Part shown: positions 1 through 43,106 of the stretch, piece after piece
Layout: each line of letters begins with the position of its first letter
Position numbering within the stretch: the stretch's first letter is position 1
Assembly (NCBI GenBank): GCA_902633185.1
Contig: CACPFN010000009.1
Coordinates: forward strand, 1 to 43,106
Direction of reading: 5' to 3'
DNA: 43,106 nt
Origin: an uncultured Pelagibacteraceae bacterium
GTDB lineage: Bacteria > Pseudomonadota > Alphaproteobacteria > Pelagibacterales > Pelagibacteraceae
Program-made: the position numbers and the translations under genes
Notes under the pieces: model-generated
The model's input: only the letters and a program-made list of their open reading frames with translations
Told to the model about the DNA's origin: nothing
Databases searched by the model: none

Positions 1-759
1 TTGAATACTTATATTTATTTAGATATTAGAAAATATTTTGTTGATAACTTTTCTTATTTATCAAATGTTAAAGGTGAAATACTATTAAAGAATAATAAAG
101 TTTTTAGCTCAAATATAAATGCAAAATTAAACAATAAGAGAAAATTTGCTTTAAGCATTTTTACTAATGATAAAAAACAAAAAATTACCAATTTAGAAAT
201 CGAAGAACCAGAACCTTTTATTAAAAATTTCAAATTTATAAAGGGTTTTAAAGAAGGTAAATTAATATATGAGGGACTTAATTATGAGGGTAAAACAAAA
301 TCAAATTTAAAAATTATCGACTTTAAAGTACAAGAAGTACCTGTTTTAGCAAAGCTTCTTACATTGGCATCACTTCAAGGTATAGCCGATCTTCTGACTG
401 GCGAAGGTATACGATTCACTGATTTTGAGATGGATTATGAAACTTTGGGAAATAACACTAATATAAAAGAAATATATGCAATAGGCCCGGCTATTTCGCT
501 TATGATGGAAGGTTATATTATAAAAAATGAATTGACTAGTTTGAAAGGTACACTTGTGCCAGCAACAACAGTCAACAAAACAATTTCAAAAATACCAATG
601 TTAGGAGATATATTAGTTGGAAAAAAAATTGGCGAAGGAGTATTTGGTGTAAGTTTTAAAATTAAAGGACCACCTAAAAAACTTAAATCTACCGTCAATC
701 CAATAAAAACTTTAACTCCAAGATTTATAACTAGAACCTTGGAGAAAATAACTAATTAA
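1..759 (+). CDS. AsmA/YhdP-like (DUF3971-type) envelope protein, C-terminal part
   Basis: This is the 3' part of a larger gene; the reading frame is open at the first base, and the TTG at position 1 is probably not the true start. The 252 visible residues look like the C-terminal region of large AsmA/YhdP-type proteins. The end has the familiar block with 'LLTLASLQGIADLLTGEGI', a region resembling 'GPAISLMMEGYI', and a closing part with 'IPMLGDILVG'. In the family, such proteins are anchored in the inner membrane, span the periplasm and are linked to phospholipid or lipid transport to the outer membrane. The last four bases overlap the end of convergent tyrS. The family call is from pattern recognition; the length of the full protein cannot be seen. 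Confidence 0.7.
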   Translation: MNTYIYLDIRKYFVDNFSYLSNVKGEILLKNNKVFSSNINAKLNNKRKFALSIFTNDKKQKITNLEIEEPEPFIKNFKFIKGFKEGKLIYEGLNYEGKTKSNLKIIDFKVQEVPVLAKLLTLASLQGIADLLTGEGIRFTDFEMDYETLGNNTNIKEIYAIGPAISLMMEGYIIKNELTSLKGTLVPATTVNKTISKIPMLGDILVGKKIGEGVFGVSFKIKGPPKKLKSTVNPIKTLTPRFITRTLEKITN

Positions 760-1979
760 ATAATTATTTTATAGTGTTTTTTCTTACCAATTGAGAGCTT
801 AACAAAATTATTTTTCTTAATAAGTTCATTTGAAATTATAAACTTATCATCTGAAATAATTTTATTATTGATTTTAATTCCATTAGATTTTATCAATCTT
901 CTAATTTCACTTTTAGACAATTTTTTATCAATTTTTGATACTAAATTAACTACGTCATTACCAATATTTGAGATATCTATCTTTGTATTTGGCAAATTTT
1001 CTCCAGATGAGTTTTCTGAAAAAGAATTTTTTGCTATTTTTTCTGCTTCAGCTGCCTCACTAGTTCCGTGAAGAATAGAAGTTGCTTCATTAGCTAAAAT
1101 AATTTTTTGTTCATTTATATCTTTATTGTTTATATCTTCAATTTCGCTTAATTTTAAATCAGTAAACATTTTTAGAAATTTTAATACATCTTTATCGTCA
1201 GTATTTCTCCAAAATTGCCAATACTCGAATACAGAAAGTAATTTTTTATCTAACCAAATAGCACCGCTTTCAGTTTTTCCCATCTTAGCACCTGATGCTA
1301 AAGTTATAAGCTCTGTCGTTAAACCATAAACTTCATTAGATGTATATCTTTTAATAAGTTCAACTCCGTTTACAATATTGCCCCACTGATCTGACCCTCC
1401 AATTTGTAGCAAACAATTTTTTTTCTTATTTAATTCTAGAAAATCATAAGCTTGTAAAATCATATAATTAAATTCCATATAACTTAATGATTGCTCTCTT
1501 TCCAACCTAAGCTTAACGCTGTCAAAACTTAACATTTTATTTATTGTAAAATGTTTTCCTATATCTCTTAAAAATGAAATATAATTCAAATTTTTTAACC
1601 AAGAATAGTTGTTAACAAAAATTGGAGATGTCTTTTCATCTTTTGTATCTAAAAATTTTTTTAAAATATTCTCTATACTTTTAATATTTTTTTCGATTTC
1701 ATCTTCATCTAAAATTTTTCTAGTTTTATCTTTTCCGGATGGATCTCCTATTCTTGTAGTCCCTCCACCGAGCAAAACAATTGGTTTATGTCCATGTTTT
1801 TGCATTAATCGTAAGCACATGATTTGGAGCAAACTACCCACGTGTAAACTTTGAGCCGTGCAATCAAAGCCAATATACCCTTTTATACTTTCGTCATTTA
1901 GCTTCTTTGAAAGAGCTTTTTCGTCTGTGCATTGGTAAAAATATCCTCTATCTTTAAATTCTTTTAAAAATTCATTCAT
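756..1979 (-). CDS. tyrS: Tyrosyl-tRNA synthetase
   Basis: Charges tRNA-Tyr with tyrosine in the cytoplasm (class I aminoacyl-tRNA synthetase). The 407 residues have the TyrS layout: a HIGH-type motif read as HVGS at 46-49, the 'GSDQWGNIVNG' tyrosine-pocket signature near 195-205, the KMSKS loop as KMGKT at about 232-236, and a C-terminal S4 RNA-binding domain (roughly 340-407). Length is normal for bacterial TyrS. The start codon ATG gives the expected N-terminus just ahead of the Rossmann fold. It is convergent with the AsmA-like gene (4-nt overlap) and divergent from anmK across 47 bases, which must hold both promoters. Confidence 0.97.
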   Translation of the reverse strand: MNEFLKEFKDRGYFYQCTDEKALSKKLNDESIKGYIGFDCTAQSLHVGSLLQIMCLRLMQKHGHKPIVLLGGGTTRIGDPSGKDKTRKILDEDEIEKNIKSIENILKKFLDTKDEKTSPIFVNNYSWLKNLNYISFLRDIGKHFTINKMLSFDSVKLRLEREQSLSYMEFNYMILQAYDFLELNKKKNCLLQIGGSDQWGNIVNGVELIKRYTSNEVYGLTTELITLASGAKMGKTESGAIWLDKKLLSVFEYWQFWRNTDDKDVLKFLKMFTDLKLSEIEDINNKDINEQKIILANEATSILHGTSEAAEAEKIAKNSFSENSSGENLPNTKIDISNIGNDVVNLVSKIDKKLSKSEIRRLIKSNGIKINNKIISDDKFIISNELIKKNNFVKLSIGKKKHYKIII

Positions 1980-2026
1980 AAATGGTACTTTTAATATACA
2001 TATTTAAATAAAAATAATAATCAATA

Positions 2027-3124
2027 ATGGATAATTCTTTTATAGCACTGGGTTTAATGAGTGGTACCTCTCTTGACGGTATAGATGCTAGTATTATCAA
2101 ATCAGACGGCGATAATAAATTAGATATAATTGATAATAAGTACCTTAATTATCCCAAGGAATTTAGAAAAAGACTTTCTACTTTTATTTTAGATATTAAT
2201 AACAGAGCAGATATAGAGGAAAATATAAGTATCTATAAATCTTTAGAAAGAGATCTCACTCTTTATCATTCAAAAATAGCAAAGAAAATTATTAGTGAGA
2301 ATAACTTTAAAGTTAAATTAATTGGTTTTCACGGACAAACAATAATTCATAAACCTAAAGATGGATACTCAATACAAATGGGAGATGCGAATTTACTTTC
2401 TCAAGAATTAAAAAAAAAGGTAATTTTTAACTTTAGAGCTAATGATATTAAAAATGGTGGTGAAGGTGCTCCATTAACTCCTGTTTATCATGAACTTTTA
2501 ATAAAAAAATTTCAAATAAATAATCCTACTTTAATTTTAAATATTGGGGGTATATCAAATTATACTTATTATTTCAAAAATATTTTAGCTGCAAAAGATG
2601 TTGGTCCTGGAAATGTATTAATTGATGAGTATTTAAAAAAAACTAGAGGAATAAATTATGATAAAGATGGAGATATCGCTTCATCTGGGAACATAAATAA
2701 AGACATAATTAATCAATTTTATGAACATGAGTTTTATAATGTAGAAGAAAAACATTCTTTTGATAGAAAGGAATTTGATTTTAGTTTTGTAAAAGGTTTA
2801 GAATTTGAAGATGCTGTAGCGACATTGACATATTTTACAGCATTAGTAATTTCACAAAATATAAAAAAAAATATTGAAGAAGAAACAGAAATTATTTTGT
2901 GTGGTGGAGGAAGAAAAAATTTGACATTAGTCAATCATATAAAAAAAATATTAAAATATAAAATTACTTTAATTGACGAATTTAATATTGACGGTGATTT
3001 TATAGAATCTCAAGCATTTGCATATTTATCAATAAGGTCATATTTAAAAAAAATAATTAGTTATCCCAAAACAACAAATGTTTCATCTCCTATAACAGGT
3101 GGTCAAATTAAAATAAATTATTAA
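2027..3124 (+). CDS. anmK: Anhydro-N-acetylmuramic acid kinase
   Basis: Converts 1,6-anhydro-N-acetylmuramic acid from murein turnover to MurNAc-6-phosphate, using ATP and opening the anhydro ring. The 365-residue protein starts with the diagnostic 'MSGTSLDGID' at 11-20 and later has 'GFHGQTIIHKP', 'NIGGISNYTYY', 'DVGPGNVLIDEY' and 'CGGGRKN', all typical of AnmK in the ASKHA fold. Length is normal. It is divergent from tyrS, as often found in alphaproteobacteria, and its last 4 bases overlap the convergent hydrolase gene. No MurQ etherase gene is seen nearby. Confidence 0.96.
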   Translation: MDNSFIALGLMSGTSLDGIDASIIKSDGDNKLDIIDNKYLNYPKEFRKRLSTFILDINNRADIEENISIYKSLERDLTLYHSKIAKKIISENNFKVKLIGFHGQTIIHKPKDGYSIQMGDANLLSQELKKKVIFNFRANDIKNGGEGAPLTPVYHELLIKKFQINNPTLILNIGGISNYTYYFKNILAAKDVGPGNVLIDEYLKKTRGINYDKDGDIASSGNINKDIINQFYEHEFYNVEEKHSFDRKEFDFSFVKGLEFEDAVATLTYFTALVISQNIKKNIEEETEIILCGGGRKNLTLVNHIKKILKYKITLIDEFNIDGDFIESQAFAYLSIRSYLKKIISYPKTTNVSSPITGGQIKINY

Positions 3125-3786
3125 TATAATGCAGTTTCTTTTTTTATATACTTGTTAAGACATTTGATTAAAGACTCACCAGCTTTTGAAAAAAAATGAT
3201 TGGCTTCTGATACAATATCAAATTCTACTTTAATTCCTTTTTGAGCACTTAATCTTTTATTTAAATCATTAATATCTTCAAAAGGAACCAACTCATCTTT
3301 CTTTCCATGTATTACAAGTCCAGAAGCTGGGCATGGTGATAAAAATGAGAAATCATATACATTTGGTTGCGGCGATATAGCTATAAATCTATTTATTTCT
3401 GGCCGTCTCATTAACAATTGCATTGCAATTAATGAGCCAAATGAAAATCCTGAAATCCAACATTGTGAGTTATCAAAATTTTCTCTTTCTATCCAATCTA
3501 ATGCAGCAGCTGCATCAGCAAGTTCTCCTTGACCATTATCAAATTCTCCATCACTTTTTCCAACACCTCTAAAATTTACTCTGCAAACTGAAAAATTATT
3601 ATCAACAAAAGTTTGGAAGGTATCTACAACCACTTTATTATTCATTGTACCTCCATATTGAGGGTGGGGATGAAGAACTAAAGCTATTGGTGAAGTGTTC
3701 TTTTTACTTTTAAAATATTTAGCCTCTAGTCTTCCTGCGGGACCAGGAATAAAGATTTCTGAAATTTTTGTATCAGTTGATGGCAT
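3121..3786 (-). CDS. Alpha/beta hydrolase (dienelactone-hydrolase-like, 'PGPAGRLEA' type)
   Basis: A 221-residue cytoplasmic serine hydrolase of unknown substrate. It opens with 'FIPGPAGRLEAKY', has the oxyanion region 'LVLHPHPQYGGTMNNK', the nucleophile elbow GFSFG (serine near residue 117) and the late acid/histidine pair in 'GKKDELVPF' and 'EANHFF'. This matches a widespread proteobacterial group of small uncharacterised alpha/beta hydrolases. No signal peptide is visible. It faces away from the suf operon across about 130 bases and converges on anmK. The family is clear; the reaction is not. Confidence 0.85.
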   Translation of the reverse strand: MPSTDTKISEIFIPGPAGRLEAKYFKSKKNTSPIALVLHPHPQYGGTMNNKVVVDTFQTFVDNNFSVCRVNFRGVGKSDGEFDNGQGELADAAAALDWIERENFDNSQCWISGFSFGSLIAMQLLMRRPEINRFIAISPQPNVYDFSFLSPCPASGLVIHGKKDELVPFEDINDLNKRLSAQKGIKVEFDIVSEANHFFSKAGESLIKCLNKYIKKETALY

Positions 3787-3867
3787 TGATTATCAGTCTC
3801 AAAAAAAAATTATATTTTTCTATCAAAAATAAGCGACAAAATGCAAGTTTTTTAAATTTACATAATC

Positions 3868-3895
3868 TTGACTAAATTAGTCAGGTATATATAAA
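3868..3895 (+). promoter_or_regulatory. Promoter and IscR-type operator of the suf operon
   Basis: A -35 box TTGACT (3868-3873) and a -10 box TATAAA (3890-3895) are separated by 16 bases. The -35 box is embedded in the palindrome TGACTAAATTAGTCA (3869-3883), symmetrical except for its central base. Transcription would begin about 10-15 bases before the iscR start codon. The palindrome resembles Fe-S-regulator operators that overlap promoters in other alphaproteobacteria. Binding by the adjacent IscR-like protein, giving autorepression, is inferred from position and symmetry. Confidence 0.7.
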
Positions 3896-3915
3896 GCCCG
3901 TGAATTGCGGAAAAT

Positions 3916-4338
3916 ATGAAACTATCAACCAAAAGCAGATATGCTGTGATGGCTTTAGCTGACATAGCGAGATTTAAAAATAACGAGCCAATCTCACTAA
4001 GAGATATCTCTATAAGACAAGGAATATCATTAGTTTACCTAGAACAGTTATTTTTAAAATTAAAAAAAAATGAAATTGTTAAAAGTATTAGAGGTAAGAA
4101 AGGTGGATATACTCTAAACAAAACTCCAGATCAAATTAAAATCTCTGATATCCTTTCTGCTGTAGAAGAAAAGGTTAAAACCATCGGATGTCAAAAGCAC
4201 TCAAAGAAAGGATGTAATGGAAAGTCTGCAAAATGCATAACCCATAATTTATGGGATGAATTAGAAACACATATAAACGTATTCTTTCAAGAAAAAAAAC
4301 TTGGAGACCTAATAAATAAAACTGAAAATAGACTGTAA
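3916..4338 (+). CDS. iscR: Rrf2-family iron-sulfur regulator IscR
   Basis: Transcription factor that senses [2Fe-2S] cluster supply. The 140 residues start with the Rrf2 winged helix-turn-helix ('[14 protein letters not shown]', then '[11 protein letters not shown]' and 'RGKKGGYTL'). Three cysteines lie at 92, 100 and 107, followed by His110. The C-x-T-H spacing around Cys107 and His110 equals that of the Cys104/His107 cluster ligands of E. coli IscR, while the first two cysteines are 8 instead of 6 residues apart. It is the first gene of the suf operon; its stop overlaps the sufB start (TAATG). A palindromic operator lies in its promoter. Confidence 0.93.
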
Positions 4339-5774
4339 TGAGAGATAAACAAATTGAAGATTTAAAAGATTATAAATATGGCTTTTCAACTGATATTGAA
4401 AGTTTTAAAGCACCTAAGGGGTTAAATGAAGACGTTATAAGATTTATATCAAATATAAAAAAAGAACCAGACTGGTTACTACAGTGGAGATTAAAAGCTT
4501 TTGAAAGATTAAAAGTATTGAAAGAACCTAATTGGCAAAAACCAAAATATCCAAAAATTGATTATCAAGATTTATATTATTATTCTGCACCTAAAAGTTT
4601 AAAAGAAAAACCAAAAAATTTAGAGGATTTAGATCCTAAATTGCTGGAAACTTATAAAAAATTGGGAATACCTTTGCAAGAACAAAAAAGATTAAATGGT
4701 ATTGCTGTTGATGCAGTATTTGACTCAGTATCTGTTGCTACAACTTTTAAAGATACATTAACAGAAAAAGGAATTATTTTTTGTTCAATTTCTGAAGCAA
4801 TACAAAAACATCCAGATTTAGTAAAAAAATATTTAGGCTCAGTTATACCAATCACTGATCACTTTTTTGCTACATTAAATTCTGCAGTTTTCACTGATGG
4901 ATCATTTGTTTACATCCCACCAAATGTAAAGTGTCCAATGGAACTCTCAACTTATTTTAGAATTAATGCATCTGATACTGGACAATTCGAGAGAACTTTA
5001 ATTATTGCTGATAAAGGTAGTTATGTAAGTTATTTAGAAGGATGTACAGCACCAATGAGAGATGAAAATCAACTTCATGCAGCAAATGTCGAATTGATTG
5101 CGTTGGATGATGCAGAGATTAAATATTCTACAGTTCAAAATTGGTATCCAGGAGATAAAGATGGAAAAGGGGGAATATATAATTTTGTAACAAAAAGAGG
5201 ATTGTGCAAAGGTAAAAATTCAAAAATTTCATGGACGCAAGTTGAAACTGGTTCGGCTATAACGTGGAAATATCCAAGCTGTATTTTGAAAGGTGATAAT
5301 TCAATTGGTGAATTTTATTCAATTGCAATTACCAATAATCATCAGAAGGCCGATACTGGGACTAAAATGATTCACTTAGGAAAAAATACAAAAAGTAAAA
5401 TTATTTCAAAAGGTATTAGTGCAGGTAAATCAGATATGACTTACAGAGGATTGGTAGATATTTCAAAAAATGCTTTTAATTCAACAAATTATACTCAATG
5501 CGATTCATTATTAATGGGTAATAAATGTGGAGCACATACAGTACCTTACATTAAGAATAAAAATTCAAATTCTAATATTGCTCATGAAGCGACCACATCT
5601 AAAATAAGTGAAGATCAACTCCATTATTGTCAGCAAAGGGGATTAAACCAGGAAGAAGCCGTAGGACTTATTGTTAATGGCTTTTGTAAAGAAGTTTTAC
5701 AACAATTACCTATGGAGTTTGCTGTAGAGGCTCAAAAACTAGTTGGAATAAGTTTAGAAGGAAGTGTTGGTTAA
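4338..5774 (+). CDS. sufB: Fe-S cluster assembly scaffold SufB
   Basis: Main scaffold subunit of the cytoplasmic SufBC2D complex, on which the nascent Fe-S cluster is built. The 478-residue protein has the hallmark block '[20 protein letters not shown]' (about 264-283) and the late regions '[20 protein letters not shown]' and '[17 protein letters not shown]' of the beta-helical core. Length is close to the usual 480-495. It starts inside the iscR stop codon and is followed by sufC with no gap (stop at 5774, ATG at 5775), so translation is coupled. Confidence 0.98.
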
Positions 5775-6509
5775 ATGCTAAAAATAAACAATTTAAATGC
5801 AAAAATTCAAGAAAAATCCATCTTAAATGGTTTTAATCTTGAGATAAGACCAGGTGAGGTACATGCAATAATGGGGCCCAATGGATCAGGAAAGAGTACT
5901 TTGTCAAATATTCTATCAGGTAAAAAGGGATACGAAGTATCAGGAGAAATATTATATGAAAATAAAAATTTGTTTGATCTTGAAACTGAAGAAAGAGCAC
6001 ATGAAGGTATTTTTTTGGCATTCCAATATCCGTTGGAAATACCTGGTGTGAATACAAATATATTTTTAAAAACTTCTTTAAATTCAATAAGAAAAGCTAA
6101 AGGCGAAAAAGAGCTAGATGCTTTGGAATTTTTAAAATTAGTTAAAAAAAAAGCAAAAGAACTCAAATTTGATGAAGAAAAATTAAATCGTCAATTAAAT
6201 GTAGGTTTCTCTGGAGGTGAAAAAAAGAAAAATGAAATTTTACAAATGTCAATTTTAGATCCAAAATTATCTATACTTGATGAAACTGACTCTGGATTAG
6301 ATATAGATGCTCTTAAAATAGTTGCAGATGGAGTTAATGCATTAAGAAAAAAAAATAATTCATTTTTAATAATTACTCACTATCAAAGACTACTTGATTA
6401 TATAAAACCTGACTTTGTGCATGTGCTTATGGGTGGAAAAATTATAAAATCAGGTGGCGCAGAATTAGCTTTAGAGTTAGAAAAAAAAGGATATGAAAAT
6501 TTCAATTAA
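5775..6509 (+). CDS. sufC: Fe-S cluster assembly ATPase SufC
   Basis: ABC-type ATPase of the SufBCD complex; it is cytosolic, not a transporter. Walker A GPNGSGKST is at 34-42, the signature reads 'GFSGGEKKKNEIL' (the SufC-specific version), and Walker B is in 'LSILDETDSGLDIDAL', followed by the switch histidine in 'LIITHYQRLL'. The 244 residues are normal. It abuts sufB and sufD with zero-base spacing. Confidence 0.98.
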   Translation: MLKINNLNAKIQEKSILNGFNLEIRPGEVHAIMGPNGSGKSTLSNILSGKKGYEVSGEILYENKNLFDLETEERAHEGIFLAFQYPLEIPGVNTNIFLKTSLNSIRKAKGEKELDALEFLKLVKKKAKELKFDEEKLNRQLNVGFSGGEKKKNEILQMSILDPKLSILDETDSGLDIDALKIVADGVNALRKKNNSFLIITHYQRLLDYIKPDFVHVLMGGKIIKSGGAELALELEKKGYENFN

Positions 6510-7754
6510 ATGGAACAAAAATTAAAAACAGACTTTGATAAATTCATAAGTGCTTCTAATTTCTCAAGCCAAGAGATTAAATTTAAAAAAGAAGCTCTTG
6601 ATAATTTTTTGAAAAATGGATTTCCTAGCAGAAAATTAGAAAACTGGAAATTCTTAGATATAAACCAGATAATTAAAAAAAATATTGGAGAACTAACATT
6701 TTATAATGATTACAGCATCAAAAATGAAATTGATGATAATATTTTTATAAAGGAAATTGAGCATAATAAAATTGTTATTGTCAACGGCAAAGTTGAGCGA
6801 TTGAGTTTCGAATATGAAGAAAGTGATAAAATTAATTTAACGACTTTAGATAATATAAATCAAAACTCTAACTACAATAATTCTCTTTTAAGTTTAAATA
6901 ATTCTTTTTCTAAAAAAATACATAATATTTTAGTTAAAAAAAATTATTCATTCAAAAAGCCTTTAATTATATATCAAATAACAAATGAAAAAGTGAGTAG
7001 TACCAATATTAATTTTCAATTAAACTTTGATTTAGAAGAAAGCAGCTCAATAAAAATTATCAATTTCTCTGACGATAATTCAGAAAAGAATTTCATCAAT
7101 AATTTATTTAACTTTAATCTTGGTAAAAATGCAATTCTTAAGAATTATAAGTTAGATAAAAAAAGTAATACAAATATCAAATATGATTATTCTAATATTA
7201 TTCAAAAAGAAAATAGTGTTTCTGAAACATTTATATTTTCCTCTGGATCAGATTATTTAAAAAATGAAGTTAACTGTAATCTTGAAGGTCAATATTCATC
7301 AGCATTTATAAATGGAATACACTTATTGTCAAAAAACAAACACCATGAAATAAGAACTAATACTAACCATTTGTATGAAAACACGAAAAGTTATCAGTTG
7401 ATAAAAAGTGTAATTGATGACAATTCAAAGTCTGTTTATCAAGGGAAAATATATGTGGATTCTAAAGCTCAAAAAACAGATGGTTATCAATTAAGTAAAG
7501 CAGTACTTTTAAATGAGCAAGCTGAATTTAATGCAAAACCGGAGCTAGAAATTTATGCTGACGATGTTAAATGTTCACACGGTTCGGCGTCAGGTAGTTT
7601 AGATGAAGATTCTATTTTTTATTTAATGTCTAGGGGATTAGAACAAAAAACTGCAAAAGAATTATTAATTAGCGGTTTCCTTTTAGATGTTGTCGAAAAG
7701 ATTACAGATGAAGAAATTAAAAAATTAATAAGAAAAATTATTGGATTAAATTAA
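6510..7754 (+). CDS. sufD: Fe-S cluster assembly protein SufD
   Basis: Partner of SufB and SufC in the assembly complex, thought to help iron entry. The 414-residue protein is more divergent than SufB and rich in Asn/Lys/Ser, as often for SufD. Its C-terminal half has clear family features: 'HHEIRTNTNHL', 'YQGKIYVDSKAQKTDGYQLS', 'CSHGSASGSLDEDSIFYLMS' and 'ELLISGF'. The N-terminus includes 'FPSRKLENWKF', the usual 'P.R..E.W.y' motif. It follows sufC with no gap and overlaps sufS by one base (TAATG). Confidence 0.95.
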   Translation: MEQKLKTDFDKFISASNFSSQEIKFKKEALDNFLKNGFPSRKLENWKFLDINQIIKKNIGELTFYNDYSIKNEIDDNIFIKEIEHNKIVIVNGKVERLSFEYEESDKINLTTLDNINQNSNYNNSLLSLNNSFSKKIHNILVKKNYSFKKPLIIYQITNEKVSSTNINFQLNFDLEESSSIKIINFSDDNSEKNFINNLFNFNLGKNAILKNYKLDKKSNTNIKYDYSNIIQKENSVSETFIFSSGSDYLKNEVNCNLEGQYSSAFINGIHLLSKNKHHEIRTNTNHLYENTKSYQLIKSVIDDNSKSVYQGKIYVDSKAQKTDGYQLSKAVLLNEQAEFNAKPELEIYADDVKCSHGSASGSLDEDSIFYLMSRGLEQKTAKELLISGFLLDVVEKITDEEIKKLIRKIIGLN

Positions 7755-8971
7755 TGAAGATAGATGACATAAAAAGAGAATTTCCAATTTTTGATGATAA
7801 AATTCAAAATAATGATTTAGTATATTTAGATAGTGCTAATTCATCTCAAAAACCAAGAGTTGTTGTAGATAGAATTTATGACTTTTATACAAAAGAGTTT
7901 TCTAATGTAGGTAGAAGTGTTCATTATTTGGCGGTTGCTGCCACTAATTTATATGAACAAACAAGAGTCTCAGTTCAAAAATATATTAACGCTAAAGATA
8001 AAGATGAGATCGTATTTACTAAAGGAGCAACTGAAGCAATAAATTTAGTCGCTAACACTTTTGGTCAAAAGTACTTGTCTGAAGGCGATGAGGTATTATT
8101 AACAGAACTCGAGCATCATTCAAATTATGTCCCTTGGCATTTTCTTAGAAAAGCAAAAAATATAAAGATAGAATTTGCTGAAATTAACGATGATGGTGAA
8201 GTGACATTAGAAGCTATAGAAAAAAAAATTACAAACAAAACAAAAATAATAAGTGTAAGTCATTTATCGAATGTAACAGGCGCAATATTACCAATCAAAG
8301 AAATTGTGCAATTGGCACATTCAAAAAATATACCGGTTCTAATTGACGGTTGCCAAGGAGCTCCACACTTAAAATTAGATATGCAGGATATTGATTGTGA
8401 TTTTTATGCAATATCTGGACATAAAATGTACGGACCAACTGGAATTGGTGTTCTATACGCTAAAAAAAAATGGCTTGAAGATTTACCCCCGTACCAAGGT
8501 GGAGGAGGAATGATAAATGAGGTTAAAAAAGAAGGTATTACTTATGGTGAATTACCTAATAAATACGAGGCTGGCACAATGGCTACAGCTCAAGTTATAG
8601 CTTTTAATGAATCCATAAAATTTATGGAAAAAATTGGTATTCAAAATATCGAGAAACATGAAAAAGAACTATTAGACTATGGATTAGAAAAGTTAAGAAA
8701 AAATAATTCAGTTAATATTATAGGAAATCCAAAAGAAAAGGGTGGTGTAATATCATTTACTATTGAAGGTGTTCATCCGCATGATATTGCAACAATTCTT
8801 GATGAAGATGGAGTAGCTATTAGAGCAGGTCATCACTGCTGTCAAATATTACATGATAAATTAAATTTACCTGCAACCGCAAGAGCTTCATTTGGAGTTT
8901 ATAATACGAAAGATGATATTGATAAACTTGATGAAGCGATAAATAAATGTAAAAAAATTTTTAATTTATAA
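7754..8971 (+). CDS. sufS: Cysteine desulfurase SufS
   Basis: PLP enzyme (class V aminotransferase fold, group II desulfurase) that takes sulfur from cysteine as an enzyme persulfide. In the 405 residues the PLP lysine is Lys224 in 'SGHKMYGPTG', the cofactor histidine lies in 'ELEHHSNYVPW', and the persulfide cysteine is Cys362 in 'RAGHHCCQ'. The second cysteine (363) stands where most SufS proteins have alanine ('HHCAQ'). Start and stop both overlap neighbours by one base. SufU encoded next is the likely sulfur acceptor. Confidence 0.97.
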   Translation: MKIDDIKREFPIFDDKIQNNDLVYLDSANSSQKPRVVVDRIYDFYTKEFSNVGRSVHYLAVAATNLYEQTRVSVQKYINAKDKDEIVFTKGATEAINLVANTFGQKYLSEGDEVLLTELEHHSNYVPWHFLRKAKNIKIEFAEINDDGEVTLEAIEKKITNKTKIISVSHLSNVTGAILPIKEIVQLAHSKNIPVLIDGCQGAPHLKLDMQDIDCDFYAISGHKMYGPTGIGVLYAKKKWLEDLPPYQGGGGMINEVKKEGITYGELPNKYEAGTMATAQVIAFNESIKFMEKIGIQNIEKHEKELLDYGLEKLRKNNSVNIIGNPKEKGGVISFTIEGVHPHDIATILDEDGVAIRAGHHCCQILHDKLNLPATARASFGVYNTKDDIDKLDEAINKCKKIFNL

Positions 8972-9435
8972 TGGACATAAAAGATTTATATCAAGAGATA
9001 ATATTAGACCATGGAAAAAATCCAAGGAATTTAGGAAAGTTTGACAATTATAATAAAGATGCAAAGGGAAATAATCCTTTATGTGGCGATAACGTTCATG
9101 TTTATCTCAGATTAAATGAAAATAAAAAAGTTGAAGATATTGCATTTGAGGGGCATGGCTGTGCTATTTCAATGGCATCAGCATCAATTATGACCGATAT
9201 GGTTAGAGGCAAAGAAGAGAAAGAGGTAAAAGAAATTGTAACTGATTTTTTAGGAATGATAAAAGAAAAAGATTCTTTAGAAACTAATATTTTAAAAGAT
9301 GACGAAAAAACTAAATTAATGAGTTTATCTGGTGTTAAGCAATACCCTATGAGAGTGAAGTGTGCAACTTTATCTTGGCATACTCTCACATCAGCATTAG
9401 ATAATTCAGATCAAATTATAAAAACAGAAGAATGA
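8971..9435 (+). CDS. sufU: SufU-type sulfur acceptor (IscU fold)
   Basis: The 154-residue IscU-fold protein carries Cys38-Gly-Asp40, Cys64 in 'GHGCAISMASAS' and Cys131 in 'KCATLSWHTL'. It also has the roughly 20-residue insert before the last cysteine that separates SufU from IscU. In Bacillus SufU these residues bind zinc and the protein takes sulfur from SufS by ligand exchange. It lies directly after sufS (TAATG overlap) and no sufE gene is in the operon, so the SufS-SufU pairing is the natural reading. It overlaps sufT by ATGA. Confidence 0.93.
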   Translation: MDIKDLYQEIILDHGKNPRNLGKFDNYNKDAKGNNPLCGDNVHVYLRLNENKKVEDIAFEGHGCAISMASASIMTDMVRGKEEKEVKEIVTDFLGMIKEKDSLETNILKDDEKTKLMSLSGVKQYPMRVKCATLSWHTLTSALDNSDQIIKTEE

Positions 9436-9734
9436 AAATGGATCTTAAAGAAAAAATAATTGCTGAAATAAAAAAAATTTATGATCCTGAGATACCTGTT
9501 AATATATACGAATTAGGATTGATATACGACATTATCGTTAATAATTCAGAAGTTAAGGTTAAAATGACTTTAACCACGCCAAATTGTCCAGTAGCTGAGA
9601 GTTTGCCTAAAGAAGTTAAAGACAGTATATTAGAAATTAAAGAAGTTTCAAAAGTAGATCTTGATTTAGTCTGGGAACCACCATGGGACAAATCAATGAT
9701 GTCTGAAGCTGCAAAACTTGAATTAAATTTATGA
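9432..9734 (+). CDS. sufT: SufT-type MIP18/DUF59 Fe-S maturation protein
   Basis: A 100-residue single-domain MIP18 (DUF59, PaaD-like) protein. Visible family motifs are 'DPEIPVNIYELGLIYDI' near the N-terminus and 'TTPNCPVAESLP', whose cysteine is the conserved one of the family. Such proteins in suf operons assist transfer or maturation of Fe-S clusters. The start chosen overlaps sufU as ATGA; a second in-frame ATG lies 6 bases downstream and would also fit. The stop overlaps the sufA start (ATGA). Confidence 0.92.
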   Translation: MKMDLKEKIIAEIKKIYDPEIPVNIYELGLIYDIIVNNSEVKVKMTLTTPNCPVAESLPKEVKDSILEIKEVSKVDLDLVWEPPWDKSMMSEAAKLELNL

Positions 9735-10069
9735 AACAAATTATAACATTAAGCGATAACGCAGCTCAAAGGATAAAAGAAATTATGTCTAATGCTGAAA
9801 AAGATTCTATAGGAGTTAGAGTTGGAGTTAAGTCAGGTGGGTGCGCAGGGATGTCTTATGTTATGGAGTATACAAAAGAGGCAAATCCAAATGACGAAGT
9901 AGTAGAAGATAAGGGTGTGAAAGTCTTCATAGACTCTGCAGCGGTAATGTATTTACTTGGAACAGAAATGGATTTTAAAAAAGAAAAATTCTCTTCACAA
10001 TTTGTATTCAATAACCCGAATGAAACGGAAAGATGTGGATGTGGAGAGTCCTTTAAAATATTGTATTAA
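9731..10069 (+). CDS. sufA: A-type Fe-S carrier SufA (SufA/IscA/ErpA family)
   Basis: A-type carrier that receives clusters from SufBCD and hands them to apoproteins. The 112 residues show the three invariant cysteines: one in 'GVKSGGCAGMSYVMEY' and the C-x-C pair in 'ERCGCGESF' close to the C-terminus. The HesB-like core is complete ('VFIDSAAVMYLLGTEMDF'). It is the last clear member of the suf operon and is followed after 53 bases by a small gene of unknown role. Confidence 0.95.
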   Translation: MKQIITLSDNAAQRIKEIMSNAEKDSIGVRVGVKSGGCAGMSYVMEYTKEANPNDEVVEDKGVKVFIDSAAVMYLLGTEMDFKKEKFSSQFVFNNPNETERCGCGESFKILY

Positions 10070-10122
10070 ATATACGCATATCAGCATTGCGTTTATTGCA
10101 TATCTATGATAGAATCATTGAT

Positions 10123-10287
10123 ATGAACACTTTTGAGCATAGAAACCTAATTAACTCTGAAGTTAAAACTCAAAAAAGAAAATCTTTATTCAGAAGCTTA
10201 ATCAAACCAGTAGAAGCGGGCGCACATGGCACCCTCAACTACGTGGTTAAAAAAGGTTTAGGAAAAAATAAAATAGCTAAAAAATAA
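10123..10287 (+). CDS. Small basic protein of unknown function
   Basis: An ATG at 10123 opens a 54-residue frame; an upstream TTG at 10087 would add 12 residues but fits poorly. The product is lysine-rich with no membrane segment or cysteine. It has a glycine-containing central block 'SLIKPVEAGAHGTLNYVVKK' and a basic tail. It follows sufA on the same strand after 53 bases and ends in a stem-loop shared with the convergent glnA end. I do not recognise the family. Regular codon use and the compact fit between two known genes argue that it is real; a role linked to suf or to nucleic acid binding is only possible. Confidence 0.6.
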   Translation: MNTFEHRNLINSEVKTQKRKSLFRSLIKPVEAGAHGTLNYVVKKGLGKNKIAKK

Positions 10288-10298
10288 AAAAGCTATTT
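10271..10298. terminator. Weak bidirectional stem-loop between the small gene and glnA
   Basis: AAATAGCT (10271-10278) and AGCTATTT (10291-10298) form a perfect 8-bp stem around a 12-base A/T loop. The stem covers the convergent stop codons of both genes. Read on the minus strand it is followed by a T-rich run, so it could end the glnA transcript. The stem is A+T-rich, so strength is doubtful. Confidence 0.4.
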
Positions 10299-11703
10299 AA
10301 CAACTATAATACATATCAAACTCAATAGGATGAGGTGTATGTTCAAAGTTGTGTATCTCCTCAAATTTAAGAGCAATATAAGCGTCAATTTGATCGTCAG
10401 TAAATACTCCACCTTGAGTTAAAAACTTTCTATCTTTATCTAAGCTTTCCATTGCTTCTCTTAACGAGCCGCAAACAGTTGGAACTTTTTTAACTTCCTT
10501 CTCTGATAAAGCGTAAAGATCTTTATCAAAGGATTTGCCTGGATCAATTTTATTTTTGATACCATCAATTCCTGCCATTAACATCGATGCAAATGTTAAA
10601 TATGGATTACCAGATGCGTCTGGGAATCTAATTTCACATCTTGCTCCTTTTTTGCTTAGAGTTATCGGAATTCGACAAGATGCTGATCTGTTTCTTGCAG
10701 AATAAGCAAGCAATACTGGAGCTTCAAAACCTGGAATTAATCTTTTGTAACTATTTGTTGTAGCATTTGAAAACGCATTAATCGCCTTAGCATGTTTAAG
10801 TATTCCACCAATATAATAAAGCGCAGTTTGTGACAAACCTGAATATTTATTTCCAGAAAAAACTGGAGTTTTTCCTTTCCAAACTGATTGGTGAACGTGC
10901 ATTCCTGATCCATTATCACCTTTTACAGGTTTAGGCATAAACGTAGCAGTTTTACCAAATGAATGTGAAACCATTTGAACTACATATTTGTATAATTGAA
11001 CATTATCAGCTTGATCAACTAACGTACCAAAAAGCATTCCAAGTTCGTGCTGACTTGGAGCAACTTCATGGTGATGTTTTTCAACTGTGATACCTACGTC
11101 TCTTAAACCTTTTAGGTATTCACCTCTTATATCCTGAGCACTATCCACTGGAGGGACTGGAAAATATCCACCTTTAACTCCAGGTCTATGACCCATATTT
11201 CCATTTTCATAACTTTTTCCAGAATTATATGGTCCTTCCGTACTATCTATCGAAAAACTTGTTTCGTTCATATCGTTTTTTATTTTCACATCATCAAAAA
11301 CAAAAAATTCTGGCTCTGGACCAAAGTAAGCTTTATCACCTATACCAGTCTTCTTTAAATAAGCTTCAGCTTTCTTTGCTATTCCCCTTGGATCTCTCTC
11401 ATAGGGATTTCTTTTAATTGCATCTAAAATATCGCAAAATAAAACAAGAGTATTATGAGATGTAAATGGATCAACGATTTGTCTGTTTAAATCTGGTTTT
11501 AATATCATGTCAGATTCATTTATCGCTTTCCATCCAGCAATAGATGATCCATCAAAAAATACACCATCGGTTAACATGTCCCCATCGACTACCGATGCAT
11601 CCATAGTTAAGTGCTGTAATTTACCTCTTGGGTCTGTAAATCTTAAATCGACAAACTCAATTTGCTTGTCTTTCATCATTTTTAGAACTTTGCTTGCGCT
11701 CAT
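10297..11703 (-). CDS. glnA: Glutamine synthetase, type I
   Basis: Makes glutamine from glutamate, ammonia and ATP; central to nitrogen assimilation. The 468 residues match the dodecameric GSI-beta length. Visible signatures are 'DGSSIAGWKAINESDM', 'GPEPEFFVFD', the catalytic block 'KHHHEVAPSQHELGM', 'NGSGMHVHQS', 'NSYKRLIPGFEAP' and 'RSASCRIP'. Tyr397 lies in 'KDLYALSEKE', exactly the residue number of the adenylylation tyrosine of E. coli GlnA, so GlnE-type control is plausible. The start is supported by a good Shine-Dalgarno (AGGAG, about 6 bases upstream). The 145 bases to the divergent deacylase gene hold its promoter; no riboswitch-like fold was seen and no glnB lies beside it. Confidence 0.98.
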   Translation of the reverse strand: MSASKVLKMMKDKQIEFVDLRFTDPRGKLQHLTMDASVVDGDMLTDGVFFDGSSIAGWKAINESDMILKPDLNRQIVDPFTSHNTLVLFCDILDAIKRNPYERDPRGIAKKAEAYLKKTGIGDKAYFGPEPEFFVFDDVKIKNDMNETSFSIDSTEGPYNSGKSYENGNMGHRPGVKGGYFPVPPVDSAQDIRGEYLKGLRDVGITVEKHHHEVAPSQHELGMLFGTLVDQADNVQLYKYVVQMVSHSFGKTATFMPKPVKGDNGSGMHVHQSVWKGKTPVFSGNKYSGLSQTALYYIGGILKHAKAINAFSNATTNSYKRLIPGFEAPVLLAYSARNRSASCRIPITLSKKGARCEIRFPDASGNPYLTFASMLMAGIDGIKNKIDPGKSFDKDLYALSEKEVKKVPTVCGSLREAMESLDKDRKFLTQGGVFTDDQIDAYIALKFEEIHNFEHTPHPIEFDMYYSC

Positions 11704-11848
11704 ATAATCTCCTGTAGAATTAAATATCTGGGTTAATTACCAATATTGTTATAATAAAGAATACATATAATGAGGATATCACCTATGCAATTTAAACATA
11801 TAATTTTGCTAATAATTTCAGTGCTTTTTTATCAATCATAAGTTGAAT

Positions 11849-12328
11849 ATGACTTTATTAAATAAAGAACCAGTTAAAAGAGCAGAGAAATGTCTTAAAG
11901 AGTTTGACAAAAATTTATCTGTTGTAGAATTAGAAAATTCAGCAAAAACAGCATTGGATGCAGCAAATTCATTAAATTGTGAAGTAGGAGCAATTGTTAA
12001 AAGTCTGCTTATTAAGATAGAAAATGATTTTTTACTTTGTTTAGTTTCTGGTGACAAAAGATGTTCGTTAAATAAATTAAAAAAAATTTCTGAAAAAAAA
12101 AATGTAAGAATGGCTTCTGCTGACGAGGTTAAATCTCAAACAGGATATACAATTGGAGGTGTATCTCCTGTCGGTCATTTAAATAATATTCCAATATTTG
12201 TAGATAATTCTTTGAGTAGGTTTAAAGACATTTTTGCTGCAGCTGGTCATCCTAATGTGATTTTTAAGATTAATTATGAAAAATTAATTCAAATTACAAA
12301 AGGTGATGTGAAAGATATTACAGAATGA
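11849..12328 (+). CDS. YbaK/ProX-type aminoacyl-tRNA deacylase
   Basis: A 159-residue single-domain protein of the YbaK/ProX editing family, which hydrolyses mischarged tRNA (for example Cys-tRNA-Pro). Typical features are 'AIVKSLLIK' with the conserved lysine, 'LCLVSGDKRCSLNKLKK', 'VKSQTGYTIGGVSPVGH' and 'FAAAGHPNVIFKI'. ATG at 11849 was preferred to a TTG 6 bases upstream. It overlaps the following transporter gene by ATGA. Substrate specificity cannot be read from sequence. Confidence 0.9.
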   Translation: MTLLNKEPVKRAEKCLKEFDKNLSVVELENSAKTALDAANSLNCEVGAIVKSLLIKIENDFLLCLVSGDKRCSLNKLKKISEKKNVRMASADEVKSQTGYTIGGVSPVGHLNNIPIFVDNSLSRFKDIFAAAGHPNVIFKINYEKLIQITKGDVKDITE

Positions 12329-13212
12329 AGCAAGCTAATTTAACAGATTATATTTTATTAACATTATTATCAATAATTTGGGCATCTGCTTTTTTTAATA
12401 TAAAAATTGCAACAGAATCTTTCGGTCCAATGACAATTGCTTTTTTGAGAGTATTTTTTGGATCTATACCAGTATTAATTTTATGTTATTATAAAAAAAT
12501 AGTAATTGAAGCATTTTCAAAAGATTGGCATTGGTTCATGTTAATAGGACTAATCAATTTAGTTATACCTTTCTTTTTAATTGCTTATGGAGTAAAATCT
12601 GTACAAAGTAATTTGGCTGCAATTTTGATGTCAACAACTCCTTTAAGTTCTACCATATTAGGTCACTTTTATACAAAAAATGAAAAATTTAATTTTGCAA
12701 AAACTATTGGAATACTAATTGGATTTGCAGGAATTGTTTATTTATTTTCTGATAATATTTTAATTGATGAAAATAATTTTCTTTCAGCAATATTAATTTT
12801 AGTAGGATCAACATGTTATGTAATAGGTGGAGTTTTAACACTTAAAATTAGTAAGAAAAAAAATGAAAACGTTACTGGATCAATATTAATTTGGGCAACT
12901 CTAATTTTATTTCCTTTGATGTGTTTATTAGAAACTCCTTGGGAAAATACTCCATCATTAAATTCAACCATGTCAGTAATTTATCTTGGTATAGTACCAA
13001 CAGGAGTTGCGTGGCTTTTAAGGTTTAAAATTTTGAAAAAGAATGGTTTAATTTTTCAGTCTCAAGTCTCATACTTAATTCCAATCTTTGGAATTATTTT
13101 AGGCTATATATTTTTAAGTGAATTAATAACTTACAAGGTATTAATATCTTTATTGGCTGTAGTTGTAGGAATTTATTTTGTTAGAAAAGCAGATTCAAAA
13201 ATTATTATTTAA
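12325..13212 (+). CDS. EamA/DMT-family transporter
   Basis: A 295-residue inner-membrane protein with two EamA repeats and about ten hydrophobic segments. The first contains 'LLSIIWASAFFNIKIA' and the second repeat starts near 'ILILVGSTCYVIGGVL'. The positive C-terminal tail ('VRKADSK') is usual. Family members are mostly exporters of amino acids or other metabolites; the substrate is unknown. It is coupled to the YbaK-type gene by ATGA and its last 8 bases overlap the convergent methyltransferase gene. Confidence 0.88.
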   Translation: MKQANLTDYILLTLLSIIWASAFFNIKIATESFGPMTIAFLRVFFGSIPVLILCYYKKIVIEAFSKDWHWFMLIGLINLVIPFFLIAYGVKSVQSNLAAILMSTTPLSSTILGHFYTKNEKFNFAKTIGILIGFAGIVYLFSDNILIDENNFLSAILILVGSTCYVIGGVLTLKISKKKNENVTGSILIWATLILFPLMCLLETPWENTPSLNSTMSVIYLGIVPTGVAWLLRFKILKKNGLIFQSQVSYLIPIFGIILGYIFLSELITYKVLISLLAVVVGIYFVRKADSKIII

Positions 13213-14122
13213 ATGAAGATATAGAGCTAATATGCTCTGGTTTTGTCTCACAACATCCACCTAAAATTGTTGCCCCACCTTCTATGAATTTTTTTGATAG
13301 ATTATAAAATTCATTTGCATCAAAATTTTCTCTTTTTCCTAAAGATTGATTAGGATTTACTCCAATTTCATGAGGTTTTGCTTTATTAAATGTCTGTATT
13401 GGGCCTGGTTCATCAACTCCCCACAAATTTATTTTAAATCCAAATGGTACTTCACAATTTAAAAATTTATCTAATACGGATAGAGATATTTCTGGAGAAA
13501 TACACGCACAAACTACACCAAGTGTATTTTCATCTTGAATAATTTCAAGTAATTGCTCAATTTTTTCTTCTGAGGGTAGGTCGCCATTTTTTTTTAAATG
13601 TATTCCAATTAAAACTTTTTTGTTTAATTTTTTAGATATATTAAGAGCGGCTTTAACTTCATTAGTGCTGCTAATAACATCTAAGTATAAAAAATCAGTA
13701 AATTCACTTAAAATATCAGCTTGTTCAAACATATCTTCCTCTATTAATTTGATATCGCGATCATCAGTTATATAAGTGTCTCTTTGGCTTGGAATTGATC
13801 CAGCAACTAATATATTTTTCTTTGATAAATCTTTAGCTTTTATTGCAAGTTTACATGCAATTTCATTTAATTTTTTGAATTCATCACCAACTTTATTTTC
13901 TATTAATCTAAATTTTCTACAACTAAAGGTGTTAGTAACAATAACATCTGAGCCTGCGTTGATATATGATAGATGAGTATCAACTAACATTTGATGATAT
14001 TTTTCATCTAATAAAGCGCTAGCCGACCATAAAGTCCCCATAGATACCATTCCTTTTTCAAGTAATAATTGACCCACACCACCATCTAAAATTCTTATTT
14101 TTTTAAAAAAATTGTTATCCAT
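13205..14122 (-). CDS. Homocysteine S-methyltransferase-family protein
   Basis: A 305-residue single-domain protein of the homocysteine methyltransferase fold (zinc TIM barrel). It opens with 'ILDGGVGQLLLEKG', has 'DVIVTNTFSC', a cysteine region 'GVVCACISPE' (Cys205/Cys207) and the double cysteine 'GGCCET' at 290-291, which together supply the three zinc thiolates. Members use S-methylmethionine, betaine or dimethylsulfonium compounds to methylate homocysteine; the methyl donor here is unknown. The protein overlaps transporter genes at both ends (8 bases each), so the minus-strand DMT and this gene probably share one transcript and perhaps a sulfur-methyl substrate. Confidence 0.88.
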   Translation of the reverse strand: MDNNFFKKIRILDGGVGQLLLEKGMVSMGTLWSASALLDEKYHQMLVDTHLSYINAGSDVIVTNTFSCRKFRLIENKVGDEFKKLNEIACKLAIKAKDLSKKNILVAGSIPSQRDTYITDDRDIKLIEEDMFEQADILSEFTDFLYLDVISSTNEVKAALNISKKLNKKVLIGIHLKKNGDLPSEEKIEQLLEIIQDENTLGVVCACISPEISLSVLDKFLNCEVPFGFKINLWGVDEPGPIQTFNKAKPHEIGVNPNQSLGKRENFDANEFYNLSKKFIEGGATILGGCCETKPEHISSISSFK

Positions 14123-14975
14123 TTTTTTTATCCCTTGTAGCTATAAATACCCCAACGGTTGTTATTAAAAAACCAATTATGTCAGTAAATGTTAATTGTT
14201 CATTTAAAAATATCCATGCCATCACTGCTGAAGTAGGAGGTACTAAAAAAAATAAAGTAGTAGTTTTGCCCACAGTACCCCTTTTGATTAAAAACATAAG
14301 AATAGTAAAAGCTCCAAATGAAACTAATATAATTTGGTGAGACATACCTAATATAAAACTAGTTGTAAAATTTATGTAAGCATTTTCAAATATAAACATT
14401 AATAATAGATTAAAAAGGCAACCACCAACTGCTTGATATGCATTGTTAACTGACAAAGCTAAATTTCCACTCAATTTTTTTTGCCATAATGTTCCAGCCG
14501 TTATTGCAAATAAAGCTAAGACTGTAGCTAACAATCCTAAAGGAGGAATTTCTTTTCCAAAATCAATACCAAGGACAGTGACAGAACCAACGAAACCTAA
14601 ACTGATACCTACCCACTGTTTCCAAGATATTTTTTCTCCAAAAATTGGACCTGATAAAATATTTGTCAAAATTGGTTGAAGTGTAACTATTAAAGCTACA
14701 ATTGCAGCTGGCATTCCAATTGAAAATGCATACCAACATCCACCTAAATAAATCCCATGAAATAAAATACCTGTTGAAAGACTTTCAATAATATTTTTTA
14801 ATTTTCCGAAAATTTTATCATTACTGAGATAAGCAAATACGAGAAAACCAATTGTTACAATCCCAAATCTAAATGCTAAAGCTGCAAATGGAGAAGCGTT
14901 TTGAACAATTTCTTTCCCAGATATAAATGCCGATGACCATAATAATATAAAGAGCAAAGGAAATGATTTTGTCAT
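14115..14975 (-). CDS. EamA/DMT-family transporter
   Basis: A 286-residue inner-membrane protein with two EamA repeats and about ten membrane segments ('LLFILLWSSAFISGKEIV' at the start; 'PPTSAVMAWIFLNEQLT' late, the classical EamA end motif). It lies upstream of the homocysteine methyltransferase gene and overlaps it by 8 bases. It follows the ABC ATPase gene after 23 bases on the same strand. It is not a close copy of the DMT protein at 12.3 kb. The substrate is unknown; pairing with methyl metabolism is suggested by context only. Confidence 0.88.
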   Translation of the reverse strand: MTKSFPLLFILLWSSAFISGKEIVQNASPFAALAFRFGIVTIGFLVFAYLSNDKIFGKLKNIIESLSTGILFHGIYLGGCWYAFSIGMPAAIVALIVTLQPILTNILSGPIFGEKISWKQWVGISLGFVGSVTVLGIDFGKEIPPLGLLATVLALFAITAGTLWQKKLSGNLALSVNNAYQAVGGCLFNLLLMFIFENAYINFTTSFILGMSHQIILVSFGAFTILMFLIKRGTVGKTTTLFFLVPPTSAVMAWIFLNEQLTFTDIIGFLITTVGVFIATRDKKNG

Positions 14976-14998
14976 GGTAAAGATATATGGCGTAATAT

Positions 14999-15796
14999 CT
15001 AATTTTTGTTGTGAATTCTATCCATTTCTTGAAGCTCGACTTCAAGTTTGTCTAATTCTTCACCACCAGCCATCATACTAAGAAGTTTTTCTCTAGAAAT
15101 ATCTTTTTTTTGGAACGTTCCCATGCTTTTGCCTCTGTTAAGTACAGTGAAACTATTACCAACAGGGTAAGCATGATGTACATTATGAGTAATTAAAATT
15201 ACAGCCAATCCCTCAGATGCAGCCTTTACAATATATTTTAATACCATTGATGCTTGATGAACTCCTAAAGCAGAAGTTGGTTCATCTAAAACTAAAACTT
15301 TTGCTCCAAAATATATAGCTCGTGATATTGCTAGGCATTGTCTTTCACCACCGGACATAGTTCCAACTGCCTGAGATGGATCTCTAACATCGATACCTAT
15401 CTGTCCCATTCTATCTGCTGCTATCTTATTTGCTTTCTCCACATCAAAAGTTTTAAGGAAAGGAATACCTTTTTGAGGCTCTCTTCCCATAAAAAAATTT
15501 CTAGTAACACTCATTAAAGGAACTAATGCTAGATCTTGGTAAACTGTTCCTATACCAATATCTAAAGCATCTTTAGGTGAGTCAAAAACAATTTTGTTAT
15601 CTTCAAAAATAATTTCTCCTTCATCAGGCTTATGAACACCTGCTAAGGTTTTAATTAAAGTCGACTTTCCTGCCCCGTTATCTCCTAGTAAGCACATAAT
15701 CTCACCTTTTTTTAATCTCATAGTGACATCCTTAAGCGCTATTACCTTACCGAAAAACTTACTAATATTATTAAATTGAACGAGATAGTCAGACAT
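14999..15796 (-). CDS. Sugar/polyol ABC importer ATPase (FrcA-type, single domain)
   Basis: Energises the importer encoded by this minus-strand set. The 265 residues hold one ABC domain: Walker [10 protein letters not shown] at 38-46, Q-loop in '[11 protein letters not shown]', signature '[15 protein letters not shown]', Walker B '[12 protein letters not shown]' and the H-loop in '[11 protein letters not shown]'. Ribose-type importers usually have fused double-domain ATPases near 500 residues; this half-size form is the FrcA type. It overlaps the permease stop by one base. Location near iolG and iolE suggests inositol or a related polyol. Confidence 0.93.
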
Positions 15797-16923
15797 TATT
15801 TGCTCTCAGTAACTTTTTTTCTTATATAGTTATTAAACACTACAGCTATCAACATCATTGCTCCTAAGAAAACTTTAAACCAATCAGTGTCAACATCTGT
15901 ATAAAATATTCCCATAGATACGGTGCCAAATATAATTGCACCAAAAGCTGCACCTATTGCAGATCCATACCCTCCAGTTAAGAGACACCCACCAACAACA
16001 GCAGCTGCAATAGCTTCTAGTTCTTTTAAAGTACCTCTCATAGTATCTGCAGAACCCGCATCTAATACTTGAATACAAGCAAAAATAGTAGAAGCGACTG
16101 CCGTACCAATAAATAGACTTATTTTTACCCTTCCAACAGGCACACCCACATTTGTTGCTCCAACCTTATCACCTCCAGATGCGAAGATCCAATTACCGTA
16201 TCTTGTTTTCATCAATATCCATGTTGCAAACAAAGTTAATGCAATAAACCAAATAACTGATGGAGGTATTCCAGTTGCAAGAGGAGTTCCATCAGTTCTT
16301 AGTTCAATTAATTTTAATGATCCCAACCAAGTAAAAAGCCATTTAAAAGTATCTGTAGCAAATAACCAAGCTAATGGATCATCTTCAATTAATACTCTTA
16401 GTCCTGGAACTTGAGTTCTACCAGTAATCAATCTTGTTATTGCTAATGTCAAACCTCTTAAAATAAAAAGCATTGCAAGTGTTACAATAAAAGATGGCAA
16501 ACCAGTTTTGACAACCATTATTCCATTAAAGTATCCAACCAATACTGCCATAGCGAAAGCAAAAACTATACTCATCCATAAAGGCCAACCCCAATAAATT
16601 GCAGGAATTGCTATACAAATTCCAGCAAAGCCAATCATGGATCCAATTGACAAATCAAATTCACCGCCAATCATTAACATCGCTGCTGCTATTGCTATAA
16701 TTCCTAAATTAGCTGAAACATCGAGGAAATTAAGCATTCCATAGGCGCTAAACATACCAGTATCGCCAGCAACTATTCCAAAAAATATAAATACAAGTAT
16801 CGAGCCACCTAATGCACCTAGCTCAGGCCTATTCAATAAAACTCTTAGCGGTGATATTTTTTTTAGACGTTCGTCTTCATTAAGACTACTTTTTGATGAA
16901 ATACTTTTTGATTTTAATGACAT
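15796..16923 (-). CDS. Sugar/polyol ABC importer permease (FrcC/RbsC-type)
   Basis: A 375-residue inner-membrane permease with about ten hydrophobic segments after a 30-residue charged cytoplasmic N-terminus. Family blocks include '[17 protein letters not shown]', '[20 protein letters not shown]', '[20 protein letters not shown]' and '[20 protein letters not shown]', the last being the conserved RbsC-like loop. It lies between the binding-protein gene (56 bases upstream, with an intervening terminator hairpin) and the ATPase gene (one-base overlap). The substrate is inferred from context to be a cyclic polyol or sugar. Confidence 0.93.
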
Positions 16924-16933
16924 TCAAATTTTG

Positions 16934-16968
16934 AAAAAAGGCCTGACTATTAAATTTAGTCAGGCCTT
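16934..16968 (-). terminator. Intrinsic terminator/attenuator between binding protein and permease genes
   Basis: On the minus strand a perfect 12-bp stem (AAGGCCTGACTA at 16938-16949 with TAGTCAGGCCTT at 16957-16968) closes a 7-base loop and runs into a T tract (16934-16939 read in reverse). It sits just after the binding-protein stop and before the permease start. It should end most transcripts after the binding-protein gene, a usual way to make that protein in excess over the membrane parts. Confidence 0.85.
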
Positions 16969-16979
16969 AAATATAGATT

Positions 16980-17903
16980 TTATCTATAACCTTGAGCTGC
17001 CCATTTAATTACTTTAGCAGCATTATCAGGAGTAACAAATCCAGGTCCAGTCATAACTACACCTGCAGGCATTGTTCCCCATCTCATGTACTGAGCAAAA
17101 ATAGCTATAGGCAAATAACCTTGTAGATATTGTTGTTGGTCAATTAAAAACTCTACTTTACCTGCAGCAGCAGCTTTTAACATATTAGGTGACATATCAA
17201 ATGTTCCTAATTTAACATTTCCAACTTTACCAGCAGCTTCTAAAGCTTTTAGTGCTGCTTCACCAGATAAACCAGCTCCTAAAGTTAGAATAGTGTCATA
17301 TCCACCACCTAATTTTGCAGCTACAGCTTTTTGAATTTCAGTTGGGTCATTTGATGTTCCAAGAATATCAACAGATCCACCAAAACCTTTTTTGAAACCT
17401 GCACATCTTCTATCAAGCGCTACGTTTCCAACTTCGTGGTTAACGCATAAAGCTTTTTTTCCTCCAGCAGCTTTCATTTTTTGTCCGCCACCAACGCCAG
17501 CTTCAAATTCAGTTTGACCTACGTGTGCACTAATTCCTAATGATGCATAGTCATCCGAACCAGAGTTCATTGAAACTACTGGTATACCAGCAGCTATTGC
17601 TGCTTTAACAGATTTTCCTAATGCAGCTGCATCAGGTAAAGTAATTACAATACCCTTTGGTTTTTGTGATACAGCGTTATCAATTAGTTTTGCCATTTCA
17701 ACCATGTCAAAAGTTCCAGGCGCAGTGTATTTGCAAGATACTCCCATATCTTTACAAGCAGCATCAACTCCATTTTTAGCTACCGACCAAAAAGGGTCAT
17801 TAGCTTGTCCATGTGAAACAACAATTATATCAGTTGCTAATGCTGATACAGACATCATTGCCCATGCAGCAACAGCTAATATAAAGTTCTTTATTGTTTT
17901 CAT
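16980..17903 (-). CDS. Periplasmic sugar/polyol-binding protein (RbsB/Peripla_BP_4 type)
   Basis: A 307-residue binding protein with a Sec signal peptide of about 23 residues ending 'SALA'. The mature part begins 'TDIIVVSHGQANDPFWSVAK', then 'PKGIVITLPDAAALG', 'GIPVVSMNSGSDDY', 'CVNHEVGNVALDRRCAGFKKG' and 'LGTFDMSPNML', the two-lobe type I fold. The pattern closely recalls binding proteins encoded in rhizobial inositol gene clusters, so myo-inositol or a similar polyol is the best guess, given iolG directly upstream. A strong Shine-Dalgarno (AGAGAGGAAA) precedes the ATG; the transcript should end mostly at the hairpin downstream. Confidence 0.93.
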   Translation of the reverse strand: MKTIKNFILAVAAWAMMSVSALATDIIVVSHGQANDPFWSVAKNGVDAACKDMGVSCKYTAPGTFDMVEMAKLIDNAVSQKPKGIVITLPDAAALGKSVKAAIAAGIPVVSMNSGSDDYASLGISAHVGQTEFEAGVGGGQKMKAAGGKKALCVNHEVGNVALDRRCAGFKKGFGGSVDILGTSNDPTEIQKAVAAKLGGGYDTILTLGAGLSGEAALKALEAAGKVGNVKLGTFDMSPNMLKAAAAGKVEFLIDQQQYLQGYLPIAIFAQYMRWGTMPAGVVMTGPGFVTPDNAAKVIKWAAQGYR

Positions 17904-17924
17904 TTTTAATTTCCTCTCTTAAAT

Positions 17925-17938
17925 AAAAGTTAACTTTT
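17925..17938. promoter_or_regulatory. Perfect palindrome upstream of the first binding-protein gene
   Basis: AAAAGTTAACTTTT is a perfect 14-base palindrome located 22 bases before the binding-protein start codon and just upstream of its Shine-Dalgarno. It could be a repressor operator or, in RNA, a short hairpin in the leader. No cognate regulator is encoded in the window. A+T-rich palindromes arise easily by chance in such DNA. Confidence 0.4.
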
Positions 17939-17981
17939 AAACATTAAAGCTAACATAAATTTATTTAGATTGTAAAGAAGC

Positions 17982-17997
17982 AGGTTGTATTCAACCT
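17982..17997. promoter_or_regulatory. Inverted repeat upstream of the first binding-protein gene, candidate operator
   Basis: AGGTTG-TATT-CAACCT, two perfect 6-base arms around a 4-base centre, lies about 80 bases upstream of the binding-protein gene and just after the iolG stop. On the minus strand it contains TTGAAT, which could act as a -35 box. Size, symmetry and position fit a repressor site controlling the importer. This is inference; the regulator is not in the window. Confidence 0.45.
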
Positions 17998-18008
17998 AAA
18001 GTTGATTT

Positions 18009-19022
18009 TTAATATTTTATTTTTTCAAACTTTTTTGATTTTAATGACCGGATAGCACTCTCAGCAATTTGTATTGAAATCTTTCCATCAATAAAACCAC
18101 TTTTAGGTCTTAAATTTGATCTGAATAATTTAGCAAGATCATTTAACTGTTCTTTATATGCCTGATCGTATCTTTCTATAAAAAAATGTTTAAAGCTTGA
18201 TCGTGCATTCGTACTTTTATTAGAATACAAACTAATCTCATTTTCTTTGATATTATCGGAAATAATCATTCCTTTGCTTCCAAAAAGCTCTACTCTTTGA
18301 TCATATCCAAAACTACAATGTCTCGAATTACTTATAATACATTGAACACCATCTTTTGTTTTCAAAATTGCCGTAGCAAGCTCGAAATCTTTAAGTTTAT
18401 TGAAGTATTTATTAGAAATATTGCTTCCTGTGGCAAATATAGAAACAAATTCATCTTTACCCGCATAATATCTTGCTAGATCAAAATCATGGATCATCAT
18501 ATCTTTAAAAATACCACCTGAGGCTTTTAAATAATTTATAGATGGAGCAGCTGGATCTCTGCTAGTAATAATAATTTTCTCTAACTTTCCTATCTTGCCT
18601 TTTATTAAATTATTTTTTAGAGAACTATGACCTGGATCGTATCTCCTATTAAATCCAATTTGAATTTTATGATTAAATTTATTTATTTTTTTTTCATAAT
18701 TTTGAATTTTTTTTAAATTTAAATCTAAAGGTTTTTCACAAAATACTGTTTTATTACTTTTTATACTTTCATATATAAATTTAAGATGAGTTGATGTAGT
18801 GGAAGATATAAAAATACAATCAATTTTTTTATCTTTATATGCTGTTTGAGGACTTACAATATTTTGACAATTTAGATTTTTTGAAACTTTTTTTGCAAGT
18901 TTTCTATTAACATCGAAAATATATTTAAGATTAAAATTTTTATTATTTATTAAATTATTTGCATGCATTAAGCCTATTCTTCCCAAACCGAATAATGCTA
19001 CGTTAATTAAATTTTTACCCAT
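18009..19022 (-). CDS. iolG: myo-Inositol 2-dehydrogenase IolG (Gfo/Idh/MocA family)
   Basis: Oxidises myo-inositol to scyllo-inosose with NAD+. Start set at the ATG giving 'MGKNLINVALFGLGRIG'; a start 27 bases upstream would add an odd tail and a longer overlap. In 337 residues the dinucleotide motif GLGRIG is at 12-17, Lys97 is in the EKP motif, and Asp174 and His178 are in 'FKDMMIHDFDLARYY'. These match the K97/D172/H176 triad of Bacillus IolG, and 'IQIGFNRRYDP' and 'ITSRDPA' are also IolG-like. It overlaps the end of the upstream Gfo/Idh gene by 16 bases. Other inositol-type substrates are possible. Confidence 0.85.
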   Translation of the reverse strand: MGKNLINVALFGLGRIGLMHANNLINNKNFNLKYIFDVNRKLAKKVSKNLNCQNIVSPQTAYKDKKIDCIFISSTTSTHLKFIYESIKSNKTVFCEKPLDLNLKKIQNYEKKINKFNHKIQIGFNRRYDPGHSSLKNNLIKGKIGKLEKIIITSRDPAAPSINYLKASGGIFKDMMIHDFDLARYYAGKDEFVSIFATGSNISNKYFNKLKDFELATAILKTKDGVQCIISNSRHCSFGYDQRVELFGSKGMIISDNIKENEISLYSNKSTNARSSFKHFFIERYDQAYKEQLNDLAKLFRSNLRPKSGFIDGKISIQIAESAIRSLKSKKFEKIKY

Positions 19023-20152
19023 TGTTTTTTTAATGATGATTTCTTGCATGCATCAATGAATTTAGCAGTCTCCAAACCTTCTTCTTCGTTAGGAAAATAA
19101 AATCTTTTTTTTGTATTTGTTTTTAAATATTCAGCAAATTCCTTATATATATTTGCAAAAGCATCTAAATATCCTTCAGGGTGACCAAATTTTACTCTAG
19201 AAAATTTTTTTGAAAAATTTGCCTTTGTATATCCTCTTTCTAAAAACTTTACTGCTCCTTTGCTTGGATTAAATTTTAGATAATTTGGATCATTTTGAAC
19301 CCATTCTAAACTTCCTTTAGACCCATATACTCTAATTCTTAAACCATAAACACCACCTTTAGCTGTTACACATGTCCATACAATTCCTTTAGCACCATTA
19401 TTAAAATTAACAAAAACTTGTGCGTTATTATCCATATTAACGTCCTTCGAATATTTACTTACATCGGCTATCAGTTTTTCTCCTTTAAGGCCTGTAATAT
19501 AAATTGCTAGATGATATGCGTGTGATCCTATTTCATTGAGAACTGCTGATACACCAACAATTTTTTTATCAACTTTCCATTTAAAAACCTTTTTTGAATT
19601 TGTTTTTGAAATTTTATTACCATCTGTCCAATCCTGAATATATTCAACATTTATATATTCAACTTTTCCGATTTTTCCTTTTTCCACTAAATTTTTTGCT
19701 TCCCTTACCATTGGATAAGATGAATAGTTGTGAGTCAGTGCATATTTAATTTTTTTGTTATTTTTAATCGCTTTATATAGTTTTTTTCCCTGCTCAAGAT
19801 TTCCAGCAAATGGTTTGTCTGAAATTACATGTATATTTTTTTTTATAAAATTCTCTGCAATAATTTGATGACTTGATGGTGGAGTCATTATTGCTACAAC
19901 ATTAATACCATCTTTTCTTTTCGCTTCTTTTTCAGACATCTCCTTGTAATTTGAATAACATCTCGATTTGTCTAAACCTATACTTTGTCCAAATTTCCTA
20001 GATTTATCAACACTTCTAGAAAATACCCCTGCAACGATTTCGTATTTGTCATCATATCTAGATGAAATCCTATGAACATGTCCGATCCAAGATCCAGGTC
20101 CTCCTCCAACAATTCCAAGTTTAAATTTTTTAGGTTTAATTTTTTGAAGCAT
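19007..20152 (-). CDS. Gfo/Idh/MocA-family oxidoreductase
   Basis: A 381-residue NAD(P)-dependent dehydrogenase, longer than IolG. The Rossmann motif is 'GIVGGGPGSWIGHVHR', a form found in Gfo/Idh proteins of inositol and sugar gene clusters. The catalytic lysine lies in 'ISDKPFAGN' (DKP instead of EKP) and the later histidines in 'NEIGSHAYHLAIYITG'. It is transcribed with iolG and starts 26 bases from divergent iolE. A second inositol-isomer or inosose-related oxidation, such as of scyllo- or D-chiro-inositol, is plausible. The exact substrate is not visible. Confidence 0.85.
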   Translation of the reverse strand: MLQKIKPKKFKLGIVGGGPGSWIGHVHRISSRYDDKYEIVAGVFSRSVDKSRKFGQSIGLDKSRCYSNYKEMSEKEAKRKDGINVVAIMTPPSSHQIIAENFIKKNIHVISDKPFAGNLEQGKKLYKAIKNNKKIKYALTHNYSSYPMVREAKNLVEKGKIGKVEYINVEYIQDWTDGNKISKTNSKKVFKWKVDKKIVGVSAVLNEIGSHAYHLAIYITGLKGEKLIADVSKYSKDVNMDNNAQVFVNFNNGAKGIVWTCVTAKGGVYGLRIRVYGSKGSLEWVQNDPNYLKFNPSKGAVKFLERGYTKANFSKKFSRVKFGHPEGYLDAFANIYKEFAEYLKTNTKKRFYFPNEEEGLETAKFIDACKKSSLKKQWVKI

Positions 20153-20178
20153 TTAATATCATAACAAAACTATTATTT

Positions 20179-21081
20179 ATGTCAGTAAAATTAGGTATAG
20201 CCCCAATAGCTTGGAGCAATGATGACATGCCTGAGCTTGGTGGTGATACTTCGCTTGAACAATGTCTTTCTGAAGCTAGTGAAGCAGGATTTAAAGGAAT
20301 AGAGTCTGGTGGAAAATTTCCAAAAACATCAAAAGAATTAATTCCTATATTAAATAAATATAATTTAAAATTATGCTCAGGTTGGTATGGAGCAAATTTA
20401 AGAAAAAATACTTTTGAAGAGGAAAAATTAAAAATTCAAAACCAATTGAAACTATTTCAAGATTGTAAAGCACCCTGCATGGTTTTTGCCGAAGTTTATG
20501 GTTCTATTCAAGGTGATCCAAATATAAATTTGTCTAAAAGACCTAGAATGGATTTAGACGAGTCTAAAAAATATTATAAAAAAATTTCAGAAATGGGAAA
20601 ATATCTAGAGGATCAAGACATGCCCCTTGCTTATCATCATCATATGGGAACTTGCATTGAAAGTGAAGAAGATACAAGAAGATTATTAGAAAACACAGAT
20701 GGTAGTGTCAAACTAACTTTAGATACCGGACACATGTTATTTGCAAAAGGAGATAGTTTGAAAATTTATAAAGAATTTAAAGAAAGAATAATTCATATAC
20801 ATTGCAAAGATATGAGAAAAAACGTTTTAGATAATTCGTTAAATCACGATTATAGTTTTAGACAGGCTTTTTTAGAAGGAGCTTTCACTGTTCCAGGAGA
20901 TGGTTGTATTGATTACAAGCCTTTTTTTGACTTGTTAAAAAAACAAAATTATTCTGGATGGTTAGTTGTAGAAGCGGAGCAAGATCCCGCAAAAGCAAAT
21001 CCTTTTGAATATGCTAAAATTGGATACAAATATCTAATTGAGACTTTAAAAAGCGCAAATTTAGAAATTGAAAATAATTAG
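20179..21081 (+). CDS. iolE: scyllo-Inosose dehydratase IolE
   Basis: Dehydrates scyllo-inosose to 3D-trihydroxycyclohexane-1,2-dione, step two of inositol breakdown. The 300-residue xylose-isomerase-like TIM barrel is diagnostic: 'KLGIAPIAWSNDDMPELGGD' at the N-terminus, 'AYHHHMGT' at 151-158, 'DTGH' at 182-185, 'HIHCKD' near 206-211, 'GAFTVPGDG' near 234-242 and 'VVEAEQDPAKANP' at the end. The metal-binding acids and histidines lie in these blocks. Its promoter must lie in the 26-base gap to, or inside, the divergent Gfo/Idh gene. Its stop codon touches that of the convergent pilin-like gene with no base between. Confidence 0.93.
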   Translation: MSVKLGIAPIAWSNDDMPELGGDTSLEQCLSEASEAGFKGIESGGKFPKTSKELIPILNKYNLKLCSGWYGANLRKNTFEEEKLKIQNQLKLFQDCKAPCMVFAEVYGSIQGDPNINLSKRPRMDLDESKKYYKKISEMGKYLEDQDMPLAYHHHMGTCIESEEDTRRLLENTDGSVKLTLDTGHMLFAKGDSLKIYKEFKERIIHIHCKDMRKNVLDNSLNHDYSFRQAFLEGAFTVPGDGCIDYKPFFDLLKKQNYSGWLVVEAEQDPAKANPFEYAKIGYKYLIETLKSANLEIENN

Positions 21082-21582
21082 CTATCTATATAAAGAAGTT
21101 AATTCATTATTACCAGCAGCCACACATGGAGATTTAAAACAAGTACCAACAATCCATTCTGATCCTGGTTCTGCTAGAAAATTTGATGACATTATAAAAA
21201 TAACACCCATTTCTACTGACTGACCAGCTTTTCCCTCAGCTTTTATTCTTGGGTCAGGGTCTGTTTTAACTTTATTATCATCTGAAAATGGATTTTCAAT
21301 CTTAAGATTATCATTTATGTGATTAACAACTTTTTCAGCTATCCATTCAGCATTACATGGATCACCCCAAACTGTTATCTTCCCTTCATCATTATTGCCA
21401 CAATTATTAATTTCGTCATTAATAAAATCGACAACTTTTTTATGATTTTCTTTTACTAAATTTGCACGAGCTTCAACTTCAGGCCTTGTACTCGCTGTCC
21501 ATATCAACATTCCCACAACATAAACAGCTGATATAATGATAAGAAACTCTAACAATCCAAAATTTTTTAATTTTAAGCTCAT
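21082..21582 (-). CDS. Pilin-like membrane-anchored protein of unknown function
   Basis: A 166-residue protein with a short basic start, one hydrophobic helix (about 8-29) and a polar remainder. The start 'KNFGLLEFLIIISAVYVVG' aligns with type IV (pseudo)pilin signals ('KGFTLLELLIVI'): Phe at +1, Leu at +3 and +4, Glu at +5. The residue at -1 is Asn instead of Gly. The outer part has cysteine pairs (one pair near 61-76, one as 'CFKSPC' near the end), as pilins often do. Its start overlaps the stop of the hydroxyacid dehydrogenase gene (ATGA), so it is last in a catabolic operon. No other pilus gene is in the window. A plain N-terminally anchored protein is the alternative. Confidence 0.6.
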   Translation of the reverse strand: MSLKLKNFGLLEFLIIISAVYVVGMLIWTASTRPEVEARANLVKENHKKVVDFINDEINNCGNNDEGKITVWGDPCNAEWIAEKVVNHINDNLKIENPFSDDNKVKTDPDPRIKAEGKAGQSVEMGVIFIMSSNFLAEPGSEWIVGTCFKSPCVAAGNNELTSLYR

Positions 21583-22538
21583 GAGATTTTTACTATTTTT
21601 GACTTTTCCAATTTATTGTCAAAAAAATCAATAATATTTTGGACTGTTTCAATACCCATTCTAGACAAACATTCTTCGGTAAATACTGCTGAATGAGGGC
21701 TTAAAAATGCTTTCTCATTTTTTAGCAATGGATTATCTAAAGATGGAGGCTCCTTTTCAAAAACATCAAGACCTGCACCAAAAATTAAATCTTCGTTTAA
21801 TGCCTTATTCAGATCTTCCTCGTTAATAATACCACCTCTTGCAGCATTAATTAAAATACAATTTTTTTTCATTTTTTTTATCATTTCATAATTGATTAAA
21901 TGTTTTGTATTTTCGTTTAGAGGCATATGAATTGAAATTGCATCCATTTTATTTAAACTTTCATTTAAATCATTAATTTTAGTACCACCAACTTTTTTAA
22001 TCTCCTCTTCGCTGACAAAAGGATCATAAACAAAAATGTTCATTTCTAAACCCTTACATTTTTTAAGTAAGCATTTTCCAATACGACCAAAACCTGCAAT
22101 TAAGATACTTTTATTCCATAACTCAATTGTTTTAGGAAGCTTAGTTCTATCACTGAACTTTCCAGTTTTTACAGTCTCGTTGTACATATTATTTCTTTTT
22201 GCAATGCTGAATAGCATGAATAAAACATGTTCTGCTACAGCTTGAGCATTTGCTGTAGCTGTTATTGCTAATGTGATATTGTTTTGCTTGGTTGCTTCAA
22301 GATCTATATTATCATAGCCTACACCATGTCTAGATATCACTTTTAAATTCTTAGCTGAGTCTATAATTTCTTTTGACAATTTAGATGTTCTAATACTTAT
22401 TCCATCACAGTCTTTTATTTTATCTTTCAAAAATTCTGCATCTGTATTGTCTACAACTTCAAATTCAAAATTTTTATTACCTTTTAGTAAATCAATACCA
22501 TGATTATGTATCGATCCTATTATTAAGATTTTTTTCAT
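21579..22538 (-). CDS. D-2-hydroxyacid dehydrogenase (SerA/phosphoglycerate dehydrogenase-like)
   Basis: A 319-residue NAD-dependent dehydrogenase with the complete D-2-hydroxyacid layout. The N-terminal catalytic part has 'ISRHGVGYDNIDL', followed by the Rossmann motif 'GFGRIGKCL', arginine in 'NAARGGIINEEDL', glutamate in 'DVFEKEPP' and histidine in 'LSPHSAVF'. No ACT or regulatory domain follows, so it is shorter than biosynthetic SerA and resembles catabolic glyoxylate/hydroxypyruvate or sugar-acid dehydrogenases. It lies in the operon aldehyde dehydrogenase-aldolase-this gene-pilin-like gene. A role in reducing or oxidising a 2-oxo/2-hydroxy acid of that pathway is inferred. Confidence 0.88.
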   Translation of the reverse strand: MKKILIIGSIHNHGIDLLKGNKNFEFEVVDNTDAEFLKDKIKDCDGISIRTSKLSKEIIDSAKNLKVISRHGVGYDNIDLEATKQNNITLAITATANAQAVAEHVLFMLFSIAKRNNMYNETVKTGKFSDRTKLPKTIELWNKSILIAGFGRIGKCLLKKCKGLEMNIFVYDPFVSEEEIKKVGGTKINDLNESLNKMDAISIHMPLNENTKHLINYEMIKKMKKNCILINAARGGIINEEDLNKALNEDLIFGAGLDVFEKEPPSLDNPLLKNEKAFLSPHSAVFTEECLSRMGIETVQNIIDFFDNKLEKSKIVKIS

Positions 22539-22562
22539 ACGTAAAAGTTTATACTTTATTTA

Positions 22563-23354
22563 TTAATAGGCTTTAGATAATTCTGATTTAACTGTGCCTT
22601 TTAAATTTTCAACTGTATTTTTCGCACCCGCAGTTATAAATCGGGAGTCTGCTCCAACTGTTACAAATTGAAAACCTTTTTCAATCATTTTTTTTGCATA
22701 GTCAGTACTTCCGTTATGAATTCCAGCAAATATATTGTTTTTTTTTGCATGCTCTAATATTCTAAGTATTTCTGAATAAGCTTTAGTATCCTCACCTTTG
22801 TCAAAACCAGGCTTTTCTCCTATAGCCAAACTTAAATCAGCTGGCCCTATGTAAATACCATCAAGGCCTGGGGTACTCATAATTTCATCAAGATTTTCTA
22901 AAGCTTCTTTAGTTTCAATCATTGCCATTTTTAATATTTCATCGTTTGCATGATCTCCATAATCAGGCCCTCCATAGATTAACCCTCTCATTGGACCGAA
23001 ACTTCTATATCCATGTGGTGGATATTTACATGCTTGAACAAATCTTTCTGCTTCTTTTCGATTACTAACCATTGGGCAAATGATTCCATAACATCCAGCA
23101 TCTAAAATTTTCATAATTTGACCAGGTTCATTCCAATTAACTCTTGCCAAAGGTACGACTTCTGTTGCCGAAATCACTTGCATCATTGGCATTGCATTTG
23201 TGTAATCAACGAGCCCGTGTTGCATATCAATTGTTAATGAGTCCCATCCTTGTTGAGCCATTGTTTCTGCTGAAACAGTACTTGGAATTTGTAACCAACC
23301 ATTGATTACAGCATTGCCATTTTTAATTATTTCTTTGGCTTTATTTTTTCTCAT
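22563..23354 (-). CDS. HpcH/HpaI-family class II aldolase
   Basis: Metal-dependent pyruvate aldolase of the 2-dehydro-3-deoxyglucarate / 4-hydroxy-2-oxoheptanedioate aldolase family; it cleaves a 4-hydroxy-2-oxo acid to pyruvate and an aldehyde. In 263 residues the base His46 is in 'DMQHG', the pyruvate-binding Arg71 in 'LARVNW', and metal ligands Glu147 ('MIETKEAL') and Asp173 ('GPADLS') are all present. It is 4 bases downstream of the aldehyde dehydrogenase gene, in one operon divergent from iolD. The substrate could be a rhamnonate- or glucarate-derived acid or, as proposed in the findings, 4-hydroxy-2-oxoadipate from inositol. Confidence 0.92.
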   Translation of the reverse strand: MRKNKAKEIIKNGNAVINGWLQIPSTVSAETMAQQGWDSLTIDMQHGLVDYTNAMPMMQVISATEVVPLARVNWNEPGQIMKILDAGCYGIICPMVSNRKEAERFVQACKYPPHGYRSFGPMRGLIYGGPDYGDHANDEILKMAMIETKEALENLDEIMSTPGLDGIYIGPADLSLAIGEKPGFDKGEDTKAYSEILRILEHAKKNNIFAGIHNGSTDYAKKMIEKGFQFVTVGADSRFITAGAKNTVENLKGTVKSELSKAY

Positions 23355-23358
23355 TTAC

Positions 23359-24801
23359 TCAGGTTTTGAGACCCATATGGGTATACTTTATATTAAGGTA
23401 ATCTTTTATAGCCATAGATCCACCTTCACGACCATAACCAGTTTGTTTTATTCCACCGAATGGAGCTTCAGCAACTGCAACAGCCGCTGTATTTACTGCA
23501 ACACAACCGGTTTCCATCATCTCTGATGCTCTATTAGCTTTGTCCATTGAGTTTGTATATAAATAGCTACAAAGTCCCAGGTCATTATTATTTGCTCTCT
23601 CTACTACTTCGTCAAAATCCTTGAAAGTTAAAACAGGTACTAAGGGACCAAAAGGTTCTTCTTTCATAATTGTAAAATTATCCTGCACATCATCAAATAC
23701 TGTTGGTTCAAAATAATAACCTTTATTAAATCCTGAAGGTCTACCCCCACCTAAAACAACTTTTGCTCCTTCACTCTTTGTAGTTTCGACTAATTTTTCA
23801 ATTTCTTCCAAACGTTTTGCTGTTGTTAAAGGTCCTAAGTCAGTGCCTTCATCCATTCCATTTCCAATTTTTAATTTTTTTGCTCTATCTACAAAAGCAT
23901 TTACAAATTCTTCTTTTCTTGTTTCTTGAATGTAAAACCTATTTGGAGATATACAAACTTGACCATTGTTACGAAATTTTGCTGTTATTGCCATATCTGC
24001 AACTTTATTCATGTCAACATCATCAAATACTATAAATGGAGAATGGCCACTTAATTCCATTGTAACTCTTTGAACTTTATCAGCAGCTTTTTTAAGAATT
24101 AATTTTCCAACACGTGTTGAGCCGGTTATAGAAACTTTTTTTATTATATCTGAATCAAGTAATTCATTTGATATTTCAGCTGGGTCTCCAGATAATAAAT
24201 TGACTACTCCATCAGGAACTCCAGCATCTTTACAAATATTTACAAGTTCCATAACTGCTCCAGGTGTAATTACATCTGGCTTACAAATAACTGAACAACC
24301 AGCAGCCAGTGCAGTTGAAATTTTTCTAGACGCTAAAACTATAGGAAAATTCCATGGCACAAGTGCTGCTACAACACCTACTGGCTGATAGTAAACATGA
24401 ACTCTTGTTTCTGGAAATCTACTTTGTAATGTTTCACCATAAATTCTCTTAGTTTCTTCTGCATTCCATTCAAATATATCTGCTCCACCACCAACTTCTC
24501 CAATTGCTTCTTTAAGAGGTTTTCCAACTTCAAGTGTAAGCCATTTAGCCAATACATCTTTTCTTTCACGCATCAAATCTGCAATTTTTCTTATTACATA
24601 AGACCTCTGCCATGGAGTAGTATTTTTCCAAGTTTCGAGTCCTTTCTCTGCTGATTTTAATGCTTTTTGAACGTCGACAGAGGACGCTTTTGATGCTTCT
24701 CCTAAAACTTCTTCTGTTGCTGGATTGATAACTTTATAAGTTTCTTTTTTTTCTGCTTGTTGCCACTGACCATCAATGAATTGACCAAAATTGCTATACA
24801 T
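23359..24801 (-). CDS. NAD(P)-dependent aldehyde dehydrogenase (semialdehyde-type)
   Basis: A 480-residue cytoplasmic aldehyde dehydrogenase. Catalytic residues are Asn151 ('PWNFP'), Lys174, Glu249 in 'TMELSGHSPFIVF' and Cys283 in 'NNGQVCISPNR'. Retention of Glu249 points to the hydrolytic, acid-forming class and away from CoA-acylating MmsA, which lacks this glutamate. The overall pattern is of the succinate-semialdehyde / 2-oxoglutarate-semialdehyde / lactaldehyde group. It is first in a minus-strand operon with an aldolase and a hydroxyacid dehydrogenase, 52 bases from divergent iolD, so its substrate is likely an aldehyde of the same pathway. Confidence 0.92.
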   Translation of the reverse strand: MYSNFGQFIDGQWQQAEKKETYKVINPATEEVLGEASKASSVDVQKALKSAEKGLETWKNTTPWQRSYVIRKIADLMRERKDVLAKWLTLEVGKPLKEAIGEVGGGADIFEWNAEETKRIYGETLQSRFPETRVHVYYQPVGVVAALVPWNFPIVLASRKISTALAAGCSVICKPDVITPGAVMELVNICKDAGVPDGVVNLLSGDPAEISNELLDSDIIKKVSITGSTRVGKLILKKAADKVQRVTMELSGHSPFIVFDDVDMNKVADMAITAKFRNNGQVCISPNRFYIQETRKEEFVNAFVDRAKKLKIGNGMDEGTDLGPLTTAKRLEEIEKLVETTKSEGAKVVLGGGRPSGFNKGYYFEPTVFDDVQDNFTIMKEEPFGPLVPVLTFKDFDEVVERANNNDLGLCSYLYTNSMDKANRASEMMETGCVAVNTAAVAVAEAPFGGIKQTGYGREGGSMAIKDYLNIKYTHMGLKT

Positions 24802-24853
24802 ATTTTTTAAATTGTGTTTAATTGTTAAAAGTTAAATATTTATATATAGAATA

Positions 24854-26698
24854 ATGAAAAAAATAAAGCTCACTTGTGCACATGCAATAATAAAACATCT
24901 TATTGGTCAAAAAATTTTAATAGATGGTAAAAAAGAGCAGTTATTTGCTGGAGCTTTTGGTATTTTTGGACATGGGAATGTTGCTTGTTTAGGACAAGCT
25001 CTACAAGAAAATCAAGATAAATTACCAACTTATAGAGGGCATCATGAGCAAAATATGGCGTTGACTGGAATAGCATATGCTAGAGCTAAAAGAAGAAAAC
25101 AATTTTTTGTTGCAACTAGTTCAGTTGGACCAGGATCTACAAATATGGTTACAGCCTCTGCTGTTGCTATGAGCAATAGACTTCCAATTTTATTTTTACC
25201 TGGAGATACATATGCAAACAGAATGCCTGACCCGGTTCTACAACAAGTTGAGCATTTTAATAATCCTGGCATTACTCAGAATGATGCTTTCAAACCAGTA
25301 ACAAAATATTTTGATAGAATTACAAGACCAGAACAAATCTTACAAACATTACCTCAAGCAATCCAAACAATGTTAGATCCAGCAGATTGTGGACCAGCTT
25401 GCTTATCATTATCTCAAGATGTTCAAGGTGAAACATATGAATATCCTGAAGAATTTTTTAAAGAGAGAGTGCATAATATTAGACGACCAAGACCTGATGA
25501 TTTTCAAATAAAACAAGCAGCTGAGCTAATTAAAAAATCTAAAAATCCTTTATTGATTTCTGGTGGAGGAGTTTTCTACTCTGATGCAATGGAAGATCTA
25601 AGTAATTTTGCAATTAAACATAATATACCAGTTACTCAAACAGTTATGGGCTACTCTACAATGAAGAGAGACCACTCTCATTTTTTGGGTCCCATAGGTG
25701 GTCTTGGTGGCAAAGCAGCAAATAATTTAGCTAAACAAACTGACCTAGCTATTGCTGTTGGAACAAAGTTAGCTGATTTTACAACTGGGTCATGGGCAAA
25801 TTTTGAGAACCCAGACTTTTCACTTGTTAGTGTTAATGTCTCTAGATTTGATGCTAGCAAACATTTGGCACAATCAGTAATAGGTGATGCAAAAGTAAGC
25901 TTACAAGAGCTATCAAATGCTTTGGGAAATTGGAAAGCACCTGATGAATGGCATAAAAAATCAAGAGATGAATTAAAAAATTGGAATGATTATGTTGATA
26001 AAGAAAGTGGACCAACTAATCAAGAACTACCTAGTTATGCACATGCTGTAGGAGCAATATATCGTAATTCAGATCCAACAGACATTGCTGTTACAGCGGC
26101 AGGAGGATTGGTTGGAGAAGTTGTACAAATTTGGAGGCCAAAAGAATTAAATACACATGAAACCGAATGGGGTTTTAGCTGTATGAGTTATGAAATTTCT
26201 GGTGCATTAGGAGTAAAAATGGCCAACCCAGATAAAGAAGTAATAGCTTTTGTAGGAGATGGATCTTATTTACTTTTTAATTCTGATATTTATTCATCGG
26301 TTATTACAAATAATAAATTAATAATAGTTTTATGTGATAATGGAGGCCATGCCGTTATTAATAGGCTACAAATATTTAAAGGTGGGAAAGAATTTAATTG
26401 TCTATTTAATAGTTCAAAAGCTCCAAATCTCGTACCTGTTAATTTTGCTAAACATGCGGAGAGTATGGGTGCAAAATCTGAGGAGGTATCATCTATTTCT
26501 GAATTAGAAGAAGCATTTAAAAGAGCTAAAAAATCTGATGTGACTTACTTAATTTCAATAAAAACTCATTCTTATGAGTGGCTAGAAGGTTCTGCTTACT
26601 GGGAAAGCCCTACTTTAGAAATGCCATCAACAAAAGAAAACGAAGAGGCATTAAAACTTCATAAAGAAGGAAAATCAAAGCAAAGACAAGGCGTCTAA
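24854..26698 (+). CDS. iolD: Trihydroxycyclohexane-1,2-dione hydrolase IolD
   Basis: Thiamine-diphosphate enzyme that opens the inositol-derived ring diketone to 5-deoxy-glucuronate, step three of inositol breakdown. In 614 residues the ThDP-activating glutamate is Glu65 in 'YRGHHEQNM', the ThDP/Mg motif starts at Gly468-Asp469-Gly470 ('VGDGSYLLFNSDIY'), and the IolD-specific end 'DNGGHAVINRLQ' follows. The length is near the usual 620-640. It is divergent from the aldehyde dehydrogenase/aldolase operon and leads a plus-strand series with 5 bases to the next gene. The next inositol enzymes, IolB and IolC, are not encoded nearby. Confidence 0.93.
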   Translation: MKKIKLTCAHAIIKHLIGQKILIDGKKEQLFAGAFGIFGHGNVACLGQALQENQDKLPTYRGHHEQNMALTGIAYARAKRRKQFFVATSSVGPGSTNMVTASAVAMSNRLPILFLPGDTYANRMPDPVLQQVEHFNNPGITQNDAFKPVTKYFDRITRPEQILQTLPQAIQTMLDPADCGPACLSLSQDVQGETYEYPEEFFKERVHNIRRPRPDDFQIKQAAELIKKSKNPLLISGGGVFYSDAMEDLSNFAIKHNIPVTQTVMGYSTMKRDHSHFLGPIGGLGGKAANNLAKQTDLAIAVGTKLADFTTGSWANFENPDFSLVSVNVSRFDASKHLAQSVIGDAKVSLQELSNALGNWKAPDEWHKKSRDELKNWNDYVDKESGPTNQELPSYAHAVGAIYRNSDPTDIAVTAAGGLVGEVVQIWRPKELNTHETEWGFSCMSYEISGALGVKMANPDKEVIAFVGDGSYLLFNSDIYSSVITNNKLIIVLCDNGGHAVINRLQIFKGGKEFNCLFNSSKAPNLVPVNFAKHAESMGAKSEEVSSISELEEAFKRAKKSDVTYLISIKTHSYEWLEGSAYWESPTLEMPSTKENEEALKLHKEGKSKQRQGV

Positions 26699-26703
26699 AA
26701 TTC

Positions 26704-27858
26704 ATGAATAAAGTTTTTAAGGTTGGTCTCATAGGATGTGGCCATATCGCAGAAACATATTTTAGGGGACACCAATATTTTAATAATTTCAAAATCGTTG
26801 CTTGTGCAGATATTAATCAAAAAGCAGCTGAAAAATGTGCGAAATTATACAACATCAAATCAATGACTGTTAATGAAATATTAAAAGATAAAGATATTGA
26901 GGTAATTTTAAATTTAACAATTCCTCAATCACACTATTCTGTATCAAAAAAAGTATTAAATGCAGGTAAGCATGTTTATTCAGAAAAACCATTAGCAACA
27001 TACTTTCAAAAAGGAAAAGAGTTAGTGGCTTTGGCAAAACAAAAAAAATTATACATTGGTAATGCGCCAGATACTTTTCTTGGAGGAGGTGGACAAAAAG
27101 CAAAGGAATTAATTGACTCTGATTTGATTGGACAAATCAAACTTGGAAATGCAATCTTTGCATTTCCTGGTGTTGAAAACTTTCATCCAAAACCAGAGTC
27201 TTGGTATAAAAAAGAGGGAGGACCAGTAATAGATATGGGTCCTTATTTTTTTACAACACTTGTTAATCTTTTAGGGCCAGCTAAACAGGTGCAAGGAAGA
27301 ACATTAACAGCATTTAAAAGAAGAAATTATAGAGCAGGTCCAAATAAAGGAAAAACATTCAAGGTTGAAACACCAACTACTTATTTAGCAACAATTCAAT
27401 TTTATAATGAAGCAATTATTCAAGTCACTTTATCCTTTGATGTTATTAATCATCAAAGAAATCATATGGAACTTTATGGAACTAAAGGATCAATTATTGT
27501 TCCTGATCCAAATATGTTTGGTGGATCTGTTTATATTTCTGTTACTGAAGGTGGTCGTTGGGGTGAACATAAAACCGATAAAATGCATTTAGGAAAAATA
27601 AATATTACATCTGCAAGCGGTAGATCCAATGAGTCACCAACAAATGCAAACTATAGAAGTGTTGGCATGTCTGAGATGTTATATTCAATAGAAAAAAAGA
27701 AAAAACATCGATGTTCAGGAGAGCTATCTCTTCATGTTTTAGATATAATTGAGTCTACTATGAAAGCCGCAACAACTGGAGTACCTCAAAAAATTAAAAC
27801 TAAGTGTGAAAAACCAAAAAGATTTACAGAAGAAGAAGTAAAAAAAATTCTCTTATAG
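26704..27858 (+). CDS. Gfo/Idh/MocA-family oxidoreductase
   Basis: A 384-residue NAD(P)-dependent dehydrogenase, the third Gfo/Idh protein of the cluster. The Rossmann motif is 'VGLIGCGHIAETYFRGH', the catalytic lysine is in 'YSEKPLATYF', and the substrate-side block is 'GGPVIDMGPYFFTTLVNLLG', which has no histidine where IolG has one ('MIHDFD'). That difference argues against a plain inositol dehydrogenase. It is 5 bases after iolD and 3 bases before the next dehydrogenase, so co-transcribed. The substrate is unknown; a sugar, inosose or lactone-forming oxidation is possible. Confidence 0.87.
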   Translation: MNKVFKVGLIGCGHIAETYFRGHQYFNNFKIVACADINQKAAEKCAKLYNIKSMTVNEILKDKDIEVILNLTIPQSHYSVSKKVLNAGKHVYSEKPLATYFQKGKELVALAKQKKLYIGNAPDTFLGGGGQKAKELIDSDLIGQIKLGNAIFAFPGVENFHPKPESWYKKEGGPVIDMGPYFFTTLVNLLGPAKQVQGRTLTAFKRRNYRAGPNKGKTFKVETPTTYLATIQFYNEAIIQVTLSFDVINHQRNHMELYGTKGSIIVPDPNMFGGSVYISVTEGGRWGEHKTDKMHLGKINITSASGRSNESPTNANYRSVGMSEMLYSIEKKKKHRCSGELSLHVLDIIESTMKAATTGVPQKIKTKCEKPKRFTEEEVKKILL

Positions 27859-27861
27859 ATC

Positions 27862-28881
27862 ATGAAAGATATTGCAATTGTTGATCCATATCCAAGAACT
27901 ATGGAGCTTATTTTTTCAAAACCAAAATTAAATGAGTTAAAAAATAAATTTAAGCTTATTTTCGCACCAAAAATAAATAAACAGAAATTTTATATTAATA
28001 ATATTCATAAAGCGAAATTTATAATTGGACAGCCTGATCTTCCTAAATTTTTATTAATAAAAGCAAAAAAGTTGAAAGCAGTAATAAATGTCGAAAGCAA
28101 CTTTTTAGATAATATGGATTATAATTATTGCTTTGATAAAGGCATTCACGTTATTGCAACTTCACCTGTTTTCTCAAAACCAGTTGCAGAGATTGCACTT
28201 GGATTTACACTCTCTCTTCTTAGAAATATTCATGGAGCAAATCAGGATTTCATTAATAAAAAGGAAAAGTATGGATTAGATGGAAATCTTAAGGCTTCAT
28301 TGTTATCAGAAAAAAAAATTGGATTATTGGGATTTGGAGATTTAGGCAGAGCTTTGGTTCCATTATTGAAACCATTTTCGAGTAAAATAAATATCTATGA
28401 TCCTTGGATACCAAACAAAAAAATAATTAATCAAGGATATAAACCAATTACTTTAAAAAAAATGTTTAAAGAATGTGAAGTTATTTATGTACTTGCTGCA
28501 ATTACTACAAAAAACAAAGGACTGATTGATAAAAAATTACTCAATCTTATGAAATCAAACTCACTTTTTATACTAATGAGTAGAGCTGCAGTCGTTAATT
28601 TTAAAGATTTAAAAAATAGACTTAAAAAAGGTGATATTTATGCAGCACTTGACGTTTTTCCCGAAGAACCAGTTAAAAAAAATGACCCAATAAGAAAATT
28701 AAAAAATGTTTTATTCTCAGCACATAGAGCGGGTGCTTTAGACGAGGCATTCAAGGAAATGGGCAATATTGTTTTTGAAGACATGAAATTAATTTCAAAA
28801 AATCTTAATCCAAGATTTTGTAAAAAAGCTCTAAGAAAAACTGTTCATCTTTTGAGGTCAAAACCTGTTGCAATTAATTAA
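27862..28881 (+). CDS. D-isomer-specific 2-hydroxyacid dehydrogenase family protein
   Basis: A 339-residue NAD-binding protein of the D-2-hydroxyacid dehydrogenase family. Visible are the Rossmann motif 'GLLGFGDLGRALVPLLKPF', the arginine in 'LMSRAAVVNFKDL', 'ALDVFPEEPV' with the acid, and the histidine in 'FSAHRAGALDEAF'. The N-terminal catalytic domain is divergent. It is 3 bases downstream of the third Gfo/Idh gene. It differs clearly from the hydroxyacid dehydrogenase at 21.6 kb, so the cluster has two such enzymes of probably different substrates. Confidence 0.85.
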   Translation: MKDIAIVDPYPRTMELIFSKPKLNELKNKFKLIFAPKINKQKFYINNIHKAKFIIGQPDLPKFLLIKAKKLKAVINVESNFLDNMDYNYCFDKGIHVIATSPVFSKPVAEIALGFTLSLLRNIHGANQDFINKKEKYGLDGNLKASLLSEKKIGLLGFGDLGRALVPLLKPFSSKINIYDPWIPNKKIINQGYKPITLKKMFKECEVIYVLAAITTKNKGLIDKKLLNLMKSNSLFILMSRAAVVNFKDLKNRLKKGDIYAALDVFPEEPVKKNDPIRKLKNVLFSAHRAGALDEAFKEMGNIVFEDMKLISKNLNPRFCKKALRKTVHLLRSKPVAIN

Positions 28882-28903
28882 TTTTTTTTTTAATTTAAAT
28901 TAA

Positions 28904-29653
28904 ATGACTTCAACAAATAAATTGCTCTTAGAGGCTAAAGGTATCACAAAGTATTTTGGAACAATAACTGCTTTAGAAAATGTAAATTTAAAAGTGCACG
29001 AAGGTGAATGTTTAGGTGTAGTGGGAGATAATGGTGCAGGCAAATCTACACTAATGAAAGTTTTATCTGGTTTATACAAACCAAGTGCAGGTGCTTTATT
29101 TTTTGAGGGCAAAGAACATGTGTTAGATAGCCCAAAAGACTCTCAAAATTTAGGCTTAGAAATGGTTTATCAAGATCTTGCATTGGCAGGTAATTTACCC
29201 ATTGGAGAAAATATATTCTTAGGAAGAGAGCCTACAAAAAATATTGGCTTCTTAAAATTTCTAGATTTTAAAAAAATTCAAGAAATGACAAGCGCACACT
29301 TAGAGAAACTAAAAATAAATGTTAAAAGTGCTGATCAGAAAGTAGAGGAATTATCTGGAGGACAAAGACAAGCGGTTGCAATAGCTAGGTCAACAGCATT
29401 TAATGCTAAAGTTGTTATAATGGATGAACCAACTGCTGCTTTAGCAATAAAAGAAGTTGGAAAAGTATTAGACTTAATTAACAAATTAAAAAGTACTGGC
29501 GTAGGTGTTATAGTAATAAGTCATAGAATGGATGATATTTTTACTGTTTGCGACCGAGTAATGGCACTTTTTCAAGGAACAAACTTTGCTGAGTCTCAAT
29601 TAGATAAAACTTCAAGAGATGAAGTCATTGGTTGGATTATGGGAAAAAAATAA
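28904..29653 (+). CDS. Sugar ABC importer ATPase (FrcA/RbsA-like, single domain)
   Basis: The 249 residues form one ABC domain: Walker [10 protein letters not shown] at 41-49, Q-loop in 'EMVYQDLALAG', signature 'ELSGGQRQAVAIARS', Walker B 'VVIMDEPTAALA' and H-loop in 'VIVISHRMDD'. As in the first importer it is half the size of RbsA, so a homodimer is expected. It begins 22 bases after the hydroxyacid dehydrogenase gene and is followed by the permease gene after one base. Downstream mutarotase and ribokinase genes point to a pentose or related sugar. Confidence 0.93.
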   Translation: MTSTNKLLLEAKGITKYFGTITALENVNLKVHEGECLGVVGDNGAGKSTLMKVLSGLYKPSAGALFFEGKEHVLDSPKDSQNLGLEMVYQDLALAGNLPIGENIFLGREPTKNIGFLKFLDFKKIQEMTSAHLEKLKINVKSADQKVEELSGGQRQAVAIARSTAFNAKVVIMDEPTAALAIKEVGKVLDLINKLKSTGVGVIVISHRMDDIFTVCDRVMALFQGTNFAESQLDKTSRDEVIGWIMGKK

Positions 29654-29654
29654 A

Positions 29655-30668
29655 ATGGACGATAAGGAAAAAAAACAAGATAGCTTATACGTAAAACTTA
29701 TTCCATATTTTGAAAAATACGGGATTTTACTATTATTAGTTATCATGATCTTGGTAATGCATATTTTGCAACCAGATGTCTTCTTGTCATGGAGAAATGT
29801 AACAAACGTATTCAAACAAATATCTTGGCAATCAATGTTAGCTTTAGGTGTTTTTATGGTGATTGTAACTGCGGGTATAGATCTATCAGTTGGCTCAATA
29901 ATGATGCTTTCATTGATGATTTTAGCAATAGTGGCTAAAGCTGGAGCACCTTGGTTTATAGTTGTTCTAGTACCTTTATTTGCTGGATTTTTATGCGGGT
30001 TGATAAATGGTTTGGGGATAACACTTTTAAGAATGCCTCATCCTTTTATAATGACTTTAGGAACTCTATATATTTTTAGAGGAACAGGAAACTTAATATC
30101 AGGCGGAACACCCATAAGTGGATTTACCGATGAAGTTAGGTACTTAGGTCATGGTAGAATAGATCTTACTTGGTTAGGATTAGAGAAATCTCAATATCTC
30201 CCTGTAAGCTTAGTTTTAATCGCGGTTGTATATTTTGTTTTTTGGGTTTTCTTGAATCATAGTCGAACAGGAAAGTGGATTTATGCAATTGGTGGAAACC
30301 CAAGCGCAGCAAGAGCTTCAGGAATTAATGTTAATAAAATTTTAATAATTGTATATTCACTTTGTGGATTTTTATCAGGTATTGGAGCATTAATTCTAGC
30401 AGGAAGAACAGACTCTGGTTATCCTAATGCAGGATTACAATCTGAATTGGATGCTATCGCAGCATGTATAATTGGTGGAGCCAGTTTCTTTGGTGGTAGA
30501 GGAACTGTTCTTGGAGTTTTTGCTGGAGTAATGATTATGGGAATTTTAAGAAATGGACTTAATTTGATGGATGTAAGTTCTTTCTGGCAACAAGTATTGA
30601 TTGGCTCGATCATTGTATTAGCAGTTTACGTGGATGTTTTAAGAAGAGATTTCGGCACGAGGAAATAA
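29655..30668 (+). CDS. Sugar ABC importer permease (RbsC-type)
   Basis: A 337-residue inner-membrane permease with about eight to ten segments. The ATG at 29655, one base after the ATPase stop, was chosen over one 36 bases upstream that would lie inside the ATPase gene. Family blocks are 'VTAGIDLSVGSIMMLSL', 'GTLYIFRGTGNLISGG', 'YAIGGNPSAARASGINV' and 'SELDAIAACIIGGASFFGGRG'. It follows the ATPase gene, and the binding-protein gene comes third after 107 bases, the reverse of the order in the first importer. Confidence 0.93.
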   Translation: MDDKEKKQDSLYVKLIPYFEKYGILLLLVIMILVMHILQPDVFLSWRNVTNVFKQISWQSMLALGVFMVIVTAGIDLSVGSIMMLSLMILAIVAKAGAPWFIVVLVPLFAGFLCGLINGLGITLLRMPHPFIMTLGTLYIFRGTGNLISGGTPISGFTDEVRYLGHGRIDLTWLGLEKSQYLPVSLVLIAVVYFVFWVFLNHSRTGKWIYAIGGNPSAARASGINVNKILIIVYSLCGFLSGIGALILAGRTDSGYPNAGLQSELDAIAACIIGGASFFGGRGTVLGVFAGVMIMGILRNGLNLMDVSSFWQQVLIGSIIVLAVYVDVLRRDFGTRK

Positions 30669-30775
30669 ACACGTCAAAGTTGAATAGATGCTACCATAAG
30701 AGACCCTGTAAACAGTTGAATTTTTTTTAAAAATTTTATTAAATTAAGCTTTAATAATTATTAAAGGGGAAATTT

Positions 30776-31708
30776 ATGAGAGAACTATCAAGAAAAATTG
30801 TTGTTTTAGTATCAGCAATTTTTTTATCGATAAGCATGATTTCAGCTTCTTTTGCTGATGGTCATGGTAAAAAAATCTTGTTCAGTATTAAAGGTCCTGG
30901 GTCTGGAAATCCTTTCTGGGCTTCTGTTACAAAAGGTGCTGAAGAAGAAGCTAAAAAATTAGGTGTTAAGTTAATCTTGGTTGCGCCACCTCAAGAAGGT
31001 GATGTTCAAGCACAAATTAACCAAGTTGAAGACCAACTTGCTAAAGGTGTTGATGCTTTAGCTCTTGCACCAGGAGATCCAAATGCATTTGCTCCAATTG
31101 TAGATGACGCTATCAAAAGTGGTGTTCCAGTTGTATTTGTAGATACAAAGGGGATCAATGAAGGTGTTACTTTTATTGGAACTAACAATATGAATGGAGC
31201 TGAATTAGCTGCTAAATTCATTTGTGACAAAACTCCAAAAGGTTCAGATGTTGCAATTTTGACTGGAATAGAGTCTCAATCAACAGCTTTACTAAGAAGA
31301 GACGGTGCAATTAAAGGATTTAAAAATTGCGGTTTAAATATAGTTGCTACTCAAACAGCTGAGTGGGATACTGCAAAAGGTAGATCAGTTACTGAGTCTA
31401 TTATTTTGAAAAATCCTAACATCAAAGCAATATTTGCTTCAAATGACAATATGGGCTTAGGTGCTATGCAAGCTCTTAAAGATGCAGATATGAATGATGT
31501 TGTTGTTGTTGGTTTTGATGCAACTCCAGATGCTGCTACAAGTATCTTAAAAGGTGAAATGACTGCAACTATTGCTCAGTTCTCATATAACATGGGTGCT
31601 TATGGTGTTAAATATGCACTTGAGTTAGCTAATGGTGGAAGTATTGATCCAAACATTGATACTGGAACACAATTAGTAACAAAAGAAAACGCTAACGATT
31701 TTAAATAA
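30776..31708 (+). CDS. Periplasmic sugar-binding protein (RbsB-type)
   Basis: A 310-residue binding protein with a Sec signal peptide (cut after 'SASFA', mature 'DGHGKK'). Core blocks are 'FSIKGPGSGNPFWASVTKG', 'GVDALALAPGDPNAFAPI', 'GVPVVFVDTKG', 'FIGTNNMNGAELAAKF', 'IFASNDNMGLGAMQAL' and 'VVGFDATPDAATSIL', the type I ribose-binding fold. A very good Shine-Dalgarno (AAAGGGG) precedes the ATG, and 107 bases upstream contain its own promoter region, including the repeat AGTTGAAT at 30678 and 30714. A strong terminator follows the gene. Ligand probably ribose or another sugar with a pyranose ring. Confidence 0.93.
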   Translation: MRELSRKIVVLVSAIFLSISMISASFADGHGKKILFSIKGPGSGNPFWASVTKGAEEEAKKLGVKLILVAPPQEGDVQAQINQVEDQLAKGVDALALAPGDPNAFAPIVDDAIKSGVPVVFVDTKGINEGVTFIGTNNMNGAELAAKFICDKTPKGSDVAILTGIESQSTALLRRDGAIKGFKNCGLNIVATQTAEWDTAKGRSVTESIILKNPNIKAIFASNDNMGLGAMQALKDADMNDVVVVGFDATPDAATSILKGEMTATIAQFSYNMGAYGVKYALELANGGSIDPNIDTGTQLVTKENANDFK

Positions 31709-31727
31709 TCATTAGTCTATAACATTT

Positions 31728-31763
31728 AAAAAGGGTGGAATTTTTATTCCACCCTTTTTTTTT
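31728..31763 (+). terminator. Intrinsic terminator after the second binding-protein gene
   Basis: GGGTGGAAT and ATTCCACCC pair perfectly around a TTTT loop, flanked by AAAAA on the left and a run of nine T on the right, giving 14 bp of perfect pairing. It is the textbook form of a rho-independent terminator. It separates the highly expressed binding-protein gene from the mutarotase and ribokinase genes. Confidence 0.93.
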
Positions 31764-31781
31764 ATGTAATATAATCTTTTA

Positions 31782-32243
31782 ATGTTAATAAATATTAACC
31801 CAGTTTTAAGCCCTGATTTACTTTTTCATTTAAGATCTATGGGTCATGGCGAGAAAATTATTCTTGCTGATGCTAATTTTCCTGCAAACTCTATGAACAA
31901 GAATGTAATACGATTAGATGGGGTAGATATTAAAAGTGCAGCAAATGCAATTTTATCTGTTTTTCCATTAGATAGTTTTACCGTATCACAAGGGGGCTCA
32001 CCTGCACTTAGAATGGAAGTAGATGATAAACCAGAAGAACTAACTGAAACTCATAAAGAATTTATTGAAGCAGTAAAAAATAATTCTGGCCCTCAATGGA
32101 AAGTTGGATCAATTTCAAGACAAAATTTTTATGAAGAAGCAAAAAAAGCATATTGTATTGTAACCACTACAGATGCTCGACCTTTTGGATGTTTTATTAT
32201 TACTAAAGGAGTTATTCTTCCTGACGGTAAAGTCTGGTCTTAA
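31782..32243 (+). CDS. RbsD/FucU-family sugar mutarotase
   Basis: A 153-residue protein of the RbsD/FucU fold, which speeds interconversion of sugar anomers or ring forms before phosphorylation. Signature blocks are 'SPDLLFHLRSMGHGEKIILADANFPA' (split here: His in 'GHGEK' and Asp in 'ADANF' are the active-site pair) and 'TTTDARPFGCFIITKGV' near the C-terminus. The second block is nearer to FucU than to RbsD. It starts right after the terminator and is 4 bases before ribokinase. Confidence 0.9.
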   Translation: MLININPVLSPDLLFHLRSMGHGEKIILADANFPANSMNKNVIRLDGVDIKSAANAILSVFPLDSFTVSQGGSPALRMEVDDKPEELTETHKEFIEAVKNNSGPQWKVGSISRQNFYEEAKKAYCIVTTTDARPFGCFIITKGVILPDGKVWS

Positions 32244-32247
32244 TTAA

Positions 32248-33162
32248 ATGAAATCTATATGTGTATTTGGAGTATTTGTTGCAGACTTATGTTTTATTGG
32301 TGAAAAAATTCCTGAAGTGGGGCAAACTATTTTAGGAACAAAACACTTAATAGGACCTGGTGGAAAAGGATCTAACCAAGCCATTGCTGCAGCAAGACTT
32401 GGTGGAAACATAAGTTTTATAACAAAAATAGGTGATGATAATAATGCTGAAATGGCACTAAATTTATATAAATCCTCTGGAGTAAATACCGATTATATTA
32501 TTAAAGACAAAAATTACTCAACTGGTGTTGCTGGAATTATGATTAATGCTAATTCAGGTGATAATGCAATAAACATCATACCAGGCGCTGCTGGTACTTT
32601 AAATAGTTCTGATATAGATAATAATTTAAAAGCAATCGAGAAGTCAGATATATTCTTAACACAATTAGAAACACCATATGATGTTACTAGTTATGCTTTA
32701 CAAAAAGCTAAAGATACTGGATCAATTACTATTTTAAATCCAGCTCCAGCTTCAAAAATATCTGACAATGACTTTAAAAACATAGACTATTTTACACCAA
32801 ATGAAACCGAGGCTAGTTTTTATTTAGAAAAGAAAATAGAAACAAAATCTGAAATAGAAAATGCAGCTAAAGAATTTTTAAAAAAAGGAGTCAAAAATAT
32901 TCTAATAACTCTAGGTTCTAAAGGAGTTTATTTTTCAAATGGAACCGAAAGCCATTTTGTAGATGCTCATAAATTAAAAGACGATGTAAAAGATACTACT
33001 GGAGCAGGAGATGCATTTAATGGAGCTTTTAGTGTGGCATTAGCTAAATCGTTAAAAATTGTTGATGCATTAGAATTTTCTAACAAAGTTGCTGGCATTT
33101 CTACAACTAAAGAAGGGGCTGCAAATTCAATGCCAAGTATCAATGAAGTAGAAAATTACTAA
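32248..33162 (+). CDS. rbsK: Ribokinase (PfkB family)
   Basis: Phosphorylates D-ribose (or a close sugar) at O5 with ATP. The 304 residues show 'GPGGKGSNQAIAAARLGG', 'TGVAGIMINANSGDNAINII', 'LNPAPASKI', 'TPNETEA' and the catalytic 'TTGAGDAFNGAF' with Asp255. These are ribokinase features and argue against IolC. The cytosolic product would enter the pentose phosphate pathway. It follows the mutarotase gene by 4 bases. Its stop codon abuts the stop of the convergent dehydratase gene with zero bases between. Confidence 0.9.
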   Translation: MKSICVFGVFVADLCFIGEKIPEVGQTILGTKHLIGPGGKGSNQAIAAARLGGNISFITKIGDDNNAEMALNLYKSSGVNTDYIIKDKNYSTGVAGIMINANSGDNAINIIPGAAGTLNSSDIDNNLKAIEKSDIFLTQLETPYDVTSYALQKAKDTGSITILNPAPASKISDNDFKNIDYFTPNETEASFYLEKKIETKSEIENAAKEFLKKGVKNILITLGSKGVYFSNGTESHFVDAHKLKDDVKDTTGAGDAFNGAFSVALAKSLKIVDALEFSNKVAGISTTKEGAANSMPSINEVENY

Positions 33163-34338
33163 TTACTCAATAATTTTAAATTCTGATTTATATTTATCTG
33201 TAATCTTAAGACCAAGACCTGGAACATTATCATCTAGATCTATCATTCCATCTATTGGAGCAGGATCACCTTCAAAAATATAATAAAATAGTTCGTTACC
33301 AATTTCTACATCATGAACTGGAAAAAACTCTGAGATAGGACAATTAAAATTCGACATTGTTAAATGATAGTTATGCATTTGACCTGCATGTGGAATTACT
33401 GGAACTTGATAAGCCTCTGCAAGAGCATTTATTTTCTGAGCGATTGTAAATCCACCAACTCTATTATTATCATATTGAATGTAGCTAACTGCTTTGAGGT
33501 CTAACAATTGTTTAAAACCAAATAGATTAAACTCATGTTCTCCCCCAGAAATTGGTATAGCGTTCATATTATTCAGTTCCGCATACCCATGAATATCATC
33601 AGCAATAACTGGTTCTTCTAACCATCTTGGATTAAATTTTACCAATTTAGGTATCATTCTTTTAGAATAATCTAGGTTCCAACCCATATAACATTCTAAC
33701 ATTAAGTCAGTATCATCCCCGATTACTTCTCTTACAGCTTCTACAAGTTCAATGTTTTTTCTCATCCCTTCAGGACCATCTTTTGGCCCCCAACCAAATC
33801 TCATTTTAAACATTTTAAAACCTTGTTTTTTATATTTTTCAGCTTCATTTTGTAAATCTTTGATAGGCTGGCTATAAAGTTTTGATGCATAAACAGGTAT
33901 CTTTTCTTTTGTTCTACCCCCTAACAATTTAAATACGGGTTTGTTAGTTAACTTTCCTAATATATCCCAAATAGCAATATCAATTGCAGATATTGCAACC
34001 ATACCCAAACCTCTTCTTCCCCAAGCATGAGTTCTTCTATACATTTTTTCCCAGATGTAAGCGTAATCAAAAGGATCTTCCCCTATAACTAATGGTTTAA
34101 GATACTCATCAATAGTTTTTTTTACTAGCTGAGGTGCAAGAGCTGCATTACCAATTCCAATATTACCATCATCAGTTTCAATTTCACAAATTAACCATTC
34201 ATGAAATCTGAAAGAACCCATGGCGTCTGATTTTTCATAAAGTAAATCTGATGCATTTGTGCAAAAATTATTTTGTGGAGGAACTGTTTTACCATTCCAT
34301 TGATATACTTTTGTTCTTATATCTTTAATTTTAGACAT
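33163..34338 (-). CDS. Enolase-superfamily sugar-acid dehydratase (rhamnonate dehydratase-like)
   Basis: A 391-residue mandelate-racemase/enolase-type enzyme, expected to remove water from a sugar acid and yield a 2-keto-3-deoxy acid. The capping domain is N-terminal. The barrel has '[15 protein letters not shown]' (178-191), metal ligands Glu215 ('MLECYMGW'), Glu241/242 ('WLEEP') and Glu267 ('SGGEHEF'), and the base-region His317 ('[12 protein letters not shown]'). Layout and the 'K-M-x-x-x-W-G-P-x-D-G' block resemble L-rhamnonate dehydratase RhmD. It is directly downstream of the PdxA-family gene with no gap. The true substrate may be another acid. Confidence 0.85.
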
Positions 34339-35331
34339 TTAATTTAAATTTTGAGCCATTCTTAATGCAATTTTAAACGATTGCAATGTTGGCTCCAAAT
34401 TTGCCTGATTTTTTCCAGCAATATCAAATGCAGTTCCATGCGCAGGTGTTGTTATTGGAATTGGAAGACCACCTTGAACTGTTACCCCTCTATCAAATCC
34501 AAAAGCCTTTAGTCCAGATTGAAGAGCATCATGATACATTCCAACAATACAATCATGATTTTTATTTTTAAATGCTGTAATGAAAGAAGTATCACATGGC
34601 AAAGGACCATCAGCATTAATACCAAGTTTTTTTGCTTCCTCTATTGCTGGTATTATCTCATCTTTTTCTTCATTACCAAACTCTGCATGAGGGTTAAGAG
34701 CTTGAACCGCAACTCTTGGATTTTCTATACCGTTTAATTTCATTGCTTCATTAATCAATTTTATTGGCTTCATTATTTTATCTTTCTTAATATGTTCTGG
34801 AACTTCTTTGATAGGTATATGAGACGTCACTCGTGCAGTCCAAAAATTATCTACTACATTAAATTCACAAAAAAAACTTTTTACATTTAATTTATCAGCC
34901 ATATGATGTAATTCGTCATCAAATTTACATCCACCTAGTTTTAAGCTTGTCTTATTAAAAGGACCAAAATTAATAGCATCAATTTTTTTTTCTTTCGCAA
35001 GTTCTAGTGCTAAATTTAATGCATTTAAAACTGTTTCTCCAGATTCTGCAGAGCACTCTGATAAATTATAATCTTTGTTTTTACCCTTAGAGATATCTAA
35101 AAAATACTTACTTTTTTTATCAAAATTTATTTCATCAAAATCAGTAACAATTTCTAGGTCTGAATTATTTCCTGAAATTTTATCTCCAGCGTTTAAAATA
35201 TTTTTTTCACCAATTATAGTAATGTTTGCATTCGATAGTTCGTTTTGGGTCAAAAGTTTTGATATAAGTTCTGGTCCAATACCTGATGGATCTCCTAGTA
35301 ATAAAGCAATATTTTTTTTATTATTTGTCAT
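34339..35331 (-). CDS. pdxA: PdxA-family dehydrogenase (PdxA or PdxA2)
   Basis: A 330-residue dehydrogenase of the 4-hydroxythreonine-4-phosphate dehydrogenase family. Motifs are 'LLGDPSGIGPELI' at the N-terminus, the metal-binding histidines in 'DELHHMADK', 'ALNPHAEFG' and 'MYHDALQ', and 'PAHGTAFDIAGKNQAN' near the end. PdxA acts in vitamin B6 synthesis; the PdxA2 branch oxidises four-carbon sugar-acid phosphates such as threonate or erythronate 4-phosphate. The operon with a sugar-acid dehydratase, opposite a tripartite carboxylate transporter, favours a catabolic role, but the DUF1537 kinase that usually accompanies PdxA2 is not seen. Confidence 0.88.
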   Translation of the reverse strand: MTNNKKNIALLLGDPSGIGPELISKLLTQNELSNANITIIGEKNILNAGDKISGNNSDLEIVTDFDEINFDKKSKYFLDISKGKNKDYNLSECSAESGETVLNALNLALELAKEKKIDAINFGPFNKTSLKLGGCKFDDELHHMADKLNVKSFFCEFNVVDNFWTARVTSHIPIKEVPEHIKKDKIMKPIKLINEAMKLNGIENPRVAVQALNPHAEFGNEEKDEIIPAIEEAKKLGINADGPLPCDTSFITAFKNKNHDCIVGMYHDALQSGLKAFGFDRGVTVQGGLPIPITTPAHGTAFDIAGKNQANLEPTLQSFKIALRMAQNLN

Positions 35332-35400
35332 CTTTTTTCTTACTGTTTCTAACAGATTATGATTAAATATTTAAATATAAATTAACTTAAGAGGGAAATA
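35332..35400. promoter_or_regulatory. Divergent promoter region between the PdxA-family gene and tctC
   Basis: These 69 bases must drive both the pdxA/dehydratase pair and the tctCBA operon. They hold an inverted repeat CTGTT-TCT-AACAG (35344-35356), an A+T-rich block with several possible -10 boxes (TATGAT, TAAATA, TATAAA-like), and a strong Shine-Dalgarno (AGAGGGA) before tctC. One bound regulator could control both directions. Exact boxes cannot be fixed by eye. Confidence 0.5.
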
Positions 35401-36375
35401 ATGAAAAAAAGCTTTAAACTATTTTTAGCTGCTGCATTTTTAGTAACTGAATTTTTCGTTGTAGCACTTCCACTTATGATTACATCTGCAAAAGCAGATG
35501 GTCATCCAATACAAGCAATTACTCATGCTGGTTTTGGTGGTGGAACAGATGTTACTACTAGAATGATGTTGTTAAGAGCAAGAAGAGTTTTAAAACAAGA
35601 CATGCAATTAGTTAATAAAAAAGGTGGTGGTGGAGCTGCATCTATGGACTATATGATGACACTTCCTGCTGATGGTAATCACACTTTGACTTGGACTACT
35701 GGTCACGCTGTATCAATGGCTTTAGGTAAAACAAAAGTCAAAATAAGTGATATGCAACCGCTAGCAAGAGGAACTGATGATCCTCAACTATTTGTTGTTA
35801 ACTGTAATAATGACATTAAAGATGCTAAGAAATTTATTAGCACGCAAAAATCAAAATCACTAAAATATGGAACAACACACACTGGTGGAATTGATGATGT
35901 TAGTGCAATTGCATTTACTAAAAAAGGTGGATTAAAAGATCCAACTATTGTTGCTTACAAAGGTGTTGCGCCAATTAAAACTAATCTAATAAAGGGAGAT
36001 ATTGATGTAGGAGTTTTAAATTTAGGTGAGGCCCTAACTGAAATTAATGAAGGCAAACTTTGTGTTTCAGTTGTATTAGCAAATAATAGAATGGCTAAAA
36101 TTGGAGACTCTCCAACAGCTAAAGAATTAGGGATACCTGTTTCTTTATCTACTGTTAGAGGTTTCGTAACTAAAAAAGGTGCTCCAGCAGACAGAGTTAA
36201 ACAACTAGAAGCTGGAATGATGAAAGCTATGAGCCACAACTACTATAAAAATTTCCTAACAGAAATTGGTCTTGATGAGACTAGTGTTGTAGGTGCAGAT
36301 GAATGGGGCAAGCAAATGGAAGAAATGCTTGCTGAAATGACAGCTCAACTCAAAGCATTGGGTTACATTAATTAA
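35401..36375 (+). CDS. tctC: Tripartite tricarboxylate transporter binding protein TctC
   Basis: Periplasmic binding protein (Bug family) of a secondary tripartite importer for organic acids. The 324 residues begin with a Sec signal peptide ending 'SAKA' (mature 'DGHPIQAITHAGFGGGTDV'). The TctC blocks 'QLVNKKGGGGAASMDYM', 'KSLKYGTTHTGGIDDVSAI', 'GDIDVGVLNLGEAL' and 'RVKQLEAGMMKAM' follow. The 'P-G-G-D'-like loop of many Bug proteins reads 'GFGGGTD' here. A strong Shine-Dalgarno precedes it. A terminator hairpin follows at once. The substrate is probably a sugar acid, given the neighbours. Confidence 0.92.
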   Translation: MKKSFKLFLAAAFLVTEFFVVALPLMITSAKADGHPIQAITHAGFGGGTDVTTRMMLLRARRVLKQDMQLVNKKGGGGAASMDYMMTLPADGNHTLTWTTGHAVSMALGKTKVKISDMQPLARGTDDPQLFVVNCNNDIKDAKKFISTQKSKSLKYGTTHTGGIDDVSAIAFTKKGGLKDPTIVAYKGVAPIKTNLIKGDIDVGVLNLGEALTEINEGKLCVSVVLANNRMAKIGDSPTAKELGIPVSLSTVRGFVTKKGAPADRVKQLEAGMMKAMSHNYYKNFLTEIGLDETSVVGADEWGKQMEEMLAEMTAQLKALGYIN

Positions 36376-36393
36376 TAAATTTTGTACATTTAA

Positions 36394-36900
36394 ATGAATG
36401 ATGTACATAAAGAAAAAGGGACAAACAAAAGTTTGTCCCTTTTTCTTAAAAGTTCATTCATTGTATCAGCTGTAATAATAGTAATTTCTTCAATCCTATT
36501 ATACTTTACGTTTACTTTTGATATAGTGCCTCCTATATTAAATAGAGGTATCCAGCCAGCAACATTTCCAAAGGCCCTATTAATTTTAATTATTGTACTA
36601 ACTTTAATAACTTATTTTATTTCTCTTAAAAATCCTTGGAAAAATGAAAAAAAATTGCCTAATTCATTTTATATCACTTTACTTTCATTTGTAGTTTTTA
36701 TAACTGTTTCAAAATTTTTAGATTTCTTTTTAGGCATAGCATTACTTTCAATCATAGTTTCTTACTTTTGGGGAGAAAGAAGACTTACCTATTTAATAAT
36801 GGTATCAATTATATTTCCTTTAATTGTTTTTGTATTTTTTGAAACAATTTTAGGATTACGATTTCCACCTGGAATTATTACAAATCTTTATTACGGATAA
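36394..36900 (+). CDS. tctB: Tripartite tricarboxylate transporter small membrane subunit TctB
   Basis: A 168-residue inner-membrane protein with four hydrophobic segments, the normal TctB (DUF1468) plan: 'VSAVIIVISSILLYFTFTF', a second at 'FPKALLILIIVLTLITYFI', then two near the end; the terminal 'LGLRFPPGI' is typical. No good ribosome site precedes the ATG at 36394. That start places a complete terminator hairpin inside codons 6-18; a TTG start at 36433 lies in the right arm of the same hairpin. It ends one base before tctA. Confidence 0.88.
   Translation: MNDVHKEKGTNKSLSLFLKSSFIVSAVIIVISSILLYFTFTFDIVPPILNRGIQPATFPKALLILIIVLTLITYFISLKNPWKNEKKLPNSFYITLLSFVVFITVSKFLDFFLGIALLSIIVSYFWGERRLTYLIMVSIIFPLIVFVFFETILGLRFPPGIITNLYYG
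36410..36447 (+). terminator. Terminator hairpin inside the 5' end of tctB
   Basis: A perfect 17-bp stem closes a 4-base AAAA loop. The G/C core GGGACAAAC (36418-36426) pairs with GTTTGTCCC (36431-36439) and is followed by TTTTTCTT. It has the full form of a rho-independent terminator 34 bases after the tctC stop, yet it lies within the tctB reading frame. Partial read-through would be needed to make TctB and TctA. Confidence 0.88.
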
Positions 36901-36901
36901 A

Positions 36902-38380
36902 ATGGAAAATTTAGGTTTAATCTTTGCTCCTTTATTTAGTTATAAATTATTAATTGTTTTATTTTTTGGAACAATTTTTGGATTAATTCTTGGAGTTCTT
37001 CCTGGACTAGGACCAACAACAGGCGGTGCTTTAATATTACCATTTACGATGACATTAGATCCATTATCTGCAATTGTATTACTGACTGCAATTTATTGTG
37101 CAGGAACTTATGGAGGTGCGATTACCGCAATTTTAATAAATACTCCTGGAACGCCTGCAGCAGCAGCTACATGTTTAGATGGTTACCCTTTAGCACAAAA
37201 AGGAGAAGCTGGTAGAGCTTTAGGTATGGCTACTGTTTCAAGCGTAATTGGTGGAATTGCTAGTGTTGTAGTTCTTATATTTTTTGCACCTCTACTTGCA
37301 AATTTAGCTTACGAATTTGGTCAACCTGAATATTTTGCTCTTGCAATTTTTGGATTAACTATGCTTGCATCAATTGGCGAAGGTAGTCCTATTAAAAATT
37401 TAATTGCTGGTGCTTTTGGAATTCTAATTTCAACTGTTGGTAAAGATTTTATGACATCTATAGATAGGTTTACATTTGGAATTAATGAATTGACTGAAGG
37501 TATTGGTTTTATTCCAGTAGTAGTAGGTTTGTTTGCTATTAGTGAAATGTTAACTCAATCTACTTTAATTAATCAAATATTTAATAGAGTAGCTTTAAAG
37601 GCAGTTAAACTTCCATCAATCGATGATTATAAAAAAACTTGGAAAACAATAATTAGATCTAGCGGCATAGGATCATTCATTGGTGTTTTACCAGCAGAGG
37701 GAGGAACTGTTGCATCATTAATAGGATATGCTGAAGCAAAAAGATGGTCAAAAAAACCTGAGGATTTTGGAAAAGGATCAATTGAAGGAATAGCTGGAGC
37801 TGAAGCAGCAAATAATGCTGCTACCGGAGGAGCTATGGTTCCAACGCTAGCATTGGGCATTCCTGGTAGTGCGACTACAGCGGTAATACTTACAGGATTA
37901 ATCATACATGGTGTAAGACCGGGTCCAGATTTATTTAGAGAGCAACCTGAGTTTCTTTATGGAATATTTGGATCAATGCTAATTGCAAATATTTTATTCT
38001 TCGTATTAGGATTTTTTGGAGCTAAAATATTTGCAAGAATAACTCTAGTTCCGAATAAATTATTATGGCCAATGATTTTTGCAGTTTCTGTTTGTGGAAC
38101 ATATTCTTTAAATCAGTCAATTATTGATGTTTGGTTGATGCTATTATTTGGAGTTATTGGTTTTTTTATGAGAAGATATGGATTTTCAGTTGTACCTGTA
38201 ATTATAGGTTTAATTTTAGGTGAATTAGTAGAGGGAACTTTAAGACAATCGCTTGTTATTTTCGATGGTAACTGGTTGATGTTCATTCAAAGACCTATAG
38301 CTTTAACATTTTTTGTTTTATCTTTAATTGCTTTAAGTTTTCCATTAATAAAGAGAAAGAAAAAAAATGATAAAGTTTGA
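36902..38380 (+). CDS. tctA: Tripartite tricarboxylate transporter large permease TctA
   Basis: The 492-residue main permease, with about eleven to twelve membrane segments. Hallmarks are 'LGVLPGLGPTTGGALILPF' near the N-terminus and the repeat-like 'GVLPAEGGTVASLIGYAEAK' with 'EAANNAATGGAMVPTLALGIPGSATTAVIL' blocks in the middle (two inverted-repeat halves of the family). It drives cation-coupled uptake of acids delivered by TctC. It overlaps the following SDR gene by 14 bases, tying transport to catabolism. Confidence 0.95.
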   Translation: MENLGLIFAPLFSYKLLIVLFFGTIFGLILGVLPGLGPTTGGALILPFTMTLDPLSAIVLLTAIYCAGTYGGAITAILINTPGTPAAAATCLDGYPLAQKGEAGRALGMATVSSVIGGIASVVVLIFFAPLLANLAYEFGQPEYFALAIFGLTMLASIGEGSPIKNLIAGAFGILISTVGKDFMTSIDRFTFGINELTEGIGFIPVVVGLFAISEMLTQSTLINQIFNRVALKAVKLPSIDDYKKTWKTIIRSSGIGSFIGVLPAEGGTVASLIGYAEAKRWSKKPEDFGKGSIEGIAGAEAANNAATGGAMVPTLALGIPGSATTAVILTGLIIHGVRPGPDLFREQPEFLYGIFGSMLIANILFFVLGFFGAKIFARITLVPNKLLWPMIFAVSVCGTYSLNQSIIDVWLMLLFGVIGFFMRRYGFSVVPVIIGLILGELVEGTLRQSLVIFDGNWLMFIQRPIALTFFVLSLIALSFPLIKRKKKNDKV

Positions 38381-39116
38381 TCTAAGTAACAGAGTTGCAG
38401 TTATAACAGGTGGAGCTCAAGGTTTTGGATTTGCAATAGCGGAAAGATTCATTCAATCAGGAGCAAAAGTTGTTATATGGGATATTGATGAACAAGAAGC
38501 AAAGAAAGCCGTTGAAAAAATAAATTCAGAAAACATAAGTTATAAAATTGTAAATGTATGTAACTTTGAAGAGATTTCTAAAAGCTTAAAAGATATTGAG
38601 ACTGAACATAATAAAATAGATATCTTTGTAAACAATGCTGGGATAACTGGTATGAATAAAACAGTTGCAGAATATCCTATTGAGGAATGGGAAAAAGTAA
38701 TTCAATTAAATTTAAATGCAGTATTTTACTGTTGCAAAGCAGTTGTCCCTTTTTTGGAAAAAAATAATTATGGAAGAATAGTAAATATTGCATCAATTGC
38801 TGGAAAAGAAGGCAATCCTAATGCTGGAGCTTACAGCACATCAAAAGCAGGAGTTATTGGTTTAACAAAATCTCTAGGAAAAGAATTAGCATTAAAAAAT
38901 ATAGCAGTAAATTGTGTAACACCAGCTGCTGCAAAAACAAGGATATTTGATCAAATGACCGAAGAGCATATAAATTACATGCTTTCAAAGATTCCAAGAA
39001 ATAAGTTTGCAAAAGTTAATGAATTGGCATCTTTAGTAACTTATTTAGCTAGTGAAGAAAACTCTTTTGCGACTGCAGCAGTGTTTGATCTAAGCGGGGG
39101 AAGAGCTACTTATTAA
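38367..39116 (+). CDS. SDR-family dehydrogenase, candidate 2-keto-3-deoxy sugar-acid dehydrogenase
   Basis: A 249-residue classical short-chain dehydrogenase. The cofactor motif is 'TGGAQGFG' (14-21), Asp39 after the second strand suggests NAD(H), 'NNAG' is at 89-92, and the catalytic residues are Ser143, Tyr156 and Lys160. The end 'FDLSGGRATY' is one I associate with SDRs encoded beside FAH-family hydrolases in sugar-acid operons. Its start lies inside tctA. Together with the dehydratase and FAH hydrolase genes it could oxidise a 2-keto-3-deoxy acid to the 2,4-diketo acid. This role is inferred; a sugar dehydrogenase step is the alternative. Confidence 0.88.
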   Translation: MIKFDLSNRVAVITGGAQGFGFAIAERFIQSGAKVVIWDIDEQEAKKAVEKINSENISYKIVNVCNFEEISKSLKDIETEHNKIDIFVNNAGITGMNKTVAEYPIEEWEKVIQLNLNAVFYCCKAVVPFLEKNNYGRIVNIASIAGKEGNPNAGAYSTSKAGVIGLTKSLGKELALKNIAVNCVTPAAAKTRIFDQMTEEHINYMLSKIPRNKFAKVNELASLVTYLASEENSFATAAVFDLSGGRATY

Positions 39117-39140
39117 TGTATTTAATTTAATATTTTTTTT

Positions 39141-40169
39141 ATGAAATACTCTGCATCTAAAAATAGATACTCAAATATGTTATATAGGACATGCGGTGAC
39201 AGTGGTGTAAAATTACCTTTAATCAGCTTAGGTCTTTGGCATAATTTTGGAGCCAAAACCCCACTTTCAAATATTAAAAAAATCTTATTTTACGCTTTTG
39301 ATAGAGGTATTACTCATTTTGATTTGGCAAATAATTATGGCCCACCATATGGAAGTACTGAAATTAATTTTGGAAAAATAATAAGTAAAGACTTAAAAAA
39401 ATATAGAGACGAACTCATCATATCATCTAAAGCTGGTTATGATATGTGGGAAGGACCATATGGAGAATGGGGATCAAAAAAACATATTATCGCAAGTTGT
39501 GATCAAAGTTTAAAAAGAATGAAAGTTGATTATTTTGACATATTTTATTCACATAGATTTGACCCAAATACACCTTTAGAAGAGACAGCAGATGCCTTAG
39601 AAAGTATTTATAAATCTGGAAAAGCTTTATATATTGGCATTTCATCTTATTCCTCGAAAAAGACAAATCAAATTTACAAAATTTTAAAATCAAGAAATAT
39701 TAAATTGTTTATTCATCAACCATCATATTCGTTAATAAATAGATGGATTGAAAAAGATTTAATTAAGACAATAAGAAATCTGAAAATAGGATGTATTGCT
39801 TTTTCTCCTTTAGCTCAAGGAATGCTATCAGATAAATATTTAAAAAAGATACCTAAAGTTTCAAGAGCAAGTGATATTACATCATACTTAGATAAATCTT
39901 TAATAACAAAAAAAAACTTAAAGATTGTTTCTGATTTAAATAAGATTGCAATTAAAAGAGGGCAATCTTTATCTCAAATGGCAATTTCTTGGGTTTTATC
40001 AAATAATTATGTAACATCTGCTCTAATAGGAGTTAGAAGTTTAAATCAATTAAAAGAAAATTTGGAAAGTCTAAACAAACTTAGTTTTTCAGCCTCTGAA
40101 ATGAAAATAATTAATAAAACTGCAAAAGATGGTAATATTAACATCTGGAAGCAGTCAAGCTCATATTAA
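39141..40169 (+). CDS. Aldo/keto reductase (YghZ/AKR14-like)
   Basis: A 342-residue NADPH-type aldo/keto reductase. The tetrad is complete: Asp61, Tyr66, Lys97 and His138, in 'HFDLANNYGPPYG', 'SSKAGYDMWEGPYGEWGS' and 'FYSHRFDP'. These blocks match the YghZ group (L-glyceraldehyde-3-phosphate reductase), whose natural roles are poorly known. The full-length start fits the usual N-terminus of that group. It follows the SDR gene by 24 bases and precedes the ROK kinase by one. It may reduce, or in reverse oxidise, the sugar or an aldehyde product of this operon. Confidence 0.88.
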   Translation: MKYSASKNRYSNMLYRTCGDSGVKLPLISLGLWHNFGAKTPLSNIKKILFYAFDRGITHFDLANNYGPPYGSTEINFGKIISKDLKKYRDELIISSKAGYDMWEGPYGEWGSKKHIIASCDQSLKRMKVDYFDIFYSHRFDPNTPLEETADALESIYKSGKALYIGISSYSSKKTNQIYKILKSRNIKLFIHQPSYSLINRWIEKDLIKTIRNLKIGCIAFSPLAQGMLSDKYLKKIPKVSRASDITSYLDKSLITKKNLKIVSDLNKIAIKRGQSLSQMAISWVLSNNYVTSALIGVRSLNQLKENLESLNKLSFSASEMKIINKTAKDGNINIWKQSSSY

Positions 40170-40170
40170 A

Positions 40171-41079
40171 ATGTATATTGGTATTGATTTAGGTGGAACT
40201 AAAACAGAGTCCATTATATTAGATAAAAAAGGTAATGAGTTAGAGAGAATAAGAAAATCAACCCCAAAAAACTACAACGGTACACTTGATATAGTTTGTG
40301 AACTAGTAAATTATTTAGAGGATAAATATAAATCTAAATGTAGTGTAGGTGTAGGCTCTCCTGGAGCTCTTTCTTTTGAAAATGACTGTATAAAAGGTGG
40401 TAATTCAACATGGTTAAATAATAGACCACTAAAAAAAGACTTAGAACTAAGATTAAATCGAAATATTTTTTTAGAAAATGATGCAAATTGTTTTGCATTG
40501 TCGGAGTCAATTGATGGAGCAGGAAAAAATGATGATGTTGTTTTTGGAGTAATAATTGGAACAGGAGTCGGTGGTGGTCTCGTTATAAACAATAAAATTA
40601 TCAATGGTCATAATAATATAACTGGAGAGTGGGGCCATAATCAGATGCCATTGGGCTCAAATGACAAATGGAATAGACATGATTGTTATTGTGGAAAAAA
40701 AGGATGTATAGAAACTTTTTTATCGGGCCCAGGTTTTTCAAGACATTTTTATGACATGTTTAAAATTAATCTCAATGCTAAAATTATACAAGATAATGCT
40801 AATAATGGAGATGAAAAATCTTTAGAATTTATTTCTCAATATCTAGACTATCTAGCAAGAGGACTTTCCCAAGTCATAAATATTGTTGATCCTGGAGCTA
40901 TAGTTTTAGGTGGAGGTGTTTCAAATATGAAGCAAATTTATGAGAATATAAATCCTAAATTAAAAAAATATGTGTTTAGCGACACTGTAAATACAAAAGT
41001 ATTAAAACATATTCACGGTGACTCTAGTGGAGTAAGAGGAGCTGCTGATCTAGGAAGATCTGGCGAATTAAATCAATAA
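40171..41079 (+). CDS. ROK-family sugar kinase
   Basis: A 302-residue ATP-dependent sugar kinase. ATG at 40171, one base after the upstream stop, gives the classical 'MYIGIDLGGTKTESIIL'; the longer frame from 40129 lies within the aldo/keto reductase gene. Further motifs are 'FLENDANCFALSES' with the catalytic Asp, 'GVIIGTGVGGGLVIN', and the zinc site 'CYCGKKGCIE' with the preceding 'GEWGH'. No DNA-binding domain is present, so it is a kinase and not a ROK repressor. It resembles fructokinase (Mak) and N-acetylhexosamine kinases; the sugar is not known. Confidence 0.9.
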   Translation: MYIGIDLGGTKTESIILDKKGNELERIRKSTPKNYNGTLDIVCELVNYLEDKYKSKCSVGVGSPGALSFENDCIKGGNSTWLNNRPLKKDLELRLNRNIFLENDANCFALSESIDGAGKNDDVVFGVIIGTGVGGGLVINNKIINGHNNITGEWGHNQMPLGSNDKWNRHDCYCGKKGCIETFLSGPGFSRHFYDMFKINLNAKIIQDNANNGDEKSLEFISQYLDYLARGLSQVINIVDPGAIVLGGGVSNMKQIYENINPKLKKYVFSDTVNTKVLKHIHGDSSGVRGAADLGRSGELNQ

Positions 41080-41082
41080 AAT

Positions 41083-41943
41083 ATGAAAAAAGTTAAAATT
41101 GGTTTCATTGGAATAGGTTTAATGGGATATCCAATGGCAAAAAATCTCCTAAAATCTAAATATCAAATCAAAGTTTTTAATAGAACTAAAAATAAAGCCC
41201 TTAAATTAAAAAAATTTGGTGCAGAAGTATGTAATTCTTTAAAGGAAGTTGTTTCAGACCGAGATCTAATAATTACAATGTTATCTGATGATAAGGCTAT
41301 AAAAAAAATATACTTCAACTCAGAATTTTTAAAAAATTTAAAAGTAGGATCTACTGTTATAGATATGAGCTCTGCAAATCCAAAAACAGCAATTAATTTA
41401 TCAAAATTATTAAAAAAATATAAAATTAATTTTTTAGACGCACCAGTTTCAGGAGGCACAAATGGTGCAGAGAATGCAGAGCTCGCCATAATGGTTGGTG
41501 GAGATAAGAAAGTTTTTTCTAAAAATTTAAATATACTCAAGAAATTAGGCAATCCTGTTTTAGTTGGAAAAAACTCTGCAGGTCAAATAGCAAAATTAGC
41601 TAATCAAATAATAGTTGGAATTACAATTGGATCTGTTGCAGAAGCAATTAAACTATCACAAAAAAATAACGTAAATCCAATTAATATTCTCAAAGCATTG
41701 AAAGGAGGATGGGCTGACAGTAAAGTATTGCAAACTCACGGACTAAGAATGATCAAAAATGATTTTAAACCAAGAGGAAAAAATTTTTCGCAATTAAAAG
41801 ATATGAATAACATCCTTGATTGTGCAAAAAATAAAAAGTTAGAATTACCTTTATCTAAAATAGTAAAAAAAATGTATAATAAACTTGTTAAAAAGGGTTT
41901 AGGTAATTATGATCATAGTTCGTTATACAAAAGCTATAAATAA
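41083..41943 (+). CDS. 3-Hydroxyisobutyrate dehydrogenase-family reductase (GarR-like)
   Basis: A 286-residue beta-hydroxyacid dehydrogenase. Motifs are the Rossmann 'GFIGIGLMGYPMAKNL', 'DAPVSGGTNGAE' for substrate binding, and catalytic Lys171 in 'GQIAKLANQ'. The family includes tartronate-semialdehyde reductase (GarR/GlxR) and 3-hydroxyisobutyrate or 3-hydroxypropionate dehydrogenases, which reduce small semialdehydes made by pyruvate aldolases or act in reverse. It lies 3 bases after the ROK gene and 14 before the FAH gene. Which semialdehyde it uses cannot be told from sequence. Confidence 0.9.
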   Translation: MKKVKIGFIGIGLMGYPMAKNLLKSKYQIKVFNRTKNKALKLKKFGAEVCNSLKEVVSDRDLIITMLSDDKAIKKIYFNSEFLKNLKVGSTVIDMSSANPKTAINLSKLLKKYKINFLDAPVSGGTNGAENAELAIMVGGDKKVFSKNLNILKKLGNPVLVGKNSAGQIAKLANQIIVGITIGSVAEAIKLSQKNNVNPINILKALKGGWADSKVLQTHGLRMIKNDFKPRGKNFSQLKDMNNILDCAKNKKLELPLSKIVKKMYNKLVKKGLGNYDHSSLYKSYK

Positions 41944-41957
41944 TTATTGGAGATGAA

Positions 41958-42800
41958 ATGAAATTACTAAGAGTAGGAGAAAAAAATAAAGAAAAGCCAG
42001 CTATATTAGATAAAGATGGAAAGTTGAGAGATATATCCAAACATATAATTGATTTAGATCCAACTCATTTAAATTTTGAAACATTTGAAAAAATTAAACA
42101 AATTGATTTATCATCACAGCCCGAGATTTCAAATAATACAAGAATTGGTTCATGCATAACTAAACCTGGAAAATTTATTGCAATCGGATTAAATTTCTCT
42201 GACCATGCAGCGGAAACTGGAGCAAAACCACCAACAGAACCAATTGTATTTATGAAAGCCACTAGTTCAATCAATGGACCAAATGATGATATTGAAATTA
42301 CAAGCTATTCAAACAAACTAGATTGGGAAGTTGAGCTAGGTTTAGTTATTGGGAAAAATGCTAAAAATATTCCAGAAAAAAATTCACAAGATTATATCTT
42401 AGGTTATTGTTTAGTGAATGATGTAAGTGAGAGGGAGTGGCAAATAGAAAAAATGGGACAGTGGGTAAAAGGAAAGTCGCACGATACATTTGGTCCTGTT
42501 GGTCCATATCTTGTGACCAAAGATGAGATTAATGATGTAAACAACCTAAATATGGAATTAGATTTAAATGGTGAACGAATGCAAACGGGTAATACAAAAA
42601 CAATGATTTTTAATGTAGATCATATTGTTTCATATGTTAGCAGATATATGTCCCTTCAACCTGGAGATATCATTACCACAGGAACACCCCCAGGAGTTGG
42701 AATGGGAATGAAACCACAAAAATTTTTAAAAGCAGGTGATGAAATGAGGCTTTCAATTGAACTTCTTGGTGAACAAAAATCAAAAGTAGTAGCAATTTAA
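41958..42800 (+). CDS. FAH-family hydrolase (2,4-diketo-3-deoxy-fuconate/rhamnonate hydrolase-like)
   Basis: A 280-residue fumarylacetoacetate-hydrolase-fold enzyme. Metal ligands are Glu124 and Glu126 ('LDWEVELGLVIG') and Asp155 ('VNDVSERE'); the loop 'GLNFSDHAAETG' carries the catalytic His83. The pattern 'FMKATSSINGPNDD', 'QWVKGKSHDTFGPVGPYL' and 'PGDIITTGTPPGVGMGMKP' matches the subgroup that hydrolyses 2,4-diketo-3-deoxy-L-fuconate or -rhamnonate to pyruvate and lactate. A good Shine-Dalgarno (GGAGAT) precedes the start. It is the last gene of the tctC-to-FAH series and the likely final step of its pathway. Confidence 0.9.
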   Translation: MKLLRVGEKNKEKPAILDKDGKLRDISKHIIDLDPTHLNFETFEKIKQIDLSSQPEISNNTRIGSCITKPGKFIAIGLNFSDHAAETGAKPPTEPIVFMKATSSINGPNDDIEITSYSNKLDWEVELGLVIGKNAKNIPEKNSQDYILGYCLVNDVSEREWQIEKMGQWVKGKSHDTFGPVGPYLVTKDEINDVNNLNMELDLNGERMQTGNTKTMIFNVDHIVSYVSRYMSLQPGDIITTGTPPGVGMGMKPQKFLKAGDEMRLSIELLGEQKSKVVAI

Positions 42801-42834
42801 TCCAAATATAATCTCTTTTTTGATATAATAAATT

Positions 42835-43106
42835 GTGATCAAAAGAGACCTATACTACGAGAGAATTCCTACAAAATCATTAAGAGAGGATGTTAGGTTT
42901 TTAGGAAATTCATTAGGAAATGTAATTAAAGAACAAGAAGGTAAAAGCTTTTATAATCTTGTTGAGAAAATAAGAAAGTTATCAAAAGCAAATAAAATCC
43001 AAAAAAAATCATACAAAAAAATTTCTAGTGAAATAAAAAGTATTAATCCTAAAAATACTTACAAGCTTGCAAGAGCATTTAATCATTTTATGAATTTTAT
43101 AAATCT
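42835..43106 (+). CDS. ppc: Phosphoenolpyruvate carboxylase, N-terminal part
   Basis: The first 90 codons of a gene cut off by the window end. GTG at 42835 is the start; an in-frame stop lies just upstream at 42829. The N-terminus is that of PEP carboxylase: 'LREDVRFLGNSLGNVIKEQE' (about 12-31), 'FYNLVEKIRKLS' and 'KSINPKNTYKLARAFNHF'. The enzyme makes oxaloacetate from PEP and bicarbonate to refill the TCA cycle. It is 34 bases after the FAH gene on the same strand but looks like a separate housekeeping gene flanking the island. The rest cannot be judged. Confidence 0.9.
   Translation, partial: MIKRDLYYERIPTKSLREDVRFLGNSLGNVIKEQEGKSFYNLVEKIRKLSKANKIQKKSYKKISSEIKSINPKNTYKLARAFNHFMNFIN

Follow-up and report, generated by a model that had tools for sequence, protein, structure and literature searches.

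How does a SAR11 cell carry myo-inositol catabolism beyond IolD when the usual next enzymes are not seen beside it? The question is raised by a 43,106-nucleotide stretch of Pelagibacteraceae (SAR11) DNA, hereafter the window. A preliminary description of it listed iolG, iolE and iolD, and placed an aldehyde dehydrogenase (ALDH) and an HpcH/HpaI-type aldolase (HpcH) divergently from iolD across a gap of 52 bases. The SAR11 myo-inositol locus probably encodes a lower half that is independent of IolB and IolC and proceeds via an aldolase resembling SwHKA, the hydroxyketoacid aldolase of Sphingomonas wittichii RW1 (6r62, 7o5r).

The locus and its conservation within SAR11

The upper half of the pathway would be canonical, comprising ABC uptake, IolG, IolE and IolD (Table 1). 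IolE (TIGR04379, 395.8 bits against a cut-off of 290) and IolD (TIGR04377, 797.7 bits against 715; TPP-type motif GDG...N at 468) pass their NCBIfam cut-offs, and IolG lies slightly below its own (TIGR04380, 352.6 bits against 355), with the second-best family at 123.1 bits; the IolE and IolD assignments were thus borne out, as was the divergent gap. The closest PDB chain to the periplasmic binding protein is 4ru1, a CUT2 binding protein whose ligand we take to be myo-inositol, and relatives at 36–50% identity occur inside iol loci having IolB/IolC. The adjoining ATPase has counterparts at 84–100% identity in 13/20 SAR11 neighbourhoods and relatives at 50–60% within other alphaproteobacterial iol loci with IolB/IolC. 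The strand that carries ALDH and HpcH also holds a D-2-hydroxyacid dehydrogenase (HADH) and a 166-residue orphan, both missing from the earlier list; Pfam and NCBIfam searches with the orphan gave no match.

Table 1. Features of the inositol locus, in window coordinates.
Feature	Position	Strand	Family or remark
ABC transporter ATPase, probably inositol	14999..15796	-	PF00005
ABC permease	15796..16923	-	PF02653; conserved together with ATPase
Periplasmic sugar-binding protein, probably inositol	16980..17903	-	PF13407
IolG, inositol 2-dehydrogenase	18009..19049	-	TIGR04380
GFO/IDH/MocA oxidoreductase	19007..20152	-	PF01408
IolE, myo-inosose-2 dehydratase	20179..21081	+	TIGR04379
166-aa orphan, hydrophobic N-terminus	21082..21582	-	in 12/20 neighbourhoods
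D-2-hydroxyacid dehydrogenase (HADH)	21579..22538	-	PF02826/PF00389
HpcH/HpaI-type class II aldolase, hydroxyketoacid-aldolase (SwHKA) kind	22563..23354	-	PF03328
Aldehyde dehydrogenase (ALDH), hydrolytic type, SSADH-like	23359..24801	-	PF00171
Divergent gap ALDH/iolD, 52 bases	24802..24853	.	
IolD, trihydroxycyclohexane-1,2-dione hydrolase	24854..26698	+	TIGR04377
GFO/IDH/MocA oxidoreductase (GFO), 5 bases 3′ of iolD	26704..27858	+	PF01408

Sequence comparison establishes the conserved linkage of these genes and their co-occurrence with IolD. An HpcH orthologue is present in 74 of the 75 family genomes with a full IolD (the carriers, 35 of them near-complete) versus 6/122 others (Fisher p 9e-46, the genomes not being independent of one another), and in 70 of those 74 it lies adjacent and divergent to iolD; the link of ALDH/HpcH with iolD is therefore beyond chance. 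Among the six genomes with HpcH outside the carriers, three have the locus broken by a contig end and one has a split IolD; G049 and G145 carry the aldolase, with IolD not found in either, and in G145 HADH, ALDH and HpcH form one run. In 20 neighbourhoods hand-picked among the carriers from four genera, iolD, the adjoining GFO and ALDH are found in all 20 and HpcH in 19, and the genes flanking this conserved core are rearranged. ALDH and iolD are likewise divergent neighbours in all 41 named Pelagibacteraceae loci (each at least 18 kb and retrieved via HpcH). HADH occurs in 18/20 SAR11 iol regions and, at 50% identity or above, in 34/41 of the named loci; at that threshold it was not found in the other 7/41, and G033 (L215) showed none close to its cluster. 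The oxidoreductase at 19007..20152 is not generally conserved, its cluster occurring in 2/20 neighbourhoods and 31/41 near relatives.

Canonical lower-half enzymes and occurrence outside SAR11

The failure to see IolB and IolC in the window extends well beyond it. No IolB (KduI family) and no IolC over its cut-off were found in the window's own genome, which is 82% complete; IolB was found in 0/75 carriers (0/35 of the near-complete ones), and IolC above its 300-bit cut-off in 0/75, the best PfkB score being 110.1. The same searches, as positive controls, detected IolB in 6/14 and IolC over cut-off in 3/14 control genomes, and tblastn with IolJ and fused IolC queries from other genomes covered the fetched loci only. 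MmsA, also described as not seen, is indeed missing from the window but not from the genome (G000:C2:48103-49536, 708.5 bits), and is present in 69/75 carriers, the window's own genome included. Together with the tie of ALDH/HpcH to iolD, the two counts of 0/75 give good support to the idea that the lower part of inositol catabolism here dispenses with IolB/IolC.

Outside SAR11, the aldolase is again met beside iol genes: L155 reads HADH-HpcH-ALDH-iolG//iolD-iolE, L160 HADH-HpcH-iolG//iolD and L171 HpcH//iolD, and L212 and L213 have iolG-HpcH next to iolE. A relative of HADH (28–38% identity) lies about 1 kb or less from the aldolase in 11/23 non-SAR11 loci from six families, and the HpcH-HADH pair is found away from iol genes too. 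The aldolase is iol-linked in five genomes from outside SAR11, namely G266, G542, G211, G530 and G226, and all but G542 also have IolB. In G226 and G530, relatives of ALDH (42–43%) and GFO (65%) adjoin IolC-IolB-IolJ and HpcH adjoins iolG, and thus ALDH and GFO are not specific to an IolB-free route. The trade-off between IolB and the aldolase is weak outside the family, since 8/23 IolB-free IolD genomes have no strong SwHKA-like aldolase and 10/31 IolB-bearing genomes have one (p 0.027).

A proposed phosphate-free lower half and its alternatives

In SAR11, a phosphate-free lower half would stand in for the canonical one, which is made up of the IolB isomerase, the IolC kinase and the IolJ/DUF2090 aldolase. 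ALDH is proposed to oxidise C1 of 5-deoxy-D-glucuronate, giving 5-deoxyglucarate, whose C2 hydroxyl HADH, or the GFO following iolD, would convert to the 2-keto acid. Cleavage between C3 and C4 by the SwHKA-like aldolase would then yield hydroxypyruvate and malonate semialdehyde; HADH would reduce the former to D-glycerate and MmsA would take the latter to acetyl-CoA, a product assignment that fits the distribution of MmsA among carriers. Neither a kinase before cleavage nor a dehydratase after IolE would be required. This hydroxypyruvate route in full is put at somewhat below an even chance. Slightly more tentative is its strictest form, in which no phosphorylated intermediate precedes cleavage, no dehydratase follows IolD, the diacid gives malonate semialdehyde and hydroxypyruvate, and a single HADH possibly both makes the keto acid and reduces hydroxypyruvate; acting in both steps, HADH would render that pair redox-neutral. 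SAR11 cells are reported to need serine and glycine, and hydroxypyruvate would stand one transamination away from both.

The aldolase retains His46, Arg71, Glu147 and Asp173, presumably the HpaI-type catalytic set, as had been claimed. Its closest solved relative is SwHKA rather than classical HpcH: 198 bits versus 139 to HpaI, 37–38% identity versus 31–33% to HpaI/HpcH chains, and, in model comparison, Z 29.8–29.9 versus 27.6–27.7; against the HpaI equivalog TIGR02311 it scores 163.2 bits, with 368.8 needed. As one SwHKA structure entry is titled 'in complex with hydroxypyruvate', this kinship suggests a dehydratase-free variant of the route. Phe210 of SwHKA aligns with His213 of the SAR11 aldolase, and an identity of just 37–38% means that the likeness does not fix the donor. 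HADH is proposed to reduce hydroxypyruvate, to oxidise 5-deoxyglucarate at C2, or to do both. Its closest PDB match is 1wwk, a phosphoglycerate dehydrogenase; glyoxylate reductases, a probable 2-ketogluconate reductase and glycerate dehydrogenases follow lower in the list. ALDH has the expected Glu249 and Cys283; its closest PDB chain is the succinate-semialdehyde dehydrogenase 3jz4 (411.9 bits), it lies below the cut-off for that activity (TIGR01780, 497.7 bits against 646.35), and Arg159 and Arg288 are kept in 14/14 aligned sequences. GFO may be a second inositol dehydrogenase, a C1 oxidase or a C2 oxidase.

Against this stands the route of the preliminary description, in which ALDH makes 5-deoxyglucarate, a dehydratase encoded elsewhere forms 4-hydroxy-2-oxoadipate and the aldolase releases pyruvate and malonate semialdehyde. 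The linkage to iolD serves it equally; HpcH/HpaI enzymes are pyruvate aldolases, and the SwHKA title also reads class II pyruvate aldolase. A strong enolase-superfamily match, at about 85 bits or above, is found in 49/75 carriers, the window's own genome included, but 12/35 of the near-complete ones lack both this and the second IlvD/EDD paralogue, and among gene clusters present in at least 8/20 neighbourhoods IolE is the sole recognisable dehydratase, the orphan having no family match. The route would moreover leave HADH without a role, and we consider it unlikely. The enolase-superfamily gene at 33163, which the preliminary description had offered as the dehydratase, is found in 2/20 SAR11 neighbourhoods and, given the carriers lacking both families, is not supported in that function.

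Two further readings reassign the enzymes. ALDH, being SSADH-like with its two arginines kept, could be a malonate-semialdehyde dehydrogenase, with GFO (of the sugar 1-dehydrogenase type) oxidising C1 of 5-deoxyglucuronate and the remainder as in the hydroxypyruvate route. In G226 and G530 an ALDH adjoins IolC-IolB-IolJ, a set that yields malonate semialdehyde, and this agrees with the reassignment, as does the constancy of GFO beside iolD; MmsA, however, is already present in most carriers, GFO also sits within IolC-IolB-IolJ runs, and L155 has ALDH with no close GFO relative seen. The reassignment is held to be rather improbable. Less credible again is the proposal that ALDH, HpcH and HADH serve another imported sugar acid, with a non-homologous isomerase and kinase handling 5-deoxyglucuronate. 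A PfkB kinase at 32248-33162, ROK kinases in 11/20 loci and the occurrence of HpcH-HADH away from iol genes speak for it; the co-occurrence and divergent adjacency of aldolase and IolD speak against it. So do the PfkB scores, none of which exceeds 110.1 where IolC requires 300 bits, and the setting of the window's PfkB, which belongs to a ribose-type cassette and comes after an ABC set and an RbsD-like gene.

Relation to known systems

With the canonical pathway (IolG-IolE-IolD-IolB-IolC-IolJ/DUF2090-MmsA), the SAR11 system shares a probable IolG, IolE, IolD, the ABC transporter and MmsA, and also malonate semialdehyde as the proposed product. In the carriers, where IolB was not found and no IolC passed its cut-off, their place is taken by ALDH, HADH and an aldolase from another family. 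The 4-hydroxy-2-oxoheptanedioate aldolases HpcH/HpaI have their fold and catalytic residues in common with the SAR11 aldolase, which nonetheless falls below their equivalog cut-off. No inositol link was seen for SwHKA itself; to our knowledge its group is known only as biocatalysts, and the hydroxypyruvate route, if true, would suggest a natural role for it, as well as a phosphate-free, possibly new, lower half of the inositol pathway. The Thermotoga inositol route (IolM/IolN/IolO) also departs from the Bacillus pathway but branches earlier, before IolE/IolD. In the IolC-DUF2090 variant (PMC9007349), the aldolase reaction of the 5-deoxyglucuronate route likewise falls to a non-homologous enzyme; unlike the route proposed for SAR11, this variant retains IolC and a phosphorylated intermediate.

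One genome survey of inositol users requires at least three of iolB, iolC, iolD and iolE per cluster (PMC9430895). Of these genes the SAR11 loci described here contain just iolD and iolE, so they would score negative there and, were the reading true, inositol use would so far have been overlooked in a group called the most abundant of marine microorganisms (PMC10308909).

Gene content of the iol locus

The window corresponds to contig 9 in a source genome of 1.16 Mb (82% complete), and open reading frames (ORFs) and family matches confirm the iolG, iolE, and iolD genes, as well as the aldehyde dehydrogenase (ALDH) and HpcH/HpaI-type aldolase (HpcH), that a preliminary description had read from the sequence. 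A D-2-hydroxyacid dehydrogenase (HADH) and a GFO/IDH/MocA oxidoreductase (GFO) complete the locus, together with an orphan gene that is present in 12 of 20 SAR11 neighbourhoods.

Features of the iol locus and its flanks
Feature	Coordinates	Strand	Basis or remark
ABC sugar transporter	14999–17903		beyond IolG
IolG	18009–19049	−	ORF and family search
IolE	20179–21081	+	ORF and family search
166-aa orphan	21082–21582	−	hydrophobic N terminus; overlaps HADH; no Pfam/NCBIfam match
HADH	21579–22538	−	same strand as ALDH-HpcH, downstream
HpcH/HpaI aldolase	22563–23354	−	ORF and family search
ALDH	23359–24801	−	ORF and family search
IolD	24854–26698	+	ORF and family search
GFO/IDH/MocA oxidoreductase	26704–27858		5 bases 3′ of IolD
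Ribose-type cassette (ABC set, RbsD-like, PfkB)	28904–33162	+	after the iolD run

Relatives (36%–60%) of the window binding protein and ATPase occur in other alphaproteobacterial iol loci that possess IolB/IolC, and thus the ABC transporter likely imports inositol; the structure model of its binding protein is poor (mean pLDDT 51.1).

In a profile search of 197 Pelagibacteraceae genomes, IolD exceeds the cut-off in 75, here termed carriers. The lack of IolB and IolC noted earlier for the window extends to these genomes: IolB/KduI was found in none of the 75, including the 35 with a completeness of 90% or more, and IolC was over the cut-off in none, the best match reaching 110.1 of 300 bits. 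The PfkB at 32248 was likewise rejected as IolC, scoring 79.5 bits against the 300 required. MmsA, which acts on malonate semialdehyde, exceeds its cut-off in 69 of the 75; the carriers thus retain the malonate-semialdehyde enzyme without the two enzymes that follow IolD.

Linkage of the aldolase to iolD within SAR11

A profile (A1) built from 13 SAR11 aldolases was searched in the 197 family genomes; matches of at least 375.9 bits, found in 80 genomes, were counted, and 11 genomes with matches at 157–176 bits were left out. Strong HpcH orthologues so defined are present in 74 of the 75 carriers and in 6 of the 122 other genomes (Fisher p = 9e-46, which is no true probability, the genomes being related). 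The proposed linkage of aldolase and iolD held in 70 of the 74 genomes, where the two are divergent and no more than 2 kb apart; three of the remaining carriers (G004, G069, and G070) have them on separate contigs, and in the fourth (G125), pieces of a broken ALDH lie between the two.

Mismatches between HpcH and IolD, in both directions, are mostly due to contig ends. The sole full-IolD genome without HpcH (G167) has a contig that begins inside ALDH, and the partial IolD of G140, G124, and G171 is truncated by contig ends. As for the six genomes with HpcH and without full IolD, the contig stops within ALDH in G156 and G086 and around 0.6 kb past HpcH in G196, while IolD is split in G129. The real exceptions are G049 and G145, in which the aldolase is present and no IolD was found; G145 (60% complete) carries HADH-ALDH-HpcH as a single run on a 4.8-kb contig.

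Twenty neighbourhoods, selected from the 75 carriers and spanning four genera, all contain iolD, GFO, and ALDH despite rearranged flanks, and 19 contain HpcH, which in the twentieth (G004) sits on a different contig. HADH (at least 53% identity) is present in 14, and in 18 once further stretches are added; it was not found near the cluster in G033, and the G168 stretch is limited by a contig end. These comparisons, and those of non-SAR11 loci, used E-value or coverage filters only. In named records, the best 80 of at least 573 aldolase relatives all belong to Pelagibacteraceae or Candidatus Pelagibacter (SAR11). In all 41 named loci measuring 18 kb or more, which were found via HpcH and only from these best 80, ALDH and iolD are divergent neighbours, and 40 of the loci contain GFO. 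HADH with a minimum identity of 50% is present in 34 and absent at this level from 7; with the E-value/coverage filter only, it is present in 36.

Two further neighbours of HpcH were set aside. A 705–712-aa gene (8 loci, beside HpcH in 7) is a glycosyltransferase judging by the single copy scanned, and one scanned copy of a PanB-like/DUF1907/ApbA-like/2OG-oxygenase/PhyH cassette, which adjoins HpcH in five loci (L037 13312–18462, L038, L039, L042, and L043; two of its genes in four), yielded no pathway role.

A candidate kinase-free lower half

IolD produces 5-deoxy-D-glucuronate, the C1 oxidation of which gives 5-deoxyglucarate. In the route considered here, this oxidation would be followed by a second at C2, for which HADH is a candidate enzyme, and the aldolase would then cut the resulting 2-keto acid between C3 and C4 to release hydroxypyruvate and malonate semialdehyde. 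HADH may reduce hydroxypyruvate, perform the C2 oxidation, or both; its family includes, among the relatives listed, glycerate, glyoxylate, and 2-ketogluconate reductases. ALDH residues Arg159 and Arg288 are invariant in 14 of 14 aligned sequences, at positions that bind carboxylate in succinate-semialdehyde dehydrogenase; their retention makes an acid-aldehyde the likely ALDH substrate, with 5-deoxyglucuronate and malonate semialdehyde fitting equally.

The preliminary description instead had a dehydratase, for example the enolase-superfamily protein at 33163, form 4-hydroxy-2-oxoadipate, from which the aldolase would release pyruvate and malonate semialdehyde. The nearest solved relatives of the window aldolase are structures of the hydroxyketoacid aldolase SwHKA from Sphingomonas wittichii RW1 (198 bits versus 139 for HpaI), and its structure model (mean pLDDT 79.5) aligns with SwHKA at Z 29.9 (37% identity) versus 27.6–27.7 (32%–33%) for HpaI. 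One SwHKA entry is titled 'in complex with hydroxypyruvate', and a hydroxypyruvate-releasing aldolase needs the 2-keto group alone, so that dehydration would not be required. Strong enolase-superfamily matches do occur in 49 of the 75 carriers (excluding matches of around 28–44 bits to ORFs of around 400–425 aa, read as true enolase), but among the 35 near-complete carriers, 12 lack both such a match and a second IlvD/EDD paralogue, these being the two families searched. The protein at 33163 is hence rejected as a general dehydratase, and the second, roughly 365-bit IlvD/EDD type occurs in only 10 of the 75; in the 41 named loci, the 10-kb flank stops short of enolase 33163, and no count is possible there. 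Release of pyruvate would, moreover, leave the conserved HADH without a role. The hydroxypyruvate route, albeit unproven, is the better fit at present. Several findings count against it: the name pyruvate aldolase is also in use for SwHKA, HADH was not found near the G033 cluster or in 7 of the 41 named loci, and, outside the family, IolB is present in four of five genomes with an iol-linked aldolase, the aldolase is lacking in 8 of 23 IolB-free genomes, and ALDH and GFO relatives stand beside IolC-IolB-IolJ in two genomes. What stands of the earlier proposal is its kinase-free character, for which comparative genomics provides strong support within SAR11 and weaker support outside it.

No description of this route was found in the titles and abstract openings of the open-access papers searched. 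An inositol survey requires three of iolB, iolC, iolD, and iolE (PMC9430895), and such a survey cannot detect these SAR11 loci; the aldolases of the 5-deoxyglucuronate route are given as IolJ and IolC-DUF2090 in another paper (PMC9007349).

Loci outside the family

In a set of 385 genomes from the class, IolD is encoded by 54 that do not belong to Pelagibacteraceae, and 40 of their IolD loci were compared. Canonical loci carry IolC, IolB, and IolJ, or a fused IolC. SAR11-like orders are found in L155 (HADH-HpcH-ALDH-iolG divergent from iolD-iolE), L160 of genome G542 (HADH-HpcH-iolG divergent from iolD), and L171 (HpcH divergent from iolD), whilst in L212/L213 iolG-HpcH is accompanied by iolE and an ABC set, and iolD and a divergent HADH are located elsewhere. 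Of these five genomes with an iol-linked aldolase, only G542 is without IolB; G266, G211, G226, and G530 carry it elsewhere.

IolB is absent from 23 of the 54 genomes, and a SwHKA-like aldolase is present in 15 of these 23 versus 10 of the 31 with IolB (p = 0.027, at a line of 220 bits or more set after the list was viewed). The other eight IolB-free genomes (G270, G283, G317, G322, G323, G395, G486, and G563), two of which are only 67%–74% complete, also lack this aldolase and perhaps represent a further pathway variant. Of the 23 aldolase loci from outside SAR11, 11 encode a 2-hydroxyacid dehydrogenase (28%–38% to HADH) no farther than around 1 kb from the aldolase; the loci span six families and occur with or without iol genes. 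In the HpcH tree, the iol-linked aldolases are not united, with at least three changes forced by starred branches and 11 of 26 inner branches open; the iol link was thus gained or lost more than once.

The 1.4-Mb genomes G226 and G530 contain an ALDH-GFO-IolC-IolB-IolJ run (L227 8270–13519 and L228 7840–13080), in which ALDH is 42%–43% and GFO 65% identical to the SAR11 counterparts, in addition to iolG-HpcH. Both lower halves are thus held together, and GFO and ALDH are not specific to the IolB-free half. Our guess is that these genomes belong to AEGEAN-169, a paper on which mentions galKMT genes and, in its main text, never uses the word inositol (PMC10308909); galKMT genes are likewise present in loci L145, L146, and L148.

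Loci L156, L169, and L170 each hold two IolB/IolC sets (fused IolC with IolB, and IolC-IolB-IolJ), the second IolB type scoring 168.4 of 205 bits in its L156 copy. IolD matches below 60% identity, possibly host DNA, also occur in 49 records labelled as phage, among which Listeria accounts for 20.
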